From assembly GCF_900890425.1 (NCBI RefSeq), contig NZ_CAAHFG010000001.1, positions 3,100,001-3,164,000 of the forward strand: 64,000 bases of DNA. Reading direction: 5' to 3'. The translations under genes were made by a program, and so were the position numbers. Position 1 is the stretch's first letter; each line of letters begins with the position of its first letter. This stretch comes from Pontiella desulfatans. Lineage in GTDB: Bacteria > Verrucomicrobiota > Kiritimatiellia > Kiritimatiellales > Pontiellaceae. Below are positions 1 through 64,000 of the stretch, piece by piece. The notes under the pieces are model-generated. The model saw only the letters and a list, made by a program, of their open reading frames with translations. It was not told the DNA's origin and did no database searches.

Positions 1-1024
1 GCCAACCGTGATCACCGGTCAGGATAATCATGGTTTCGCGTCCGCGCGGATTTTTTTTAAGCGCCTCCAGCAAATGTCCGACCTGCGTATCCGCATAATT
101 GATACAGGCGAGGTAGGACTGAACCATGTATTTCCACTCCTCTTCTCCGCCTCGATGCAGAATCTCCTCATGGACACTTCGAGGATCAAACGTTAGATCG
201 AAGTTGGTATAGCGCGCGATCCATTTGGCGTATTCGGGCAAGTCCTTCGTGTCATCAAAACCCGGCATTTCCGGCAACTGTATGGATTCAATAGGAAACT
301 TTTCAAAATAGGCCTTCGGAACCGTAAGCGGGGTATGAGGCCTGAAAATCCCGATGGTCATCAGTAAGGGCTTGTCCGTAACCGTATTCCACTGATCAAT
401 CGCCCAGTGGGCAATCTTGTAATCACTGGTTTGCGAATCTTTCTGGTTGGTGGCGCCATACTGTCCCCAGACATTTCGTCGAGCGCTCGCATACCCCGCG
501 CCCTCGTTATTGAACGCGGCAGACTTGCGGTTCGCAACCGCATCCAGCGACTCCTCACCGACTAAATGTCCGATTGGCCCATGCGCCATTTTTCCGCCGC
601 TGACCACCCGGTAGCCCGATTTTTTGAAATGCTGATGCATGTACGGGTACTCTGCAGGTGCCGATTTGGAGGTGGGTCCACTCATGGGCATGTCACAAAA
701 AAACGGGGGGCGATCCTTCTCTAACTTGTTGCCGCCATTGAAATACTTCCCGTTACTTTTGGGGTACAACCCGCTCAGAAAACTCTTTCGCGACGGATTA
801 CAGGTGGGTGCATTACAATGCGCGTTTGAAAACAAAACGCCCCGTTTTGCCAACGCATCAATGTTCGGTGTTTTACTTTGTGGATGCCCGCCCAGCACCC
901 CAACCCAGTCGTTCAGGTCATCGACTACAATAAATACAACATCCGCCTTCTTCGCTGCCGCATGAACGGACAAAACAGCGGCCGCACCGGCCAGCAAGAG
1001 TGTTATAAAAAGCGAGCGTCTCAT
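1..1024 (-). CDS. S1-family sulfatase (3' end beyond window)
   Basis: Secreted sulfatase, read on the minus strand from the ATG at 1024 and still open at base 1, so the C-terminus lies outside the window. A hydrophobic signal peptide (about residues 1-24) precedes the VVDDLND metal-binding strand. The formylglycine site CNPSR is at Cys75, a cysteine-type site that needs the maturase FGE or anSME. The TGDHGW strand near the window edge is the second metal-ligand region. The CNPSR form and the N-terminus resemble iduronate-2-sulfatase-like sulfatases; the substrate cannot be told from sequence. A strong GGGAGGAG ribosome site lies just upstream. It starts 17 bases after the stop of the GH106 gene, so it is the third gene of a sulfatase/GH106/sulfatase operon. 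Confidence 0.93.
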   Translation of the reverse strand, partial: MRRSLFITLLLAGAAAVLSVHAAAKKADVVFIVVDDLNDWVGVLGGHPQSKTPNIDALAKRGVLFSNAHCNAPTCNPSRKSFLSGLYPKSNGKYFNGGNKLEKDRPPFFCDMPMSGPTSKSAPAEYPYMHQHFKKSGYRVVSGGKMAHGPIGHLVGEESLDAVANRKSAAFNNEGAGYASARRNVWGQYGATNQKDSQTSDYKIAHWAIDQWNTVTDKPLLMTIGIFRPHTPLTVPKAYFEKFPIESIQLPEMPGFDDTKDLPEYAKWIARYTNFDLTFDPRSVHEEILHRGGEEEWKYMVQSYLACINYADTQVGHLLEALKKNPRGRETMIILTGDHGW

Positions 1025-1041
1025 GAATTCTCCTCCCTTTT

Positions 1042-4000
1042 CTATTTTTTGAATTCAGCCCGAATCGATTTGAGATACGCTTTATCTTCCAAACTCATCA
1101 ACTTCATCCCGATCGCAAACACCTTCCCGTCGGGGGTCTTCAGTTCCACCAGATTTTTCCCCTTGGGGTTCTTGAACAGCCGAACAAAAGAGCCATCCGC
1201 CGCCTGCGGTTTTCCCTCCGCCCAACGGCGAACTTCATACGTTCCAGCGTGTGCCGCCTCGGACACCGGAGCCGGCTTCAACTTAGCGGTCGGTTTTTCC
1301 TCCGGCTGCGCGTGAGCGTCTGCCGGTTTCTTCGCGAACTTCGCTTTATTCTTATCCCCTTTCCGCGCGACATCTTTCCAGTAGGGAGCGACGCGGTGCC
1401 ATCCATAGGTAAAGAATTCAGGATTGCGGCTGAACTCAAACAGGTCGCGCGCAATTTGTTCCACACGCGGATCCGCGTTTTTCGAACGCGTAATCAGCGA
1501 AACAGGCCCCAGCAGGCCGGACGGCTTGAGCGGATCGTCTTTGGCATAATAGCGACAGGTGGTGAAGGTTTTGCGTCCCGGTTGCGGACGGGGTTTATCC
1601 TGCACAAACCAGTCAGGAAGCGTGCCCAAAACCCCGTTGGAAGGGAACCCGATATCGTCCGGATACTGCTCGTCACCGATAAAGCGGTTGCCCCACAGGT
1701 TGGTAACCCGGATTTCGAGTTCGTTTTCACCCGATTCCAGCGCATCGGTCATGTCGAGCAGGAACGGCGGCTTCCATTCCGTCGCGAGTTCTTTGCCGTT
1801 TACAAGCACCGTCGCGATCACTTCGACCAGCCCCAGATCGAGCCAGAGCTCTTCGCCCTTATCTTTGTTCACATCAATCGTCTTTTTGTAGATGCCCGTA
1901 CCGGAGAAGTAGCGCAGCAGCTCGTCGTCGCTCTCGTTCCACGGATAGAGCGTTTCAAATTGACGCGCTTTCGGCGCGGCCACCCCGTCGAACGAAACTA
2001 TCCAGTTCTTATCGAGCGATACGCTTTTTTCCGGCGCGATGTTGGTTTTCAGGGTTTTTCCGTCCGCCGTTTTGATTTCCAGCGCCCCGCCCTCTTTGAA
2101 GAATTTCCGGCTGTCGACGAGCGGGTTAATCCGTTTCGCGGTGGAAATCACTTCGGTTCCGTTCAGAGAAACCTGCGTAACCGGTGCCGATTCCGATTTT
2201 CCGCGGAAAACCACAAAGACCGAACCCGCCGGATCGAGCACCATCGGGATAATCGTGCGTCCGTCTTTTTCCTCGTACACGGGGCATTTTTCGATACGGC
2301 CACTGCCGGGATACCAGAACTCCGGCTGTTTGCCCGTAATGCGGAAACTAAGCAGGGCCGAGCTTGGTTTTTCCAGCGAGCTTGCCACAAAATAGATATC
2401 CGCATCCGACGTTTTGCGGTGAATGTACGTGAGCGGAAGTTTGGCGCGATACGAAGATTTTTCCTCTGTTCCGTCTTCCATATCCACGATCACGTCGGGT
2501 TCAACCCCCAGCTTTTTAAGCACGTCGAACGGCTCAAGCCAGTAGAGTTTTCCTTTGCCATACGAAACTTCCGTCACCCCTTTCCCATTCAGGTCCTGCC
2601 AGATCTCCGCGACCAGTTTCTGCACCTCGTTTTCACTCGCCGGATAGTTGACCAGCCCGCGCGAAGTGGTCGGTTTGCTCGAAACCACAATCTGCGCGCC
2701 ATCCGCCAGGAGCTTTTGGATTTTCCTGAGCAGCTCAACCGAGATCTCGTTCATTCGCGGCAGGTTCAGCAGGTGATATTTCATCCCCGACGGCGCAAGG
2801 ATCATTCCATCCTCAACACTCAACTGATTCCGCACCAGCTTGGCACTGACCAAATCAAAGTCATAGCCCTGCGGCAGGTTGGGCCGCGTACTGCCCTCCA
2901 GCCCCGGAACCACTTCCGGCGTCATAAAGAGTGCTTCGCCCTGGAACAGGCCCTGTTCCAGCATGTACTGACAACGCGTCTGATAGTTCTGCCACTCAAC
3001 GCCCTGTTCCCACCACGTATTGTGGCGGCTGTACTGCGAACCCCAATATTTGAAGACCATGCCGGGTTTGTGAATCGGCTTGTCGTCCCACGGCTGAATC
3101 GGCGAACAGTGGAAACCCAGCTGAGTTAAACCGGCGGTATAGGCATAATCCGCCACCCACTTATAGGTCCACGGATAATGCACCCACGCCGCATCAAACC
3201 GACCCGCCGGAAACGCCTCCGATGTCACTTTTCTTCCGCCCAGCACATGGGCGGGCGAAGCGGCCCACTTGGATTCATTATACGCCCGGAAATGGCTGCC
3301 CCGGTTCCAGAAGGTGGCGCATGGATGACTCAACGCCTCGATGATTTCCATCCCGTCAAACGACGCGCGCGAAAACGGCTCCGAGCCGAACCCCATATTG
3401 TATTCTGCGCACAGCTCAGCCAGGTACCCGAAGAAGTTGTCGTGCACGCAGTCGCCCATCGTGCGACGGAAGTCGTACAGGAAACGCTCCGAAACTTCGA
3501 CGCTTTCAACTATGCGTCCCGTCAAAACCGGCAGGAAAGGATAGAGGCTGTATCCGCGCCGCTTTTCAAATTCCGCCGCCAGCACCGGCGACCAGTTCTG
3601 TCCGTCCGCCTCCCAACTATCAACCGCCAAGTAGGTGAGGTTTTCGCCCGGCTTCACGCCGTCCTGTTCCAAAATCGGTTTGATTAAGCTGTCGAAATGC
3701 AATTTGACCGCTTCGCGGCTGAATTTATCCGCCTCCAGCCCGCGCGTCTTTTCGCTGCCCGGTCGGGTGCAGGCGCCCGTGCTGGCAGAACCCATCCGCA
3801 GAACCGTCCATTTTCCGGACGGCGCGTTCCAGTTGAGCGTTCCGTTTTCATCCATCTTGTCCGTCAGGTCGATGACCTTGCCCTGCGGAATAATGTCCGC
3901 CGCCTTCACGGAGCTCGCCTTTGTTTTCTTCCCTGCGGTTTCATTTTTTTCGTGATGATCCCGCAACCCTTTTTTGACGCCTAAATGCTCGATTTGATCC

Positions 4001-4542
4001 TTCGCGACCTGCGGAACCGCCAGCACGCGGACGTCGGCGTAGTACCCGACATCTTTCAGCTTTAAGGTTTTGGCGATAATCGGACCATCATCCGGTCGCT
4101 CCAGTTCCATTGAAATGTTGCCCGGCCCGGAAACTTCCGTCTCGCTCCAGACCATGTGCTGCATACTCTTTTCGGGCGGAATCCACGGGCCGCCAATCGC
4201 ACAGAACCCTTCGGTCATATTCATCGAAATCCGAAGATCGAGCCGGCTCGCCTCGCGCAAGGTGTGCCCGAAAATATCGAACCATTCCGGCGAGGCAAAC
4301 CGGACCGGCCCTTCGGGACCGCCGACGTTGAAAACCTTGGCGCCGCCGAGCCCGACGCGCTTCAAGGATTCCATCTCCTTGGTCATCGCCTCTTTCGAGA
4401 TCCATCCGTTGCACCATTCCCAGAGCACGATAGATCGATATTTGTCCGGCGGATTTTCAAACCCTTTTTCGAGCGTTGCACCCAACGCAACCGCAGCCGC
4501 CAGACTCGCCATTACCCCAACCATCAGTTTTCTTTTTTTCAT
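1042..4542 (-). CDS. GH106-like alpha-L-rhamnosidase with SHD1-like tail
   Basis: A 1166-residue secreted hydrolase. A signal peptide (about 1-21) is followed by the GH106-type N-terminus: PP then WEWCNGWISKE and VGLGGAKVFNVGG, the usual opening of this TIM-barrel family. A beta-sandwich region near 880-1010 (WLDLGLVEVIATVLVNGK, then NLWGNRFIGD) is the galactose-binding-like module of the family. The last 65 or so residues (from YEVRRW to LSLEDKAYLKSI-like text) resemble an SHD1 domain, common in planctomycete and verrucomicrobial exoproteins but unusual on a GH106. GH106 enzymes remove terminal alpha-L-rhamnose. Its ATG overlaps the upstream sulfatase stop by one base (TAATG), which implies translational coupling. 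With two flanking sulfatases, a sulfated rhamnose-bearing polymer such as ulvan is a reasonable but unproven substrate. Confidence 0.85.
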   Translation of the reverse strand: MKKRKLMVGVMASLAAAVALGATLEKGFENPPDKYRSIVLWEWCNGWISKEAMTKEMESLKRVGLGGAKVFNVGGPEGPVRFASPEWFDIFGHTLREASRLDLRISMNMTEGFCAIGGPWIPPEKSMQHMVWSETEVSGPGNISMELERPDDGPIIAKTLKLKDVGYYADVRVLAVPQVAKDQIEHLGVKKGLRDHHEKNETAGKKTKASSVKAADIIPQGKVIDLTDKMDENGTLNWNAPSGKWTVLRMGSASTGACTRPGSEKTRGLEADKFSREAVKLHFDSLIKPILEQDGVKPGENLTYLAVDSWEADGQNWSPVLAAEFEKRRGYSLYPFLPVLTGRIVESVEVSERFLYDFRRTMGDCVHDNFFGYLAELCAEYNMGFGSEPFSRASFDGMEIIEALSHPCATFWNRGSHFRAYNESKWAASPAHVLGGRKVTSEAFPAGRFDAAWVHYPWTYKWVADYAYTAGLTQLGFHCSPIQPWDDKPIHKPGMVFKYWGSQYSRHNTWWEQGVEWQNYQTRCQYMLEQGLFQGEALFMTPEVVPGLEGSTRPNLPQGYDFDLVSAKLVRNQLSVEDGMILAPSGMKYHLLNLPRMNEISVELLRKIQKLLADGAQIVVSSKPTTSRGLVNYPASENEVQKLVAEIWQDLNGKGVTEVSYGKGKLYWLEPFDVLKKLGVEPDVIVDMEDGTEEKSSYRAKLPLTYIHRKTSDADIYFVASSLEKPSSALLSFRITGKQPEFWYPGSGRIEKCPVYEEKDGRTIIPMVLDPAGSVFVVFRGKSESAPVTQVSLNGTEVISTAKRINPLVDSRKFFKEGGALEIKTADGKTLKTNIAPEKSVSLDKNWIVSFDGVAAPKARQFETLYPWNESDDELLRYFSGTGIYKKTIDVNKDKGEELWLDLGLVEVIATVLVNGKELATEWKPPFLLDMTDALESGENELEIRVTNLWGNRFIGDEQYPDDIGFPSNGVLGTLPDWFVQDKPRPQPGRKTFTTCRYYAKDDPLKPSGLLGPVSLITRSKNADPRVEQIARDLFEFSRNPEFFTYGWHRVAPYWKDVARKGDKNKAKFAKKPADAHAQPEEKPTAKLKPAPVSEAAHAGTYEVRRWAEGKPQAADGSFVRLFKNPKGKNLVELKTPDGKVFAIGMKLMSLEDKAYLKSIRAEFKK

Positions 4543-6020
4543 TACTTTTTCCGTTTACCCTTTTTGCGGTCGCCTTTCCTATCCACTCCTGATACCCGCT
4601 TCAGGTGCTGGCGATACCCCGTTTTGTCCGCAAAAGGATAGTCGTCCACTTTAATCAGCTCCGCTTTCAAGCTCGCCGCCATTTTTTCCTGCAGTTCGGC
4701 ATACTCGGGATTATCCACCAGATTGTTCATTTGATACGGATCGTTTTCGCAATCGAAGAGCAGCTTCCTACCCGCATTCGGTTCTTCGGAATACCAGTAG
4801 CGCGCCGTCCGGATGCCGCGATAATCGGGGCCATAGGTTCCATCCACCTGCATGGTCAGCGCGGCGCGATCGATCTCCCTGCCCGGTTCTTTAACGAGTA
4901 CCGACAGATCGTCGCCCTCAATCGTGTCCGGAATATCAATCCCGGCAAGAGAAAGCAGCGTCGGCAGAATATCCGGCGTATTGATCGGGGTTGAAATTTT
5001 CCGCGCGTTCCCTTCGGTCACCTTTGGATAGCTGAGCAGGAACGGAACCCGGATCGCCTCATCATAGGGATGCCGTTTAGCAAAATATTTGATGCCCTGC
5101 GAGCCCATCATTTCGCCGTGGTCCGAGGTGAAGACCAGAATGGTGTTATCCGCAATCCCCAGCTCATCCAGCGTCGCGCGCAGATCGCCGACACATTGAT
5201 CGATGGCGGTGCAGTGCGCATAGTAGCCCTGCAGCTCTTTGCGAAGCTGCGCTTCGGTAAAGTCCTCCGTGAACTGGATGTTCGGGCGCAGCTTCAACGA
5301 TTCCGGCGGATACGTTTTCTGCAAATCTTTCGGCGAAAGTTTATGCGTATAGTGCGGACCGCCGAAGGAGAGGAAAAAAAGGAATGGTTTATCATCCTTC
5401 GCATGCCTGCGGATGAAGGCCTGCGCATCTTTCGTCTGCGCGTACCCGTCATACTTACCCTCCCAAACCTTCACTTCCGGGTCATTATTATCGTAATACT
5501 TCGAGTTGGCGTAATTATGGGTGCATTCGAGCACCTTCCAATACTCGTAACCCTGGCGCCGTTCCGGCGGAATGTAGGCCGAGCGGCCGTGCCCGTCGAG
5601 ATGCCACTTGCCGACGTACGCCGTGTTGTAGCCCGCATCCTTGAAAATTTCGGCCATGCAGTATTCATTCGGATCGAGGTACAGATCGTTTTTATACATC
5701 CCGGTCGAAAGCGGGAAACGGCCGGTTTGCAACGCGGCGCGGTACGGCGTACAGACCGCGCAGACCGAAACCGCCGTTTCAAAATTAAGTCCCTCCTTCG
5801 CGAGCGTATCGAGATTCGGCGTGCGGACATTCGGGTCGCCCGCATACCCCGTCGCCTGCGCCCGCCACTGATCCGTCAGGATAAATAAAACATTGGGGCA
5901 ACGTGACGTTGCATCCACAGAGGAGCGTGACGCTCCCGCCGAAGAAGCTGCCGCTAAAAAAAGCGATGCCAGCACACCCCATGTTGATTTCGGCAAACAG
6001 ATCATACTTCGTTTCCTCAT
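4542..6020 (-). CDS. S1-family sulfatase
   Basis: A complete 492-residue secreted sulfatase. The open frame extends to 6110, but the start chosen is the ATG at 6020, preceded by GGAGAGG and followed by a signal peptide. Upstream codons would run through a terminator hairpin. Metal-site strand FILTDQW is at about 46-52, the formylglycine site is Cys90 in CAVCTPYRAAL, and VGKWHLDG, FTSDHGEMMG and the C-terminal FDCENDPYQMNNL are typical of S1 enzymes. The tail is strongly basic (GDRKKGKRKK). It is first in the operon with the GH106 and the partial sulfatase. The specific substrate is unknown. Confidence 0.93.
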   Translation of the reverse strand: MRKRSMICLPKSTWGVLASLFLAAASSAGASRSSVDATSRCPNVLFILTDQWRAQATGYAGDPNVRTPNLDTLAKEGLNFETAVSVCAVCTPYRAALQTGRFPLSTGMYKNDLYLDPNEYCMAEIFKDAGYNTAYVGKWHLDGHGRSAYIPPERRQGYEYWKVLECTHNYANSKYYDNNDPEVKVWEGKYDGYAQTKDAQAFIRRHAKDDKPFLFFLSFGGPHYTHKLSPKDLQKTYPPESLKLRPNIQFTEDFTEAQLRKELQGYYAHCTAIDQCVGDLRATLDELGIADNTILVFTSDHGEMMGSQGIKYFAKRHPYDEAIRVPFLLSYPKVTEGNARKISTPINTPDILPTLLSLAGIDIPDTIEGDDLSVLVKEPGREIDRAALTMQVDGTYGPDYRGIRTARYWYSEEPNAGRKLLFDCENDPYQMNNLVDNPEYAELQEKMAASLKAELIKVDDYPFADKTGYRQHLKRVSGVDRKGDRKKGKRKK

Positions 6021-6074
6021 AAACCCTCTCCGAAGTGGTACGGATCGCAAAATATCATTTCTTAACAGCATTAT

Positions 6075-6103
6075 AAAAAAACCTCCCCGCCTGCACGGGG
6101 AGG
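6075..6103 (-). terminator. Intrinsic terminator after the 6130-8139 gene
   Basis: An 8-bp perfect GC stem (CCTCCCCG paired with CGGGGAGG) with a short loop is followed on the minus strand by seven T residues. It lies 27 bases past the stop of the 6130-8139 gene and upstream of the sulfatase start at 6020. This separates the adhesin-like pair from the sulfatase operon. Confidence 0.85.
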
Positions 6104-6129
6104 CCTTCATGACATAAGCGATCTGCAGG

Positions 6130-8139
6130 CTAGTCCGTGACCTTGTAGAACGCGTTGGCGGCGGGCGGAGCCGTATCGGTCAACGTTTCGGTGTCCGAAG
6201 TAGCGGCAATGCTGGCCACTTCGTTGGTGAACGACGGGGCAGCCGTCAGGTCGGTTTCACGCCACAGATAGTAGGTCGTGCCGGAAGACAATCCGCTGAC
6301 TACGACTTCGAACTCCCCGGAACCGTTCATGGTACCGCTTTCGATGACCAAAGGATCGCCTGAACTGCCTTCGGCCGACAGCGTGGTGTTGGTTCCGTCA
6401 TAGGACGCCATCGCGGTGGCTCCGCCGGAGCCGGTAATATACCCGTCGCTGATCATGCCGTTCAGCTCGGTCGTCCGGTCGGCGTTGACGATCAGTTCCG
6501 CGCCCTCGGAGATATCGATGGTGCAGCTTCCATCCGACAGCAGGTCGATATCCGCGGCCGTAACGGTTCCGGCCATCAGGTCAACATGCCCGGTTCCACC
6601 GTTGGTCAACACCAGTGTGCCGTCGACGTCCAGGGTTCCGCCCAGCATGGCAAACTCGGTATCGCCTTCCACCGCAAGATAAAGATCACTGCCCACCGTC
6701 ATCGTGCCAAAGTTGGTGATGGAGGTGAATGCGGTGGCCTGCTCGGACAGGGTCATGTCATGTGCAACCGAGAATGTTCCACTCGCGGCATTATGAACCA
6801 TCGTCGTTCCGGCTACGGAGGCGAAATAGCCATAAGGATCGGAGCGGGATACGTTTAACCACCCTTCGTTGGAGATGACACTCAGTGAATCCGCCTGCAT
6901 CGCCGTCTTCAAAATACCGGCCTGAATATACCCGTCCGCTTTGTTCTGGATGGTTTGCGTTTCATTCTTCATCTGCAACCCGCCGGTTGAGCCGGCCCGG
7001 AAGTAGCCCTCGTTGATCAGGGTTGCCTCTGCACTACCGTCGATTCTTCCCATTTCGACAGATCCAGAAAAAATATTCGTCGCGCCAGCCGCATTGTAGA
7101 CCGTGAGCTCGCCGCCGTTAGCATCATACCCCATAAAAAATGCTTTGGTGGTAGTGAGCGTACCCCGGTTCGTAAATGTACCGGCATCAAACTTCAGATT
7201 CCACCCTAGATCGAGCAACCCGTTCATGGTGTTTTCGAAGGAAAATCCGTCGCCAAATCCTGAGGTGGACTTGGCGCTCGAACTTGCGAGAGTCGAAATC
7301 GTTCCATCGTTCACAACCGTTCCGCCGCTGATATCAAAATCAACTTTCGCGGTCATGGTTCCGCTGTTGTTCACCACGGTATTGGCACCGATATTGATAT
7401 TGTTCGAAACACTCTGCATCAAGCCCGAGTTGTTGATGGTGGCCTGTCCGTTGCCCATTGTTTCGATATCGCCAACGACGTTTACATCGCCGAGATTCTC
7501 CAACAAGGCAACCGAGTTGACTCCGTCCGCCAGCGTCAGATCAGTCGTCACATCGACCACCCCGGTGACGTCATTCGTAAACAGGGCCGTAGAGGCCAGG
7601 ATATTGGTCACGCCGCCGTCCACAGCCTCGACCTCGGCCGCCGACGCCAGATTGATGGCATTGGCTGTAAACTGACCGGCGTTGTACACAAGATTCGAAG
7701 CCAAAGCCAGGTTCAGCGTAGTTCCGATCGTATTGGTTCCGTAATTGATCAACTTCGTTGGATCGCCAATCTCAGAATAACCCGTTTGTTTAATGGATCC
7801 GTTCATCACTATATCCGCCGTCGTTGTAAGCGTTCCGTCGGACGTCGTCGTCAAGTTTCCGGGCACTGAATATTTTCCGAGATCAATATCGTTTGCCACC
7901 GCCAAACCGGCGGCATCAATCTCAACCGAATCACCATAGGTAATAATTACCTGATCATCCGATTCAGGAAGTTTTCCGTAATTGGTCCAGCTACCGTCGG
8001 GCTTGTATTGCCAGTTCAGGGTATTGGTCCAAAGGTTATCCGTCCCGGGATCTACATCATAATAGCGCACCAGCTCAGCCGATGCGGTTGCAGCACAGAA
8101 GAGTACTGCGAATCCGAACCATGTAATTTGTTTCTTCAT
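6130..8139 (-). CDS. Secreted repeat-rich beta-solenoid-like surface protein
   Basis: A 669-residue exported protein with a signal peptide (about 1-21) preceded by AAGGAG. After a conserved opening (ELVRYYDVDPGTDNLWTNTLNW) the rest is rich in N, G, T and V. Short strand-turn units such as NEGTL, NSGLM, NRGTL and NAASGTF recur, as in autotransporter-associated beta-strand proteins of this phylum. It lacks the PEP-CTERM anchor of its neighbour. It ends instead with a short module (GTTYYLWRETDL to NAFYKV) that resembles the C-terminal modules of the other large exoproteins here. It is a close paralogue of the next gene, with long stretches nearly identical at DNA level. No enzymatic motif is seen; an adhesin or matrix role is an inference. 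Confidence 0.75.
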   Translation of the reverse strand: MKKQITWFGFAVLFCAATASAELVRYYDVDPGTDNLWTNTLNWQYKPDGSWTNYGKLPESDDQVIITYGDSVEIDAAGLAVANDIDLGKYSVPGNLTTTSDGTLTTTADIVMNGSIKQTGYSEIGDPTKLINYGTNTIGTTLNLALASNLVYNAGQFTANAINLASAAEVEAVDGGVTNILASTALFTNDVTGVVDVTTDLTLADGVNSVALLENLGDVNVVGDIETMGNGQATINNSGLMQSVSNNINIGANTVVNNSGTMTAKVDFDISGGTVVNDGTISTLASSSAKSTSGFGDGFSFENTMNGLLDLGWNLKFDAGTFTNRGTLTTTKAFFMGYDANGGELTVYNAAGATNIFSGSVEMGRIDGSAEATLINEGYFRAGSTGGLQMKNETQTIQNKADGYIQAGILKTAMQADSLSVISNEGWLNVSRSDPYGYFASVAGTTMVHNAASGTFSVAHDMTLSEQATAFTSITNFGTMTVGSDLYLAVEGDTEFAMLGGTLDVDGTLVLTNGGTGHVDLMAGTVTAADIDLLSDGSCTIDISEGAELIVNADRTTELNGMISDGYITGSGGATAMASYDGTNTTLSAEGSSGDPLVIESGTMNGSGEFEVVVSGLSSGTTYYLWRETDLTAAPSFTNEVASIAATSDTETLTDTAPPAANAFYKVTD

Positions 8140-8195
8140 TTCTATTCTCCTTTTCTTGTTAGGTCTTCTGTTTCAACCAAAAAACGATTCCCGGA

Positions 8196-10472
8196 CTACT
8201 TGCGTATGCGGCGCCCAATGAGCAGCACTGCTCCACTTAAAAGAATAAGACCGAGCGTCGCCGGTTCCGGAATGACATAGAGCTTGGTGTGATCACCATC
8301 GAAGGTCACCGCCAGCTCACCGTCCAGATCGGTGCCGTCATACTCAAACACGCCCAGCGCAATGGCATCGGTCCAGTCATCGTAGACATCGCCATCCACC
8401 CAGATTTCGCCGCCGCTCATCAGCACGGAATAGTTGGCGTAGACGTTTTCGTCTTCGAGATTCATGGCCAGGGCCCCGAGGTCGAGGAGCCCGCTGTTCA
8501 GATCGATGAGCCCGCTTCCGCCATTGGTCATGACCAGCGCCCCGCCAAGCGTCAAGGTTCCGGCGTCCATGACCAGCTCGGTTTTGCCCAGCAGCGCGAG
8601 AGAAAGATCGCCGCCCACCGACATCGTGCCCGAGTTGGTGATGGAGGTGAATGCGGTGGACTGCTCGGACAGGGTCATATCATGCCTAACCGTAAATGTT
8701 CCGCTAGCGGCATTATGAACCAGCGTCGTTCCGGCTACGGAGGTGAAATAGCCGAAAGGATCGCCGCGGGTTACAAGGATTTCCCCTTCGTTGGAGATGA
8801 TGCTCACCGAATCCGCCTGCATCGCCGTCTTCAAAATACCGGCCTGAATATACCCGTCCGCTTTGTTCTGGATGGTTTGCGTTCCATGATTCAACTGCAT
8901 CCCGGATGTCGCGCCGGCGAGAATATCACCCTCATTGATCAAGGTTGCCGTTGCGGAACCGGCTTTATTTCCCATTATCAGGGAACCACCGGGGTCAATC
9001 GTCGCGTCTTTCGCGTTGTAGACCGTAAGCTCGCCGCCCGAAGCGGTAGCCCCAATATAAATCGATTTACCCATAGTGACCATTCCGCGGTTCGTAAACG
9101 TACCGGCATCGAGGTTCAGCTGCCACCCCAGATCGAGCACCCCGTTCGTTGTGTTTTCGAAGGCAAACCCGTTGTCAAACACAGATGCGGGCTTGGTCGC
9201 TGAGCCTTCAACAGTCGAAATGGTTCCATCATTCACAACCCTTCCGCCGCTGAGGTTAAAATCAATCTGCGCCGTCATGGTTCCGCTGTTGTTCACCACC
9301 GTGTCGGCACCGATATTGATATTGTTAGCGGTACTCTCCATCAAGCCGGAGTTGTTGATGGTGACCGACCCGTTGCCCATCGTTTCGATATTGCCGGTAA
9401 CCAGGTTGGTTCCGGCGTTCACGAACGTGACCGAAGAGCCCGCGCCGTTGCCGAACTGCTGCGCGCCCGCCACATTGATGACGCCGGTCGCCGTGTTGGT
9501 AAAGAAGGTGGTTCCGTTTGCGCCTGCGCCCAAGTACATATTTGCGGCATCGAGCGTGCCTTCGTTGGTGATGCGGCTTGTGCCGATGTGGGTTTCAAAA
9601 CCCGCGCCGACATTCATATCGCCCTGGTTGAGCATGGTAACCGCTGCGCCTGCCCCTTCGCTGAGCTTCATCGCGCCCGTCGTGGTTACGGTTCCGTCCG
9701 CCGTGTTGGCAAAGAAAGTGGTTCCGTTTGCGCCTGCGCCCAAGTACATATTTGCCGCATCGAGCGTGCCTTCGTTGGTGATGCGGCTGGTGCCGATACT
9801 CGTCTCAACGTCGCCACCGACGTTCATGTCGCCCTGGTTCTGCAACACAGCAACTGAATTATCTCCACTGGCCATCGTAAAATTAGCCGTCACATCGACC
9901 ACCCCGGTGACGTCATTCGTAAACAGAGCTGTGGATGCCATCATAGTGCCACCGCCAACATCGGTCTCGGCCGCAGTCGCCAGCGAGATGGCATTGGCTG
10001 AAAACTGACCGGCGTTGTACACACGATTCGAACCCGAAGCCAGATTCAGTATGGTTCTGATCGTATTGGTTCCGTAATTGATCAACTTCGTTGGATCGCC
10101 AATCTCAGAATTACCCGTCTTTTTGATGGATCCGTTCATCATTATATCCGCCGTCGTTGTAAGCGTTCCGTCGGACGTCGTCGTCAAGCTTCCGTGCACT
10201 CCATATTTTCCGAGATCGATTTCGTTTGCCACCGCCAAACCGGCGGCATCAATCTCAACCGAATCACCAAAGGAAATAATTACCTGATCATCCGATTCAG
10301 GAAGCTGTGCGTAATTGGTCCAGCTGCTGTCGGGCTTGTATTGCCAGTTCAGGGTATTGGTCCAAAGGATATCCGTCCCGGGATCTGCATCATAATAGCG
10401 CACCTGCTCAGCGGACGCGCCGAGGGTTAAGCCGATCAATACGGCGGCCATAACTGCGACTCTTTTTTTCAT
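8196..10472 (-). CDS. PEP-CTERM repeat-rich surface protein
   Basis: A 758-residue paralogue of the 6130-8139 product, with signal peptide (about 1-21) and the same opening (QVRYYDADPGTDILWTNTLNW). It is longer because it carries an extra tandem 70-residue unit (GTSRITNEGTLDAANMYLGA occurs twice). It ends in a complete PEP-CTERM signal: IPEPATLG, a hydrophobic stretch, then GRRIRK. This signal is processed by exosortase, and PEP-CTERM proteins are usually tied to exopolysaccharide. A GCGAGG ribosome site precedes the ATG. It lies 56 bases upstream of its paralogue, and the two are probably co-transcribed up to the terminator near 6090. No catalytic motif is visible. Confidence 0.8.
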   Translation of the reverse strand: MKKRVAVMAAVLIGLTLGASAEQVRYYDADPGTDILWTNTLNWQYKPDSSWTNYAQLPESDDQVIISFGDSVEIDAAGLAVANEIDLGKYGVHGSLTTTSDGTLTTTADIMMNGSIKKTGNSEIGDPTKLINYGTNTIRTILNLASGSNRVYNAGQFSANAISLATAAETDVGGGTMMASTALFTNDVTGVVDVTANFTMASGDNSVAVLQNQGDMNVGGDVETSIGTSRITNEGTLDAANMYLGAGANGTTFFANTADGTVTTTGAMKLSEGAGAAVTMLNQGDMNVGAGFETHIGTSRITNEGTLDAANMYLGAGANGTTFFTNTATGVINVAGAQQFGNGAGSSVTFVNAGTNLVTGNIETMGNGSVTINNSGLMESTANNINIGADTVVNNSGTMTAQIDFNLSGGRVVNDGTISTVEGSATKPASVFDNGFAFENTTNGVLDLGWQLNLDAGTFTNRGMVTMGKSIYIGATASGGELTVYNAKDATIDPGGSLIMGNKAGSATATLINEGDILAGATSGMQLNHGTQTIQNKADGYIQAGILKTAMQADSVSIISNEGEILVTRGDPFGYFTSVAGTTLVHNAASGTFTVRHDMTLSEQSTAFTSITNSGTMSVGGDLSLALLGKTELVMDAGTLTLGGALVMTNGGSGLIDLNSGLLDLGALAMNLEDENVYANYSVLMSGGEIWVDGDVYDDWTDAIALGVFEYDGTDLDGELAVTFDGDHTKLYVIPEPATLGLILLSGAVLLIGRRIRK
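9420..9840. repeat. Tandem 210-bp duplication inside a surface-protein gene
   Basis: The segments near 9505-9600 and 9715-9810 are almost identical (for example gttccgtttgcgcctgcgcc begins at 9511 and 9721). The period is 210 bp, that is 70 codons, so the reading frame is kept. A few substitutions distinguish the copies. This is a recent internal duplication lengthening the beta-solenoid. Confidence 0.85.
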
Positions 10473-10616
10473 GATGCCTCGCTTTCTGCCTTGATCAGGA
10501 TAACCACAACGACTCAGCGTCGCGCCCTATGATTAAAAATTACTTCTACCACTATCTTTTGCCATTGTCAAATCCCAATCTGCAATATGTTTAGATGGTC
10601 ACGTCTGGCGATGTGA
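10473..10616. other. Upstream region of the 8196-10472 gene
   Basis: No gene was found. The region is AT-rich near 10530-10590 and should hold the promoter of the minus-strand surface-protein pair. I could not pick out a convincing -35/-10 pair. Confidence 0.4.
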
Positions 10617-10855
10617 TCAGGGTTCAAGGCGCACCTGAACTTGATAAAACCCGACCGGGAGATTGGTATTGGAGGAGGTGTCGAAAAATTCGGATTGGGC
10701 AACCAGATTGGAGGCCACCGGCATAAATCCGCTCAGCAGATTCGTCGTCCAGAGGACATCATAAACCCGGGCGGGTTTAGCCTCCCAGCTCAGGCTGCGG
10801 GATCCGGTGCGGATAATCTCAAACGGCTCGGCGGAGACCGGGCTGATTCCCGCGA
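10617..10855 (-). pseudogene. Duplicate 3' fragment of the secreted LamG-like gene
   Basis: About 239 bp matching the 3' end of the gene at 12480-13439 (10617 corresponds to 12480, offset 1863) with only about ten differences. It reads on the minus strand to the same stop codon. The coding frame has no start, and the similarity breaks off near 10855 at CTGATTCC. It is the remnant of a duplicated gene end lying on the far side of the ATPase gene, so the ATPase unit is flanked by long direct repeats. Confidence 0.85.
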
Positions 10856-10910
10856 CCGGAAACTTTTCCCCTAAATATGACGACCATTAGACTCGGTCTC
10901 AAAATTTCCG

Positions 10911-10940
10911 CCAACCCGCATAAATATGCGTGGTGTTTCG
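10911..10940. repeat. Short direct repeat with palindromic core, left copy
   Basis: The 28-base stretch from 10913 to 10940 contains the perfect palindrome arms CGCATA and TATGCG around AA. It recurs with one mismatch at 12254-12281. The ATPase gene is the only gene between the two copies. Confidence 0.8.
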
Positions 10941-11022
10941 GCTATTGCATCTCTTCAGACCCTCCAAATAACCCGGTAATTCCGTCTTGCTAATTGGCGC
11001 TTTTACCGCAAATATGCCAACT

Positions 11023-12171
11023 ATGTTTACAAGATTACTAAAAATGCCTAAGGGATCGTTCTTCCTTCTGGGGCCTCGCGCCACAGGGAAATCGACCTGG
11101 ATTGAGCAAAATTTTCCGGATGCAACCACCTATGACCTGCTGAACTCAAAAGATTTTCTGCGGTTCACGCGTGATCCTTCGGTACTTTTCCAGGAAACGG
11201 AATTTCTCCCGGAAACCTCATGGGTGGTCATCGATGAAATCCAGAAAGTCCCCGCCCTGCTTGATGAGGTCCACCGACTCATTGAAAAACGAAAACTGCG
11301 CTTTGTCCTTTCGGGATCAAGTGCACGAAAACTCCGCCACGGTGGAAGCAACCTTCTTGCCGGGAGAGCGGCGATCAAACAGTTTTTTCCGCTCACCAGC
11401 GCGGAAATGAATTTTGACTTCGATCCCGAGTCCATCTTTCAATACGGCTCGCTGCCTCTTTCGGTTACGGGAGACGACCCCGAGGAATATTTAAGCGCCT
11501 ATGCAGATGCCTACCTTCGGGAGGAAATACAAGCCGAAGCATTGACCCGAAACATTGGCGGGTTCAGCCGCTTCCTTGAAATAGCGGCTCGGCAAAATGC
11601 CCAACTGACCAACCTGTCGGGAATTTCACGAGACGCCGCGGTTCCGCGTCAAACAGTTGCCAACTACTTTGAAATCCTGAACGACACCCTGCTGGGCCAT
11701 TGGCTTACCCCGTGGAAACTTAAACGGGCAACCAAGCAGGTGGCCCATTCAAAATTCTATCTGTTCGACTGCGGCATTGCGCGGGCGCTTTCGGGACGCC
11801 TTCCATACCCCCCGACACAGGAAGAAAAAGGCGCACTGCTCGAAACCTTTATTCTCAACGAAGTCAGGGCATTCTTTGCATACAACAACATCCGCTATCC
11901 GCTCCATTTCTGGAGAAACTACGACGGCACAGAGGTCGACCTTCTTTGCGAAACCAGGAACGGATTTACAGCGATTGAAATCAAAGCATCCGAATCGTGG
12001 GAACGGCGCTACTCCAGAGGGCTTGTACGGATTCAAAACGAACTGTCTCCCGCCAATGCAGTGCTGCACGGGGTCTATTGCGGAAGCCGTCCGGCAAAAC
12101 TCGGCTCGGTTCATGTGCACCCGGTTATGGATTTCCTGAAAAAACTATGGGCCGGGGAAATCTTCGAATAG
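11023..12171 (+). CDS. AAA+ ATPase with DUF4143 nuclease-like domain (COG1373 type)
   Basis: A 382-residue cytoplasmic ATPase. From the ATG at 11023 the Walker A motif GPRATGKST is at 17-25 and Walker B VVIDEIQ at about 68-74. FVLSGSSARKL (sensor I type) and the LAGRA arginine region follow. The C-terminal DUF4143 part contains FWRNYDGTEVDLLCE and FTAIEIKAS, the ExD...ExK-like pattern of the PD-(D/E)XK fold. An upstream TTG at 10987 is possible but adds residues not typical of the family. No clear ribosome site is seen. The family is widespread, often in many copies per genome, and its function is unsettled. The flanking direct repeats (10911, 12251) and duplicated gene ends suggest the gene moves as a unit. 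Confidence 0.85.
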   Translation: MFTRLLKMPKGSFFLLGPRATGKSTWIEQNFPDATTYDLLNSKDFLRFTRDPSVLFQETEFLPETSWVVIDEIQKVPALLDEVHRLIEKRKLRFVLSGSSARKLRHGGSNLLAGRAAIKQFFPLTSAEMNFDFDPESIFQYGSLPLSVTGDDPEEYLSAYADAYLREEIQAEALTRNIGGFSRFLEIAARQNAQLTNLSGISRDAAVPRQTVANYFEILNDTLLGHWLTPWKLKRATKQVAHSKFYLFDCGIARALSGRLPYPPTQEEKGALLETFILNEVRAFFAYNNIRYPLHFWRNYDGTEVDLLCETRNGFTAIEIKASESWERRYSRGLVRIQNELSPANAVLHGVYCGSRPAKLGSVHVHPVMDFLKKLWAGEIFE

Positions 12172-12250
12172 TTGCTGCAAAACAACGATGGTTCTTAAAA
12201 AAAGCTCCAATGCCTGGAAGAATTCGATACGGCACGACTTACCGATTTCC

Positions 12251-12283
12251 GGTAACCCGCATAAATATGCGTGGCGTTTCGCC
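12251..12283. repeat. Short direct repeat with palindromic core, right copy
   Basis: Same orientation as the copy at 10911-10940 and identical over 27 of 28 bases (AACCCGCATAAATATGCGTG and then G or GC GTTTCG). It begins 83 bases after the ATPase stop. Confidence 0.8.
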
Positions 12284-12288
12284 TTTGA

Positions 12289-12370
12289 AAAGGCATGTTG
12301 TTCCGCCTTTAGGCGGCTATTCAGCAGTGCCTCTCAACCAAACCGCCTAAAGGCGGAACAACGTGCCTTT
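12289..12370. repeat. Long palindromic (REP-like) repeat
   Basis: Inverted repeat with arms 12289-12316 and 12343-12370. The arms are complementary over 28 bases with a single mismatch (GTTGTTCCGCCTTTAGGCGG in the left arm), separated by a 26-base loop. It can form a very stable hairpin and lies in the gap between the ATPase and the GH106 remnant. Confidence 0.85.
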
Positions 12371-12478
12371 AAAGCCCGCGGTACTGTTCAAGCCAATATC
12401 CATATCGAGACGCCCTGCCTCTTCGCAGGCGAACACCATCATTTCGAACCACTCCTCCGAGGCGAACCGAACCGAGCC
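12365..12478 (-). pseudogene. GH106 N-terminal remnant
   Basis: About 38 codons on the minus strand read GSVRFASEEWFEMM, then CEEAGRLDMDIGLNSTAGF. This matches the GH106 opening seen in the 1042-4542 gene (GPVRFASPEWFDIF, EASRLDLRISMNMTEGF). No start, stop or further GH106 sequence is attached. It abuts exactly the end of the secreted protein gene (12480) and overlaps the hairpin repeat, so it is debris from a rearrangement. Confidence 0.75.
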
Positions 12479-12479
12479 T

Positions 12480-13439
12480 TCAGGGTTCAAGGCGCACCTG
12501 AACTTGATAAAACCCGGACGGGAGATTGGTATTGGAGGAGGTGTCGGAAAATTCGGATTCGGCAACCAGATTGGAGGCCACCGGCATAAATCCGCTCAGC
12601 AGATTCGTCGTCCAGAGGACATCATAAACCCGGGCGGGTTTGGCATCCCAGCTCAGGCTGCGGGATCCGGTGCGGATAATCTCAAACGGTTCGGCCGAAA
12701 CGGGGCTGATTCCGGCAATATAGGTTTCCAGATAGGTCCAGCCGGGATTGCCCGACATGGCATGGGCATCATTACCGGTGATCAAACCGAAATATTGTTG
12801 TTCCCACCAGTCGGGCATTCCATTGCCGTCAATGTCGGGCGCATCGAATGCCAGCTCATGGTTCCGGATGTCGATATCGTCGACGAACACCGAATCCGGG
12901 TTATCGTTGGAGAACTGCACCTGCTCAATGTCCGCGGAACCGGCAGACAACGGCAGGCCGGCGGCAACGGTCGTTCCGTCCATGCTGAGATTCCAGCTCA
13001 TGGAATCATAATCACAATAGACGTCGAAGCGCGTCCAAACCTGGGTGGCCACCGGCACCTCCAACTCAACCGGAACCGTGTTGCTGTAGACGGCCAGCAT
13101 CAGGTTGGTGCTCACAAAAAAGGCAACGCCGGCGTTTTCGGCAGCGACCACCGGGTTGACTTCCGGTGCGCCGGTAACGAATACCTGAAAGCGGGTCCAA
13201 AGGGCGGACTCATGGTTTGTCAGGGAATGCGAAACCGCCCCATTCTGAACCTGAAGTGCCTGCGAACCATTGAACACCTCGTTGGTCTGCACAGAGCCCA
13301 ATCCGTGTTCCACTGTCCAGCTGTTCTGTCCAGCAATGGAACCGACGGTCACATTCTCAAACGATTCCTCCAGCAACACCGATGCACAGGTGCACATGAC
13401 AGACAGATATAAGAAACCACAAACCGTCTTTTTCATCAT
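12480..13439 (-). CDS. Secreted LamG-like protein with C-terminal beta module
   Basis: A secreted protein of about 319 residues. The frame opens at 13472, but the ATG pair at 13439/13436 follows a GGAAG ribosome site and leads straight into a signal peptide (KKTVCGFLYLSVMCTCAS). The middle (LLEESFENVTVGSIAGQNSW, then WTRFDVYCDYD and VFVDDIDIRNHE) has the look of a concanavalin/LamG-type carbohydrate-binding sandwich. Next comes a DIDGNGMPDWWEQQYFG linker, a TSP3-like calcium motif typical of these phyla. The last 70 or so residues (YDVLWTTNLLSG to GFYQVQVRLEP) belong to the tail module shared by several large proteins in this window. Its 3' end is duplicated at 10617-10855. Confidence 0.75.
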   Translation of the reverse strand: MMKKTVCGFLYLSVMCTCASVLLEESFENVTVGSIAGQNSWTVEHGLGSVQTNEVFNGSQALQVQNGAVSHSLTNHESALWTRFQVFVTGAPEVNPVVAAENAGVAFFVSTNLMLAVYSNTVPVELEVPVATQVWTRFDVYCDYDSMSWNLSMDGTTVAAGLPLSAGSADIEQVQFSNDNPDSVFVDDIDIRNHELAFDAPDIDGNGMPDWWEQQYFGLITGNDAHAMSGNPGWTYLETYIAGISPVSAEPFEIIRTGSRSLSWDAKPARVYDVLWTTNLLSGFMPVASNLVAESEFSDTSSNTNLPSGFYQVQVRLEP

Positions 13440-13670
13440 TAAAGCTTCCATTTCGCTAATTCCACGGATCAAGAATTGCAGACTACGCCCACAAACAACA
13501 GCATCATATTATTTTTTGTAATATAAAACAGCATGCACCTTGACACAACTGATAATGAATGTTTTTTTTGTAACAGATGTCGCCCCCCTCTCTTCAGATG
13601 GGGGCCATCAATCTGGACACGGAAACGTTCATTAAATCAGATTTAAACCGGGGAGATTATAGATGAGGCG

Positions 13671-13796
13671 ATTAAATATTGTGAGTATAGCCACGAAAAG
13701 GCACAAGAAGCACAAAGACCTGGGCTATTGTGTTTTCGTGTTTCTTGTGCCTCTTTGTGGCCATAAATCCGTTCCATGGAATTCGCAATATTTAAC
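13671..13796. repeat. Large imperfect inverted repeat (CACGAA/CACAAGAA type)
   Basis: Inner arms 13690-13717 and 13733-13761 pair (gccacgaaaaggcacaagaa against its complement with few mismatches). Outer arms ttaaatattg (13672-13681) and caatatttaa (13786-13795) extend the structure. It resembles the cacgaa/cgtgtttcttgtg repeats near 59860-60456. The right arm ends 16 bases before the beta-helix gene start at 13812, so it may affect that transcript's leader. Confidence 0.8.
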
Positions 13797-13811
13797 TTCC
13801 GGAGCAATAGA

Positions 13812-15071
13812 ATGACTGGATTCTTTTTTGCTTTTTTGTTTTTTATCGGTCCCGCCCAGGCACCGGAGAGCCCGGTATATGATGTGACGGCATACGGGGC
13901 AGTGGCCAACGACGGACTGAGCGACACGGCAGCGGTTCAGGCGGCGTTAAGCGCAGCGACGTCCGCGGGAGGCGGAACGGTGTATCTTCCGGCAGGAACC
14001 TATGAGGTCGATAGCCTGAATATCGGCAGCAACACGGAAATGATCGGAGACCGGGCCGGCGCCACGGTCCTGAAACGGGAACCGGGAACCGACCAGCCGT
14101 TGTTGGTGGCCGGCGCGGTCAGCAACATTACCGTCCGCGCCATCGCCTTCAACGCCAATAAAGCCCAGACATCGGGTACCCCCCAGTGCCTGCGTTTTAT
14201 CGATACGGAAGATTTTCTGGTGGCCGATTGCGTGCTGCACGATTCCACCGGCCACACGCTCTATTGCAACGGAACAACCAACGGCACCATCAGGAATTGT
14301 GAGTTTTATGATGGCACCGCGGCCTCCGTCTACATGGTCGCCTGCGATAACATACAGGTTGCCGGATGTTTTTCCCGCACCAGTGGCGAACACGGCTATC
14401 AATTCAAAAACTGCGGGAATGTTAAATTTTCCGCCGCACATGCCACGGAAAACAACGGGTCCGGTTTCTTTATAGACAGTTGTGACGACGTCGTGCTGGA
14501 AGGCTGTCTGGCTCAAAGCAATACGAACAGCGGGTTCCGGGTTTATTCCACCGCCCTGCTGAACCAAAACATTACGTTTAACGGATGCGTTGCCCGGCTT
14601 AACGACACCGGGTTCTCCATCACCGACGCCCGGCATTTTGATCTGGCCGGTTGCATGGCCAATGAAAACGGAACCGGGATGGCCCTGGTGGATAACCTGC
14701 AACTATGCAGCGACTTTTCACTCACTGGGTGCCATATGGTCGGCAACCAGAAAGAAGGCATTACCCTGCTGGGCGCGACCGCCGGCAAAATCGAAGGATG
14801 CCTCATCAATAACAATTCCCAATCACAGACCAACGCCTACGACGGAATCCACATGGCCGACGGCGGGGGACAAACCTGCAGCAGCATCCGGATTGCCGGA
14901 TGCTCCCTGATCGATTCCCAGCCTGTCCCGACCCAAAGGCGGGGCATCACAACGACCGGCGGCAGCGATGAAATGACCATTCTCTACAACGACGTTGCCG
15001 GCAACAGCAGCACCCCGGCCATCCAGCTGGAAGGCACCAACAACACCGCGACCTTGAACATTACCCTCTGA
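13812..15071 (+). CDS. Secreted right-handed beta-helix protein (pectate-lyase-3 type)
   Basis: A secreted protein of about 419 residues. The start at 13812 has a CCGGAGC ribosome site and gives a signal peptide (TGFFFAFLFFIGPAQA); codons upstream lie in the inverted repeat. YDVTAYGAVANDGLSDTAAV followed by GGGTVYLPAGTYEV is the signature of Pectate_lyase_3 folds. After this come many turns with short C- and N-rich ladders (IRNCEFYDG, VEGCLAQSNTN-like). The enzymatic role could be polysaccharide lyase or glycosidase (GH28/GH55-like) or a phage tailspike-like fold; no catalytic set can be assigned. It is followed 32 bases later by a second beta-helix gene. Confidence 0.8.
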   Translation: MTGFFFAFLFFIGPAQAPESPVYDVTAYGAVANDGLSDTAAVQAALSAATSAGGGTVYLPAGTYEVDSLNIGSNTEMIGDRAGATVLKREPGTDQPLLVAGAVSNITVRAIAFNANKAQTSGTPQCLRFIDTEDFLVADCVLHDSTGHTLYCNGTTNGTIRNCEFYDGTAASVYMVACDNIQVAGCFSRTSGEHGYQFKNCGNVKFSAAHATENNGSGFFIDSCDDVVLEGCLAQSNTNSGFRVYSTALLNQNITFNGCVARLNDTGFSITDARHFDLAGCMANENGTGMALVDNLQLCSDFSLTGCHMVGNQKEGITLLGATAGKIEGCLINNNSQSQTNAYDGIHMADGGGQTCSSIRIAGCSLIDSQPVPTQRRGITTTGGSDEMTILYNDVAGNSSTPAIQLEGTNNTATLNITL

Positions 15072-15103
15072 ATGAATGGCCTGAAACGTAAAGAAGCAAG
15101 CGT

Positions 15104-17065
15104 ATGAAGATAAAAAAAACAGTTCTGACCAGTGCGATGGCGGCTTTTGCTATGCTGACCCAGGCGAGTGTCGTAATCAACCTGAAAACAGGCTCCGCTT
15201 CGGCAAACACACCATCCCAGACCCATACGCTCACTAATCTGGGCGGCACGGTTACGTTGGATGGCAGCCCGGTTCTCGGTGCGGTCGATGGAACCGAAAA
15301 CGCCTTCAGCACCAATTCCGCGTCGGGCAGCATCCGGATTGAATATCTGGCGGTTGACGCGACGTTCAGCCCAGACCAGTGGAATGGAGGCAACCTGACG
15401 GGTGAATTTTCGACGGATGGAACTGCAAAATTCCACTACAAGGACTCGGGTTTAGGCGTTAATGGTGTGGGCGACTCGAACCTTTTAATAAACGCAGGGC
15501 AGGCGATTATGATTAAGTTCGACCTGGGTTCACTTAATCTTGCTGAAAATACAGCGCTGGTACTGACGCAGGTAAAGGCCGATACAGGCGTTGCCTACTG
15601 GAAGCGAACCGATGTTGCTGTCGGAACGACTGGTGCAGGGGAAACGTTCACGCCGGGAGTGCATCAAACGATCACGGATGGAGACCTCTTTGCCGTGGTT
15701 CATTCCGGGACGGATACGCGCCTGGAGCAGATCGGAATGGATATTATTCCCATCCCGGAGCCATCGACGGTATACAACATTGAAGACTACGGCGCCGACG
15801 GCACGGACCAGCTTGACGATACGGCCGCTATTCAGATGGCAGTGAATGCGGCCGGAGCGGCCGGCGGCGGTGTGATACGCATTCCTGCCGGAACCTTCTA
15901 TGCGCATCGTGTCACTTTGACCGATAATATTACGGTTCGCGGCGATGACCGCGCGACCTCCATCCTGTCGCTGCCAACCAACATTACGATATCACCGAGC
16001 TGGATCCTCCAGACACCTGATGGGAGCCGCCAGAAAAACATCACCCTCTCCGACCTCACGATGTATGGCAATCAGGATCACTATGCCGCCGTTAACGATG
16101 TGGATCCGGTCATGAGGGCAACCCGGCTTCATAGTATCGACAACCTGCTGGTTGAGCGCTGCACGGTTGAAGATTTTCGGACGGCCCTGCTGATCATGAG
16201 CTGTTCGTATGTGACGGTGCGCGACTGCCTTGGTATTGATAACCACAGCCTGGCCTACAGTTTTTACTCCTGCGATCAGGTGGTTATGGAAAATACCATC
16301 GCGGACTACTGTGGCGCGCAGGGTTACGGTTTTTGGAATCTGAACAGCCTTACCCTGCTCAACTGCGAAGCCCGTCGATGCCGATGGAGGGAAGAGTTCC
16401 ACGGCAAAACGTCCGGATCCTACACCTTTGATGGTTCCAAGCAGGTTAAAGTGATCAACTGCCTTGCCGAAGACAGTTATGCCGGCGGTTGGTGGGCGCT
16501 TTCCACCGTAGATACACACACATCCAACGGCCTTCCGCCCGTAGACATCGCGTTTTACAACTGCATTGCCCGCAACAACGCCGGTTCCGGCATCTCCATG
16601 AGAGTTGCCGACCGAACCACGATTGAAAACTGCATGGTCACCAACAACGGGACCTTCGGCATCGAGTTCTTGAAAACGCACGACGATAACGAGGCCGGAA
16701 TGAAGCTGGAAAACTTTACCATCAGCAACAGCCTGATTGCCGATAACGGTGAAGAAGGCATTCTTCTGCACGGAGTCAAATACGGCACGATTCATAACTG
16801 CGACATTCTCAACAACTCCAGCTCGCAGCCGGGAGGATTTGATGGAATCCGCATGAAAGGAAAAGTGACGGACTACGATCGGACAACGAAACGAGTGATC
16901 GTTGCGGAATGCACCATTTCAGGCGCAAATCAAAACTATGCGGTGAGAACAATCGAAGAAACTGACCATGTGCACGTTCTGGGCTGCGATGTCCGCAACA
17001 ATACCCAATCTCCAGCCGTCAGCCTGACCGGAACCCACTCGGGAACCGGAGACCTCATCGAATAG
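15104..17065 (+). CDS. Chimeric secreted protein: PEP-type domain fused to beta-helix
   Basis: A 653-residue secreted protein with signal peptide (about 1-21). Residues 22-215 form a small beta-rich domain of the kind that normally precedes a PEP-CTERM anchor, and they run into IPIPEPST (about 215-222). Instead of the usual transmembrane segment and basic tail, the chain continues into a complete Pectate_lyase_3 beta-helix (YNIEDYGADGTDQLDDTAAI, GGGVIRIPAGTFYAHR, then ladders such as VERCTVEDF and NCLAEDSYAGG) to the end. The PEP motif is therefore internal and cannot act as a C-terminal sorting signal. It probably forms an operon with the beta-helix gene ending at 15071. The catalytic function is not identifiable. 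Confidence 0.78.
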   Translation: MKIKKTVLTSAMAAFAMLTQASVVINLKTGSASANTPSQTHTLTNLGGTVTLDGSPVLGAVDGTENAFSTNSASGSIRIEYLAVDATFSPDQWNGGNLTGEFSTDGTAKFHYKDSGLGVNGVGDSNLLINAGQAIMIKFDLGSLNLAENTALVLTQVKADTGVAYWKRTDVAVGTTGAGETFTPGVHQTITDGDLFAVVHSGTDTRLEQIGMDIIPIPEPSTVYNIEDYGADGTDQLDDTAAIQMAVNAAGAAGGGVIRIPAGTFYAHRVTLTDNITVRGDDRATSILSLPTNITISPSWILQTPDGSRQKNITLSDLTMYGNQDHYAAVNDVDPVMRATRLHSIDNLLVERCTVEDFRTALLIMSCSYVTVRDCLGIDNHSLAYSFYSCDQVVMENTIADYCGAQGYGFWNLNSLTLLNCEARRCRWREEFHGKTSGSYTFDGSKQVKVINCLAEDSYAGGWWALSTVDTHTSNGLPPVDIAFYNCIARNNAGSGISMRVADRTTIENCMVTNNGTFGIEFLKTHDDNEAGMKLENFTISNSLIADNGEEGILLHGVKYGTIHNCDILNNSSSQPGGFDGIRMKGKVTDYDRTTKRVIVAECTISGANQNYAVRTIEETDHVHVLGCDVRNNTQSPAVSLTGTHSGTGDLIE

Positions 17066-17100
17066 CGTTTCCCGCTATCCCCCAAACAGACATACGCGGG

Positions 17101-17152
17101 GCAGGCGGGACGCCTGCGATACAAATAACTGTACCGCAGGCGTCCCGCCTGC
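17101..17152. repeat. Palindromic REP-like repeat (GCAGGCGGGACGCCTGC type)
   Basis: Arms 17101-17122 and 17131-17152 are complementary over 22 bases with one mismatch; each arm itself contains GCAGGCG...CGCCTGC. It sits in the convergent gap between the beta-helix gene and the GH106 gene, where it could also act as a bidirectional transcription stop. Near-identical element at 20597-20648. Confidence 0.9.
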
Positions 17153-17217
17153 TCCACGCAGAGCAACCCATGCTCTGCAGCCCTTCTTCAAATCATGTAA
17201 ATCCTGTTAAAAACTCG

Positions 17218-20200
17218 CTACTCCACGACCTTGATGGTCACCGGGCCGAGCAGGCCGGAGGGCTGTAGCGGGGAGTCGGCTTTCCAGGGATTGTAAAGCG
17301 AGAAAGTATAGCGCTTATCGGAGCGCGGAACGCTTCCGTCCAGCCATGCGGGCAGGCGTTTTGCGGTTCCCTTTGCGTGTCGTTCCACGCCATCGGGATC
17401 AAATTTCATATCACCAATCAGCCGGTTCACCCAGAGGTTGACCACTTCGATTTCGACTACGTTTTTGCCTGGCTTCGGCTCAATTTCGATCTGCCACGGC
17501 GCACACCAGACCGTGCCGAGCTTTTTGCCGTTGAGCGTCACATTCGCCAGATTCTTAACCGTGCCCAGATCCAGGAAATATTTCCGACCTTTCTCGGCCG
17601 ACGGCATCGTAAAACTTTTCGTATAGGTCGCCCGGCCCGAATAATATTTGATGCCGTCGTCGGCATTCTTCGACCAGTCGGTCAGCATCGGGAAGGTGGT
17701 TTTCGCCGGCCCGCCCCACGCAGGATCAAAGCTGACTTCCCACGCACCTTCGAGCGTTTTCATCGTTTCGAGCGTCTGAATATTCGTGCCCGTTGCCGGT
17801 TTTTCCTGGTTCGCGAAAAAGATAAAGCCCGACTGGCGCGGCGCAAATTCGAGGTTCAAACTGACGCGGCCATCCGACTTCTTAAACTCAGGCAGCATTC
17901 GGGCCTTTCCGGTAACTGCATCAAACCACTGCGGCGAAGTTCCGTCGGTGCGGAACGAGAATTCGGTCGTTACGTTTTCATCGGTTCCGTTCACCACAAA
18001 GAACAGATCACCTTCGGGCAATCGACGTTGAATCCATTTCCAATGGCCCCGACTTGTTCCATGGTCATCCAGATGGACACCGGTCAAAACCGGACTGATG
18101 ACCGCAGGCTCCATCTTCTCTTTAACCAGCACCTCTGCGAGCGGTTCGCCCCACAGGATTTTGCCTTTCCCATAGGTATGTGCTGTCGCCTTAACGCCGT
18201 CACAGTCGCCCCAGATCTCATCCGCCATTTTCCGGATAGTGGCATCGGCCTGGGGCTGTTTGCGCAAACTCGGCGAAAGCTTCGGTTTTGGCGCCATCAC
18301 GATTGCCCCCGCCTTAACGAGTTCGCCAATGCGTTTGACGAGCTGCGGCGTCATCGCATCCGACTCGTTCGGAACCACCAGCATCTTATACGCAATACCG
18401 TCCGGCGTTGTGAGCATTCCATCTTTGACGGTGATGCGGGTAAGCAGCACGTCCAGATCGCCAAAATCACAATCGTATCCACGCGGCAATGAATAGATCG
18501 AATCCGAATGCAGTTTTGTGAAGCTGTAGTTTTTAGGCGAACCTTCCCCATAGAAGAAGAGCACATCGCCAACAAAGCGCCCCTGCTGGAGCAGATAACT
18601 CGTCCGCGCTAGATACGTGCTGAAGGCGGGCATTTCCGGCCACCATGTATGACCGCGGTTAAAATGGGTTCCCGCCTGCCCGAGCGTAAGCCCCGGCTTT
18701 ATGTCATCCCCATACGGCTGCGCGGTGTAGACGTGATATCCAACATGATTAATTCCGGCAGAAAAGAAACTGTCGCCCCACGGTTTCAGATCCCAAAACG
18801 CGGTACTGAAATCAGTTCCCTTGGTTGTCGAGGTCACGGTAAACGCCTCGGTGGTAATCACTTTTTTCCCATACAGGTGCGCAGGGCTGCTCGCCATTTT
18901 TGTGTAATAATATCCGCCGTTTTCGACCATCGTCAAATCGGCGGTTTTGGCGGCTGAAATCACATTCAACGTTCCGTTATCACCATACGCCTCCAATGAA
19001 CTTTTCTTGCCTGCGGCATGACATAAATCACGGAAATGCCCGAAATAGTTTTCCGTCACCATGTCGCAAACCGTCGTGCGTAAGTCCCACAGGAACCGTT
19101 CAGAATCCAGGTCGGAATCCACCCCCCGGCCAATCATCACGGGCAGATACGGCGTAATGTCGTACCCGTTCCGCTTCTCGAACTCTTCGGGCATTTTCGG
19201 CGTCCAGTTCTGCGAGCCCGCTTCATAACTGTCGATATGAACCGTATCGAACCGGCCGCGTGTTTCGGGATCGTCGAGCCACGGCTGAATTGCCTGCGCC
19301 CAATGGGCGTCGAGCGATGCTGCACTGAGCTTATCATTTTCCAGCCCTTCCGCCCCACACCCTGCCGGACGAACCTCCGAGCCCGTCGGTGTGTAGCCGA
19401 AACGCAGTACCGTCCAGTTGCCGGGCGGAACCTTCCAATCGAGTTCGCCGTCGGCATTCATCTTGGAGGACAGGTTAATGATGCTCTCTTTTTTGATGAT
19501 GTCCGATGCAGGTGCCGGGTTTTCATAATGCTCAATCTCAGAAAACTCCATTAGGTGCCGGAATGAGAAAAAGGATTTGGAGGTCCAGTTTCCGATACGA
19601 TATGCCGCACTGAGCCTCAGCTCATCGAGCGGCAAATCGCGTTCGCCCGACAATACGACGCGCCAGTATTTGGCGGGCTTGGCCGTAAAGTTAAAATCAA
19701 GCGGCGTGTAGCCTTGAAGTGCAAACGGATGAACCGTTTCCCACGCTGTGCCGTCGTCCGAGCGTTGCAGCTCGCCGGTCGCCAGCATATCCGAAATCCA
19801 CGGCGTACTGAACGCAGGGTAGAGACGGAATGAACGTGCGGCAAAGGGTTTCTCATAGGTCAGTGTAATGTGGCGCTTTTTTTCCAACGCCGCCGGCAGC
19901 ATCGCAAGGTCGGCTCGGGTTTGCTTAAAGTCATAGCAGTAGCTGCTGAACCCGATGGACGGAACCGGATCGTTCGAAAGTTTGGTCGGATCAAAACCGG
20001 ACACGTCCGAAGTAATGACCGGAACGGGCTCATCGATTTCGCTTTTCGGAGTCGGGAAAGCGACGACGGCGATTTCGCGGTAAAAGTCGAAACCGTGGCG
20101 CGGCATCGGCAACTTGCCTTGGAAACGTGTTCCTCCTTTGAGTTTGAGCTCACTCCACGTCACGCGCTGCATCGCCAGTTCCGGCGTGATGGCGGGACCG

Positions 20201-20571
20201 CCCGTCGATGACCACCCCTCCATCGAGTTATAAAGGTTGACGCTCATCCCCAGCTCGTCCGCTTTTTTGAGCGCCTGCTTCATCAGCTTGCGCCATTCGG
20301 GACTCAGCACCCTTACGGGCTGCAACGCGGTACTGGGCTGTGTGAAAAAGTGAGCAACATTGAATAGCCTCACCTCCTGAATCCCCGCCTCTTTCATCGC
20401 CTCCAAGTCGGCATCAATGCCTTCAGCCGTTACGCGCCCGTTCAACCAATACCAGAAAACACCCGGCGCACATTCGGCAGGCGGCTGTTCAAATTTCTCA
20501 ACCAACGACTCGCCGGCAAACCCATTCGCGGCCAAACCCAGCACCAACATCCATTTCAATACGTTCTTCAT
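17218..20571 (-). CDS. GH106-like alpha-L-rhamnosidase
   Basis: A 1117-residue secreted hydrolase with signal peptide (about 1-19) and a GGAAAGG ribosome site. The N-terminus PPAECAPGVFWYWLNGRVT, then DLEAMKEAGIQEVRLFNV and SPEWRKLMKQALKKADELGM, fits GH106. Near the C-terminus, FLDLGTVKNLANVTLNGKKL and NLWVNRLIGD mark the beta-sandwich carbohydrate-binding module, and the chain ends LQPSGLLGPVTIKVVE, a frequent family ending. There is no SHD1-like tail, unlike the 1042-4542 enzyme, and the two are only distantly related. It is the last gene of the row of large secreted enzymes; a palindromic repeat lies between it and the upstream double sulfatase. Confidence 0.85.
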   Translation of the reverse strand: MKNVLKWMLVLGLAANGFAGESLVEKFEQPPAECAPGVFWYWLNGRVTAEGIDADLEAMKEAGIQEVRLFNVAHFFTQPSTALQPVRVLSPEWRKLMKQALKKADELGMSVNLYNSMEGWSSTGGPAITPELAMQRVTWSELKLKGGTRFQGKLPMPRHGFDFYREIAVVAFPTPKSEIDEPVPVITSDVSGFDPTKLSNDPVPSIGFSSYCYDFKQTRADLAMLPAALEKKRHITLTYEKPFAARSFRLYPAFSTPWISDMLATGELQRSDDGTAWETVHPFALQGYTPLDFNFTAKPAKYWRVVLSGERDLPLDELRLSAAYRIGNWTSKSFFSFRHLMEFSEIEHYENPAPASDIIKKESIINLSSKMNADGELDWKVPPGNWTVLRFGYTPTGSEVRPAGCGAEGLENDKLSAASLDAHWAQAIQPWLDDPETRGRFDTVHIDSYEAGSQNWTPKMPEEFEKRNGYDITPYLPVMIGRGVDSDLDSERFLWDLRTTVCDMVTENYFGHFRDLCHAAGKKSSLEAYGDNGTLNVISAAKTADLTMVENGGYYYTKMASSPAHLYGKKVITTEAFTVTSTTKGTDFSTAFWDLKPWGDSFFSAGINHVGYHVYTAQPYGDDIKPGLTLGQAGTHFNRGHTWWPEMPAFSTYLARTSYLLQQGRFVGDVLFFYGEGSPKNYSFTKLHSDSIYSLPRGYDCDFGDLDVLLTRITVKDGMLTTPDGIAYKMLVVPNESDAMTPQLVKRIGELVKAGAIVMAPKPKLSPSLRKQPQADATIRKMADEIWGDCDGVKATAHTYGKGKILWGEPLAEVLVKEKMEPAVISPVLTGVHLDDHGTSRGHWKWIQRRLPEGDLFFVVNGTDENVTTEFSFRTDGTSPQWFDAVTGKARMLPEFKKSDGRVSLNLEFAPRQSGFIFFANQEKPATGTNIQTLETMKTLEGAWEVSFDPAWGGPAKTTFPMLTDWSKNADDGIKYYSGRATYTKSFTMPSAEKGRKYFLDLGTVKNLANVTLNGKKLGTVWCAPWQIEIEPKPGKNVVEIEVVNLWVNRLIGDMKFDPDGVERHAKGTAKRLPAWLDGSVPRSDKRYTFSLYNPWKADSPLQPSGLLGPVTIKVVE

Positions 20572-20596
20572 CTAACAACCTTTCCAAACCCTGGAA

Positions 20597-20648
20597 GCAG
20601 GCGGGACGCCTGCGATACAATCCATCGTACCGCAGGCGTCCCGCCTGC
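20597..20648. repeat. Palindromic REP-like repeat, second copy
   Basis: Arms 20597-20618 and 20627-20648 have the same arm sequence as the element at 17101. Only the 8-base loop differs. It lies between two same-strand genes, 25 bases upstream of the GH106 start, and could modulate read-through or mRNA stability. Confidence 0.9.
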
Positions 20649-20696
20649 TCCACGTAAAGCAAAACCATGTTATCCCGTCAAAAAAAATTCCCGTTC

Positions 20697-23600
20697 CTAT
20701 TCCGCAACCTCAACAGAAACCGCGTCGAGGGTGACGACGGTTTTTTCGGTGACGGTTCCATAATTCAGTGCACCGAAAGCCAGGGTGTAGCCGGAAATAT
20801 TGGCGGAATAATCAGCGAGGGTTTGCGTCAGCACCGAATCCCCGCCCGTGCTGGTGGTGCCCTCCAGCTCGATGACGGCCTGCGTGCCATCCAGCGTAAA
20901 GGTGATGGTGCTCGGCAGGCCGTTGAGGTTAGCCACCGTTGCGCTGCTTGCACTCGCCCCCTGAAGCGCCTGATAAATGATGCGCCACGAAGCGGGGTCG
21001 CCCTGCTGCTCCAGCCGGAACCCGATGCCGTCATCCAGCGCGTTGGCCTGAGGGTTGAACTTTCCGGCGGCATCGTCGCCGATCGAAAAATAGAACACGT
21101 TCCGGCCGCCCCCGTTGACCCCGGTAATCGAAGCAATATCGAAACGGGCCGATACCGGATGATCGTAAAAATTGTAGAGTTTCGCGCCATTGAACATCGA
21201 CACATCCCCGTCCTGGTTCACGGTCGTGTTGAGCGCGGCCTGGGCTGAGCCGTTCGGAATGCCGACATCCATCACCAGCTGCCCGCCGGTCGGGGTTGTT
21301 GCTGCTCCCGCCCCCTGAAGGTATTCCGTCCAGTTGGTATTGAGTGACCCACCGAAGGAATCATTCCAAACCTCGACGCCAATTCCGCCGCTTGACTCCT
21401 TCACAACATAAAACCGGTTGGTGGCATCGTCCATTTCAACCACGATTTCCATGAGCCCGTTGGATGCCGCCAATTCAACCGAAACTTCCTGCCAGTCGGG
21501 ATCGGTCAGCGACTCGGATGTCAGGATGTCGTAGCGGTAGGTTTGGCGAACCGGGTGGCGCAACGTAATCTGGGAACCGGACACCGACGGGGCCACCACA
21601 AATGGAATCCCCTCGTTTAAAGCCGCCTTCAGAGGGATCAGCGCATCCTTGAGCGGAGCAACGATTTCGGGGTGTTGGTCAAAAAGGTTGTCCGATTCGC
21701 CGGGATCAAGGTCGAGGTCGTAGAGCTGGTCGGCATTTTCTGTTACACGTCCCGTCGGGTTGTCCGGATCGTGCTCGATATATTTCCATTTTTCCTGCCG
21801 GATCGAATAGATGGCACTCGGGCTGCGCGTCAGAACCGTATCGCGCGGCGATGCCGCACTCTCCCCTGTCCAGACCGGCAGGAAACTCAAACTGTCAACC
21901 GCGCTTTCAGGCGCAGACACATCAAGCAGATCCGCACAAGTTGCCATCACATCCGTTAAACAGAACAGACGATCATCGGTGATGTTTGCCGGAATGTGGT
22001 TGCTCCAGCTAACGATGAACGGTATGCGGCTGCCGCCTTCAAAAACGGCATGTTTTCCGCCGCGCAGTTCTCCATTGCTCAGATGCCCTGCAGAATAGGC
22101 TTCCCACATCGGCTCGTTTCCCCATTGTATCGCAGAGGCTTCACTTGTTGAAATAACCGCCCCGTTATCGCTGGTAAAAATAACCAGCGTATCATCCAGC
22201 CGACCCGTGGTGCGGAATGCATCGAGCAGTGCACCGACCTGTCCGTCGAGTTCATGCAGAAAATCGCCGTAAAGCCCGATGCCGCTGCTGCCGATAAACT
22301 CCGCGGCGGGCGTGATGGGTTTATGCGGCACCGTCGATGAAAAAAAGAGGAACAGGGGCTCGTTGGTCGGCGCCGACTCAATATATTCAACCGCCTTGGC
22401 CAGGGTGTCGCCGGCCACTTCATCCTGCGCGAAACGCACATCTTCGCTCCAAGGATCTACGCTGTTGGCGCTGTTCACCGTCACCACATCATTTGACCCG
22501 CGCCCGTAAAATTTATCGTTCTCGATATAAAAATCCGGTTCGTTCAACACGTTGGCGGCCAGCCCGAAAAAGTGGTTGAAGCCGACATCCAACGGCCCGC
22601 CCTCAATGGTCGGCTGGCTCCAGTCGTAGCGCTCGCCATACGAATCGCCGTAGCCGACGCCGAGATGCCACTTTCCGAACGCCGCCGTATTGTACCCCTT
22701 TTGCTGGAACAGCGTCGGCAACGCCACCACCCCGCGTTCCAACAATGCATTCGGCCCGGCGGGATGGATCACGCCGGTCGGCGGATGCAGCGGACTGCGC
22801 CACCAGTAGCGGCCGCTAAACAGACTGACGCGCGACTGCGAACACGTTGACGACGGCGTATAGGCCTGGGTAAAGCGCATGCCGTTTGCGGCGAGGCTGT
22901 CAATGTGCGGCGTCGCAATATTCGTCGCGCCATAACACCCCACATCGCCATAGCCCAGGTCGTCAGCGAAGATAATCAAAACATTCGTAAACGATACCCC
23001 GCCCGTATCGGGCATTCCGTCGGAAGGATCCAGCGGATCGAGCCCGTTCGCCTGTTCATAGATGTCAGAAAGCGAATCGTTGTCATAATCGCCATCGGAG
23101 GCGCGCACCCAGTCGATCTCGAAATTTCCGAGGCCGTTGCAGGGATTGATGCGCATTCGGCTGATCGTCTGTCCATCCCAGTCCGGGTTTCCTCCAAGCG
23201 GAAGGATGACGGTTTCAAACTGTCCGCTTGAATACGGGATAGCGATTTTACGTGTGTTGTCCATCACATCGTTCGAGCTGGTTGCCCAGCGTAAGGTCAG
23301 TGTGGACGAGGCATCGGACTTCACCCGTACGAGCAGGTTCGAGAGCGCACCGCTGTCAAAAGAGAAATCGTCACTTTCAATTCGCCCCGACTTGCTCTCG
23401 GATTGTCCGGAGAGAATGCCGCTGGTCACGGTCGCATTAGAGATGGATGCCATCACACTGTCCCATCCCTGATAATCGCCATCGGCATTGAATTCGAAAG
23501 CAAGGTCGGAAGCATCGTTCATATCGCGGCCGGCCGCAAATTCATCGTCATTCAGCATGCCGTCGCCATCGATATCCAGCGCTGGTTCCCCGGGCGTCTC

Positions 23601-25073
23601 AATGGCAACCGGATAGGCCGCCGGTGCCGCGTTGGTATAGGGAATCACATAGCGCGGTTCAATCGCGGTGCCCACGGGAGCGCCGTTCACATAGACCGGG
23701 CCACGCGGATTCCCCAGCGTGGACTGCCCCTCCGGCGGGAGCGAGTCGCGCCAGGCCAGCAAGTCGGCAACCAGCTCGGCGTGCTTCGCCGGATTCTGAT
23801 AGCGCAGGTTGGTCAGCTCCCACGGATCGTCCGCCAGATTAAACAGATAATCCGCCGTGGCGTCGCGCTGGAGCTTCCAATCGCCCTTTCGAATCGCGAT
23901 GGCCTGATCATGATCCCAAAAAAGCGGCGTGTCGCGGATCACGGTAGGCGCTCCATTGGTCAGTCGCGGCAGCAGGTTAACGCCATCCATTTCCGCCGTG
24001 GGCGTTCCCCCGCCAGCGATCAAGGTTGTGGCGGTAAAATCGAGCGTGGAGACCGGTTCATCGATCACCAGGCCGGGCGGGATCGTATCTTTCCAGTAGG
24101 CAAACATCGGCACACGGATGCCACCCTCCCAGAGCGTCCCCTTCTCGCCGCGCAGCGGAACGTTTTCCGATCCGTCCGCCGTCTCCAGCGATTTCACGCC
24201 GCCGATATCAGTCCCGAATTTGGGGCACGCGCCATTATCGCCGGCAAAGAAAATGAGCGTGTCTTCCTCAATGCCGTGCTCGCGCAGTTTCTGCATCACG
24301 CCGTCGACGGAGTCATCAATGGCTTTAATCAGCGCCAGCCCCTGGCGGCGGATTACATCCATTTCGTCACTGTAGTTGGGATAGTCGAGTTCCGGAAAAT
24401 TCACATAATAGGAATCGTTCGTCGAGATGCGCGGCGTATGCGGGCCATAGAATGCGAGATACAGAAAAAATTCATTGGTATGGTTTCGGTCAATGAAGGC
24501 TTCCGCGGCTTCCCCCTGCACCGTCACCCGGTTGCGCATATGGCTCACGTCCTGCCGCGGAACGGAGTTGCCGTCCAGGTCAAAGTTCACCTCATAATCG
24601 GTGTAGACGCCGGTGTAGTATTCATCGAAACCGCGCGCGCCGGTAAAATGATCGCCCTCGTCGCCGAGGTGCCACTTGCCGACCTGTCCCGTTGTGTAGC
24701 CAAGATCCCGCATGCGTTCCGGAATCAGAACGATAGGATCGCCCTCCGGGTCGGTCAACGGAAGCGGGCCGTCGGTGTTGATGATCAGGCCCACCTCGTT
24801 CTGGATGCGACCCATCATCAGCCCGGCGCGCGAAGGCACGCACTTGGGTGCACTGGCGTAGCCGGAAGTCATCAGCGCACCGCCGGAAGCCAGCGTATCG
24901 AGCGTTGGCGTATCCACATGAGGATCAATCCCGTGCAGACCCAAATCGGTGACGCCATGGTCATCCGTATAAATGATAATCACGTTCGGGTTGCGCGATG
25001 CTCCATCCGCTACAGCCTCCACTCCAAGAACTGCACAACATAAGGCAACCAGCCCTTTCAACACATTCTTCAT
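20697..25073 (-). CDS. Double-sulfatase fusion with C-terminal beta domain
   Basis: A 1458-residue secreted protein carrying two complete S1 sulfatase domains. The signal peptide is about 1-23. Domain 1 (about 29-450) has IIIYTDDHG and the formylglycine site CVPSR at Cys78. A linker (about 498-690) contains DIDGDGMLNDDEF and DYDNDSLSDIYEQ calcium-type motifs around a beta-sandwich. Domain 2 (about 696-1160) has IIFADDLGYGD and the site CSQSR at Cys744. Gln replaces the usual Pro/Ala at the third position, so maturation of this site is uncertain. A short module (YRYDILTSESL to NRFYVV) precedes a terminal domain of about 220 residues (VWNDSFGGSLNTNW to TLDAVSVEV) shared with the 28818-32681 protein. 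It begins 12 bases after the upstream gene's stop. Confidence 0.9.
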   Translation of the reverse strand: MKNVLKGLVALCCAVLGVEAVADGASRNPNVIIIYTDDHGVTDLGLHGIDPHVDTPTLDTLASGGALMTSGYASAPKCVPSRAGLMMGRIQNEVGLIINTDGPLPLTDPEGDPIVLIPERMRDLGYTTGQVGKWHLGDEGDHFTGARGFDEYYTGVYTDYEVNFDLDGNSVPRQDVSHMRNRVTVQGEAAEAFIDRNHTNEFFLYLAFYGPHTPRISTNDSYYVNFPELDYPNYSDEMDVIRRQGLALIKAIDDSVDGVMQKLREHGIEEDTLIFFAGDNGACPKFGTDIGGVKSLETADGSENVPLRGEKGTLWEGGIRVPMFAYWKDTIPPGLVIDEPVSTLDFTATTLIAGGGTPTAEMDGVNLLPRLTNGAPTVIRDTPLFWDHDQAIAIRKGDWKLQRDATADYLFNLADDPWELTNLRYQNPAKHAELVADLLAWRDSLPPEGQSTLGNPRGPVYVNGAPVGTAIEPRYVIPYTNAAPAAYPVAIETPGEPALDIDGDGMLNDDEFAAGRDMNDASDLAFEFNADGDYQGWDSVMASISNATVTSGILSGQSESKSGRIESDDFSFDSGALSNLLVRVKSDASSTLTLRWATSSNDVMDNTRKIAIPYSSGQFETVILPLGGNPDWDGQTISRMRINPCNGLGNFEIDWVRASDGDYDNDSLSDIYEQANGLDPLDPSDGMPDTGGVSFTNVLIIFADDLGYGDVGCYGATNIATPHIDSLAANGMRFTQAYTPSSTCSQSRVSLFSGRYWWRSPLHPPTGVIHPAGPNALLERGVVALPTLFQQKGYNTAAFGKWHLGVGYGDSYGERYDWSQPTIEGGPLDVGFNHFFGLAANVLNEPDFYIENDKFYGRGSNDVVTVNSANSVDPWSEDVRFAQDEVAGDTLAKAVEYIESAPTNEPLFLFFSSTVPHKPITPAAEFIGSSGIGLYGDFLHELDGQVGALLDAFRTTGRLDDTLVIFTSDNGAVISTSEASAIQWGNEPMWEAYSAGHLSNGELRGGKHAVFEGGSRIPFIVSWSNHIPANITDDRLFCLTDVMATCADLLDVSAPESAVDSLSFLPVWTGESAASPRDTVLTRSPSAIYSIRQEKWKYIEHDPDNPTGRVTENADQLYDLDLDPGESDNLFDQHPEIVAPLKDALIPLKAALNEGIPFVVAPSVSGSQITLRHPVRQTYRYDILTSESLTDPDWQEVSVELAASNGLMEIVVEMDDATNRFYVVKESSGGIGVEVWNDSFGGSLNTNWTEYLQGAGAATTPTGGQLVMDVGIPNGSAQAALNTTVNQDGDVSMFNGAKLYNFYDHPVSARFDIASITGVNGGGRNVFYFSIGDDAAGKFNPQANALDDGIGFRLEQQGDPASWRIIYQALQGASASSATVANLNGLPSTITFTLDGTQAVIELEGTTSTGGDSVLTQTLADYSANISGYTLAFGALNYGTVTEKTVVTLDAVSVEVAE

Positions 25074-25085
25074 GCTCTAACCTTT

Positions 25086-28000
25086 TTATTTTTCGATGAT
25101 ACGGAAGAACCGTACCGGATCGTCGGCCGATACGCCTATGATGGTGTTGGTCAGCTCAGCCGCCGACATATTCGTATGGCTTCCATGCGGGGTCCAATTG
25201 GTAAATGACAGATTATCGCAGGACTCGAGGTCATAGGTTTTTCCATCGTTGCTGTTCCATACAAAGTTCAGCATGCCCGCACTGAACTCAACCTGAACCG
25301 CCACCGGATCGGGCACGAGCAGCGCTTCGAGAGCAGTCACATCACCGGCATCAAAATAGCCATCGCCGTTGACATCGAAGTCGGTCAGGTTGAGGGCAGT
25401 CAGCGCCTCGACCGGCGTACTGCCCTGAGCGATCAGAACCGCCTGCCGGTTGGTGGCTGTTTCACCGCCGTCTCCTGCAAGATAGGTATTAGCCAATGCC
25501 AGGTCGGCCGCATCGATGACGCCGTCTTTGTTGACGTCTCCGGCTTCCGGAACCGTGATGACCAGCGCCACTTCATAGACTTTCAGCTGCGACACCTGAG
25601 TCACATTCGTCGGATTCGGTGTTCCGCCGGGATAATCGACGATGGCTTCGGTGTTGACATGATCGATGATCACATGGATCGGCGCCTGAGCGGCCAGCAG
25701 GTCGGCCCCGCTGATGGTGGCGGTCTGGTAGGTTCCCGCAGCGTCCGGCAGCGTATCCGCCGCAATGGACATCAACGAACCGGCAACCGCCTGGGCGGTA
25801 TTGCTTGCATCAGCACCGGCAGTGAGCGCAGCCGTAAAGGTGGCCGAAGACTGATCGGTATTGGAATTGGGCTGCGCCACATCAACACGCAGTTCGTAGG
25901 TCGCACCAGGGCTGACCTGGCCGAGAATGTTTTCCTGCTTCATGCCATTGCGATAATTCATGGAAGAATTCAGGGTCAATTCACCGTCCGAGGCAATATG
26001 CGTATCGAGATAGAACGTTCCGCCCAGCAGGCCGCCGTCATCCGTATATGGAGCTCCGATATGCCCGGTAAGCCCGTCCGGGTCGGCATGGTAAGGCGAC
26101 CAGCCAACCACGTCCGCCGTTTTTCCCCAGAGCCCCGAATAGTCGCCGAAGGAACCTGCCACATTGTATTTGTCTTCACCGGGCGGGGTCATATTCGAAA
26201 GCTGGCCGAAGCTGCCGTTGGGAATCAGGTTCGGGCCGACAATGACATCAAACGGCAGTGCAGAAATCGGAAGTGCCTCGATCACGATGGAATCGGTGAT
26301 AAAGGAAGGAGCATCTACAACCCCCACTCCCACGTTGCATGCTCCGATCGCCAACGCGAACGCACTGTAATCCGTTTCCACAATATTAGTAAAACTTCCG
26401 CTGATCTCCCTGTCGCCGCCGGCGAAAGTGGTGCCGGAAACCGTTACACTGTAGCTCACATTCCCACCGGTACCGTCCAGCATAATATCCAGTCCGGTCG
26501 GAGCAACGAGGTCGGTCTCATTCGTTCCGGAAGGCAGCGTAAAGTTGTGCTTCAGCAACCGAACCGGGCCTGCCGCCGACGTCGTGTGCATAATCTCCAG
26601 GTAGTAGTAATCGTTCGTTCCCCCCGCCCAATACTTCCGGTTGATGGAAAACACGAGTCCGTTGTTCCCCTTGCCGTAATAATATTTATTCCGGTTGTTA
26701 GTATCAAACAGCCCCAGATAGGTCGAAGTCGCTTTAGAACCGGGGTCACCCGCCAGCTCTGAAAGGTCCCACTGAATATCGAGCGGCTTTTCAAAATAGT
26801 TCAGCTCATCGGCTCCCATGCCGCTGTTCTGCCCATAACCGGGTTCCTTGTACATATACGAGCGCTGGGCGTTCGTAATATTGCCTACATCGAAAAAGAC
26901 CCCGTCATAAGTATCGGCCCCGATGCTGTTGGTTGCAACCGGTTGCTGCCCGGCGGTAGACGCATACACGTTCCATCCCGCGAGCGCCCCGTTCCAGTTC
27001 TCAGCGTGGACAACCACCTCCGCCGTGTCTGCCGGAAGCGGGTCGGTCACAACAGCATCCAGCACATAGGACGCCCCTTCGTTGACCGCGCCGCTGTTGT
27101 ACGCGCCGACCGCCAGCACAAAGTTGCTGTAATCCGCCTCCACAATATTTGTGATACTTCCGCTGACCTGCGTTAAGCCGCCCACAAACGTCGTCCCGGA
27201 AACAGAAATGCTGTAGCTCACATCGGTACCGGTTCCATCCAGCGTGATATTCAGCCCGGTCGGCGCGACGGGCGCGCTGCCTCCCGATGGTAACGCCAGA
27301 TTCTGCTTCAGGATCTGCTGCGGCGCGGTAGCGCCATCATCCGAAAGGCGATGGATCTCCAGGAAATAATAATCATTCGTCAGCGATGACGCAAACTTGC
27401 GGGTAATCGAGAAAGATAGACCGTTGTTATCCTTGCCCGGATAGTAGCGGGCGCGGTTGTTGTTATCCGAAAGCATCAGGTACGCCATCGTAGAGCCACC
27501 ATCGGCCGTGTTGCCGGTCAGGTCGTGCAGATCCCACTGGATGCTTAAGCCGTTATCAAAATAGTTCAGCTCATTAACATCCATTGCGCCGTTTTTTCCA
27601 TAACCCGGCTCTTTAAAGATGAACGAGCGGTGCGATCCGGTTCCGGTGCCCACATCAATCAGCACGCTGTCATAGATATTGGAGGATGCAACAAGATTGG
27701 TTCCCACCGGATCCAGTGTGGTTGAATTGAAATCCCACTCAGCAAACTCGGTGCCCGACCACGTCCAGGTCGACACACTTTCCCGAATAAACGCGTTTGC
27801 CAGATACATGAAGGTATAGGGCTGATCCTCGGGCAGGATTGCAACGGGATGGTCGTACCAGGACTGAACTGTTCCCAACGCCGGCGTCAGCCCGTTCGCT
27901 TTGACCTCCCGCAGGCAGTTCATCACGTTTTCATGGAAGAGTTGATCGGAGGTGTTTCCGCCGGTGTGATCATTAAACAGGAAGTAGAACTCCAGCCCCT

Positions 28001-28769
28001 GCTGTTCGCAGAACGCTTCCATGGCCTGGAGCTTTGCCCACCCGTTCTCTGTGTTCACAATCCGTTCATAGGAATATTCGGGTTGGAAGATATCGATCTT
28101 TGTCCCCAGCGCATCACAGGCCGCGATGACGTCGACGAGAATCGTTTTCAAGTCGCCATAGTCCTTCGACGGATCTTCTGCGGGGAAGATCGCCTGATCC
28201 TCCCAATGGAAGCGAAACGCGGCTTCAAGGATCCCCACTTTCAGATCCGGATAATTTTCTTTAATCCCGGCCACATACGTGGCGTAGTTGGTTACGGCGT
28301 CCTCATAGGTCCAGTTATAAATATTGGTCGTGCTCGCTTTAAACTGCGATTTAACGAAGACATTGTCCGTGATGATAAAGTCAACCGTCCCGCCAGCCGC
28401 AGTGATCGGATCAAGTATGCCCTCTTCGGTACTTTCGTGTCCTTTCCGAATCCCCACCTCGACCGCAAAGTCCTTGCCCATCGCGGCCAGATTCGCCACC
28501 GACTGGCTCAGCAGCGCGGGTTCACGCTTGTTCAGCCAAACGACGGGCGTGGAATAGAACTTGAAATGGGAGATATTCTCCAGCACAGCACTCCACTCAT
28601 CCAACTGATGGATAAACAGCTCTTCCACCTGCCGGACAAAATTCGTTTCTCCCAGGGCGTTAGGTGTCAGGCGAGGACAGACGGTAATCTGCATAGGCTC
28701 CGCTGCGAACAATGCATTGCCCGCAAGAGCCAACCCGATAACCATCCACTTGAATATACTTTTCATCAT
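25086..28769 (-). CDS. Putative novel secreted hydrolase with dockerin-like module
   Basis: A 1227-residue secreted multidomain protein. After the signal peptide (about 1-22), residues 23-350 look like a TIM-barrel (ITVCPRLTPNALGETNFV, FAVEVGIRKGHE, VGILEAAFRFHWE, KIDIFQPEYSYERI, FYFLFNDHTGG). No known glycosidase family was recognised. Two repeated sandwich domains follow (WNGALAGWNVYAS, FFDVG, YKEPGYGQN). Then comes a third sandwich (PNGSFGQLSNMTPPGEDKYN), a dockerin-type calcium pair (GDVNKDGVIDAADLAL and FDVNGDGYFDAGDV) and a tail module ending VRFFRIIEK. A truncated second copy of the N-terminal domain is at 32795-33214. It probably lies in one operon with the sulfatase fusions on both sides. 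Confidence 0.75.
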   Translation of the reverse strand: MMKSIFKWMVIGLALAGNALFAAEPMQITVCPRLTPNALGETNFVRQVEELFIHQLDEWSAVLENISHFKFYSTPVVWLNKREPALLSQSVANLAAMGKDFAVEVGIRKGHESTEEGILDPITAAGGTVDFIITDNVFVKSQFKASTTNIYNWTYEDAVTNYATYVAGIKENYPDLKVGILEAAFRFHWEDQAIFPAEDPSKDYGDLKTILVDVIAACDALGTKIDIFQPEYSYERIVNTENGWAKLQAMEAFCEQQGLEFYFLFNDHTGGNTSDQLFHENVMNCLREVKANGLTPALGTVQSWYDHPVAILPEDQPYTFMYLANAFIRESVSTWTWSGTEFAEWDFNSTTLDPVGTNLVASSNIYDSVLIDVGTGTGSHRSFIFKEPGYGKNGAMDVNELNYFDNGLSIQWDLHDLTGNTADGGSTMAYLMLSDNNNRARYYPGKDNNGLSFSITRKFASSLTNDYYFLEIHRLSDDGATAPQQILKQNLALPSGGSAPVAPTGLNITLDGTGTDVSYSISVSGTTFVGGLTQVSGSITNIVEADYSNFVLAVGAYNSGAVNEGASYVLDAVVTDPLPADTAEVVVHAENWNGALAGWNVYASTAGQQPVATNSIGADTYDGVFFDVGNITNAQRSYMYKEPGYGQNSGMGADELNYFEKPLDIQWDLSELAGDPGSKATSTYLGLFDTNNRNKYYYGKGNNGLVFSINRKYWAGGTNDYYYLEIMHTTSAAGPVRLLKHNFTLPSGTNETDLVAPTGLDIMLDGTGGNVSYSVTVSGTTFAGGDREISGSFTNIVETDYSAFALAIGACNVGVGVVDAPSFITDSIVIEALPISALPFDVIVGPNLIPNGSFGQLSNMTPPGEDKYNVAGSFGDYSGLWGKTADVVGWSPYHADPDGLTGHIGAPYTDDGGLLGGTFYLDTHIASDGELTLNSSMNYRNGMKQENILGQVSPGATYELRVDVAQPNSNTDQSSATFTAALTAGADASNTAQAVAGSLMSIAADTLPDAAGTYQTATISGADLLAAQAPIHVIIDHVNTEAIVDYPGGTPNPTNVTQVSQLKVYEVALVITVPEAGDVNKDGVIDAADLALANTYLAGDGGETATNRQAVLIAQGSTPVEALTALNLTDFDVNGDGYFDAGDVTALEALLVPDPVAVQVEFSAGMLNFVWNSNDGKTYDLESCDNLSFTNWTPHGSHTNMSAAELTNTIIGVSADDPVRFFRIIEK

Positions 28770-28784
28770 CTCTCAAAACATGGA

Positions 28785-28806
28785 TGCAGGCGAGACGCCT
28801 GCGGTA
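28785..28806. repeat. Half copy of the GCAGGCG palindromic repeat
   Basis: A single arm (GCAGGCGAGACGCCTGCGGTAC) of the element found whole at 17101 and 20597. It is palindromic on its own. It occupies the 48-base gap between the sulfatase fusion gene and the hydrolase gene. Confidence 0.75.
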
Positions 28807-28817
28807 CGTGCTCTCCC

Positions 28818-31800
28818 CTACTCCGTGACCTCGATGGAAACCGCATCGAGTGTGGCGACGGTTTTGGTATCTACGTTTCCAAGATTAAACACACCGAAGG
28901 CCAGCGTATAGCCCGTAATATTGGCAGAATAATCCTCCAGCGTTACGGTTACTTCCGAGCTGCCGTTCGATGTGTCTGTTGAGTCCTCCAACAGAATAGT
29001 GGCCTGCGCTCCATCCATCACATATGTGATTGCACTGGGAATGCCACTGAGGTTGGCGACGGTTCCCCCGCTGGCACTTGCTCCCTCCAGCGCCTGATAG
29101 ACAATGCGCCATGCACCGGGACTTCCCGCCTGTTCCAATCGGAACCCGATGCCATCATCGAGTGCGTTACCCTGCGGCTGATATTTTCCGACGGCATCAT
29201 CGCCGATCGAGAAAAAGAACTCGCTCTTCCCGGTGCCGTTGGTGCCGCTGATCGAGGCAATATCGAAACGCGCAATAACCGGGTGGTCGTAGAAGTTGTA
29301 GAGCTTCTCTCCGACGAATGTTGTCATGGTTCCCGTCTGATCGGTGGTCGTGTTAAGAGCGGCCTGAGCGCTCTTATTGGTGATGCTGGCATCCAATACG
29401 AGTTGCCCGCCGGTCTGGATCACACTGGCACCGCTCCCCTGTGTATATGCCGTCCAGTTGGTATTGAGGGATGCCTCGCCGAAGCTTTCGCTCCAAATCA
29501 CATTGGTCTGCCCGCCGAGGGTTTCCCAGATCGAATAAAACCGGTTCATATCGCCGCCGACCGGCAGCGTGATATTTTTAAAACCGTTACTCGAAGAAAC
29601 GTCGGCGGACACTTCCTGCCAATGGGGATCGGTCAATGATTCGGTTGCCATGACGGCATAACGATAACCATCCCGAACCGGGTGACGGTAATCCATCGTC
29701 CCACCCGCAGCGTCCATGCGGAACGGAACGGGCATGCCTCCATTGGTATAGACCTGCCAAGCGGGAACGCCGTTGATATCCTTCCAGTCGGCGGCATGCC
29801 AGTTAAAGCCGTCCATCAGTTCATAGTCGGAAAGCCACATCAGGGGCGTGCCCTGCTGGGTGCTCCACAGATATTCCTTCGCCGCCTTTTGCTCGTCCCA
29901 ATAGGAGAACCAGCGCGCTTCATCGTAGTTCGTTGTGTTAGGTACCGGAACATGCGCGTTCTGTGCGGTCAGCTCAGCCAGCAGCAGGGCTTCAAGTTCG
30001 GAGACTTTTTCGGGATATTGATCGGCCAGGTTGGTGGTTTCGCCGATGTCGGCATCGAGGTCGTAGAGTTCGTTAGCCCAGGGCTGCACCGGATTATCCG
30101 TTCCATCCCAGAAGTGGCGAAGCTTCCATTTTCCTTTCCGGATAACGGCGCCGCTGCGGTTCCACTCCGGCTGACCGATCAGGGTGTAGTGCGGGAAGAA
30201 CCAAGTAACAAAATCGCGCCCCGTCGGGGTTTGATCGGTGATGTAGGGCTTGAGGTTAATGCCGTCGAGCGGGTTGCCCGGCAGTTGTTCCAGACCGGCG
30301 GCATCCAGCAGCGTCGGATAAATATCGTGGGTCACAATGACTTCATCGGACTCGCGCGGAGCAACCCCCGGCCAGCGGACGATGGTCGGAATGCGCAGCC
30401 CGCCCTCGTAGGTGGAGGTCTTTGCACCGCGCAGCGGACGCATGGAGGTGACGATCTTATTTCCGTCCGTTTTGTCGGGCGCATCCATCCGGATGCCGCC
30501 GTTGTCGGAGGTGAAGATGATGATGGTGTTTTCGTAGACGCCCTGCGCCTTGAGCTCGGCGACGATGGTTCCCACCGCATCGTCGAGGCTCTTGACCATG
30601 CCGGCATAGATCGCAAAGTTCTGGGCATTGGTCTCATCGCGTGTGCCGGTGAAGTAGTCGATGTAGGCCTGCTTCGCCTCATAGGGGCCATGCACCGCGA
30701 AGGTGGGCACATAGCAGAAGAACGGAGTGGAGGCGGCGACATTATTGCTGATAAACGTACAGGCCTCGGCGGCCAGGCGGTCGGTGAGCTGCTCGCCGGT
30801 CGGCCCGTCGGTCAGATGCGGATTCTGGTAGGGTGAAAAATAGCTTTTCGGGAAACCCAGATGATGGTCGGCCTTGGCAACATCGAAACCCTGCTGGCTG
30901 GCCATCTTGTCGGCGTCCGGCCCGAGGTGCCACTTGCCGAAAAACCCGGTGGCGTAGCCTGCCTCTTTGAGGCGCTCGGCAATGGTGATGCTTGAGAGCG
31001 GCAACTGCTCCTGTTGCTGCGGAATGGTGACCGGATAAGGTTTGGAATTTTTCATCACCGCCGGATCGGTCCAGTTCGTATAATTAAACTCGGGGTCCGA
31101 ACGTGTGGCCGGCGGTACGCCGGTGATGTGCTGGCGCGCGGGCGCCCAGCCGGTGAGCATGGCCGCACGACTGGCGGAGCAGAGCGGCGCGGAAGCATAG
31201 GCATCGGTAAAGGCGATGCCCTCGGAGCAGAGCTGATCAATATGCGGTGTTTCGTAGAAGGTGCTGCCGAAACAACCGAGATCACGCCAACCCATATCGT
31301 CGGCCATGATCACCACGATATTCGGAGAACTGATAATCGTATTATTTGAACCTACCAGGCTGTAGGGCGCGATCAGGTTTCCGTCCAGGTCGTTATTCTG
31401 AAGCGTGATCCCATCGGTCAAACCGATCGATTCAACGCCATAGTCCTGCTCTGCACCGCCAATGATGTTGTTGCGAATTATAATATTGGTGGACGGCATA
31501 TCCGGCACGAGATAGGTACCGTTGGCTATCAGAATACCGGACGCATCGTCTGCCGGATCCAGACCGTTATCAGTAATGGTATTGGAGCGGATTTCAGAAT
31601 CCTGAATCCCCCGCAGAAATATCCCGTCCAGTCCATTGGAAACAATCGTGGAATTTTCGATCAGATGGCCGGTACTCAGCCGGTCGTAACGGAAACTGCT
31701 CAGAGCAACGATGCCGTACTCCCCGTTTTCATAACTCTGAATATCGGTCAGGGTCACATCGTAGGCGTTGGCGATTTCAAAACCGTTCTGCCCATTCCCG

Positions 31801-32681
31801 CGTGAAACGCAGTTGGAAAAGGTAATGTCGCAAGGCTGACGCAGATTGTTATTATTAATGAACACGGCAAAGCCGCGCTTTTCATTGCCTTCCGCCAGAC
31901 AATCGAAATAGTTGAGATCAGTGCAGGAATCCGATGTAAAACCCGAACCATGCCCGTTTGAAGCGCTGTTGGCTTCGCAGGCCATGAAAAGCACGTTACT
32001 GGCCAGATAGACATCGAACCCCCAGCGATCAGCACTGGATACACAGTTGCTGTAGACGATGCCGTTTAAGCTGTCGATCAACCCATCGCGCGACTGCGCA
32101 TAAAAGCCAAGTTCATTGCCGGTTGAGGTGCAGTTCAGGATTTCGGTCTGGCAATCCTCCACCTGTGTCCCCTGCACCACGCAGCCGATGTTCTTTGAAT
32201 TTTCGAACGCACAATCCTCCACCAGCAGCCCGACCACATTTTGCATGTTTACCGAGTGGAGATAGTCATTGGTCTGGCTCGATCTCCGCCCGTCAAAACA
32301 TACCTGCCGGATGGTGATATTCTCGTTGCCGGACTGCTTGCTTTTGTTCTTGAGAATATTGGATCCATTCGGTCGATAATCATTCGCCTGTAGACGGGTA
32401 ACCGAACTGCCATCGCCACGAAAGATGGTATCATTCCCGATTTTCAGTGTATCCACCCAGTAATCACCGGGCGGAAGATACACCTCATCCACGCCGGCCA
32501 GGGCATCCGCCGCATCGAGCGCCGCCTGGATGCCGACCGTATCATTCGTGCCATCATCCGGTGTAGCCCCGTACATGGTTATGTCAAAAACATCAGCCAA
32601 ACTGGTTCCCGAAAGGAGCACCGCTATCGTGGAGATGACTGCAAGGCGGCTTTTCAATTTAATTTCACTCAGCATTTCCAT
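28818..32681 (-). CDS. Beta-helix / S1 sulfatase fusion
   Basis: A 1287-residue secreted fusion. The start is taken at the ATG at 32681, after AGGAGAGAGG (the frame opens at 32711). The signal peptide is about 1-29. Residues 32-450 are a Pectate_lyase_3-type beta-helix (FDITMYGATPDDGTNDTVGI, VYLPPGDYWVDTLKIG, then cysteine-ladder turns). Residues 453-930 are a full S1 sulfatase: IVVIMADDMGW, formylglycine site CSASR at Cys501, GKWHLG and FTSDNGGI. Next comes the YRYAVMATESL...NRFYSIWE module, then a terminal domain of about 220 residues shared with the double sulfatase. Joining a carbohydrate-binding or cleaving helix to a sulfatase in one chain suggests coupled desulfation and chain recognition. 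It is the promoter-proximal gene of the minus-strand row. Confidence 0.9.
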   Translation of the reverse strand: MEMLSEIKLKSRLAVISTIAVLLSGTSLADVFDITMYGATPDDGTNDTVGIQAALDAADALAGVDEVYLPPGDYWVDTLKIGNDTIFRGDGSSVTRLQANDYRPNGSNILKNKSKQSGNENITIRQVCFDGRRSSQTNDYLHSVNMQNVVGLLVEDCAFENSKNIGCVVQGTQVEDCQTEILNCTSTGNELGFYAQSRDGLIDSLNGIVYSNCVSSADRWGFDVYLASNVLFMACEANSASNGHGSGFTSDSCTDLNYFDCLAEGNEKRGFAVFINNNNLRQPCDITFSNCVSRGNGQNGFEIANAYDVTLTDIQSYENGEYGIVALSSFRYDRLSTGHLIENSTIVSNGLDGIFLRGIQDSEIRSNTITDNGLDPADDASGILIANGTYLVPDMPSTNIIIRNNIIGGAEQDYGVESIGLTDGITLQNNDLDGNLIAPYSLVGSNNTIISSPNIVVIMADDMGWRDLGCFGSTFYETPHIDQLCSEGIAFTDAYASAPLCSASRAAMLTGWAPARQHITGVPPATRSDPEFNYTNWTDPAVMKNSKPYPVTIPQQQEQLPLSSITIAERLKEAGYATGFFGKWHLGPDADKMASQQGFDVAKADHHLGFPKSYFSPYQNPHLTDGPTGEQLTDRLAAEACTFISNNVAASTPFFCYVPTFAVHGPYEAKQAYIDYFTGTRDETNAQNFAIYAGMVKSLDDAVGTIVAELKAQGVYENTIIIFTSDNGGIRMDAPDKTDGNKIVTSMRPLRGAKTSTYEGGLRIPTIVRWPGVAPRESDEVIVTHDIYPTLLDAAGLEQLPGNPLDGINLKPYITDQTPTGRDFVTWFFPHYTLIGQPEWNRSGAVIRKGKWKLRHFWDGTDNPVQPWANELYDLDADIGETTNLADQYPEKVSELEALLLAELTAQNAHVPVPNTTNYDEARWFSYWDEQKAAKEYLWSTQQGTPLMWLSDYELMDGFNWHAADWKDINGVPAWQVYTNGGMPVPFRMDAAGGTMDYRHPVRDGYRYAVMATESLTDPHWQEVSADVSSSNGFKNITLPVGGDMNRFYSIWETLGGQTNVIWSESFGEASLNTNWTAYTQGSGASVIQTGGQLVLDASITNKSAQAALNTTTDQTGTMTTFVGEKLYNFYDHPVIARFDIASISGTNGTGKSEFFFSIGDDAVGKYQPQGNALDDGIGFRLEQAGSPGAWRIVYQALEGASASGGTVANLSGIPSAITYVMDGAQATILLEDSTDTSNGSSEVTVTLEDYSANITGYTLAFGVFNLGNVDTKTVATLDAVSIEVTE

Positions 32682-32736
32682 TCCTCTCTCCTGCGCCGAT
32701 ATGACGCACATGCCTCAACCGAAAGCCCATGCCCTG

Positions 32737-32757
32737 CTTATTACTATCTATAATACG
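32737..32757 (-). promoter_or_regulatory. Candidate promoter/operator with TATAGATAGTAAT motif
   Basis: Read on the minus strand, TATTATAGATAGTAATAAG lies about 60 bases upstream of the 32681 start. A very similar string (ATGATAGATAGTAATTAA) lies at 36425-36443, upstream of the 36336 gene. Shared position and sequence suggest a common -10 region or regulator site. Confidence 0.35.
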
Positions 32758-32794
32758 GCAGCGTATTTTTGTCAATGGATGTCTTGTTTTTCTA

Positions 32795-33214
32795 CTATCG
32801 CCAGCTGGAACTATCTTTCATGATGACAAAATCGACCGTCCCGCCAGCCGCAGTGATCGGATCAAATATGTTATCCTCGGTATTTTCGTGTCCTTTACGA
32901 ATCCCCACCTCAACCGCAAACGCCTTACCCATCGCGGCAAGAGCGGGTTCATTGTTCTTCAGCCAGGTAACCGGCGTGGAGTAGAACTTGAAATGCGAAA
33001 TTTGAGACAAGACATCATCCCATTCATTCGTCTGATTGATAAACAGGTCTTCCACCTGCTCGACAAAATTCGTTTCACCCAAGGCGGCTGGTGTCAGGCG
33101 CGGACAGACCGTCACCTGCATGTGTCCTTCGCCAAATGCAACAGAAGCAATGCCCAAAAGGCAGGCCAGAAGAACAGAGAACCGGGAAAACGTATGTTGA
33201 AGTGGATGATTCAT
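32795..33214 (-). pseudogene. Truncated paralogue of the novel hydrolase N-terminus
   Basis: 139 codons encode a signal peptide and the first 110 or so residues of the 25086-28769 domain (ITVCPRLTPNALGETNFV there, VTVCPRLTPAALGETNFV here). The alignment has a short internal deletion after the NEPAL region. Similarity stops at GGTVDFVI, after which seven unrelated residues precede the stop. The ribosome site is weak. It is a broken gene sitting just upstream of the beta-helix/sulfatase fusion, and the break may mark the point where the fusion gene was joined in. Confidence 0.8.
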
Positions 33215-33216
33215 TT

Positions 33217-33507
33217 TTAAGTTAAGCAGTTTCCATGGCAGTTAAGTAACGTAGGACAGTGCTTCCAGCCTGTCTGCATTTGCATCGCCGAGCCGCGGTG
33301 GACAGGCTGGAAGCGCTGTCCTACTTTAAGGACTGGGTTTGGGCCTGAGTTCGTCGCCTGATAGATATTCAGCCATTCCTCCGACCCTGATCCGTAGGAA
33401 ACATGGGCATGATCCGGCACGGCGGTCTGGCCATAGCTGACCGCCATAAATACCACACTGATCAACACAACCAGGCTCAACCGCGCGGTCAAAATCGCAC
33501 GTTTCAT
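33217..33507 (-). pseudogene. Broken secreted esterase-like gene interrupted by REP element
   Basis: Starts at 33507 after an excellent AGGAGG ribosome site and encodes a signal peptide (LSLVVLISVVFMAVSYG). It then reads HVSYGSGSEEWLNIYQATNSGPNPV, which resembles the opening of secreted alpha/beta-hydrolases/carbohydrate esterases. At that point the sequence enters the palindromic repeat at 33251-33324 and the remaining residues are repeat translation. No GXSXG nucleophile region survives. It is a gene truncated at a REP-like element. Confidence 0.65.
33251..33324. repeat. Palindromic REP-like repeat (GTAGGACAG type)
   Basis: Arms GTAGGACAGTGCTTCCAGCC... (33251-33274) and its complement (33301-33324) pair over 24 bases with one mismatch. 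The 26-base loop is GC-rich. It is located exactly where the esterase-like gene loses similarity. Confidence 0.9.
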
Positions 33508-33525
33508 GATATGCCTCCTATATAT

Positions 33526-33564
33526 AAAAAAACTCAATGCGGCGGTTTTCCCCGCCACATTGAG
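33526..33564 (-). terminator. Intrinsic terminator after the 33583-36336 gene
   Basis: Stem CTCAATG-GGCGG pairs with CCGCC-CATTGAG and is followed on the minus strand by seven T residues. It lies 19 bases past the stop of the 33583 gene and just before the ribosome site of the 33507 gene. Confidence 0.85.
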
Positions 33565-33582
33565 GATGGAAACAGACGGAAG

Positions 33583-36336
33583 CTATTTTTCAATGATCCG
33601 GAAGAAACGAGCCAGACCGTCGGTCGCCACTCCGTTGAGGCTGTTCGTCGGCAAAGTCGCCGCAATGTTCGTGAAACTTCCATGAGCATCCCAATCATTG
33701 AGCGTCAAGGAACTGCACGAATGCAGGTCATAGGTTTTTCCGTCGTTGCTGTTCCACGCGAAATCCAGCGTGCCCGCAATGAGATCAACTTGAACCATCA
33801 CCGGATCAGGCACCAACAACGCTTCGAGAGCGGTCACATCGTCGGCATCAAAATAGCCGTCGCCATCCACATCGAAGTCCGTCAGGTTGAGTGTAGCCAG
33901 CGCTTCGGCGGGTGTACTGCCTTGTCCGATCAGGATATCCTGACGGTTGGTGGCCGAATCGCCGCCGTCGCCCGCCAGATAGGTTTCCGCCAGCGCGAGG
34001 TCGGCGGCATCGATGACGCCGTCTTTGTTGACATCCCCGGCTTCGGGAACCGTGATCACCAGAGCGACCTCATAGACCTTCAACTGCGAAACCTGATTCG
34101 CATCCGTCGGATCGGGCGTTCCGCCCGGATAATCGACAATGGCCTCGGTGTTGACATGATCGAAGATCACGTTCACCTGCCCGAGCGCCTGCGCCGCCAG
34201 CAGGTCGGCACCGCTTATCGAGGCCGTCTGGAACGTTCCTTCAGCGGTCGGCAGCGTGCTTGCCGCAATCGACATCAACGATCCGGAAACCGCATTGGCC
34301 GTGTTGGTCGCGTCTGCACCAGCCGTGAGAGCAGCAGTAAACGTGGCCGAAGACTGGTCAGTACCGCCATCCTTCTGCACCACATCAATACGCAGCTCGT
34401 AGGTCGCATTCGAATTCACCTGACTGAGGAAATTCTCCTGTTTCATGCCATTGAGGTAATTCATGGATGAGTTCAGGGTCAATTCACCGTCCGTGGTAAT
34501 GTGCGTATCGAGATAGAAGGTTCCGCCCAGCAGTCCGCCATCGTCCGTGTGCGGAGCTCCAATGTTCGTCGTGAGTCCGTCCGGGTCGTCGTAATAGGGA
34601 GACCAGCCATCCACGGTTGCTGTTTTCCCCCAGAGTCCTGAATAATCGCCGAAGGATCCCTGCACATTGTATTTGTTTTCACCGGGCGGGGTCATCCCCG
34701 AAAGCTGAGTCAGATCGCCGTTGGGCATAAAGTTCGGGCCGGAAATGACATCGAACGGAGCCACTTCTTCCAGCTGCTTTTGGACTACAATGGAATCCAG
34801 GATATAGGATAGCCCGTCATTGACGGCACCCGTGTTGTAAGCCCCGATCGCCAGCACAAAATTGCTGTAGTCGGATTCCAAAATATTCGTGGTGCTTCCG
34901 CTGATTGTTGATGCGCCGCCGAAGGTTGTCCCGGAAACAGTCACGCTATAGCTCACATTCGTTCCGCTTGTTCCATCCAGCTCAATATCCAGCCCGGTCG
35001 GAGCAATGAGATCGACTTCATTGGTGCCGTTCGGAAGGGTGAAATTATGCTTGGAGATCAACTGGGGCTGAGTTGACCCGTCCCCATAGATGCGATGAAT
35101 CTGCAGATAATAATAATCATTCGTCCGCGAAGCTAAATGCTTACGGCTGACCGAAAATGAAAAGCCATCGTTATTGTTGCCCGGGAAATATTTAGTGCGA
35201 CTCGCATCATCAAACAGCGCCAGATACGCCGACGTCACCTTTGCACCCGGATCCCCCGCTAGGTCAGAGAATTCCCACTGGATGCTCAAAGGCCCCTGAA
35301 AATAGTTCAGTTCATTCGTTCCCATGCCGGTATTCTGTCCATAGCCGGGTTCCTTATAAATGTAGGAACGCTGGGATGTCACGGCTGAACCCACATCAAT
35401 AAACACGCCGTCATAGGTATCCGCCGCAACGAGGTTCGTTGCCACCGGATCCAGCGTTGTGCCTGCCGAATTCCACCCCGCGAGCGCCCCCGTCCAGGTA
35501 TCGTCGTTGACCACCGCATCCTCCACCGGGGCCGGAACGCTTTCAACAATAATCGAATCCGTAACAAAGGAGGGGCCGCCGTCTACCGCACCCACATTGC
35601 AGGCCCCGATTGCCAGCGCAAACACGTTGTAATTCGTTTCCGCAATGGCCGCAAGGTTGCCGGTGATGGTCGTGTCGCCGCCGGCAAAGGTGGTTCCGGA
35701 AACGGTAATGCTGTAGCTGATATCCGCACCAGTTCCGTCCAACTCAATTTCCAGCCCGGTCGGAGCAACGAGATCAACCTCGTTGGTTCCGGAAGGAAGC
35801 GTAAAATTCTGTTTTAACAACTCGACGGGACCTGCTTCCGCAGTCGTATGCATAATTTGGAGATAATAATAGTCATTCGTCCCCGCTGCCCAATATTTAC
35901 GGGTAATAGAAAACAGCAACCCGTCATTCCCCTTTCCGTAATAGTATTTGTTGCGGTTGTCGTTATCAAAGATCCCCAAATAGGCCGAAGTGTTTTTCGA
36001 TCCGGGATCTCCACTCAGGTCTGAAAACTCCCATTGAATGTTCAATGGCGTATCAAAATAGTTCAGGTCATTCGGCCCCATCGCCGTATTCCGCCCGTAG
36101 CCGGGTTCCTTATAGATATTCGAGCGATGCGCTGACGTTGGCGCCCCCACATCAAAAAACACCCCGTCATAGGTACCTCCACCCAGATCATTCGTCGGAG
36201 CCGGAGTGATATTAACCGCATAGGCATTCCACCCCGCGAGCGCACCCGTCCATGTTGTATTACTCACCACGACTTCCGCCTGCGCGCCAACCGCGAACAA
36301 CACAGCCATCATCATCCATTTCAATGCTTTCCTCAT
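33583..36336 (-). CDS. Large secreted sandwich-domain protein with dockerin-like module
   Basis: A 917-residue secreted protein with signal peptide (about 1-20) and a GGAGAGG ribosome site. It is a domain-for-domain paralogue of the C-terminal two-thirds of the 25086-28769 protein. It has two sandwich repeats of about 240 residues (WTGALAGWNAYAV, FFDVG, YKEPGYGRN; second copy WTGALAGWNSAGT). These are followed by a PNGDLTQLSGMTPPGENKYN domain, a dockerin-like calcium pair (GDVNKDGVIDAADLAL, FDVDGDGYFDADDV) and the tail ending ARFFRIIEK. It lacks the TIM-barrel-like N-terminus. No catalytic motif is seen, so it is more likely a binding or scaffold protein. It is transcribed alone, with a terminator behind it. 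Confidence 0.75.
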   Translation of the reverse strand: MRKALKWMMMAVLFAVGAQAEVVVSNTTWTGALAGWNAYAVNITPAPTNDLGGGTYDGVFFDVGAPTSAHRSNIYKEPGYGRNTAMGPNDLNYFDTPLNIQWEFSDLSGDPGSKNTSAYLGIFDNDNRNKYYYGKGNDGLLFSITRKYWAAGTNDYYYLQIMHTTAEAGPVELLKQNFTLPSGTNEVDLVAPTGLEIELDGTGADISYSITVSGTTFAGGDTTITGNLAAIAETNYNVFALAIGACNVGAVDGGPSFVTDSIIVESVPAPVEDAVVNDDTWTGALAGWNSAGTTLDPVATNLVAADTYDGVFIDVGSAVTSQRSYIYKEPGYGQNTGMGTNELNYFQGPLSIQWEFSDLAGDPGAKVTSAYLALFDDASRTKYFPGNNNDGFSFSVSRKHLASRTNDYYYLQIHRIYGDGSTQPQLISKHNFTLPNGTNEVDLIAPTGLDIELDGTSGTNVSYSVTVSGTTFGGASTISGSTTNILESDYSNFVLAIGAYNTGAVNDGLSYILDSIVVQKQLEEVAPFDVISGPNFMPNGDLTQLSGMTPPGENKYNVQGSFGDYSGLWGKTATVDGWSPYYDDPDGLTTNIGAPHTDDGGLLGGTFYLDTHITTDGELTLNSSMNYLNGMKQENFLSQVNSNATYELRIDVVQKDGGTDQSSATFTAALTAGADATNTANAVSGSLMSIAASTLPTAEGTFQTASISGADLLAAQALGQVNVIFDHVNTEAIVDYPGGTPDPTDANQVSQLKVYEVALVITVPEAGDVNKDGVIDAADLALAETYLAGDGGDSATNRQDILIGQGSTPAEALATLNLTDFDVDGDGYFDADDVTALEALLVPDPVMVQVDLIAGTLDFAWNSNDGKTYDLHSCSSLTLNDWDAHGSFTNIAATLPTNSLNGVATDGLARFFRIIEK

Positions 36337-36609
36337 CTATCCTCTCCTTACGTTAACCTTCATCTATTTGGAGCGAGATCCGCCGACCTTCCCTACCATT
36401 CAACACATAGCCTTTCTCGCATGTTAATTACTATCTATCATTTCTAACAGGCGTGCGCAATGGCTAATTTAATTTTTCAACACCCGGCACCACACTATTA
36501 CCCCCCCCATTAACCCATTAAATTGCCGGAACACCATTGACAGACGCCCATATTACTGTCTTCCATAAATAAACGAACACAGCGCCCCCAAACCTTCAAA
36601 GGAGCAGAT
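36337..36609. promoter_or_regulatory. Divergent intergenic region upstream of two genes
   Basis: No gene was found. It should hold the promoters of the minus-strand 36336 gene and of the plus-strand GH42 locus. The minus-strand motif ATAGATAGTAATTAA (36425-36440) recurs upstream of the 32681 gene. A run of eight C residues lies near 36500. AAAGGAG before 36610 is a good ribosome site. Confidence 0.45.
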
Positions 36610-38426
36610 ATGCGACATATTTTGGCAATTGCAATTACACTACTGTGCTCCACCCCTACCTGAACCATCCGGAAGCCAAACAGGCGCGCATGCACTTTCT
36701 CGAAACCACCGTCAAGCGCTATGCCGAGCACCCGGCCATGGGCATGTGGGATGCCTGGAACGAGCCGGAGCAGAATTTTGTAAACCGCGCACCGACCCCC
36801 GACAAACTCACCTGTTTCTGCCCGCACTGCCTGGCCGGATTTATCAAAGAGCTGAAAACCAAATACGGCACCATCCAGGCGCTCAACACCGTCTGGGGCC
36901 GCTGCTACGAAAGCTGGGACGAGGTCGAAGCACCGCGCAACGCGCAAACCATCAAGGATTTTATCGACTTCCGCCGCTACCAGCTCGGTGTCATGGAGCG
37001 CGAAGCCCAGGCGCGCCTAGATTGCGTCAGGGCCAACGATCCCAACCACCCCGCCTACCTGCACGTGGTACCCAACACCATGCGCATCTTCAATTCCGTT
37101 ACCGGTGTGGACGACTTTGCCATGGCGGAACCGTGCGACCTGTTTGCCTCCACCTCCAACGGCGGACCCATCTGGCCCAACCAGCTGATCTCCGCCGGGC
37201 GCGGCAAAACCTGCTACAACGTCGAAAGCCATCTCAACGCCGGTCAGATTTCACTCCATCAGAAACCGCTCGAACTCGGCGATGTGCTCAGCGACCTGCT
37301 GCCGCAAATCGGCACCGGCGTGAAAGGCTTCCTCTTCTGGCAATATCGCCCGGAAGTGCTCGGCACCGAAGCGCCTGCCTGGGGGCTCGTTCGGCCCGAC
37401 GGCTCCGACCGCCCGGTCACCCGCGCCGTGCATCAGTTCGGCGAAGCGCTCGCGCCCATCATGCAGCAACTGACCGAATGCAAACCGGAACCTGCACAGG
37501 TTGCCATCTGGAAAAGCACCCGCAACGAGCTCTTTGAATTTTGCGCGCGCGGCGACCTCAGCCGTCTTGCCGACCACGTCGAGGGCTACCGCGTCTGGTT
37601 CCGCAAACACAACATCGCCACGATCAACATCAACGACATCCTGCTCAAACAGGGTGCGCTCGACGGCATTCGCCTGCTTGTGATGCCAGCGTGCTACTGC
37701 CTGAGCGAAGCGGAAGCCAACGCGCTCGACCAGTGGGTACGCGCCGGCGGCACCCTGCTGTGCGAAGCCCACCTCGGCGCCTGGAACGAAACCGCCGGCC
37801 GCCACGAACGGTCCGTGCCCGGATGCGGACTCGCCGCAAAATGGAACCTGCACGAAACCGACAGCTGCGCATCGCTCCATCTGAGCGACGCCGTCGGCGA
37901 GCATATGGCCGGTGGAATCAATCCCGATGTTGCCAAGGCGCTTGGCGAAGAAAGCGGCGGACTCTATTTCCCGATTCAGTTTAACAGCGGTGAAACGTTG
38001 CTCGGCTCCGACACCTTTGCCGAGCTGACCAACGGTGACTGGACGCCACTGGCCACGCACGACGGAAAAACCGTCATCGCCACCCGCTCCATCGGCAGCG
38101 GCACGGTCATCTACTGCGGCACCAACCTCGGCGGCGCGCTGGAACAAAGTCCGCAAGGCGCGAATGCCCTCCTCGCCCGGGTTTTGGAAAAAACCGGCAT
38201 TGCATCACCGCCAACAATCAAGGCCGATCCCGGCGTGCAGTTCGACGTCCTTTACCGAAATGACGCTCCCGCCTTCATTGCCCTGCAGAACATCGAGAAA
38301 GAAACCGCAACAGCAACCCTGAACGGCACATGGAAAGGCTGCTTCTCCGGGAAAACAGGCGGCTCCATCACCCTCGACCCCGGTGAGACAGATCTATTCA
38401 CCACAACCCCTCAACTAAATACCTGA
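36610..38426 (+). pseudogene. GH42-like beta-galactosidase lacking its N-terminus
   Basis: A good ribosome site and ATG (36610) begin a 17-residue signal-like peptide (MRHILAIAITLLCSTPT) that stops at 36663. In another frame, from a GTG at 36645, 593 codons encode most of a GH42-like glycosidase. WDAWNEP carries the acid/base Glu at residue 40, VESHLNAG a likely nucleophile, and GFLFWQYRPE follows. A C-terminal trimerisation-like domain is present (LLVMPACYCLSEAEANALDQ). Family members place that acid/base Glu roughly 100 or more residues further in. A 5' deletion therefore seems to have removed the first barrel strands and joined the leader out of frame. An intact cytoplasmic product from 36645 would lack part of the barrel. 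It is next to the regulator and symporter. Confidence 0.75.
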
Positions 38427-38483
38427 GACGCATCCGGAATTTTGTCATTGAATACGGCGATTTCATATGACAGATTCCGGAAC

Positions 38484-39620
38484 ATGAAAATTACCAGACT
38501 GTTTGGACATCCCGTTACGCGCGAGTCGGGGCACCTGCTGCTCGCCGACCAGATTTACGACATCCTCCGCGAGGAAATCCATGCGGGACGATGGAGAATC
38601 GATGAAAAGATGCCCAGCATGATGACCCTTGCCAGCGAATGCGAAGTCAGCCGCATGCCGGTGCAGCAGGCCATCGAGCGCCTCGGTGCGGAAGGCTATT
38701 TGCGGCAGGAAAACCGCTCCGGCGTCTATTTGGCCTCCATGGCTCCCGAAGGCCGCACACCGATCGGAACCATCGGCATCCTGCTGCTGGCCGACTCGGA
38801 AAACGAGCGGGAACTCGATTTCCTCGCCTTTGAACAAAAACTGGTTCACGCCTTCATGAAACAGGCCGAAGCCGTCAACTACCAGACCAAAGTGGTCTAT
38901 GTCAGCGCTAAGGACAACCACGAAGACCTCAACAAAGCCGGTTATCTGTTCGATGAAAAGGTAAAGGGAATCATCTCCCTCTTCCCGTTTCACCGGCCAC
39001 TGCAATCGACCCTGGATCCCGACCGGATTCCACTGGTGTTCTGGTGCGAACCCGACCACCGCTGCGCCCCTTGCATCGCCAGCGACTATGAAGCAGCCTT
39101 TTATCACCTGACCAATGAAACCATAGCAGAAGGACATAAACACATCAGCCTTGTTCCCTGTCCGATCCTGACCCCGTATGTTAAGGAATGCTATATCCGC
39201 GGCTACCGGGCCGCCATTCGTGAGGCGGGCCTGGAGCCGCATGAAAACCTGCTGGATACTCTTTCTGAGACCAGCCTGCGCGACACCGCCGGACTCACCA
39301 AGGCGCTTGATAAAACTAACGGAACGACCTGTTTCCTGAGCATGTCGCTCGGCCGCTCCGAACAGCTGATCAGCGCTTTGCAGCTCCTCAAACGCGATGT
39401 ACCTGAAAAGATCAGTGTTGTATCCGCCAACCCGACGTCCGATTACCCCATGCCGAATGGAAAAATGCTCTCCGGCATCGGGTTTTCACCGGAGCATGAA
39501 ATCGGCCTCTGTATCCAGTTCCTGCGCCGGCAGATGATCGACCGCAGATGGAAGCTCAGCACGATGCTCGCCGCCCCCTTCTTTGTTGAAGGAGAGACGC
39601 TGAGCGCGCCATCCAGATAA
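38484..39620 (+). CDS. GntR-type regulator with LacI-like sugar-binding domain
   Basis: A regulator of about 378 residues. The start at 38484 follows CCGGAAC; the frame opens at 38442. The N-terminal winged helix is GntR-type (LADQIYDILREEIHAGRWRI, MPSMMTLASECEVSRMPVQQ, GAEGYLRQENRSGVYL). Residues from about 90 form a periplasmic-binding-protein/LacI-like effector domain (IGTIGILLLADSENE, GYRAAIREAGLEP). This AraR-like architecture commonly controls sugar catabolism genes. Between a GH42 and a GPH symporter it most likely senses the released sugar and represses the module. Its operator was not identified. Confidence 0.88.
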   Translation: MKITRLFGHPVTRESGHLLLADQIYDILREEIHAGRWRIDEKMPSMMTLASECEVSRMPVQQAIERLGAEGYLRQENRSGVYLASMAPEGRTPIGTIGILLLADSENERELDFLAFEQKLVHAFMKQAEAVNYQTKVVYVSAKDNHEDLNKAGYLFDEKVKGIISLFPFHRPLQSTLDPDRIPLVFWCEPDHRCAPCIASDYEAAFYHLTNETIAEGHKHISLVPCPILTPYVKECYIRGYRAAIREAGLEPHENLLDTLSETSLRDTAGLTKALDKTNGTTCFLSMSLGRSEQLISALQLLKRDVPEKISVVSANPTSDYPMPNGKMLSGIGFSPEHEIGLCIQFLRRQMIDRRWKLSTMLAAPFFVEGETLSAPSR

Positions 39621-39696
39621 GAGAAAACCTTCCCACTACTGACGTTAGGGAATTGACGTATAACAATATTACAGATTTTCATTTAAAGAGATTGCC
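39621..39696 (+). promoter_or_regulatory. Promoter region of the sugar symporter
   Basis: TTGACG at 39653-39658 makes a plausible -35 box, followed by AT-rich sequence (AACAATATTACAGAT) and AAAGAG just before the ATG at 39697. This suggests the symporter has its own promoter. Confidence 0.4.
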
Positions 39697-41220
39697 ATGA
39701 ATTCAGACGAAAAACCTACCAAGCCTGCTCACTGCGTATCGCTTCCCAAAAAGATTGCCTGGGGACTGGGTGGCCTCACCAACGACATGGTCAACGCCCT
39801 AATGTTGCTTGCTATGCCGATTTTTTCGCTCGGCCTGGGCGTGAAAGCCACCTGGATCGGGATCGCATTGGCCCTGCCCCGCATCTGGGACGCTATCGCC
39901 GACCCACTGATGGGGCATATCAGCGACAACACCCGCTCGCGCTGGGGCCGCCGGCGCCCCTACATCCTGCTCGGCGGTATCGGGGTGGGCCTCACCTTTG
40001 CCATGCTCTGGATGCCCAACACATCGTGGAGCGAAGCCGGATTGCTGGCGTGGTTTATTGCGATGAGCCTGCTTTTCTTCACCTTTTTCACCATGTGGAA
40101 CATTCCATGGATGGCGCTCGGACTCGACCTGACCCCGGACGTGCAGGAGCGCAACAGCGTACAAGCCACGCGTAGCATGTTCGCCACTGGCGCGGCCTTT
40201 ATTATTCCATGGATCATGCCGCTGGCCATCTTCTTCGGAAAAATCGCTAAAGGCGATTTTTCCAATATGTCTGCTTGGGCGTTAAAGGTGACCGAGGTAT
40301 TGAACTTGCCCGAAATAGCAACATTTTTCTCCGGGCAAACCTATAGCGAAAGCATTCCGAACGAGGTCATCGGCGTCCGCACCGTTGGGATCATCGTGGG
40401 CGCCATCATGATCCTCACCGCAATTATGTCCGCGTTTTTCTGTAACGAATCGCACACCGTCAAGAAAGCGGCTCCGAAGGTCTCCTTCCTGAAATCAGCC
40501 AAATATACCTTTAAAAACAAGCACTTTGTCGGACTGTGCGTCTTTACGGCGCTGTTCTGTGGCGGCGTCGTGATGGTCGGCGGCATGGGCTACTATATCA
40601 ATGTGTTCTTTGTGTACGGCGACCTCCCCATTGATGAAGCAAAGGAAGCCGCATCCCACATCATGGGCTGGGGGGGGACTGTCGGTGCGATCGCAAGCTT
40701 GGTGGCCGTACCGATCATCTCCTGGTGTGCCAGCCGCTTTGGAAAAAAACAAACGCTCATCGGCGGAATCGCCCTGATCGTCATCGGGCAGCTCATAAAA
40801 TGGTTTTTCTTTGTTCCGCAAAACCCCTTCCTGCAAGTCTGGCTCTCCATCCTCATCTACCCCGGCCTGATCCTGGTCTGGACCATTCTTCCTTCCATGT
40901 ACGCCGACATTTGCGACCGGGATGATCTCGAAACGGGTACGCGTCGTGAAGGTATGTACAGCGCCACCTCCGCCTGGTTGCTCAAAGTCGGCGTCACCAT
41001 CGCCATGGCCGCCAGCGGATGGCTCATCAACGTTGCAGGGATTGTCGACAGCGCCAATGTGCAGACCCCGGAAGCGGTGTTCAACATGCGGATGCTGTTC
41101 ACCCTGCTGCCCTCCATCTTCACCCTCATCGGCGGCTTCTTCGTCTTCCGCTACCCCTTCACCGAAAAGGATGCCGAACGCGTGAAAGAGCAGCTGGCTG
41201 AACGCCACGCAAACGCATAA
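39697..41220 (+). CDS. GPH/MFS-family sugar:cation symporter
   Basis: A 507-residue inner-membrane transporter with about 12 hydrophobic segments. KIAWGLGGLTNDMVNALM at the N-terminus, then DAIADPLMGHISDNTRSRWGRRRPYILLG and the second-half YADICDRDDLETGTRREGMYSA, are typical of the glycoside-pentoside-hexuronide symporters (MFS_2). These carry oligosaccharides, pentosides or uronides with Na+ or H+. With the GH42-like gene and the GntR/LacI-type regulator it forms a sugar uptake module. The transported sugar is not evident. Confidence 0.9.
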   Translation: MNSDEKPTKPAHCVSLPKKIAWGLGGLTNDMVNALMLLAMPIFSLGLGVKATWIGIALALPRIWDAIADPLMGHISDNTRSRWGRRRPYILLGGIGVGLTFAMLWMPNTSWSEAGLLAWFIAMSLLFFTFFTMWNIPWMALGLDLTPDVQERNSVQATRSMFATGAAFIIPWIMPLAIFFGKIAKGDFSNMSAWALKVTEVLNLPEIATFFSGQTYSESIPNEVIGVRTVGIIVGAIMILTAIMSAFFCNESHTVKKAAPKVSFLKSAKYTFKNKHFVGLCVFTALFCGGVVMVGGMGYYINVFFVYGDLPIDEAKEAASHIMGWGGTVGAIASLVAVPIISWCASRFGKKQTLIGGIALIVIGQLIKWFFFVPQNPFLQVWLSILIYPGLILVWTILPSMYADICDRDDLETGTRREGMYSATSAWLLKVGVTIAMAASGWLINVAGIVDSANVQTPEAVFNMRMLFTLLPSIFTLIGGFFVFRYPFTEKDAERVKEQLAERHANA

Positions 41221-41234
41221 TCGCAAAGAATCAT

Positions 41235-41269
41235 TCAGGTCGATCCAGGTAATGCACCAGTCGACCTGA
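41235..41269. terminator. Hairpin after the symporter gene
   Basis: CAGGTCGA (41236) and TCGACCTG (41261) form an 8-bp stem with a 17-base loop, starting 16 bases past the stop of the symporter. No T-run follows, so it may be a mRNA-stabilising hairpin rather than a true terminator. Confidence 0.4.
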
Positions 41270-41386
41270 TTACATGTAGAATTGAGACGTCCTCAACCCC
41301 AATTGAGACTCCGCTGACGGGAGTTGAACTGCGTCTCCCTACTGAATCGCCACCAAGTTTATAAAGCGTCGTGTCGACATTTTAGC

Positions 41387-41995
41387 ATGACAACACAAGG
41401 ACTAACTGGATTTCGGTATAAGGAAAAAGACAGGCTGGCATACAACCATGCGGATTCCCATCCGGACACGCTCGGGCTGAATGTCTTGCGGGAGCTGCGC
41501 GACGTTGAGGACTGGAATACAGTGCACGATCGTATCGATGAACTGGTTCCAATCCCTGAAACCAGAAGGTTGAATGAATATACGAGCATGGCAGAGTCGG
41601 AGGTGCGAAGGGCATTCCCCAACTTGAAATATGACGGGAGTCTTCAGAATATTTATGATCTCTATCAGCCGTTACAGGGAACACTGAAGCCATACATGGA
41701 TGGCAAACTCATGTTCATGCCGGATGCATCGGATTTTATTCACAACAGCGGCTTTTGCGAATGGGCGTATGTGGCCAACCTTGATTCAGCGAAATACGAA
41801 ATCTGGAAGGGACAGCAGACCAAGCCCGATCCAGACAACAGATATGGGCAGGAAACAGACAGGATGGGTTATTATCCATGCCAGAAAATCAAGGAGTATG
41901 ACCTTGTATGTATTCCAATCAATTCACATTGGGTAGGGAAAAAGCATTTCGAGAATGGAACTTCCATACCGTCGGAGAAATGCTTTTTCCCGTGA
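41387..41995 (+). CDS. Conserved hypothetical protein, tail probably altered by IS insertion
   Basis: About 202 residues from the ATG at 41387; an upstream start at 41324 is possible. The opening (GLTGFRYKEKDRLAYNHADSHPDTLG) resembles short proteins of unknown function in phages and plasmids that begin with a strand followed by Y-C/N-H-x-D-x-x-P. MGYYPCQKIKEYDL near the end looks like the normal C-terminus. The last 20 or so residues read through a perfect 15-bp inverted repeat and stop where the IS110 upstream region begins, so the original stop may be lost. Its metal-binding-like or Ntn-type character is speculation. Confidence 0.55.
   Translation: MTTQGLTGFRYKEKDRLAYNHADSHPDTLGLNVLRELRDVEDWNTVHDRIDELVPIPETRRLNEYTSMAESEVRRAFPNLKYDGSLQNIYDLYQPLQGTLKPYMDGKLMFMPDASDFIHNSGFCEWAYVANLDSAKYEIWKGQQTKPDPDNRYGQETDRMGYYPCQKIKEYDLVCIPINSHWVGKKHFENGTSIPSEKCFFP
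41936..41991. repeat. Perfect 15-bp inverted repeat at the IS110 left side
   Basis: GGGAAAAAGCATTTC (41936-41950) and GAAATGCTTTTTCCC (41977-41991) are perfectly complementary with a 26-base loop that itself contains ATGGAA...TTCCAT. It overlaps the end of the 41387 frame. It may be a terminator-like structure or part of the element's left end. Confidence 0.8.
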
Positions 41996-42203
41996 ACAGG
42001 GGTGTGCAATCCTCAAAGAGGAGTTCCTCTCCCGGTTGGCCGACTGAGAGAGGTTCCCGCCTGGACGTGATCGGGTCAGACCAAGTTCGCTTTTTTAGCA
42101 GAACGTCCATAAGACATGATCCGCCAGGTGGTTGCCATGTTGTACTCGAACCGTTGCATGAGCCGCTGTTGAAGCGAGCTCGCATTAACAAGAAGGAGCA
42201 AAC
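41996..42203 (+). ncRNA. Candidate IS110 bridge-RNA region
   Basis: About 208 untranslated bases precede the IS110 transposase, while only about ten follow it. This is the layout of the IS110 group, in which the left non-coding end is transcribed as the bridge RNA that pairs with donor and target. Visible stems include CCTCTC with GAGAGG (around 42028-42055) and GGACGT with ACGTCC (around 42062-42111), plus a T-run near 42090. The exact RNA ends and loops cannot be fixed from one copy. Confidence 0.45.
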
Positions 42204-43133
42204 ATGAACCATAAAGAAAGAGTATATTGCGGTGTGGATGTTTCCAAGGATCATCTGGATGTGTTGTTCAAGGGTCGCCCAGACCGTTTCGAGAACTCCG
42301 TCAAGGGTGCCAGAGCAATGGTTGACCGTATCGGCAAAGCACATTACGTGCTCGAATCCACAGGAGGCTATGAACGCATGGCCGCCTGGCTGATGATGGA
42401 TGCAGGGCTGGAGGTGAGTATCGTCAATCCTTCTCGGGTTCGGCACTATGCGCTGAGCATGGGGCAGCTCGCCAAGACCGACCCCATCGATGCGGGCATG
42501 ATCACCGAATTTGCTCGGACGGCGAAGCCCGAGCCATCGGAAAAGCCTTCGAAGCAACAACGGATGCTTGTGTCTCTGGTTGACCGGCGTCAGCAGCTCA
42601 TTGACATTCGAACAATGGAAACCAACCGATTGGAAACTGCAGCAGATCCCGGGTTTAGAAAAATGGTGAAGAAGCATCTTCGGTGGCTGAAGAGGGAGTT
42701 GGAGTCTCTTGAAGAAAAGATTATCGAAACAGTTCATGCAGATGTGTCAATGGAGGCAAAAGCCATGTGTATCCGGCGCATTAAAGGACTTGGAGAGGTT
42801 TGTACTACGACGTTGCTTGCTCATCTTCCTGAAATCGGAACACTTTCCCGACAGCAAGTTGCGGCCCTGGTAGGACTGGCCCCCTATAACCGGGACAGCG
42901 GAACGAGTAGTAAACGTCGCCATATCCACGGAGGCCGTCAACGGTTGAGGGCTTGCCTCTACATGGCTGCTTTGACAGCTGTCCGATGCAATCCGCATAT
43001 GAAAGAGTTCTATCGTCGGCTCGTTGAAGAGAACCATCGACCGAAAAAGGTCGCCTTGACCGCCGTGATGAGAAAGTTGGCTATTGCCGCTAATTCCTCG
43101 GTGAAGAATCCTGAGTTTTGTATTGCTGTTTAA
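42204..43133 (+). CDS. IS110-family transposase
   Basis: A 309-residue DEDD recombinase of normal length with a GAAGGAG ribosome site. The N-terminal RuvC-like domain shows GVDVSKDHLDV (first Asp), VLESTGGYE (Glu) and KTDPIDAGMI (two Asp). A coiled-coil linker (about 110-180) follows. The C-terminal Tnp_20 domain has the helix-hairpin-helix-like IKGLGEVCTTTLLAHLPE and GLAPYNRDSGTSSKRRHIHGG with the conserved Ser. It catalyses RNA-guided excision and insertion of its element. The gene appears intact. Confidence 0.95.
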   Translation: MNHKERVYCGVDVSKDHLDVLFKGRPDRFENSVKGARAMVDRIGKAHYVLESTGGYERMAAWLMMDAGLEVSIVNPSRVRHYALSMGQLAKTDPIDAGMITEFARTAKPEPSEKPSKQQRMLVSLVDRRQQLIDIRTMETNRLETAADPGFRKMVKKHLRWLKRELESLEEKIIETVHADVSMEAKAMCIRRIKGLGEVCTTTLLAHLPEIGTLSRQQVAALVGLAPYNRDSGTSSKRRHIHGGRQRLRACLYMAALTAVRCNPHMKEFYRRLVEENHRPKKVALTAVMRKLAIAANSSVKNPEFCIAV

Positions 43134-43142
43134 CACCGTTGC

Positions 43143-43763
43143 TTGTTTGACCGGATAAAGAACGATCCAAAACTAAGGAATAATACCCTGATTGTGATCT
43201 GTTCTGATAACGGCCCTGAATTTCACTGCGGCTCTGCCGGTCCCTTCAAAGGATTAAAATCTACCCTGTTTGAAGGGGGGGTACGCTCGCCGCTGATCGT
43301 CTGGGGCCCTGGATTTACCCATCCAGAAAAACCCGGAAGCGTAAATACAAAATCCGTTTTCTCCGCGATTGATCTGACTCCGTCGTTGTTGAATTTCGCA
43401 AAGGTGTCTGTGCCTGAACCCGTTCAATTTGACGGGCAACCGCTGCTGGATACCCTGTTGGGAAAATCGGTCGATTCGCATAAAGGCGCCCTCTATTTTC
43501 GCCGTCCTCCAGATCGAAAGAGTTTCCGAAATCTAAAGAATTTGCCCGATTTGGCAATCCGCTACGGGAAATGGAAACTGCTCTGTGACTATGGAGGCGG
43601 GCGTCCGATGTTATTTGATCTCGAAGCGGATCCTTCTGAAGCGAACAATTTGGCCAATCAACATCCCGAAATCGTCGAACGGTTAGCAAAAGCCATTGTG
43701 CAGTGGAACATGGGTTTGCCAAAAGACGCCGGAGATCCAACCTACAATGGGAATAAAGAATGA
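43143..43763 (+). pseudogene. C-terminal half of an S1 sulfatase next to IS110
   Basis: 206 codons encode the second half of a sulfatase: IVICSDNGPE (metal-site strand), FEGGVRSPLIVWGPG, DLTPSLLNFAKV, YGKWKLLCDYGG and LFDLEADPSEANNLA. There is no N-terminal half with the formylglycine site, and none lies on the other side of the IS element. The frame opens with a TTG immediately after the element's right end. The protein cannot be an active sulfatase. The N-terminal half was probably lost by IS-associated deletion. Confidence 0.88.
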
Positions 43764-43866
43764 TGCGACTAACTCTCGTCGTGATCACCATGCGGGATGC
43801 GGCGGGCTCATCGAACCAACCCTACCATTTTCCAGACATTGGAAATCGGCAACTAGAAGACATCGA

Positions 43867-44014
43867 GGTAGGGCAGAGTGTCCCTACTCCGCCGCTCAGC
43901 TGAATGGCTCGGGGTGTAGAACAACGTGCCTCATCGGAACATGATCTGTCGTGTTGGCGCCAAAATGCCATAAGAAACACGGCCTTTACTGCGCAAAGAA
44001 CCGCGTTCTACAAC
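43867..44014. repeat. Cluster of palindromic repeat fragments
   Basis: GTAGGG...CCCTAC (43868-43887) is followed by a ccgccgctcagctgaatggctcgg segment like that in the element at 49749. A second inverted repeat follows, with GTAGAAC (43916-43922) and GTTCTAC (44005-44011). This is a composite of degraded REP-like units in the gap after the sulfatase fragment. Confidence 0.6.
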
Positions 44015-44078
44015 GCCCAGGCTGTTGATAAAGTCCCCAAACAGTGTTCTCTGGTTTCTCGATCAGATCAGGAGTTTT

Positions 44079-44185
44079 ACAGGACCATTGATCACAGGAC
44101 TATTTCCTATTGAATAGAAGGCGGTTAGGCCAATGGTCCTGTTATCAAACAGTTCTGTTAATAAAGCAGTCCTGTTGAAGGATTT
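44079..44185. repeat. Short repeat array with CAGGACC/GGTCCTG arms
   Basis: A perfect 12-bp inverted repeat, ACAGGACCATTG with CAATGGTCCTGT (44079-44151 region), surrounds a second pair ACAGGACT/AGTCCTGT. On the right the motif (G)T(C/T)CTGTTa occurs three times at 17-base spacing (44143-44180). It lies downstream of the 44199 sulfatase stop. It could be a regulator-binding array or repeat remnant. Confidence 0.5.
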
Positions 44186-44198
44186 TCCTTTCGGTAGC

Positions 44199-45632
44199 CT
44201 ATTTAAGCCCATCGAGCATTTTCTGTGTTTTCTCAACGGCAAAGCCGGCGAGGTGGTCGATCGCCGCCATCTCGGTTTCAACCGGATCGGAATCCCCCTG
44301 CTGTACCTGCCAGGCTTCCAATTTGGTCTGCAGTCCTTCCACAATCGCTTTATATTCTGGATTTGCCGCAAGGTTATTCACTTCAAACGGATCGGTCTTG
44401 TGGTCATACAGCTCCACATGTGGACGCTGAATGATGCGCTGCACCAACTTTTCATAGTCAGGATTCTTTAAGGCCGCGTTTTTCCAATCTGTAAGCATGC
44501 CCCCCTTGGTGATCCCGACCACATATTCGTCTTCCGACATATAGTTCACGATTAAGCGGTAGCGTTCATCGCGCACGGTTCTCGACGGATACGGCAGCGC
44601 GCCATGGACTCCGACGTTGGTCTGCAGGCCGTATGCTTCCGTTTTATGGGTCGTTGTTTTTCCCGCCAGCAACCCGGCAAAACTTTTCCCATCGAAATCA
44701 GCGACGTTCACTTTACCGCCCGCGATTTCAATCAGGGTCGGTAGGATATCGACATACTCCACGATCGCATCGGAACGAACCGGCTTAACCTTTCCCGGCC
44801 ACCACACGAATCCCGCCGCACGCAATCCATCCTCAAAGCAGCTCCATTTTCCACCCGGCATGGAATAGCCCTGCTCACTCAGGAAAACGATGATCGTATT
44901 TTCGGCGAGGTTATTCTCTTTAAGGGTTTCCATAATCGCGCCGACCTGATCATCAAGCGCCCCAATCTCGGCATAGTATTTACGCAACATCCCTCGCATG
45001 GCGGGAGTGTCACAGATATTTTCCGGCAGTTCTAAGGTTGAGGCATCATACTGACTCGGATCCCCGGCCGTATAAGGGCTATGCGCATGAATGGAACAAA
45101 TCACTTCACAAAACGGCTGCTCTCGATCCCGGGTCATGAATTCAATACTCGGAGCCAGATTATCGGTGGACTCAGCCGCATTACAATTGTGCTCAAACCC
45201 CTTGATATGCTCAAACGGGAAGACGGAGTTCGGACCAATATGCGTTTTACCCGTCAGCCCGACGCGATAGCCTTGCTCCTGCAGATAGTGAACGATGCTT
45301 TTTGTCCCCTCTTTTGCGAGACAGTGGTTTGGATAGCCGCCACTTCGGACGGGATACAATCCGGTATAGATATGTGTTCGGCACGGTGCGCACATGGACG
45401 CGGCGGTATACAGGCGGTCAAACGCCATGCCCTCGCCCGCCAGTTTATCGATGTTCGGAGTTTTTGCATTGTTGCTACCCATAAACCCAAAGTCGCGCCA
45501 ACAGATATCGTCGCCAATGATCAGCACCATATTGGGCCGGGAATTATTGAGCGGTGCCGCCCCCGAGATTGCAACGCCTGATAAAATCAGGCCCGCCGCC
45601 AGCAAGGCATAGTTCAGTTTCGATCCCTTCAT
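44199..45632 (-). CDS. S1-family sulfatase
   Basis: A complete 477-residue secreted sulfatase. The ATG at 45632 follows AAGGAG and starts a signal peptide (about 1-26); the frame opens at 45698. LIIGDDICWRDFGF is the first metal-binding strand, and the formylglycine site is CAPCR at Cys81. GLTGKTHIGP replaces the more usual GKWHLG, and FLSEQGYSMPGGKW is the second metal region (Glu-Gln in place of Asp-His/Asn). KTDPFEVNNLAANPEY closes the domain. The GKTHIG and SEQG variants occur in a distinct branch of S1 sulfatases. Divergently transcribed from the DUF5060 glycosidase. Confidence 0.92.
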   Translation of the reverse strand: MKGSKLNYALLAAGLILSGVAISGAAPLNNSRPNMVLIIGDDICWRDFGFMGSNNAKTPNIDKLAGEGMAFDRLYTAASMCAPCRTHIYTGLYPVRSGGYPNHCLAKEGTKSIVHYLQEQGYRVGLTGKTHIGPNSVFPFEHIKGFEHNCNAAESTDNLAPSIEFMTRDREQPFCEVICSIHAHSPYTAGDPSQYDASTLELPENICDTPAMRGMLRKYYAEIGALDDQVGAIMETLKENNLAENTIIVFLSEQGYSMPGGKWSCFEDGLRAAGFVWWPGKVKPVRSDAIVEYVDILPTLIEIAGGKVNVADFDGKSFAGLLAGKTTTHKTEAYGLQTNVGVHGALPYPSRTVRDERYRLIVNYMSEDEYVVGITKGGMLTDWKNAALKNPDYEKLVQRIIQRPHVELYDHKTDPFEVNNLAANPEYKAIVEGLQTKLEAWQVQQGDSDPVETEMAAIDHLAGFAVEKTQKMLDGLK

Positions 45633-46024
45633 CTCTTCATTCTCCTTAGACTTCAACCGCTCAGTGAACGCTTCGTCTGAAGCGCCTGCATCGCTCATTT
45701 TATGATGTTCTATAGTGTCATCATAAACTGGAATAAAAAAACACCTTTGGACTAAAATATACTCCAGTTTTCATAAACTATACTTAAGGTTTACCGATCG
45801 GAAAAATGCAAACATAATCCTTATTTTGACATCTAACGTTGAAGAACTGGTGTTCGCATCTTTACGGGGGATCCCATGCGCAACGCGACGTTTAGCAGCA
45901 GTATTTTAAGAACCCTTTTGGGTGATTATGTCATCCCTATGGTCGGGTGAAGTGAAGGGTGCCTAGTCTGTGAATATCCGGATCGGCTTTCCCACAGAAG
46001 AACAGATAAAAGGAAAGTATAGAC
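45633..46024. promoter_or_regulatory. Divergent promoter region between sulfatase and DUF5060 gene
   Basis: No gene of conviction was seen. An AT-rich stretch (45715-45830) contains an inverted repeat, ATAAACTGGA near 45723 with TCCAGTTTTCAT near 45768, suited to a dimeric regulator. It probably serves the sulfatase on the minus strand and the glycosidase on the plus strand. AAAGGAAAG precedes the ATG at 46025. Confidence 0.45.
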
Positions 46025-47842
46025 ATGAAGATAAATGGTTTACGTGTTGGTTTGGTTACGGTGCTGGTTCTGCTCTGTGTGAATGGGACCCTGGCACGTC
46101 CGTTGTTGGAGGGGAATCGAGTTCTTTGGCACCCTTTGACGATCAGCTTTTCGGGGCCTGTTGCCAGTGAGATGGATCAGAGCCCCAATCCGTTTCTTGA
46201 TTATCGGATGCAGGTCCAGCTCACCGCCCCTTCCGGTAAAACTGTTCAGGTTCCCGGCTATTTTGATGGGGATGGAAAAGGAGGAGCAACCGGTAGCGTC
46301 TGGCGCGTTAAGTTTTCGCCGGATGAAGCGGGGAAATGGAGGTACACCATCTCCTTTCGACAGGGACCCAATGTATCGATTTCTCTCGTCGCAAATGAGG
46401 GTAAAGCGTTGGCCTTTGATGGAGAAAAAGGAACCTTCACCGTTAAACCGCGTAACCCCGAAGCGGATGGGTTTTACAAGTGGGGTCTTTTGGAATATGC
46501 CGGCGGCCATTATTTAAAGTTTAGAGACGGTTCCTATTGGATTCGCGGCGGAGTGGATAGCCCGGAAAACTTTTTGGCCTACGCGGGTTTTGATGACACC
46601 CCGCCCAAGCATGCCTATGCGGTTCACACTGCAGCTTGGCGCGAAGGCGATCCCGACTGGAACGATGGCAAGGGCAAGGCCATTATCGGCGCTCTGAACG
46701 ATCTCGCTGAACGGAAGGTCAACAGCCTCTATTTCCTCACCATGAATATCGGGGGCGATGGTAAAGATGTTTGGCCTTGGGCGGGAACGCCAAACCCGAA
46801 AGGCGCTCCTGAAAACGATAATCTGCATTTCGATCTCAGTAAACTTCGACAGTGGGAAATGGTATTTTCGCATGCGCAACGAAAAGGAATCTTTCTTCAC
46901 GTTGTTTTGAATGAAGCCGAAGCGCCGAACAAACAAGAGCTCGACAACGGCGAACTGGGCATTGAACGGAAGCTCTACTATCGCGAGCTCATTGCCCGCT
47001 TTGGGCACCATCTGGCGATGGGATGGAATCTATGCGAAGAGTACAATATTGGCTTTGATTTTGGTCCGGATCGGATCAGAGCGTTTGCAGATTATATCCA
47101 GGCGGTTGATCCGTACCAGCACCCTATTTCGGTGCACACGGCGCATGATCCGTTAAAGGAGCTAGCCTTTACGTTTGGCGATCCCCGCTTCAGCATGACG
47201 TCTATTCAGCTGAATCGGCGACGTATTGATACCTTGGTCGAGGATTTTAGAAAAGCGACCGCTGAAGCGGGACGCCCAGTGCCCATCTCAATGGATGAAT
47301 TTGTGCTCGATGTCGGGCAGGAACAAGGGTGGAAACCCTTTGATCGTCCCGTATTGCACCGGAAGCAGCGGATTTGGCCTACGTATTTTTCAGGCGGCCA
47401 AATCGAATTTATTCTGGAAAAGCTGTTGTGGGTCGAATCGTTCAAAACAGAGAACCTGGTCGAACTCTGGAGGTCACTAGGCATTGCCCGCACCTTCATG
47501 GAAGAACATCTCCCGTTTTGGGAAATGGAACCGGCGGATTCGTTGGTTGATGGAGCGTCCACCATTACGGTCGGGACCGGGAAAAACAGATCCTTTCAAC
47601 TGGGCGCTCAGCTCTTTCATAAGCCGGGCGAAGTCTATGCCATCTATTTTCCCGCGACCACCGAGACCGGAACGCTCAACCTGACCCAGGATACGGGCAC
47701 GTTTCAGGGCCGTTGGTTTAATCCGCGCACGGGAAAATTTCAGGGAAACAACGAAACCGTGTCGGCGGGTAAGAACGTGAAATTGGGCAACGCGCCTGCC
47801 GAGCCAGAGGAAGATTGGGTGTACCTGCTAAAACGCATGTAA
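46025..47842 (+). CDS. DUF5060-containing secreted glycoside hydrolase-like protein
   Basis: A 605-residue secreted protein, signal peptide about 1-24. Residues about 28-145 form a DUF5060 sandwich (PLTISFSGPVA, VPGYFDGDG, GKWRYTISFRQGP). A TIM-barrel-like middle follows (FRDGSYWIRGGVDSPENFL, LYFLTMNIGGDGKDVWPW, MGWNLCEEYNIGFD with a candidate acid/base Glu, VPISMDEFVLDVG). The C-terminal sandwich (GEVYAIYFPATTETGTLNL, GRWFNPRTGKF) is of the collagen-binding-like type seen with DUF4038/DUF5060 enzymes. Relatives act on plant or algal polysaccharides; the exact activity is unknown. It is followed by the GH43 gene 61 bases later. Confidence 0.8.
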   Translation: MKINGLRVGLVTVLVLLCVNGTLARPLLEGNRVLWHPLTISFSGPVASEMDQSPNPFLDYRMQVQLTAPSGKTVQVPGYFDGDGKGGATGSVWRVKFSPDEAGKWRYTISFRQGPNVSISLVANEGKALAFDGEKGTFTVKPRNPEADGFYKWGLLEYAGGHYLKFRDGSYWIRGGVDSPENFLAYAGFDDTPPKHAYAVHTAAWREGDPDWNDGKGKAIIGALNDLAERKVNSLYFLTMNIGGDGKDVWPWAGTPNPKGAPENDNLHFDLSKLRQWEMVFSHAQRKGIFLHVVLNEAEAPNKQELDNGELGIERKLYYRELIARFGHHLAMGWNLCEEYNIGFDFGPDRIRAFADYIQAVDPYQHPISVHTAHDPLKELAFTFGDPRFSMTSIQLNRRRIDTLVEDFRKATAEAGRPVPISMDEFVLDVGQEQGWKPFDRPVLHRKQRIWPTYFSGGQIEFILEKLLWVESFKTENLVELWRSLGIARTFMEEHLPFWEMEPADSLVDGASTITVGTGKNRSFQLGAQLFHKPGEVYAIYFPATTETGTLNLTQDTGTFQGRWFNPRTGKFQGNNETVSAGKNVKLGNAPAEPEEDWVYLLKRM

Positions 47843-47903
47843 ATTGCGGACGGCCCCAATCTCGTAAAAAGCGATTTCTGATCAATGTAGGAGTTAAATA
47901 GGT

Positions 47904-49641
47904 ATGGAAAATAGATTCAATAGGACCAAGCGAAGCTTCAGATTTTTAATGCTGCTTTCTTTAGGAATAACAAGCCATGGTTTTGCCGGCGAAACGGGAG
48001 CCTTTAAAAATGATCATATTCCTGATTTAGAATTAAACGAAAACACTTTCGAAAATCCTATTATTCCAGGATTTAACCCTGACCCAAGTATCTGCAGAGT
48101 GGGTGAGGATTATTATTTAGTTAATTCAACCTTTGAATATTTCCCAGGGGTTCCGGTTTACCACAGTACCGATTTGGCCAATTGGAAATTAATAGGCCAT
48201 GCGTTACACCGCCCCTCTCAATTGGATTTGGATAAGTATGGATGTTCAAAAGGAATTTTTGCACCCACCATTCGATATCATGATGGTGTATTTTATATGA
48301 TTACAACGTTGGTTGGACGCAATGTAGGTAATTTTATTGTAACGGCAACAGACCCTGCCGGACCATGGTCCGAGCCGCATTTTATTAAGAACGCACCGGG
48401 CATTGATCCGTCGCTCTTTTTTGATGACGATGGGAAAGTTTATATTTCTGGAAACACGAAACCCAAAGAAAAACTCTGGAGCAGTCACAACGCCATTTGG
48501 CTTCAGGAGCTGGACGTAAAGACCTGGAAGCTCGTTGGCGAAAAGACCATCATATTCGATGCAGGTGATTATCGCGGTAAAGGCACATCGCTCGATAAAG
48601 GAAGTGAGCATTATTTGAATGCCGCGGAAGGGTCGCACGTCTACAAAAAAGATGGCTTTTACTATCATTTATTTTCATTGGGCGGCACTGGGCACAACCA
48701 TGCCGTTGCGATGATGAAAAGTGCAACGGTTACAGGCCCCTACGAAATGGATCCAACCAGCCCATTTCTTACGCACCGCGATTTATCACGAACGCATCCA
48801 ATTACCACAACCGGTCATGCCGATTTGGTAGAAACGCAAGATGGCGATTGGTGGATGGTATATCTTGGCAAGCGCCCCAACGATGGTGTGAGATTTATGC
48901 TGGGTCGCGAAACGTTTATTTCGCCCGTTGATTGGAAGGGAGAATGGCCCATTGTAAATCCAGACCGAAAAGTTGGACGCAGTGAACTGGTCCAAATGAA
49001 GCAAGCTGGCCTCAAAGAAAGCAAAAATGGGGTAAACGACTTTAGAGATGATTTTTCAGAGTCCAAACTAAATCCCCATTGGACGTTCAAACGAACACCG
49101 CGTACTCAATGGTGGTCTTTAGATGCTAAAAAAGGATTCATGCAACTCCAGTCCAGAAAAACTATCCGAGATGGTTAACCCTTCCTACTTAGGAAAAAGA
49201 CTCGCTCACTTTAATTTTGAGGCGGCAACAGAGCTTGACTTCACCCCCCAATCGCGTCATGAGGAAGCTGGTTTGGTCATCGAACGCGACCGTGATTACC
49301 ATGTGAAATTTGTAGTGACTAAAGTCCAAAACAAAACGGTTCTTAAGCTCATCCTGAGAAATGGACCTGATACTGATGATTCGTTGATTGCTCTAACCAA
49401 CATCAATTCAGATAAAATTCAGTTACGAGTTTCATCGGTAGGTTTTCTTTATAGTTTCAACTATTCACTCGATGGCAAAAAGTGGATCGAAATGGACGCT
49501 AAAGTGGATTGCAGAAGCAATGATTTTCATAAAGGGGGAAGGTGGACCGGTTCTTTTGTCGGCATCTACGCTTCTTCAAATGGAGAACAGAGTAACAACA
49601 AGGCCCTTTTTGACTGGTTTGAATACCAGGAAATTAAATAA
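47904..49641 (+). pseudogene. GH43-family glycosidase with a single-base frameshift
   Basis: A secreted GH43 (beta-xylosidase/arabinofuranosidase-like) starting at 47904 after GTAGGAG. The five-blade propeller shows FNPDPSICRVGEDYYLVNSTFEY (catalytic base Asp), IDPSLFFDDDGKVYISG and AAEGSHVYKKDGFYY (acid Glu). At 49178 the frame stops after KTIRDG, but the family sequence continues one frame over (NPSYLGKRLAHFNFEA) to 49641 with the C-terminal sandwich. Removing one T in GGTTAACC restores a protein of about 578 residues. This is either a true inactivating mutation or a sequencing error. The DNA is clearly more AT-rich than its neighbours and the protein is Bacteroidota-like, so it was probably acquired by transfer. 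Confidence 0.85.
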
Positions 49642-49748
49642 AGATAGTTTGAATTTAAAGAGCCAGACAGTTGAGAAACCTCGTCATTTTTATGACGGCG
49701 AAAGTCAGTCGGGGGCAAACTGGGATGGCGGCCGGTTCTTAAATTTAA

Positions 49749-49868
49749 GGTAGGGCTGGGTGTCCCCACCCCGCCGCTCGGCGGATTGGCTCAACATGCG
49801 CACGGACGCCTGTCGCGTGAGTCGCGTTCCGCGCCAACGCGGTCACGCGAAGGACAGGCATCCCTACC
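49749..49868. repeat. Long composite palindromic repeat
   Basis: Outer arms GGTAGGGCTGGGTGTCC and GGACAGGCATCCCTACC pair with few mismatches. An inner perfect-looking hairpin of CGCGTGA/TCACGCG and CGCGTT/AACGCG lies at about 49814-49850. The segment CCGCCGCTCGGCGGATTGGCTC matches the degraded copy near 43890. It fills the gap between the GH43 and the phosphatase genes, which otherwise holds no gene. Confidence 0.8.
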
Positions 49869-49970
49869 CTTTCCAAAGTCATGGTTTCTTGGCACACGAC
49901 TGAACGTCACAATCAAACTTGTAGATAGGAAAGGTTAGCAGTAGTTTTCGCTTCATACCAAAGGGCAACC

Positions 49971-50819
49971 ATGAAACTGACGGAAGAAGACCTACAGAAA
50001 CTGGCCAACCTCGCCATCGATGCCGCCGTGCGGACGGGAAAGTTTATATCTGAATCACAACCGGGCAAGGTTGAACATAAAGGCACCGGTGAATCGCTGG
50101 CTACAGACGTCGTGACCGAGGTGGACCGCCAAAGTCAGGAACTCATCCTTAAGATTCTGAACCCCAGCCTTGAGGAATACGATCTGGCCCTGCTGACGGA
50201 AGAGAGCCCGGACGACGGTAGCCGGTTGGAGAAAGACTATTTCTGGTGCATCGACCCGATTGACGGAACCCTTCAGTTTATTGAGGGGACTCCGGGCTAT
50301 GCCGTTTCCATTGCCTTGATTTCCAAGGAAGGCATTCCGCAGATCGGCGTGGTGTACGATCCCTGGACGCACACGCTGTATCACGCGGTTCGAGGAGGCG
50401 GTGCCTTCCGGAATTCCAATCCCTGGAAACTTCCAAACGTTGGAAACCGGCTGCGCATATTCACGGACCGCCACGAGTCAGAAGGACCGAAGTTCAAGCC
50501 CATGGTCAAGGCGATGGATGCTGAATCCGGCACCTACGGCGGAGCCGTGATGAATGCGCTCTGGTGCCTGGAAAATCCGCCGGCCTGTTATTTTAAGTTT
50601 CCAACCACCGGAAACCTCGGCGGCTCATTCTGGGATTTTGCAGCCATCACCTGCATATACAATGAGCTCGACCTCTGGGCCTCCGATGTACAAGGCCACA
50701 CCCTTCAGCTAAACCGCCCGGAAGCAATCACTCTCAGCCATTGCGGCGTGCTGTTTGCCACAGATCCCACACACGCAAAACAGTTTATACAGCTGAACGC
50801 GAATCCGATGTTTGCTTAA
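49971..50819 (+). CDS. Inositol monophosphatase / CysQ-like phosphatase
   Basis: A 282-residue cytoplasmic Mg2+-dependent phosphatase of normal family length. TEES at about 76-79 and WCIDPIDGT at 92-100 are the metal-binding motifs, and GGSFWDFAAITCIY near 210 carries the third Asp. The family includes inositol monophosphatases, histidinol phosphatase and the 3'-phosphoadenosine 5'-phosphate phosphatase CysQ. Several family members cannot be told apart by motif alone. A role in clearing PAP in a sulfur-rich metabolism is possible but speculative. The gene has its own upstream region and is not obviously in an operon. Confidence 0.85.
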   Translation: MKLTEEDLQKLANLAIDAAVRTGKFISESQPGKVEHKGTGESLATDVVTEVDRQSQELILKILNPSLEEYDLALLTEESPDDGSRLEKDYFWCIDPIDGTLQFIEGTPGYAVSIALISKEGIPQIGVVYDPWTHTLYHAVRGGGAFRNSNPWKLPNVGNRLRIFTDRHESEGPKFKPMVKAMDAESGTYGGAVMNALWCLENPPACYFKFPTTGNLGGSFWDFAAITCIYNELDLWASDVQGHTLQLNRPEAITLSHCGVLFATDPTHAKQFIQLNANPMFA

Positions 50820-51187
50820 AGGTTTGTAACTGGTCGGTCGATCCAAATACCGAATATCGATCATCACACACAAAACGCTGCTAACGGGTGTTGAACCTCC
50901 ATTCCACACAGAAACGGCATCACGCATATAAATGTAAAGTCCTCCCTCCCCAGTAGTGATAACAAGCGTCAACAAGAGGATTTATTTGATTTATGCACAA
51001 CAAACAGACGAACCAACCGCAACACAATAATGCTCAGGCCGCAGGGTTCAGATGGTTGGCTGATTAGTAAATTTTGCACAACTAATATATTGCCACCATG
51101 GAGCTATCGTCCTTGTGAAGAGCCAGAATGCTCATACACCGAAACACATATAAAGCCCCGCGTCCCGTATAGCTCTGAGGTGATAAA
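50820..51187. other. Gene-poor boundary between metabolic region and island
   Basis: No convincing gene. A possible promoter, TTGCACAACTAATATATT (near 51075), precedes the zinc-ribbon gene. This is the likely left edge of the accessory island, but no tRNA, integrase or attachment repeat was recognised. Confidence 0.4.
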
Positions 51188-51580
51188 ATGGCAAGAGGAC
51201 GACCATACAAATGTCCATACTGCGAGGCCACGACAAACGTGGCGAAGGGATTCAGATACAACAAGGGAGGAAAAGTCAGGCTTCGGCGTTGCAAGGTTTG
51301 CGGAAGGCGCTGGACGACAGGGCCGGTGCAAGGCCAGTCATCAGCGATACCCGCTGTCGAGGATCCGGTGCCAGTACCCGACGAGTATTCGGGCAAACCT
51401 TTCGCTGATGCTCCTGATCAGGCGGAGCAACGGGAAGAGACCGATGAAAATGAAGATGAAACCGGCCATGAAACGGAATGTAGAACGGAGCTGTCGCTAA
51501 GTGGCGAAGGAAGCCCGGATCAAAACGACCCAGGCGAAGAAAGAAAAGAAGAAGCAGAAGAGATCTTCTTCGCTCAGTAA
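51188..51580 (+). CDS. Small zinc-ribbon protein with acidic tail
   Basis: 130 residues with a GAGGTGA ribosome site. The N-terminus (about 8-42) is a classic zinc ribbon: CPYC, then GFRYNKGGKVRLRRCKVCGRRW. The rest is low-complexity, rich in E, D and Q, and ends EEIFFAQ. Such ribbons occur in transposase-associated InsA-like proteins and in plasmid transcription factors, so it probably binds nucleic acid. It is convergent with the next gene. Confidence 0.65.
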   Translation: MARGRPYKCPYCEATTNVAKGFRYNKGGKVRLRRCKVCGRRWTTGPVQGQSSAIPAVEDPVPVPDEYSGKPFADAPDQAEQREETDENEDETGHETECRTELSLSGEGSPDQNDPGEERKEEAEEIFFAQ

Positions 51581-51666
51581 GAGATATGATTCCGGCAACC
51601 GAAATCACGTGATCTCTCCCGCTCTAATACAATTCAGGTCTCTGGTGATTCAGTTGCTGCCGGCCA

Positions 51667-52320
51667 TCAGGCCGGCTGCAACACCTTCGCGGTCTTAGGC
51701 ACCATGATCTGCTCATCCACGACCTTGTAGTGGTCACAGAATCCCGCAAACATGGTGACGATGTCGCCACACAGCCTGTCGAATTCCTGCACCAGCTTTA
51801 CGCGGTCGCGCAGCTTCTCCATATCCCATTCCACGAACTCTTCGTTTTCATCGAGTCCGCGACCTGGATAGGTCACTATTTGAGGTATAGGCTTGGGCAG
51901 GACACGAAGTGTGCCGTCGCACCAGTCCGTCGTACAGGGGACATCCTGCTTGTGCCAGGTTTGCTTCCCGCACATATCGCAGCGGGCGGTATGGGCATTC
52001 TTGTAGTCCAGACCTCCCTGGTAAAGCACAAGATAGCCGCTAGACCGACCGTTGAAACCCACCTGCCAGCACCATTCGCGCTCCATCGACCACTTACGGA
52101 TCAGGTTCTGAATGGCATCGGACACGTCCTCGCATTCGAGCATTCCCCATGCCTGTTCCATCTGCACCGCTGTGAGATCCAGCCTATGGATCTTCACGCA
52201 ATTGGCATAGGATGTACTCCGGTTCCAGCTGTTCATGGAGCTGTACCGAAAATGGTTTTCCAAATACTGGATCATCGCTTCCCGGCTTCTCATATCTACT
52301 TTTTCATAAAAACGTTTCAT
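51667..52320 (-). CDS. Conserved island protein with zinc-finger-like cysteines
   Basis: 217 residues from the ATG at 52320, which follows GGAGGTAA (frame opens at 52335). The N-terminal half is helical (SREAMIQYLENHFRYSS, VKIHRLDLTAVQMEQ). The middle has CDMCGKQTWHKQ...CTTDWCDGTL, two Cys pairs that could bind zinc. A helical C-terminus follows (MEKLRDRVKLVQEFDRLCGD). I do not recognise a named family. It appears with ArdC and the small unknown genes of this island and is the last gene of the minus-strand run. Confidence 0.6.
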   Translation of the reverse strand: MKRFYEKVDMRSREAMIQYLENHFRYSSMNSWNRSTSYANCVKIHRLDLTAVQMEQAWGMLECEDVSDAIQNLIRKWSMEREWCWQVGFNGRSSGYLVLYQGGLDYKNAHTARCDMCGKQTWHKQDVPCTTDWCDGTLRVLPKPIPQIVTYPGRGLDENEEFVEWDMEKLRDRVKLVQEFDRLCGDIVTMFAGFCDHYKVVDEQIMVPKTAKVLQPA

Positions 52321-52381
52321 GGTTATTACCTCCAATTAGTTGAGGGGCATCCCCCTGGGATGAGGGCTGCCCCTATATTCA

Positions 52382-53269
52382 TTATGCCATTACCGGCTCC
52401 AGCTTTTCGGCCACGATATAATCGTATGCCTTCTGCGCCTGTTGCCCGGCGGATACCAGCATGGACGGATCGGCCTTAAGCCGCTCCAACCAGCCGTTGA
52501 GATAGGCCGCAGAATTGTCTTCCACCGCTGGAAGGATTCCGCAATGGCCACAAAGGAAAGCCGCACCCATTTCGGCAACGAGTTCCTCTTTGGAATATTC
52601 ATGCGATCCAAAGCGCACCGCATCCGTCACACCTTTCCGCGCAAGGCGCGAACTGTGGCCAACGCTATGAATAATTTCATGAAAACACGTAGCGAAAAAT
52701 GCCTCGTCGCTCAGAAACATTTCCTGCGGCGGCATATGCACGGTGTCCGTCAACGGATTGTACGCTGCATAGGTGCGCCCGTATTCAATCGCTGGCTTAT
52801 TCGCCATATCCTCGATCAGCTGTTCAGCTTCCATGATCGGACATATCTCCCGATCCGGCTTTTCAAGCTTCGGAATCTTCCGTTCGGGAATGCCCTCGCA
52901 CTGCGCCACGTTGAACACGTGGTAGTAACGAAGCATTGCATAGCCCCTTTGTTTATCGGGATCCGTGCTGGTTTCATCCGGCTCCACGAATTTCCAGAAA
53001 ACCACCGGCATTGAATGCTCACCCTTTAGGACTTTTCCTCCGAGCTGGTTCGCCTGCTTCATTGTCAGGAAATACGGTTGTGCGTAGCCCATCATATGCA
53101 ACAGAAAGGCATTGACTCCCCGGTATGGTTTCCGGCTAACCAGATTTTGCGGCCGCGCATCCTGCGAGACCCATGGCTTGCGCCACGGCAGTGTTCCGGT
53201 TGCGCTGATCCGCTCAACCATTTTCTGCGTAATCATTTCATTGATCTTATTTCGTGCGTTCTTCTTCAT
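52382..53269 (-). CDS. ardC: ArdC-like antirestriction protein (ssDNA-binding plus zincin)
   Basis: 295 residues from the ATG at 53269 (GGAGGTA ribosome site; frame opens at 53320). The N-terminal ArdC domain (about 5-125: TLPWRKPW, RGVNAFLLHMMGY, FLTMKQANQLGGKVLKGE, VVFWKF, YYHVFNVAQCEGI) binds single-stranded DNA. The C-terminal zinc protease-like domain has FHEIIHSVGHSSRL (HEIIH at 197-201). ArdC proteins protect incoming plasmid DNA from restriction during conjugation, so this gene marks the region as plasmid/ICE-derived. An intrinsic terminator precedes it. Confidence 0.9.
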   Translation of the reverse strand: MKKNARNKINEMITQKMVERISATGTLPWRKPWVSQDARPQNLVSRKPYRGVNAFLLHMMGYAQPYFLTMKQANQLGGKVLKGEHSMPVVFWKFVEPDETSTDPDKQRGYAMLRYYHVFNVAQCEGIPERKIPKLEKPDREICPIMEAEQLIEDMANKPAIEYGRTYAAYNPLTDTVHMPPQEMFLSDEAFFATCFHEIIHSVGHSSRLARKGVTDAVRFGSHEYSKEELVAEMGAAFLCGHCGILPAVEDNSAAYLNGWLERLKADPSMLVSAGQQAQKAYDYIVAEKLEPVMA

Positions 53270-53283
53270 TGTATACCTCCAAT

Positions 53284-53310
53284 AAAAAAGCCGCCCGGAG
53301 TGGACGGCTT
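53284..53310 (-). terminator. Intrinsic terminator upstream of ardC
   Basis: AAGCCGCCC...GGACGGCTT forms a 9-bp stem with one mismatch and is followed on the minus strand by TTTTTT. It is 26 bases past the stop of the 53336-53683 gene and immediately before the ardC ribosome site. Confidence 0.85.
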
Positions 53311-53335
53311 GGTTCATCATTAAAAGAGCAAAGCC

Positions 53336-53683
53336 TCACGACTCCGCCCCGTTCATTATTTCTTCGTATTCTGCTTCCTCCATCGGATAAGCCTCGTATG
53401 GCAACTCCTCCAAATAGAGGGCATTGACCACCACGCGGCAATAACCGCCGTTTGCTGTCCAAATCGCCGCAGCAATCCTTGCAGCAAACTCGTCCTCGGT
53501 TTCACCACCGCACAGCCGATCCTGTGCAACGGCCTCGATCCCTTTTGCGCCATTACCGCGCTCAAAGTCCTGGAAGGACTCCTTGTCGAATGCCCATTCT
53601 TCGCAACAGGCTTCAATGATCTGCTCCCGCCGTGATTTATCAGGTTGCTCGATTTCGACACTCGCTTCGTAATACCGGCTCAT
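53336..53683 (-). CDS. Small acidic island protein, unknown function
   Basis: 115 residues, strongly acidic (SRYYEASVEIEQPDKSRREQ, ETEDEFAARIAAAIWTANGGYC, then EEAEYEEIMNGAES). A predicted alpha/beta fold is likely, but no known motif is seen. The start ATG overlaps the stop of the upstream zinc-ribbon gene (ATGA), so the two are translationally coupled. Confidence 0.6.
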   Translation of the reverse strand: MSRYYEASVEIEQPDKSRREQIIEACCEEWAFDKESFQDFERGNGAKGIEAVAQDRLCGGETEDEFAARIAAAIWTANGGYCRVVVNALYLEELPYEAYPMEEAEYEEIMNGAES

Positions 53684-53886
53684 GCTTCACCTCCGGTTAC
53701 TGTTTCAGTTTCATCCGTCTCCCATGGACATGCTTGGCAAGTCACGCCGTCAACGCCACGCTCCTGAAGGCAGGCATCGCACGGGAACAGGATTCGGTCG
53801 CACCCCGAACATTTGAACGGTTGCTGAATGCTGTAGCTGGTTTCTTCCCCACAATCGGGGCACCATTCAGTATATTCCGCATCCAT
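53680..53886 (-). CDS. Small zinc-ribbon protein
   Basis: 68 residues with three Cys pairs: CPDCGEE, CSGCDRI/CDACLQE and CQACPWE. Compact double zinc ribbon, probably nucleic-acid or protein binding. It overlaps both neighbours by a few bases (start at 53886 shared with the upstream stop, stop at 53680 overlapping the next start), so the three genes form a coupled set. Confidence 0.65.
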   Translation of the reverse strand: MDAEYTEWCPDCGEETSYSIQQPFKCSGCDRILFPCDACLQERGVDGVTCQACPWETDETETVTGGEA

Positions 53887-54173
53887 CAGTATTCCTCCGG
53901 CAGAAGAATGGTCGTCAGACTTCTATCTGATTCGGTGATAACCCAAAGCCTAACCTCCTTCTTCGTCCGATATGCACTCAACAGCCGAAGGTTGGCATCA
54001 ACCGCCTCCTCATTGGCTTGTTGGTCTTCGGCGCACACTTCGCCCCAGTCTCCACTAATATGGCGACTGATGAATTCCACCGGGCTTTGCAGTGCATCCA
54101 TCATCGCTTCGAGCGCTCCTGGAGTGGAGCAGATTTGCCCCGTATTGAATCTTGGTTTTTGTGTCATGATCAT
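53886..54173 (-). CDS. Conserved island protein (NTGQICSTPGALEAM type)
   Basis: 95 residues with a GGAGGTAA ribosome site. The sequence pattern RFNTGQICSTPGALEAM, ISGDWGEVCAEDQQANEEA and LRLLSAYRT, then WVITESDRSLTTILLPEEY, belongs to a widespread family of plasmid/ICE-carried proteins of unknown function. Its presence supports the mobile-element origin of this region. A terminator lies just before it. Confidence 0.7.
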   Translation of the reverse strand: MIMTQKPRFNTGQICSTPGALEAMMDALQSPVEFISRHISGDWGEVCAEDQQANEEAVDANLRLLSAYRTKKEVRLWVITESDRSLTTILLPEEY

Positions 54174-54191
54174 TGCTTACCTCCATACATT

Positions 54192-54218
54192 AAAAAGGCG
54201 CCCCACCATGGGACGCCT
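54192..54218 (-). terminator. Intrinsic terminator
   Basis: AGGCGCCCC...GGGACGCCT stem with one mismatch and a CATGG-type loop, followed on the minus strand by TTTTT. It lies about 96 bases past the stop of the 54314 gene and upstream of the 54173 start. Confidence 0.8.
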
Positions 54219-54313
54219 ATATTCAGCTCAACCGCTCACGCGGCTGTTTTACACATTTGAAAAACAGGCCGGAGAATTCCCCTGCCCGCCTTGGTTATTC
54301 CCTACTTCTCCAG

Positions 54314-54562
54314 TCAACAGTAGATGTTGATATCATCCGGTTGTTCCTCCGCTATCTTCAGGGCTACCGCCCCGGCGATACGGCAAAGCTCCGGCGGCTC
54401 GTTGAACTGGCCTTCCTTCAGACCAACCTCGAAACACTCGGCATCGATCACCACCTGACGTTCACCCGTCAGTTGGCAATAGGGAGCCTTGGCCTCGAAC
54501 GCATCCACGATGGAAACGTTTTCAACGTTCACGTAGAGCGTCTTTCCAATCGTGATCTTCAT
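54314..54562 (-). CDS. Small island protein, unknown function
   Basis: 82 residues from the ATG at 54562, which overlaps the stop of the upstream gene. The sequence (MKITIGKTLYVNVENVSIVD, YCQLTGERQVVIDAECFEVG) suggests a small beta-rich protein. No family was recognised. Confidence 0.5.
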   Translation of the reverse strand: MKITIGKTLYVNVENVSIVDAFEAKAPYCQLTGERQVVIDAECFEVGLKEGQFNEPPELCRIAGAVALKIAEEQPDDINIYC

Positions 54563-54864
54563 TGTCCGTCCCTCCGTTTCAGCCAGTCCGACACCGTTGT
54601 ATCTTCCCACTTCAGTACAATGGCACCATCGGGCACCACCACTTCGGCAATACTGCCGTCATCGTTGAACCGGATGCTGACCGCCGACTCGGTCTCTTGA
54701 TCAACCCCTGCCGGATAGACCAGCAGCTGCATTTGCTCCTCTATCTCGCCAAACACATCCTGCGCAACCAGCACGGGATGGGGATTGCCTGGAACGTCGA
54801 TGTCCAGTTCCACTCCATAGGTGGATCGGGTTTCATGGAAGGTTGCTTCATATTCCTTTTTCAT
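54559..54864 (-). CDS. Small island protein, unknown function
   Basis: 101 residues, beta-rich and acidic (MKKEYEATFHETRSTYGVEL, VLVAQDVFGEIEEQM, VSIRFNDDGSIAEVVVPDGA). AAGGAAG ribosome site. Its stop overlaps the next start, so it is coupled to the 54562 gene. No recognised domain. Confidence 0.5.
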   Translation of the reverse strand: MKKEYEATFHETRSTYGVELDIDVPGNPHPVLVAQDVFGEIEEQMQLLVYPAGVDQETESAVSIRFNDDGSIAEVVVPDGAIVLKWEDTTVSDWLKRRDGQ

Positions 54865-54889
54865 GCTTGTCTTCCTTTCTATTTATGAA

Positions 54890-54923
54890 AGAAGCGCGGT
54901 GGCCATGGCCAATCGCGCTCTTC
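54890..54923. other. Hairpin between island genes
   Basis: GAAGCGCG and CGCG-CTTC arms flank a perfect GGCCATGGCC palindrome. The T-run is poor, so it may be a weak terminator or mRNA hairpin between the 54952 and 54864 genes. Confidence 0.5.
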
Positions 54924-54951
54924 AGGTTTCCTATTTGCATTTGCTACTCTG

Positions 54952-55194
54952 TCAGTCGCTTCCTGCCAGCTCGGTTTCATCAATGAACTCAAGGTATTCG
55001 TGGCCGACTTTTCCGAAATAGCGGTCAACCGCCTCTTCCTCCGGCATGCCGTCCGGAAAAACCTCTTCCGGCAGTTCTCGGCTCCACCACGACTTCACAT
55101 ACCCGTGAAGTTCATGGATCAACCGCTCCCGCGACACCGCCGCATAGACGGTTGACCCGTGCTTGTGCGATATCGCCGCCAACCATATTTTCAT
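54952..55194 (-). CDS. Small island protein, unknown function
   Basis: 80 residues with a good AAAGGAG ribosome site. It begins IWLAAISHKHGSTVYAAVSR and then has a helical acidic stretch (WWSRELPEEVFPDGMPEEEA). This kind of opening occurs in several short plasmid-borne proteins. Function unknown. Confidence 0.5.
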   Translation of the reverse strand: MKIWLAAISHKHGSTVYAAVSRERLIHELHGYVKSWWSRELPEEVFPDGMPEEEAVDRYFGKVGHEYLEFIDETELAGSD

Positions 55195-55216
55195 TAGTTA
55201 TCTCCTTTCACTGGAT

Positions 55217-56596
55217 TCATACCTTTAAGAAGCAACCGGTGAGGCTGGCCTTGCCGTTGAGTAACGCCTCCGCCATATCCTCCGGCTGCACCGACTGGTT
55301 TTCGTGGTTGGTGTCCACCACCGTATTGCCCCGCAGATGCCGCAGTAGAAACATGCTCAGGAGCAGGTTCTTCAGCGACTCGTCTTCAAGCAGGGGGAAC
55401 GGTTCGGCAAACGTCTGGTCTTTTGGAACGCGCACGAAGCGCTGATCCGAAAACCATTCACTCAGCATGGGTGCTATCTCCGCATACCGATCAGCAGCTA
55501 GCTTGGCCGTGCGCTTGACGAGGTCGGACTTTCGACCGGATATCTTCCAGCCGTGCGCCCGCAGCGCATCGCGGAACTGATCGAGAGTCTCCATCTTGCG
55601 CCATGTGATTCCAAACCTTGGAATCTGCTCCTTGCGAAGCCGCGCCGACGAATTCAACGGATAGATCCGTTGCAGATAGCGGACATTGCTAAACCGTACC
55701 GCTACTTCCTCACGATCCAGAATTTCCTGAAGCCGCGCCATTGATGCGACGAAACAATAATCGCCACCGCTCGTGCGGTAGCTCCGGGCAAACTCCTTGG
55801 CAAACTTGCGTTGCGCAACGGCATGCGTCAGCTCCGGCTCAAAATGAACCATGTTGCCATGCACCCCGCAGGAATATTTCACCTGCCCGTGGTCATGCAA
55901 ACGACCATTGTTAATCACCAGCTCAAACCAATCGATCCGGTCGCGGAACCGTAGCCGGTGCCTGTCATCGGTCAGGCCGCGCAACGCCGACACCTTGCGA
56001 AAGTTCCGGCAGCAAAGGGCTTCAAGCACCAGACTCTGCTCCTCATCCATGAAATCCCCGACCGACAACAGATTCGCCAGGTCAAGGTCGTTCATGTCGT
56101 CATAGCTGCCGACCTTCAGCTTTGGATGCTTCTGTTTCAGAAACGCCCGTAGCTCCGAAAAGCCCGACCGGCTACTACGCAGCAGGTTCCAGGCTCGCTC
56201 GTGCGACCAGTGCGAGCTGACATATTTACGAGCCAGCTTCACAATCCGGTCGTACGAGACGTCTTCCGCAAAATAGACGCCATGCCCTACCATCTCCAAT
56301 GTCCGCTCTAATGCAGTGCGCCGGTCGTGGTAGTTGCCATGCTGCGCCATGACGATTTCTGCATTAAGGTGCTGCACAGACAGGGGCTCGAAGCGGTGCT
56401 CCGCTTCGTTCAACTTGCGGCTGAAGAGTTCCGCCGCCTGGCAGTAGTCGCCCGACACGCCCATGACCGACTCCGGATGGATGCCCTTGAGCAGCACATC
56501 CTCGATCGGCACCTCGATGAGTTCGTAGCCCATACGCAAAAAAGCCGGTATCCTATGATCCGGCTCCAACCATACTTTCAATCCATATATCTTCAT
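55217..56596 (-). CDS. Large island protein with SAP-like motif, third gene of MoxR/VWA module
   Basis: 459 residues from the ATG at 56596 (GAAAGGAT ribosome site; the frame opens at 56683 inside the upstream gene). It starts 5 bases past the stop of the MoxR-type ATPase gene, so the two are in one operon. Near residue 350, FRDALRAHGWKISGRKSDLVKRTAKLA fits a SAP DNA-binding helix-extended loop-helix. The rest (VHFEPELTHAVAQRKFAKEF, GGDYCFVASMARLQEILDRE) is not recognised. It may be the substrate-specific or DNA-binding component of the ATPase/VWA complex. This is inferred only from order and the SAP-like stretch. Confidence 0.6.
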   Translation of the reverse strand: MKIYGLKVWLEPDHRIPAFLRMGYELIEVPIEDVLLKGIHPESVMGVSGDYCQAAELFSRKLNEAEHRFEPLSVQHLNAEIVMAQHGNYHDRRTALERTLEMVGHGVYFAEDVSYDRIVKLARKYVSSHWSHERAWNLLRSSRSGFSELRAFLKQKHPKLKVGSYDDMNDLDLANLLSVGDFMDEEQSLVLEALCCRNFRKVSALRGLTDDRHRLRFRDRIDWFELVINNGRLHDHGQVKYSCGVHGNMVHFEPELTHAVAQRKFAKEFARSYRTSGGDYCFVASMARLQEILDREEVAVRFSNVRYLQRIYPLNSSARLRKEQIPRFGITWRKMETLDQFRDALRAHGWKISGRKSDLVKRTAKLAADRYAEIAPMLSEWFSDQRFVRVPKDQTFAEPFPLLEDESLKNLLLSMFLLRHLRGNTVVDTNHENQSVQPEDMAEALLNGKASLTGCFLKV

Positions 56597-56600
56597 TTGA

Positions 56601-58076
56601 TTATCCTTTCCCCAGCAACGACTCGATCCGAGCCGCAGTTGATTTGATTCGTTCTGCGGTCTTGCTAATGTCAACTGCGTCAAGCCGTGGCCACATCACG
56701 AGACCACGCACTTCTTGATAGGCGATCATACGCCGCAGGTCGTCGGGTTGATCCAAGAGGGCTTCAACGCTTTCAAGCAGCTCGATGTGTTGGCCTCTTA
56801 ATCCTGGAATACTATCTGTTTCCAGGTTTTGCAGGTCGATTTGGCCGCCCACCTTTTCCAGCAGTTCCGACGGAATTTTCCCGGGATGGTTAGCTTCGAC
56901 ACGCAATGCGATATAAGCCAAAGGCGTGATCGACTCCGACGTGTCGCACAGGTCGTTCCACGCCTTGAGCTTCACCATTTCCGACAGGTTTTCACCGAGC
57001 AGGATTTCTGCCTTCTCGAACAGGTCGGTTGTCGTGAACAGCCGATAGACCGTCTCCACCCGTTGGAAGTTTCCGCCTTCGCTGAAATAGTCCGCCAACA
57101 AATCCAGGCAGACCTCCACCTTGTGCAGCATTTCCTCGCGGTTGATCCCTTCGTCGTTCAATCCCATGGGGATGCTCGACAGGATCACCTTCTTCGCGCT
57201 CTGCGCAAATGCAGGCAGATAGTTTCCATACAATGCCTGCCGTGCCAGCTCGATTGCCCGGTTGGCTAGCAGGTTGCGGTAGATGAAACCCAACCGACGT
57301 CCATCCAGCTTAACGTTGCCGTCCGTCTCCTTCATTACCAGCACCGCCAGTCTGGAGAGGAATTCACCCAATGATTGGAAATCCTTTTCCAATGATTGGA
57401 AAAGCGATCCCGCCATTAAGAGGACTTCGCGGATCTGCTTTCCAGTTGCAACCGTCTGCTCCTTGCCAACGGTTTTGGTTTCCGACTGCGGGCACCATTC
57501 TCCAATGCTTGGTGCATCGTCGCCATTGATATGGCGCAGCACCTTGATGCGGTCTTCTTCATCCATATCCAACGCTTCCGGTGGATAAAGGAAGATGGCG
57601 TAGCGACCGATCAATGCGGCATCCATCTGCTGGGTGCCATTGTACTGCCGTCCCATCGGATTCATGGCGCTCCAGACCCATTTAACCTCGGTCTCAAATC
57701 CCATGATCTTGCGGGAACGGATAATCTCCAGCCATTTGGCCTGCAGTTCGGGAACCGCGCGGTTGATCTCATCGATCAGCACAAACTGCTTGTCCCATAC
57801 CGTGACTGCACTCGGCACATATTCCACTCGCCCCTGTTTCAGGCTCTCCACATTCGGGAAACCCAGGACGTCTTCAAACAATGCCTTGCTGGCATCGTAG
57901 GCCATGAACCTCCAGTCCATCGCCTGCGCAATTTTTCCCGCTGCATGGGTCTTGGCCGCGCCATGCGCGCCGACCATCAGCAGCGGATCGCCTGTCAACA
58001 GCGAGGCCATTGCCAGGTTTTCATCTTCCAGGCTCCATCCATAGATGCCCAGTTGTTCCAGTAGTTTTGTATTCAT
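56601..58076 (-). CDS. MoxR-type AAA+ ATPase
   Basis: 491 residues, AAGGAGC ribosome site. The N-terminal AAA+ core has Walker A VGAHGAAKTH (35-44), Walker B FVLIDEINRA (98-107) and sensor I WSAMNP (135-140). This pattern belongs to the MoxR/RavA group rather than to helicases. The C-terminal half is helical and not recognised. MoxR proteins act as chaperones that load or activate VWA-domain partners. A VWA/metallopeptidase protein is encoded just upstream at 58548-59834 and an unknown SAP-like protein just downstream. Confidence 0.85.
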   Translation of the reverse strand: MNTKLLEQLGIYGWSLEDENLAMASLLTGDPLLMVGAHGAAKTHAAGKIAQAMDWRFMAYDASKALFEDVLGFPNVESLKQGRVEYVPSAVTVWDKQFVLIDEINRAVPELQAKWLEIIRSRKIMGFETEVKWVWSAMNPMGRQYNGTQQMDAALIGRYAIFLYPPEALDMDEEDRIKVLRHINGDDAPSIGEWCPQSETKTVGKEQTVATGKQIREVLLMAGSLFQSLEKDFQSLGEFLSRLAVLVMKETDGNVKLDGRRLGFIYRNLLANRAIELARQALYGNYLPAFAQSAKKVILSSIPMGLNDEGINREEMLHKVEVCLDLLADYFSEGGNFQRVETVYRLFTTTDLFEKAEILLGENLSEMVKLKAWNDLCDTSESITPLAYIALRVEANHPGKIPSELLEKVGGQIDLQNLETDSIPGLRGQHIELLESVEALLDQPDDLRRMIAYQEVRGLVMWPRLDAVDISKTAERIKSTAARIESLLGKG

Positions 58077-58105
58077 TCTATTGCTCCTTGTTTATGTGTA
58101 GGCAC

Positions 58106-58147
58106 AAAAAAAGAGCCGACCCGGCATTTCTGCCCAATCGGCTCTTT
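58106..58147 (-). terminator. Intrinsic terminator between zinc-binding gene and MoxR gene
   Basis: AAAGAGCCGA...TCGGCTCTTT forms a 10-bp perfect stem and is followed on the minus strand by a T-run. It lies 20 bases past the stop of the 58168 gene. Partial read-through could set the ratio of the VWA protein to the ATPase. Confidence 0.8.
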
Positions 58148-58167
58148 ACGATTTTGATGTTTCATGT

Positions 58168-58551
58168 TCAGTCTCCGCTTGTCTCTCCTTCCTGCATTTT
58201 CTCCAGCGCGTCCACGACGCCCGGTTCGACAAACGCCACCGGTGATTTTATCTCCACATCGAAGATACGGTCGGCGGCCGCCTTTCGGATATGGACGATG
58301 CGCCCGGTGCGATAGGCATCCTGCGGTTTTATCGTTCCGTCAGTGAATGTGGATTTTTCAGGATCGCATTCAACGAGCGCGATATATCCCTTCTCCCACT
58401 GCTTCGCATGCTCCGGACACAAGTCCCATCCCGTGACCGTCTTCCGCTCCAGCGTGTTCCGCAGGCGCTTGTCCAGCAAGATTGCTCCCGTATCGAAGGC
58501 TTGACCGCAAACCGGACACACCTTTTGTTCCATTCCAACATGGCTCTTCAT
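58168..58551 (-). CDS. Small zinc-binding island protein
   Basis: 127 residues, GAAGGAGC ribosome site. CPVCGQAFDTGAILLDKRL near the N-terminus and LCPEH further on form a probable zinc site. The rest is beta-rich (GYIALVECDPEKSTFTDG, VEIKSPVAFVEPGVVDAL). It resembles short plasmid/ICE-borne proteins that begin with CPVCG. It overlaps the stop of the VWA gene (ATGA), so it is translationally coupled to it. Confidence 0.6.
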   Translation of the reverse strand: MKSHVGMEQKVCPVCGQAFDTGAILLDKRLRNTLERKTVTGWDLCPEHAKQWEKGYIALVECDPEKSTFTDGTIKPQDAYRTGRIVHIRKAAADRIFDVEIKSPVAFVEPGVVDALEKMQEGETSGD

Positions 58552-59834
58552 TTTATTGCTCCTTCTGTTATTTCATTCAGGTTCATGACCTCCCCAAACG
58601 GCCGCAACACGTCTCCGTTGTTGTGATTGCCAAACAGGATGGTCAGTAGTTGGATGCCGGCTTCATGCAAGGCCGACTGGTTCGTTTCACTCATTGTGGC
58701 ATAGCCGTCGGTAATGATTACCGCCCGCGTGAATTCCTCGGTGAGGATCGTTTTTGCGATGCAGTTAAAGTCGGTGCCGTAGGTGGTCTCCACATAGCCG
58801 CGCAATAGCGCGTCCATTGTGATTTCCGAAACCGCATTGCTGAACTGGTAGACCGAGCGAATATTTCTCCGATACCTTGCCAGCAGCCCGACGATCCCCG
58901 GCAACGACTGGTTTACCGATCCCGATACATCGAGAAAAATGGCAATGCCTTCCCGACTGTTCTTAATCTCCGGCTGACGGTTCCGAAAGAACCCCGGCCA
59001 GATATCCGCGCTTAGCAACACCATGTCGCGTCGGCACGGATTGATAGGAAACGGCGACGTTGTTCGTCGCATTTCGCGTTCCGTGCAAAAAAAAGCATCT
59101 AGCCGTTTGCGGGTGCTGTAGTTCAATAGCAACTCCTGGCGAATGCTTCGCTTCGTCTTCATGATCTCAACAATCATTTTCCGAAGACTGTCGAACATGC
59201 CTCCACTGCAACCGCTATGCTCCTGCACTCGTGTCCCGATCTCTTGGGCAATGTCTTGCAACTGTTCTGAGTTCCAATGATTGGCCGCGCCATGCGAACC
59301 GATTAGTTTCGGTCGGCCGGCGGATTGCGGCACCAACATCTTCAGGGTCTGGATCACCTCCCCCGCGCTGAGCACATCGTGGTGCGTCCATTTCGGATAA
59401 AGATGCTGATATAGATAGCTGTACCGGCTGTTCCGATGCTTGCTGTTTGGTCGAAGGATTGATTCCAATCCCTGGACATTATAGAAACGCTCAAACAACG
59501 AACCGCCACCCGACGACTGGCCGTAGAACTGACTGATCAACGCGTTGATGATCGCGTCGCAGGCAATATTGCTGATTTCATCCCGCTTATGGACAAAGTG
59601 CCCAAATGCCGGATGCAGAATTTCATGAAAGACAAGGCAGAACAAATCCTGCTCCGTCTTCACATGCTCCGAAACAAAGTCCGGATTGTATTTCATGGTT
59701 CCCGTGGCATTGATACATGCCGTCGGGATTTTGGGATCGGCCTTCACCGAAGCCACGATCCCCGCAACAAACGAATCCGCGCCCAACTCGCGCTTCATCA
59801 TCTGCCGTACTGTTTCCAATGTAATCAGGTGCAT
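58548..59834 (-). CDS. VWA / metallopeptidase-like protein (DUF2201 type)
   Basis: 428 residues, GGAGGG ribosome site. The N-terminal part has a zincin-like motif FHEILHPAFGH (HEILH at 70-74, His79), typical of the putative metallopeptidase half of DUF2201 proteins. The C-terminal part is a VWA fold with MIDAS IAIFLDVSGSVNQS (Asp302, Ser304, Ser306) and IITDGYATMSE. Such proteins pair with MoxR-type ATPases. The ATPase gene is downstream in the same run. First gene of the ATPase/VWA module. The role (metal insertion, protease or defence) is unknown. Confidence 0.85.
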   Translation of the reverse strand: MHLITLETVRQMMKRELGADSFVAGIVASVKADPKIPTACINATGTMKYNPDFVSEHVKTEQDLFCLVFHEILHPAFGHFVHKRDEISNIACDAIINALISQFYGQSSGGGSLFERFYNVQGLESILRPNSKHRNSRYSYLYQHLYPKWTHHDVLSAGEVIQTLKMLVPQSAGRPKLIGSHGAANHWNSEQLQDIAQEIGTRVQEHSGCSGGMFDSLRKMIVEIMKTKRSIRQELLLNYSTRKRLDAFFCTEREMRRTTSPFPINPCRRDMVLLSADIWPGFFRNRQPEIKNSREGIAIFLDVSGSVNQSLPGIVGLLARYRRNIRSVYQFSNAVSEITMDALLRGYVETTYGTDFNCIAKTILTEEFTRAVIITDGYATMSETNQSALHEAGIQLLTILFGNHNNGDVLRPFGEVMNLNEITEGAIK

Positions 59835-59856
59835 AGCACCCTCCTTTCCTGTTGGT

Positions 59857-60456
59857 TTAGTTTTCGTGTATTTGGTGTATTTCGTGGTTCAAATTCATCT
59901 GCGTTATCCGCGTGATCTGCGGTCAAAATATTTCCGTGTAGTCGGTATATTCAGTGGTTAAACAGGGTTTTAGAAATGCATAGCGGTCGCTACATAAATG
60001 GTTCCTCTCGACGGGGAACGTGTTTACAGATCAAGGTTCGGCGAAGCCGTAAACCTCAAGGCGAATCCACTGTGTTCAGCCGGATATCGGCATCAGCTCT
60101 TTCGCGAAAAACTCGTTCAAGCATATGGCATCAAACGGTTTTTTGTTAATCGAATAGTTTACATATGGAACCACGGGCAGGTTCCTGAGGGATTTAATGT
60201 AGCCACCAAAAAGCGCAGAGAAACGCAAAGACAGTCCGTACGATTTCTTTGTTTTCTATGCGTGCTCTCGCGGCCAATTATTTTGGAATCACGAGCAGGC
60301 TCCGGTGGGAGTTAATTATGAAACCACTAATGGACACTGATAGACACTAATTGAAGGGGATCTCGTATTTGAATATCTGCGTTGTTCCGCGTTCATCTGC
60401 GGGCAATACTTTCCAGTTTGTTTCGTGTGTTTAGTGTATTTCGTGGTTGGATATTA
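59857..60456. repeat. Gene-poor block of interspersed environmental-type repeats
   Basis: Fragments like tttcgtgtatttggtgtatt (59867), cgtgtgtttagtgtatttcg (60424) and ccaaaaagcgcagagaaacg (60206), and two ctgcgtt...ctgcgg segments (59902-59923, 60381-60401), recur in this 600-base stretch. They are similar to the cacgaa palindrome at 13671. Part of the block pairs as inverted copies. The frame at 59998-60315 is not convincing as a gene. No protein gene was recognised in the block. Confidence 0.6.
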
Positions 60457-60489
60457 AAAAAGGAGTAAAGGCATAATCGCCCTTACTCC
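60455..60489 (-). terminator. Intrinsic terminator of the small coiled-coil gene
   Basis: GGAGTAAAGGC (60462-60472) pairs with GCCCTTACTCC (60479-60489) with one mismatch. The minus strand then has a T-run (60461 to 60455). The stem includes the stop codon of the 60483 gene. Confidence 0.8.
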
Positions 60490-60662
60490 TGGTTGTAGGT
60501 CTCGCGGTATTCCTGCCAAAACTCCCGCTCCCTGAAGTGCTCCAGCTCATTCTGGAGTATGTTCAGAATTTTCGAGACATCCGATCGGATGTCCAGCAGG
60601 TGGCGGTCGATATCCGCAAGCTTTGCTTCGAGTGCATCAACACTCTGCTGATCTGCTTTCAT
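60483..60662 (-). CDS. Small coiled-coil protein
   Basis: 59 residues (MKADQQSVDALEAKLADIDR ... EYRETYNQE). Nearly entirely helical with a heptad-like pattern (VDALEAKLADIDRHLLDIRS, VSKILNILQNELEHF), so probably a coiled coil. A terminator hairpin overlaps its stop. It is only 95 bases downstream of the ImmA/IrrE gene stop on the same strand and could be the tail of that operon. No clear ribosome site was seen. Function unknown. Confidence 0.55.
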   Translation of the reverse strand: MKADQQSVDALEAKLADIDRHLLDIRSDVSKILNILQNELEHFREREFWQEYRETYNQE

Positions 60663-60757
60663 AACTACTCAAAAGTAGTCGCAGTTTATAAATATTTCGT
60701 TGAGCAAGAATCTGCTTTAGCAACAATAAGTTACTCACTTGGAAGCAAACGGCATTC

Positions 60758-61678
60758 CTACAAACAAATTTGGGGTGCTATAGGATTCATATAAACCGCC
60801 AGAGTCAGTATCTTGTAGCTATTTGAAAAACTCTCCATCCGAAAATAATGAGCCTCTCCATTATCGTCCAACACCGTAGCCTCCACTTCACCCAACAAAC
60901 CGCCCTTTCTTTGTGAGCAATACCCACGGATCAAGTCAAACGCCTGATGTTGATCAAAATTTGAAAATCGATTTCGGAAAGATTCTGAGAAAATCAAATG
61001 CTCGCATGGATTTTGGGCATTAAAAACTATGTTTGAATCAAACCAATGATCACACACCACGCCAAACATCGGAAGATGGTCGTGCGCCTGCTCCACAAAT
61101 CTATACAAAGTTGAGGTAATTGTATTTCCATAAATATTTGCAAGAGTTTTAACTGATTCAAGATTGCAGGAATAATCTGCTGCCTCTAACTTGAATCGCT
61201 CACCCAAAAAAACCAAGTTTCCCCCTCCATAATTTGCTTCATTTTCTATCTGAATTCTACAGGAGGAACTTAGAGTTTGAGCGGGGTCACCAAGACAAAA
61301 CTGCTTATGCCACGGGATGACAGAATGGGCTATTTCATGCACTTCTGCCCATCTATGTTTCAATGGTGGCATATTCTGATCAATGAGTATTTGTTTTGAA
61401 TCCGGCAACCACAACGCCTTTAAATCAGCTTTACTGATTACTTCTCCGAGCAGACTGGGTCGAGAAATCAACTGCTTCCCCGCAACCTTTATTCTATGAA
61501 TAACCTCTTGCCGGAAACCTTCGTCCGCACATGAATAATATTTCCTGTCCAATTCCAATAAATACAGTGCATCCTCTATTTTGAATGGAGGCTCAGGATT
61601 CCCCAGATCACGGAGAATCCTTTTCATTTGACCCTCTATCTCTATAGCTGTTTTTCTATCAGGAATTACATTCAGCAT
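60758..61678 (-). CDS. ImmA/IrrE-family metallo-endopeptidase
   Basis: 306 residues, AAGG before the ATG, 5 bases after the XRE gene stop. The zinc motif is HEIAH at 114-118 in AEVHEIAHSVIPWHKQF. IENEANYGGGNLVFLGERF (about 144-162) holds the third ligand Glu, as in DUF955 proteins. ImmA/IrrE proteases cleave partner repressors, usually XRE-type, to switch genes on in response to DNA damage or phage. The pairing with the XRE gene directly upstream fits this. The gene is more AT-rich than most of the window. It is part of the operon divergent from the ubiquitin-like operon. Confidence 0.88.
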   Translation of the reverse strand: MLNVIPDRKTAIEIEGQMKRILRDLGNPEPPFKIEDALYLLELDRKYYSCADEGFRQEVIHRIKVAGKQLISRPSLLGEVISKADLKALWLPDSKQILIDQNMPPLKHRWAEVHEIAHSVIPWHKQFCLGDPAQTLSSSCRIQIENEANYGGGNLVFLGERFKLEAADYSCNLESVKTLANIYGNTITSTLYRFVEQAHDHLPMFGVVCDHWFDSNIVFNAQNPCEHLIFSESFRNRFSNFDQHQAFDLIRGYCSQRKGGLLGEVEATVLDDNGEAHYFRMESFSNSYKILTLAVYMNPIAPQICL

Positions 61679-61683
61679 TATCC

Positions 61684-62223
61684 TTATCCCTTCTCACTCA
61701 AGAGGGCGATCACCTCGTTGAGGATTTGCTGTTCCTCATCATTAAGGTGATTTGCATGCTTTGCCTTCGCAGCATAACGCACAATATTTGTTTGGACATC
61801 TCCCTCCAGTGAGGTGACCGCGCCGGAAAGTTTGCTTAGAGTGTTTTCTTGTAGCTGAAAACTTCTTTCAAGATGAAAGAGCGTTCTTGGGGAAACGTCA
61901 TAATCCGGATTTGTTTCAATCTGAACGATCTCAGCAAATTCAATATCAGATTTAACTGCAAGCTCCTCTCTCGTCAACTTATCCCGTCTTCGAAGCATTT
62001 CTACGAACATTCCAAAATCCTGGAATATGGTTTTCACGTTGCCTTGCTGACGGAACTCCGTCAAAGCGTGCTTAATTATTCCTTTCCCCTGTGCTGCCAG
62101 ACCCTCTATTGCTTCTAGTTCATCATCCTTTTCGTTGATACCGCTAGCGTCTACAAGATACGAACTAAGCAGAGAAGGAGTGAACGCATCCTTGCTACCT
62201 GTTTTGTTCTCACCTGAATTCAT
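61684..62223 (-). CDS. XRE-type helix-turn-helix regulator
   Basis: About 179 residues from the ATG at 62223 (GGAG ribosome site; the frame opens at 62235). The centre (FVEMLRRRDKLTREELAVKS, IQIETNPDYDVSPRTLFHL) is a recognisable XRE HTH. It has long N-terminal (LLSSYLVDASGINEKDDELE) and C-terminal extensions. The C-terminus is helical, ending NEVIALLSEKG. It overlaps the upstream sigma-like gene by 14 bases and is followed by the ImmA/IrrE gene. Likely the repressor cleaved by that protease (inference). Confidence 0.75.
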   Translation of the reverse strand: MNSGENKTGSKDAFTPSLLSSYLVDASGINEKDDELEAIEGLAAQGKGIIKHALTEFRQQGNVKTIFQDFGMFVEMLRRRDKLTREELAVKSDIEFAEIVQIETNPDYDVSPRTLFHLERSFQLQENTLSKLSGAVTSLEGDVQTNIVRYAAKAKHANHLNDEEQQILNEVIALLSEKG

Positions 62224-62788
62224 GGTTTTCTCCATTTTCGTTGTTGTCTAACTTTCTCCTAATTCGCTTCAAGATTCGGTTATAATTTCTATCATCCAAA
62301 CTGAAGCTGTTCATTATGGCTTTTTTGCCTTTGCCACGAATCATTGATTCGAAGACATTCCAGGCGAGTTCATCGTCTGAAAAAAATAGTTTATGTGCAT
62401 GATCAAAGGCGTCCTGCTCCCTAGCGCACTCGAATACTGGACTCGTATATGTTGCAATGCGTTCTTCACTAGCTTCTTTTTCTTCAAGTACCGTCGCTCC
62501 TTGGGTCGATTTCAATCCTTTACCAGCCCACCTTCCGCCAATATTTCTGATTACCCACCAAAAATGCAACCTTAGTTCAATGCCCCGTTTCCATTTATGA
62601 TCGCAATTTAAAGTCAACATAACGGCTTCATGCAAGATGTCATTTGCCGATCCATCTCGGGATTCTCGCAGATTAGCAACCTTCCACCTTCTTTTAGCCA
62701 TTTTCATCAGATGCGCAGAATCTTCATCTGATATATTCTCTAAAAATCCGCTTATTTCTTCCTGAGTATAATATTCATTCGAGTCCAT
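62210..62788 (-). CDS. Sigma-factor-like protein
   Basis: 192 residues, AAGGGTGA ribosome site. The N-terminal part (KMAKRRWKVANLRES, ANDILHEAVMLTLNCDHKWK, LRLHFWWVIRNIGG) resembles region 2 of small sigma-70-like factors. The C-terminal part (ESMIRGKGKKAIMNSFSLDD, YNRILKRIRRKL) resembles region 4. The match to ordinary ECF factors is weak. It may recognise the promoters of the divergent operon. First gene of the leftward operon. Confidence 0.55.
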   Translation of the reverse strand: MDSNEYYTQEEISGFLENISDEDSAHLMKMAKRRWKVANLRESRDGSANDILHEAVMLTLNCDHKWKRGIELRLHFWWVIRNIGGRWAGKGLKSTQGATVLEEKEASEERIATYTSPVFECAREQDAFDHAHKLFFSDDELAWNVFESMIRGKGKKAIMNSFSLDDRNYNRILKRIRRKLDNNENGENHEFR

Positions 62789-62990
62789 TGTTCGTCACCC
62801 TTTGTCATCTGGTTTGGAGCTCCCGTTCACATGTGTATGACAAGTTCAGCCAAATTGACGGACAAAAAAGTTCAATTTTCTTTTAGGCACGCATTTTTCA
62901 AATTTGATGTCCGTTTTTTTCGCACTACCCGTCATACCGATTTGAAAGCTGCACATGGTGTGTAGCTAAGAAATTACAGGTGAAATTAGA
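62789..62990. promoter_or_regulatory. Divergent promoter/operator region of the ubiquitin-like locus
   Basis: 202 bases between two divergent operons. It contains two inverted pairs suited to dimer binding: GACGGACAAAAAAG (near 62860) with GTCCGTTTTTTTC (near 62911), and GTATGAC (near 62836) with GTCATAC (near 62932). AT-rich segments between them can hold both promoters. It is the obvious place for the XRE protein to bind. AGGTGAAATTAGA precedes the ATG at 62991. Confidence 0.6.
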
Positions 62991-63299
62991 ATGACAGAAA
63001 AACATAATGAAGCAGAAGTTGTAGAACTCGAGGTGTATGCCAAAGCCCGCAAGCCTGTACCAAAGGATTGCAAACTATTCCGTATCAGAATTGACCGGGA
63101 AAAATATCTCGTTCAGCAAGCAGCGCTTACTGGTGCGGAGTTGCTAAAGCTCGCCGACAAGAAACCGGATCAATACCGGATACTGTTTAAAAAATGCAAC
63201 GGTAAGACAGTTGAAGTCCCATTGGATACGCACTTCAGCTTCCTCGACCCCGGAATCGAACGCTTTATGACCCAAAAACGTACCGCTCAGGAGGGTTGA
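62991..63299 (+). CDS. Ubiquitin-like protein (multiubiquitin family, single domain)
   Basis: 102 residues, AGGTGA ribosome site. Residues about 27-92 form the beta-grasp domain of the bacterial multiubiquitin family (KLFRIRIDREKYLV, LTGAELLKLADKKPDQYRIL, GKTVEVPLDTHFSFLDPGIE). The family usually has two or more repeats; here there is only one. The chain ends RTAQEG, with a C-terminal glycine as needed for adenylation and transfer by an E1 enzyme. An E2-fold protein and a JAB protein follow directly, so this is the modifier of a prokaryotic ubiquitin-like pathway. Confidence 0.85.
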   Translation: MTEKHNEAEVVELEVYAKARKPVPKDCKLFRIRIDREKYLVQQAALTGAELLKLADKKPDQYRILFKKCNGKTVEVPLDTHFSFLDPGIERFMTQKRTAQEG

Positions 63300-63302
63300 T
63301 CA

Positions 63303-63701
63303 ATGCGTCGCGACTTCACCCCCTATGACGAGGATCTTGCGTACCTAGAGAGCCTTGGGACACCCTGGGAAGCTGTGCGCGAAGGAAGCCGCCTCTGGTA
63401 TATTCTTCATGAATACCAGCCTCCTACGGGGTATATACCTGAAGCAGTTTCGGCAGCATTCATGCTGCCCCCGGCCTATCCTTCCACACAAATCGACATG
63501 GTTTATTTCCACCCACCCTTAAAGCGGGGCGATGGAAAAAATCCTGCCGCCCTTGCCAACCACAATCTCGATGGAAAGCAATGGCAACGCTGGTCACGGC
63601 ATCGCCCTGCCCCGGTGGATTGGAAAGACGGTGTCGATTTTCTAGGAACCCATGTGGCCTATATTGAAGGCGTCATCTCAGCCGAAGTCGAAGGAGCATA
63701 A
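63303..63701 (+). CDS. E2-like protein (prokaryotic E2 family E type) without cysteine
   Basis: 132 residues, AGGAGGG ribosome site, 3 bases after the ubiquitin-like gene stop. GYIPEAVSAAFMLPPAYPST, IDMVYFHPPLK, then LDGKQWQRWSRH and WKDGVDFLGTHVAYIEGV follow the pattern of E2-like family E proteins found with multiubiquitin. The chain contains no Cys at all, so it cannot form the usual E2 thioester. It could be a non-catalytic E2-fold adaptor, or transfer may use another residue. Its position between the modifier and the JAB/E1-type gene supports membership in the pathway. Confidence 0.82.
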   Translation: MRRDFTPYDEDLAYLESLGTPWEAVREGSRLWYILHEYQPPTGYIPEAVSAAFMLPPAYPSTQIDMVYFHPPLKRGDGKNPAALANHNLDGKQWQRWSRHRPAPVDWKDGVDFLGTHVAYIEGVISAEVEGA

Positions 63702-63702
63702 A

Positions 63703-64000
63703 ATGCAGTACAAATTAAGAATAGCAGGCATTCATTATGCTGAATTAAGAGATGCGCTATATCCCGGCGACTGGAAAGAAGCAGGGGCTATCGCAGTTTG
63801 TGGCCGGCGTGGTTCAGAAGGATGCACCACCTTGCTCGTGCAGAAAATCCATGCAGTTCCATTTGGTGCGTATCAGTCCCGTGAACCCGACTATCTTGAG
63901 TGGGATACACAATGGATGATCGACGTTCTCAACCACGCTGAATCAGAGGATCTTTCCTTGATTAAATTCCATAGCCATCCAGGTGGCGGGTCTTTCTTTT
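63703..64000 (+). CDS. JAB/MPN isopeptidase, N-terminal part (probably fused to E1; cut by window edge)
   Basis: Starts at 63703 with GAAGGAGC just upstream, one base after the E2-like gene stop, and is still open at base 64000. The visible 99 residues hold the MPN motif: DWKEAGAIAVCGRR (Glu26) and FHSHPGGG (His90, His92), with the rest (S/D) beyond the edge. JAB proteases of this kind process or remove ubiquitin-like tags, and in these operons the JAB domain is often followed in the same chain or next gene by a ThiF/E1 domain. Whether that is so here cannot be seen. Confidence 0.85.
   Translation, partial: MQYKLRIAGIHYAELRDALYPGDWKEAGAIAVCGRRGSEGCTTLLVQKIHAVPFGAYQSREPDYLEWDTQWMIDVLNHAESEDLSLIKFHSHPGGGSFF

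Follow-up and report, generated by a model that had tools for sequence, protein, structure and literature searches.

Proteins that join a sulfatase to a carbohydrate-active domain have been published for Formosa agariphila, for Pontiella and for Planctomycetes. Protein P36 of F. agariphila is a GH78-S1_25 fusion acting on ulvan, and its two domains were shown to perform consecutive steps (PMC8511951). For Pontiella strains F1 and F21, the accessible part of the published account describes the sulfatase fusions GH10-S1_7, GH32-S1_7 and GH29-S1_15 (PMC6388578), and the corresponding part of a report on Porphyra-associated Planctomycetes describes sulfatases whose fusion partners are GH, alginate lyase, laminin G or HEAT domains or a second sulfatase (PMC4807772). 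The Pontiella desulfatans protein analysed here carries a carbohydrate-active fold, an AlgE-like beta-helix, and a sulfatase in a single frame, both of them maintained; as fusions are already published from these three sources, it is a new domain combination within the known CAZyme-sulfatase type. Like P36, it is a two-domain sulfatase-CAZyme protein, but the partner in P36 is an active rhamnosidase, whereas here it is a beta-helix without the catalytic pair of its nearest family. The F1 and F21 fusions come from the same organisms and likewise place a sulfatase and a carbohydrate-active domain in one protein; their partners are recognisable glycoside hydrolases, and no beta-helix or epimerase-like partner was found in the accessible part of that account. 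Several of the planctomycete fusion types also occur in the P. desulfatans genome, which encodes sulfatase-GH43, LamG-sulfatase and double sulfatase proteins, but the accessible portion of the planctomycete report makes no mention of a fusion with an AlgE-like helix. Nor was an AlgE-like helix-sulfatase protein found in a literature search that covered mainly papers available without subscription.

P. desulfatans is a marine bacterium that encodes hundreds of sulfatases. The window, the whole stretch of DNA that was analysed, comprises 64,000 nucleotides (C1:3100001-3164000) of its 8.66 Mb genome, which is assembled in 6 contigs. The initial annotation placed the fusion at 28818-32681, which likely corresponds to its CDS, and named no strand; the frame lies on the minus strand and is made up as follows.

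28818..32681, minus strand: fusion CDS, 1287 aa, with ATG at 32681 and stop at 28818-28820; frame open
32595..32681, minus strand: signal-peptide-like segment, residues 1-29 (MEMLSEIKLKSRLAVISTIAVLLSGTSLA, followed by D), read from the translation
31332..32594, minus strand: AlgE-like right-handed beta-helix, residues 30-450 (Pfam PF12708/PF13229, AlphaFold2, match to AlgE4 2pyg_A)
29907..31331, minus strand: sulfatase of S1 type, residues 451-925, nearest solved relative S1_16 (PF00884, SGSH_C, 9fo1)
31179..31181, minus strand: codon of Cys501, formylglycine precursor in C-S-A-S-R (alignment to 9fo1 Cys58)
29505..29906, minus strand: linking region, residues 926-1059, without a family match (sequence)
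28821..29504, minus strand: C-terminal concanavalin A-like (jelly-roll) module, residues 1060-1287 (homologous neighbour modules, model, fold match)

Translation of the minus strand from 32681 to 28818 gave zero internal stops. The ATG at 32681 is the likely start of the CDS, because a Shine-Dalgarno-like AGGAGAGAGGA lies directly upstream of it; an alternative in-frame ATG at 32711 would add 10 residues (1297 aa), and the residue numbers used here are those of the 1287-aa form, equal to the 1297-aa numbering minus 10. The N-terminus is hydrophobic, ends in SLA before the D and resembles a signal peptide. Four Pfam matches, all exceeding the gathering score, were obtained in this numbering: Pect-lyase_RHGA_epim (33-243), Beta_helix (274-447), Sulfatase (453-796) and SGSH_C (756-905). 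The beta-helix runs straight into the first sulfatase strand without a linker (..NNTIISSPNIVVIMADDMGW..), and the YRHPV..YRYAV..ESLTDPxWQEVS stretch of the linking region is seen again in a neighbouring double sulfatase. The earlier observation that one frame encodes a beta-helix and a complete sulfatase with Cys501 was borne out by the Pfam domains, the 1287-aa open frame and the CSASR motif. A lectin-like C-terminal module and a paralogue of the fusion had been overlooked.

The sulfatase domain (PF00884, E 8.5e-61) has as its closest solved relative the S1_16 kappa-carrageenan 4-O-sulfatase AMOR_S1_16A (9fo1; 1.3e-91), with which it shares 43% identity over 434 aa and the catalytic and Ca-binding residues. 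Cys501, a formylglycine-type cysteine within C-S-A-S-R (501-505), aligns with Cys58 of 9fo1, and the core residues D461, D462, C501, R505, K583, H585, H664, D726, N727 and K754 all match that structure and are also kept across nine relatives in the alignment. The domain thus combines the C/S-x-P/A-x-R motif of S1 (formylglycine-dependent) sulfatases with their metal and sulfate ligands, and removal of sulfate by this half is a well supported prediction, because all core catalytic residues are present. Solved S1_16 structures conserve Trp79, His125, His149 and His201 (PMC11760155). The fusion departs from this residue set: H585 and H664 are kept, but V522 and F610 take the places of W79 and H149, and the S0-site residues E270, N369 and Q370 of 9fo1 are also replaced. 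In 9fo1 the pocket is shut at the non-reducing end by W79; without this tryptophan, an additional subsite could be open in the fusion sulfatase.

The AlphaFold2 model of the helix is a complete right-handed beta-helix (pLDDT 85.2, pTM 0.87), the A-module fold of AlgE-type mannuronan C5-epimerases. Its best structural neighbour was AlgE4 (2pyg_A; Z 43.8, rmsd 1.5 A, 334 aligned residues), followed by the AlgE6 A-module (Z 43.4), rmsd values for the two being 1.5-1.6 A over 334-340 residues. Ranked below these were phi29 gp12 (Z 38.9), an alginate epimerase/lyase (Z 37.9), tailspikes (Z 35-37), the RbmB lyase (Z 35.7) and polygalacturonases (Z 31-34). The AlgE likeness of the model could be partly inherited, because AlgE-like rows were included in the alignment behind it, but sequence-only searches agree: AlgE4 was recovered from PDB chains at 5e-32 by hmmsearch with the four-member helix family and at 1.6e-9 by phmmer with the fusion helix alone, and hhalign against AlgE-like proteins gave a probability of 99.9 (E 2e-34). 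The description of the helix as pectate-lyase-3-type was justified in so far as PF12708 does match (43.8 bits; cut-off 27), but its specific relatives are AlgE epimerases, and PF12708 is not diagnostic of activity, because it is a cap common to many beta-helix enzymes. Identification as a pectate lyase proper was rejected, as the helix has only this generic cap and Beta_helix matches.

The AlgE active site consists of Y149 (acid), D152, H154 (base) and D178, and variants of AlgE7 at Y149 and H154, including H154Y, retain about 0.5% of wild-type activity or less (PMC8824271). By every method, D178 corresponds to D251 of the fusion. The registers at the active site are otherwise uncertain, with those of hhalign and HMMER lying about 29 residues apart. 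In the HMMER register Y149 is replaced by W220 and H154 by Y225, D152 and D178 are kept, and the paralogue has the same residues; in the hhalign register Y149 falls on L191 and H154 on Q196. Where AlgE proteins have the YG(F)DPHE motif with Tyr149 and His154, the fusion accordingly reads WGFDVY or LGFYAQ, and the catalytic Tyr/His pair is missing from the helix in both registers found. The fusion helix differs from the A-modules of AlgE4, AlgE6 and AlgE7 furthermore in having additional coils between the cap and the coil equivalent to that of D178, and in the attached sulfatase. The NxDG(I)D and GDD aspartate motifs of GH28 were absent as well, with no PF00295 match in Pfam, and a GH28 identity was rejected on the missing motifs. 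For AlgE epimerases, the fold was accepted and the chemistry rejected. The helix is apparently an epimerase-like coil without the known catalytic pair. Of the initial proposal that it would bind or cleave a sulfated chain, binding is plausible from the modelled fold, but cleavage is unsupported by AlgE chemistry, because Tyr149 and His154 are replaced in either register.

The C-terminal module was modelled as an all-beta structure at low confidence (pLDDT 61), with a legume-lectin-like jelly roll as its fold match (Z 13-14); homologous modules are present in the nearby double sulfatase and dockerin proteins. The following neighbours are relevant to the fusion.

13776..15071, plus strand: stand-alone beta-helix protein, 33% identity to the fusion helix
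15104..17065, plus strand: second stand-alone beta-helix protein, 27% identity to the fusion helix
20697..25073, minus strand: tandem double sulfatase that shares the C-terminal module of the fusion, with 60% identity across residues 979-1287
25086..28769, minus strand: dockerin protein, two homologous jelly-roll modules
33583..36336, minus strand: dockerin protein, two homologous jelly-roll modules

Besides the two jelly-roll dockerin proteins, several sulfatases (the double one included) lie in this cluster, as do members of GH42 and GH43 and two GH106 proteins resembling rhamnosidases; it also encodes an MFS_2 sugar transporter and a regulator of the GntR type. From this content, the best guess for the substrate is a sulfated, rhamnose-bearing glycan; 56 rhamnosidase genes have been reported for Pontiella strain F1.

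A paralogue of the fusion (1521 aa) is located on contig 5 (G000:C5) and is 82-83% identical over about 1256 aa. It has an additional copy of the C-terminal module between the signal peptide and the helix, and its helix-sulfatase join, SSPNIVVIMADDMGW, is gap-free and identical. A frameshift between residues 440 and 460, which the initial annotation had named as the event that would split the frame, is excluded because this 83% identical paralogue reads across the same join. Identity between the two proteins is 45% in the helix cap, 84% in the last helix coils and 94% in the sulfatase. The dN/dS ratio is lowest in the sulfatase (0.06), intermediate in the tail (0.14) and highest in the helix (0.20), values that are rough because synonymous sites are near or past saturation in parts; as judged from these comparisons, both halves are under purifying selection. 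Amino-acid sites of the helix change about 6 times faster than those of the sulfatase (dN 0.217 vs 0.036). W220, D223, Y225 and D251 are present in fusion and paralogue alike; the two stand-alone helix relatives have retained neither W220 nor Y225.

With middling confidence, the protein is taken to be a secreted multi-module carbohydrate sulfatase that arose by gene fusion, in which the helix mainly grips the chain and the tail tethers the enzyme. Cys501 would be converted to formylglycine, and a sulfate ester would be hydrolysed on a sugar at or near the chain end. The helix, with its AlgE fold and D251 but without the Tyr/His pair, would act as a rigid grip presenting the chain to the sulfatase, while the lectin-like C-terminal module may anchor the enzyme to the glycan, all within a cluster that would act on a sulfated, probably rhamnose-bearing glycan. 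The helix is strongly acidic (pI 4.1; 22 K+R vs 56 D+E), which is unlike the groove expected of a polyanion binder and speaks against the gripping role. Secreted marine proteins are often acidic.

A tentative alternative, possible but given less weight, is that the protein is bifunctional, the helix acting as a lyase or hydrolase through an active site that resembles neither that of AlgE nor that of GH28, so that cutting and desulfation of the chain would be combined in one protein. P36 provides a precedent in its consecutive steps of ulvan breakdown (PMC8511951), and RbmB, the polygalacturonases and the phage tailspikes are examples of lyases and hydrolases sharing the fold. The conservation of W220, D223, Y225 and D251 in both paralogues, the purifying selection on the helix and the presence of stand-alone helix relatives within the same cluster are also consistent with an active helix, but the AlgE Tyr/His pair and the GH28 motifs are missing, the stand-alone relatives are without W220 and Y225, and the roughly sixfold excess of amino-acid change over the sulfatase argues in the other direction. 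It seems unlikely, though still worth stating, that the helix founds a new lyase/hydrolase family in which the W220/D223/Y225/D251 cluster would cut a sulfated, rhamnose-bearing polysaccharide and the stand-alone helices would do related work. Far less probable is a mannuronan-type C5-epimerase or lyase working by the AlgE mechanism, with uronate epimerisation coupled to desulfation; AlgE4 and AlgE6 are the closest in solved fold and in sequence, D178 is kept and D152 too in one register, but acid Y149 and base H154 are missing in both registers, the H154Y exchange nearly abolishes AlgE7 activity (PMC8824271), and alginate is not degraded by these Pontiella strains according to their published description (PMC7356697). 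That a sequencing or assembly artefact welded two adjacent genes has a negligible probability and was rejected: beyond the general possibility, only the mosaic-like difference in GC3 between the halves (0.61 vs 0.74) favours it, against an independent, 83% identical paralogue with the identical join on another contig and selection acting on both halves.

The search for the same architecture that had been suggested at the outset was carried out, and the join of this helix to a sulfatase was seen in the P. desulfatans genome only. Among 388 genomes of the phylum searched with a helix profile, the full-length helix family had four members, all in this genome, namely the two fusions and the two stand-alone genes at 13776-15071 and 15104-17065. 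A fusion spanning both halves was not found in 58 relatives, nor in 346 genomes of the class (E<=1e-90), and comparison of the helix protein with 97 relatives gave only short cap matches outside the P. desulfatans genome. When contigs were scanned with the helix alignment, the matches were AlgE-like and PF12708 proteins, and none of the retrieved loci showed a sulfatase-bearing frame; viral contigs gave distant sulfatases and helices only, which served in trial alignments, and plasmids gave no near DNA match. Within the genome itself, 25 places match PF12708, and a sulfatase in frame was seen at just two of these, the two fusions, when loci were checked with a 1500-base flank. A comparable arrangement was found in a congener (genome G008, L129:1793-4690), where a 966-aa open frame encodes a GH28 beta-helix and a sulfatase. 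As in the P. desulfatans fusion, the beta-helix is N-terminal to the sulfatase in a single frame, but the GH28 aspartate motifs are kept and the sulfatase is from another lineage; this join evidently arose independently of the AlgE-like one. In a further congener (G001), a GH28 protein and a sulfatase of these same types, with identities of 67% and 83% respectively, are encoded by adjacent, slightly overlapping frames, which shows how such a fusion can arise.

The fusion shows sulfatase-rich marine anaerobes building mosaic enzymes, an epimerase-family fold having been welded to a sulfatase in two selected copies. A helix that only grips would make a beta-helix the carbohydrate-binding module of a sulfatase, and one that cuts would represent a new CAZyme family.

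Two features lie upstream of the beta-helix-sulfatase fusion:
32795-33214 (-), dockerin-protein fragment of 139 aa, a truncated copy immediately 5' of the fusion gene
33251-33324, inverted repeat, arms GTAGGACAG(N2)CTTCCAGCCTGTC

The fragment was 62% identical to the N-terminus of the neighbouring dockerin protein (25086-28769, -), and this truncated copy points to local duplication and decay. Neither arm of the inverted repeat had a second site in the genome, and the element resembles a terminator, or a palindrome that occurs once, and not a member of a repeat family.

Elsewhere in the window, two mutually related products gave no Pfam matches, and the second carried a PEP-CTERM-like sequence at its C-terminal end (PEPATLGLILLSGAVLLIGRRIRK):
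6130-8139 (-), large repetitive secreted protein
8196-10472 (-), large repetitive secreted protein

Sulfatase domains were also joined to other partners, or to each other:
L129:1793-4690 (-), GH28 beta-helix-sulfatase fusion, in a congener
L055:1572-4571 (-), three-part sulfatase-GH43-3-keto-disaccharide-hydrolase-like (DUF1080) fusion, same genome as the beta-helix-sulfatase fusion
20697-25073 (-), in the window, double sulfatase of 1458 aa, two complete sulfatase domains and a jelly-roll tail

In another congener (L293), GH28 and sulfatase genes related to the L129 fusion were adjacent yet separate, the GH28 itself being joined, judging from its sequence, to an alpha/beta-hydrolase-like N-terminal domain. 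The two domains of the double sulfatase belong to different lineages, and its tail is the same jelly-roll as in the beta-helix-sulfatase fusion. Further double sulfatases of this kind were observed at L051 and L058 (same genome) and L069 (a relative).

Tandem copies of the jelly-roll module were contained in a protein adjoining the paralogous fusion:
L009:5493-8111, source-genome contig 5, tandem jelly-roll protein of 872 aa

In these clusters the module appears to act as a mobile building block.

Follow-up and report, generated by a model that had tools for sequence, protein, structure and literature searches.

A MoxR/vWA gene module with a metallopeptidase domain and a candidate SAP-like third protein in ArdC-bearing elements of Pontiellaceae

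Genes of the module

We use profile searches, sequence comparison and structure prediction to study a run of four genes in a 64,000-nucleotide stretch of the Pontiella desulfatans genome (the window). A preliminary description had placed a vWA protein with HEILH and MIDAS motifs, a small zinc protein, a MoxR ATPase and a 459-residue protein in this run; all four open reading frames are confirmed at those places, on the minus strand between 55217 and 59834. The module and the segment of its last gene that concerns us most are:

58548-59834, minus strand: VWA, 428 aa, with an N-terminal DUF2201_N metallopeptidase domain and a C-terminal vWA domain with MIDAS
58168-58551, minus strand: CxxC protein, 127 aa, phrog_11852 family; the gene overlaps the end of VWA
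56601-58076, minus strand: MoxR-type AAA+ ATPase, 491 aa, with Walker A GAHGAAKT, Walker B LIDE and sensor-1-like AMNP
55217-56596, minus strand: SAP459, 459 aa, the lineage-specific third protein; its start lies four nucleotides past the MoxR stop codon
55493-55600, minus strand: SAP-like helix, extended loop and helix, SAP459 residues 333-368 (PF02037 match, alignment, predicted helices 338-347 and 356-384)

A script check finds the VWA motifs HEILHPAFGH, DVSGS, TYGTD and TDG at residues 70, 302, 351 and 375, CPVC at residue 12 of the CxxC protein, and GAHGAAKT, LIDE and AMNP at residues 36, 100 and 137 of MoxR. In Pfam, VWA matches PF13203 (DUF2201_N) at 30.7 bits, above the cut-off of 23.2; PF09967, the C-terminal DUF2201 vWA domain, scores 17 bits, under its cut-off of 26.4, although the MIDAS motif is present all the same and the vWA-domain match runs to residue 419 of 428. 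MoxR lies above the cut-offs of AAA_5 (33.8 bits against 22) and AAA_3 (30.7 against 27) and below that of bpMoxR (13.4 against 27). NCBIfam holds no above-cut-off match for the module proteins, and PDB sequence searches with the VWA and MoxR profiles return nothing significant. The small CxxC protein may bind zinc.

MoxR also matches phrog_249, a family labelled 'porphyrin biosynthesis' (4.8e-7), and SAP459 has four invariant Cys residues. Both would suit a metal- or cofactor-insertion machine in the style of CobST, NorQD and CoxDE, MoxR/vWA pairs presented as well studied in the accounts used here, with SAP459 as the client. We regard this as very improbable, as the setting is a mobile element and the ORFs scanned include neither a chelatase large subunit nor a metalloenzyme family.

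The third protein and its SAP-like stretch

We take the ATG at 56596 as the start of SAP459; the 488-aa form given by the ORF lister begins at a TTG within MoxR. The SAP-like stretch named in the preliminary description stands in part. PF02037 is matched by 6/6 SAP459 members (best E 0.00066) and the key positions of the motif are invariant across the six-member alignment, but the members are closely related, so that their matches are not independent. The window's own protein reaches E 0.0035 and 17.4 bits over 21 aligned residues, so that the motif is supported yet falls under the curated line of 23.9 bits. AlphaFold2 on all six sequences gives a mean pLDDT of 49.7, and a crop of residues 300-459 gives 60.7; within the crop, a helix-loop-helix is predicted at residues 338-384 with a local pLDDT of 82-87. 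Foldseek finds no match to the full model in the PDB at E <=0.001, and a fold search with the crop likewise finds none at E 0.001. The best entry of a second fold search with the crop is a TetR-type protein (Z 3.4, rmsd 4.1, 84 aligned); SAP folds are unlisted there, which does not thereby exclude them. PDB sequence searches with profiles of SAP459, of its C-terminal crop and of the SAP segment give nothing significant. Taken together, profile and model weakly suggest a SAP motif in SAP459.

The resemblance could also be one of chance, SAP459 being an unrelated adaptor or substrate in a module whose role is otherwise the one we propose below, a reading which overlaps with ours. The short, sub-cut-off alignment and the lack of a structural match at the thresholds above speak for it, while the profile match in all six members, the invariant key positions and the local helix-loop-helix prediction speak against it, and we think it unlikely.

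The surrounding element and its other copies

The preliminary description also set the module in a mobile island with ArdC, and this context is borne out. Around the module lie small conserved ORFs, the ArdC gene, p222 and genes peculiar to this copy; several of the conserved ones recur in other regions that we compared (lettered B to G, with B3; the window's copy is region A):

60507-60662, minus strand: b60, an ORF of 52 aa upstream of the module; a hairpin and T run come after it; shared with B, C, D, E, B3 and G
54952-55194, minus strand: s80, small conserved ORF downstream of SAP459; also in B and B3
54559-54864, minus strand: s101, small conserved ORF
54314-54562, minus strand: s98, small conserved ORF; an inner ATG is taken as start, the listed ORF beginning at 54610
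53886-54173, minus strand: s95, small conserved ORF, preceded by hairpins
53336-53683, minus strand: s115, small conserved ORF
52382-53320, minus strand: ArdC-type protein (ArdcN and zincin-like MPTase-PolyVal, from Pfam); regions A, B, D, E, F and G
51667-52335, minus strand: p222, the gene that closes the cluster's backbone, matching no family
60758-62788, minus strand: variable genes for an M78/ImmA-type peptidase (capP model, 1.4e-9), an HTH protein and a 192-aa protein; absent from the other regions
62991-63701, plus strand: variable genes, multiubiquitin and E2-family-E of a Bub-like operon that continues beyond the window end

The ArdC assignment is solid (PF08401 1.4e-30, PF18818 8.4e-34), and ArdC and p222 occur with all five full module copies, ArdC being interrupted in D. 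Conservation of the hairpins was judged from folds; Rfam finds no RNA in 48000-64000. Past the window end stands a tyrosine recombinase (PF00589, 3.7e-13) adjoining a 3' fragment of tRNA-Tyr; no tRNA gene was found in the window. The two end stretches that we compared share no direct repeats of at least 13 bases and the element ends were not found, nor is there a relaxase among the Pfam-scanned ORFs.

The full set of VWA, CxxC protein, MoxR and SAP459 occurs five times, the window included, in three genomes: two further full copies lie in the window's own genome, together with one in which SAP459 is broken, and two other Pontiellaceae genomes hold one full copy each. Because the set recurs in this way, the module is not a chance grouping, even if independent support is thin with all three module-bearing genomes belonging to Pontiellaceae. 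SAP459 is present in 3/43 genomes of the order and in no other place searched; phage and plasmid records yield neither SAP459 nor MoxR, and VWA is missing from the plasmid records. Viral contigs scanned with the SAP459, CxxC-protein and VWA profiles gave no relatives either, in a scan that was seeded on short conserved peptides and missed phage relatives seen by tblastn and PHROGs. One weak match elsewhere in the phylum (genome G084, E 0.0018) was rejected as a relative, its frame having stops, and a weak CxxC match (genome G405, E 0.0027) was not counted.

Catalytic motifs are intact in 6/6 VWA and 6/6 MoxR copies, the exception being copy F, in which one residue immediately ahead of the GTD triplet is substituted. 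For the four module genes omega is 0.033-0.122 and dS 0.33-1.05 (copies A, B, C, E and B3), values that point to purifying selection on all four; where D or F is one of the pair, dS mostly exceeds 1, so that omega is unreliable there. Copy C keeps VWA and MoxR with SAP459 broken and ArdC not found, which means either that the pair may be of use on its own or that the loss happened recently. Conversely, one ArdC cluster of the window's genome has the CxxC gene and lacks VWA, MoxR and SAP459, so the ArdC cluster as such does not need them. The earlier expectation that the genes would be found together elsewhere thus holds in that they recur in other copies and genomes, but the CxxC gene is a backbone gene that occurs also apart from MoxR, vWA and SAP459.

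What changes from region to region is the other cargo: among the regions compared, multiubiquitin and E2 occur in A only, and QatABCD in C and E only. Judged from gene content, the module together with ArdC appears to be the constant part of these putative integrative elements, in which the other genes vary, known defence systems included. This bears on the suggestion that the module is itself a defence system, with the vWA-linked peptidase as effector, MoxR as switch and SAP459 as a sensor of foreign DNA, along the lines of the MoxR-vWA ternary conflict systems, which are outlined as combining the pair with a third component (VMAP, iSTAND, FtsH or beta-propeller) and variable effectors (eLife 2020, PMC7159879). 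The two-component core is the same as in those systems as outlined there, a third constant protein accompanies it in both, Qat, Bub-like and caspase-like genes lie near the module in these elements, and SAP459 meets the PADLOC AbiEi model at a sub-significant E of 0.0075, its only other PADLOC match being an equally sub-significant PDC-M54A (0.012). Against this, PADLOC models match none of VWA, the CxxC protein and MoxR up to E 1, and SAP459 resembles none of the four third-component kinds in Pfam up to E 10, where models for each kind may be lacking. Nor do we see effectors being replaced: in the five other copies VWA aligns with that of the window over its whole length at 72-88% identity, its peptidase domain being N-terminal and constant, whereas variable C-terminal effectors mark the conflict systems as that paper portrays them (PMC7159879). 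We therefore consider a defence role, which the preliminary description had offered and no test backs, fairly unlikely. That the module stays constant while other genes, known defence systems included, change between elements argues instead for a role in serving the element.

Related pairs and a proposed role

The closest described pair is that of the group 2.2 jumbo phages, reported as a MoxR ATPase and a vWA protein with an N-terminal metallopeptidase domain (Viruses 2021, PMC7824862), whose function was proposed, in that account, from sequence alone. The likeness lies in a MoxR gene near such a vWA gene, with the CxxC gene between the two in the window, and in phrog_1314, a phage family of metallopeptidase-vWA proteins, which VWA matches along its length (E 3.2e-27, residues 21-421 on profile positions 29-392 of 394). 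At the same time similarity to phages is low (the best phage record is 27.5% over 30% of VWA), and the Pontiella module sits in an apparently integrated bacterial ArdC element with SAP459 and the CxxC gene, with no virion genes recognised beside it among the Pfam-scanned ORFs.

This likeness raises the question of whether the module could be a chaperone for virion assembly or packaging in a cryptic virus or satellite, where the pair would mature a structural protein in the way suggested for jumbo phages. MoxR has a partial match to phrog_1297, a family whose genes are adjacent to those of phrog_1314 in two phages, in Vibrio phage D505 the family of the CxxC protein lies ~4 kb away from these two, and a HerA-like protein of the element matches a phage terminase family (1.2e-11). 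The HerA-like gene is, however, missing from regions D and F as fetched, and the scanned ORFs of the window's element contain no structural-gene family, which falls short of exclusion since several ORFs match no family. We find this explanation improbable.

Remodelling of a target by a MoxR ATPase and its vWA partner is established for NorQ-NorD and RavA-ViaA in the sources drawn on here; these systems and CoxD-CoxE share the two-part design with the Pontiella module and differ from it, as those sources present them, in their respiratory or cofactor contexts. We know of no vWA partner in RavA-ViaA, NorQ-NorD or CoxD-CoxE that carries this metallopeptidase domain.

Drawing on gene content and motifs, we propose that the module is a MoxR/vWA remodelling machine with a metallopeptidase domain, part of the constant backbone of Pontiellaceae integrative elements, in which SAP459 would tether the complex to element DNA (the DNA-directing role given to the third protein in the preliminary description). 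To this tentative reading as a whole we assign a probability of roughly 0.4; it is probable that the module works for the element itself and is not one of its exchangeable defence systems. In such a machine MoxR would form an ATP-driven ring, on which the vWA protein would dock through its MIDAS site, bringing the zincin domain, and SAP459 may act as an adaptor that keeps the complex on DNA through its SAP-like motif. The target might be a protein bound to the element's DNA, be it a repressor, a complex for replication or transfer, or a host protein that attacks the element as it arrives; this target would be pulled apart or cut, and the benefit to the element could lie in its establishment, maintenance or movement. 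A bolder version, which we think quite unlikely, is that SAP459 is the mark of a new type of MoxR-vWA ternary machine, an AAA+ protease tethered to DNA that would clear or cut proteins (those of host restriction or silencing, for instance) off the element's DNA when it enters a new cell, alongside ArdC, and that is kept as backbone while adjacent defence genes are exchanged.

Here a peptidase-bearing MoxR/vWA pair recurs as a conserved component of mobile elements in bacteria, in the company of ArdC and of a possibly DNA-binding third protein. This yields a concrete and testable proposal for such pairs, namely that on the element's behalf they target proteins bound to DNA. The exchange of known anti-phage systems also marks this Pontiellaceae element family as carriers of interchangeable defence systems.

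Related gene pairs occur more widely in the phylum: in other Verrucomicrobiota, MoxR lies near a DUF2201-type vWA gene in 5/7 of the vWA loci fetched. These loci differ from the Pontiella module in that SAP459 is absent, MoxR comes first and, in four, another small gene lies between the pair; we considered this small gene as a homologue of SAP459 and ruled it out, there being no phmmer match. In some of these loci a MetK-like gene adjoins the pair.

Gene order and protein families of the module

A run of genes for a vWA protein, a small zinc protein, a MoxR ATPase and a SAP-motif protein had been claimed in the preliminary description at 55217-59834, and we confirm it as four ORFs on the minus strand of a bacterial genome of 8.66 Mb, with the VWA and MoxR families and their motifs present. 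In order from 59834 down to 55217 they are:
58548-59834, minus strand at the start of the run: VWA, metallopeptidase-vWA protein, 428 aa
next, minus strand: CxxC protein, 127 aa
next, minus strand: MoxR, AAA+ ATPase, 491 aa
last, ending at 55217, minus strand: SAP459, third protein with a SAP-like motif, 459 aa

The CxxC gene overlaps VWA in 4 of 6 copies, and in the same four the MoxR-SAP459 spacing is 7 nt by stop-less coordinates (4 nt past the stop codon). In copy F the gene of p222, a backbone ORF, sits between VWA and the CxxC gene. Small ORFs, an ArdC-type gene and p222 lie 3' of the module genes.

MoxR scores above the Pfam cut-off for both AAA_3 and AAA_5. VWA does so for DUF2201_N, and although the DUF2201 vWA model falls below its cut-off, the MIDAS residues are found. 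The phage family phrog_1314 matches VWA over its length; its PHROGs label, 'HNH endonuclease', looks like a misannotation, because the window VWA instead combines a metallopeptidase domain with a vWA region that bears a MIDAS. For SAP459, the proposed SAP-like stretch gains weak support from the profile search: PF02037 is the sole recurring match and appears in 6/6 members, with the window protein itself below the Pfam cut-off. The key motif positions are invariant in all six sequences, which count as one observation rather than six because they are close relatives. A structure model of the cropped protein gives two helices and a loop at the motif (pLDDT 82-87).

Copies, constraint and distribution

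We compared nine regions in three genomes, which reveals that the module genes also stand together elsewhere. The full set is present in five: A (in the window), B (C1:1545946) and D (C2:602392) in the same genome, E in Pontiellaceae bacterium B12227 (G019) and F in Pontiella sulfatireligans F21 (G028). Region C (C1:3425411), again in the window's own genome, keeps VWA, the CxxC gene and MoxR, with SAP459 down to ~7% by alignment; B3 (C1:1644938), of that genome too, has SAP459 residues 47-459 without the other module genes, G (in G028) has SAP459 fragments, and B2 has none of the four.

When copies A, B, C and E are compared with one another (B3 replacing C for SAP459), Nei-Gojobori ratios are 0.068-0.105 for VWA, 0.063-0.115 for MoxR, 0.064-0.122 for SAP459 and 0.033-0.101 for the CxxC protein. 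Ratios that involve D or F reach 0.242 (SAP459, A-D) and are less reliable since dS is mostly >1. Judged by these ratios, the module genes are maintained as proteins. All four genes give the same order of distances (B, C and E near, then A, with D and F at a large distance), the pattern expected of genes that travel together.

Of 43 genomes of the order, three have SAP459; of 43 relatives searched for close homologues of MoxR, it is the same three that have one. Run against 387 phylum genomes, the SAP459 profile matches two of the three module genomes and one doubtful place, G028 being absent from the matches. A scan of the GTDB species collection returned two loci, both in Pontiellaceae, from a short-peptide start by which distant relatives would be missed.

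The element and a possible role for the module

Past the window end the same region continues with a HerA-like ATPase (PF01935, 4.5e-14; G000:C1:3166045-3168042) and an Orc1/Cdc6-like AAA+ protein (Cdc6_C 1.1e-18, Cdc6_lid 9.5e-17; G000:C1:3173133-3174389), both found again in C, E and B2 and absent from the stretches fetched for D and F. A phage terminase family is a further match of the HerA-like protein (1.2e-11), which is kept with a 197-aa partner in C, E and B2. The Cdc6-like protein combines a Cdc6 lid with a winged-helix domain, here on a mobile element of a bacterium; it adjoins a conserved 434-aa protein and has homologues in C, E and B2. Further on, a tyrosine recombinase gene (PF00589, 3.7e-13) adjoins a tRNA-Tyr 3' fragment (G000:C1:3178455-3178488). 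ARAGORN calls a tRNA neither at this fragment nor within the window, whereas the second matching place in the genome, ~460 kb away, has an intact tRNA-Tyr; a search for exact element ends found none.

Across these elements the module and ArdC (interrupted in D) are the constant part and the other genes vary. Of the nine regions, A alone has the multiubiquitin, E2, M78, HTH and 192-aa genes. QatABCD, an anti-phage system, lies between the backbone ORF b60 and the HerA-like gene in C (complete by PADLOC; G000:C1:3427741-3432650) and in E (G019:C111:688149-693058), at 98.6-99.2% protein identity, against dN of 0.033 and 0.036 for VWA and MoxR; this points to a more recent exchange of Qat. With Qat in C and E and a Bub-like operon in A, the neighbourhood holds defence systems, which favours the main alternative, that the module is itself one; we consider this unlikely. 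An element-serving role is argued chiefly from context, since module and ArdC stay constant while their neighbours change. We tentatively read the module, at a probability of roughly four in ten, as a MoxR/vWA machine that serves the element by remodelling or proteolysis, SAP459 being its adaptor. The earlier interpretation is upheld in part. The analysis shows the genes, motifs, copies, constraint and context of the module; on our reading MoxR, the vWA protein and SAP459 would form a complex, DNA binding would be part of its action, and a target would be proteolysed to the element's benefit.

Not every ArdC cluster needs the module, nor is the CxxC gene confined to it, as seen from an own-genome cluster (G000:C1:1217000-1232000) with ArdC, p222, a CxxC gene and the small ORFs s101 and s95, without VWA, MoxR and SAP459. 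That cluster lies near genes that we take, from sequence, to be RadC-like and nuclease-like.

The Bub-like (type II bacterial ubiquitin-like) operon, a multiubiquitin/E2/E1-like/DUF6527 set, runs from window 62991-63701 through G000:C1:3165464; it comprises multiubiquitin (PF14452, 1.5e-8), Prok-E2_E (PF14462, 3.5e-32) and, past the window end, an E1-like protein and DUF6527 (4.2e-13). An M78-type peptidase (capP model, 1.4e-9), an HTH gene and the 192-aa protein occupy window 60758-62788 in A only. Regions B and E have caspase-like genes 3' of p222, and E has in addition a 526-aa protein matched over part of its length by pAgo models (3.4e-20) (L038:667-4038, L026:3384-6475, L048:1479-3059).

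Distant relatives and intergenic hairpins

The VWA profile matches 8 of 387 phylum genomes, six of them distant. The six yielded seven vWA loci, of which five have a MoxR match nearby, a small gene separating the two in four of the five; SAP459 is absent from all seven. A gene that we presume from sequence to be MetK-like lies nearby in four distant Verrucomicrobiota loci with DUF2201-type vWA and MoxR (L073, L076, L077 and L074, the last a short contig without MoxR), an association for which we know of no name.

Among phage records, 45 contain a relative of the CxxC protein, 35 of them from Vibrio phages and 10 from Pseudomonas phages. In Vibrio phage D505 one lies ~4 kb from a phrog_1297 (ATPase) gene and its direct neighbour, a phrog_1314 gene; genes of these two families are also adjacent in Klebsiella phage KaOmega. 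A MoxR and metallopeptidase-vWA pair is described in group 2.2 jumbo phages, with a proposed role in virion assembly and processing (PMC7824862), and PMC12839542 describes MoxR-vWA systems with iSTAND as third component and peptidase effectors. The module is unreported in the open-licence literature searched on MoxR-vWA, ArdC, the SAP domain, integrative elements and Pontiella.

Across the region there are 13 terminator-like matches, where shuffling gives 8.9 on average (sd 3.5), no clear enrichment. Strong hairpins with a T run lie at:
58077-58170, in the gap from the CxxC gene to MoxR, in 5 of 6 copies examined
60440-60509, after b60, in 4 of 4 copies
54174-54316, before s95, in 4 of 4 copies
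53273-53340, before ArdC, in 3 of 4 copies
These cluster hairpins may be linked to antitermination control.
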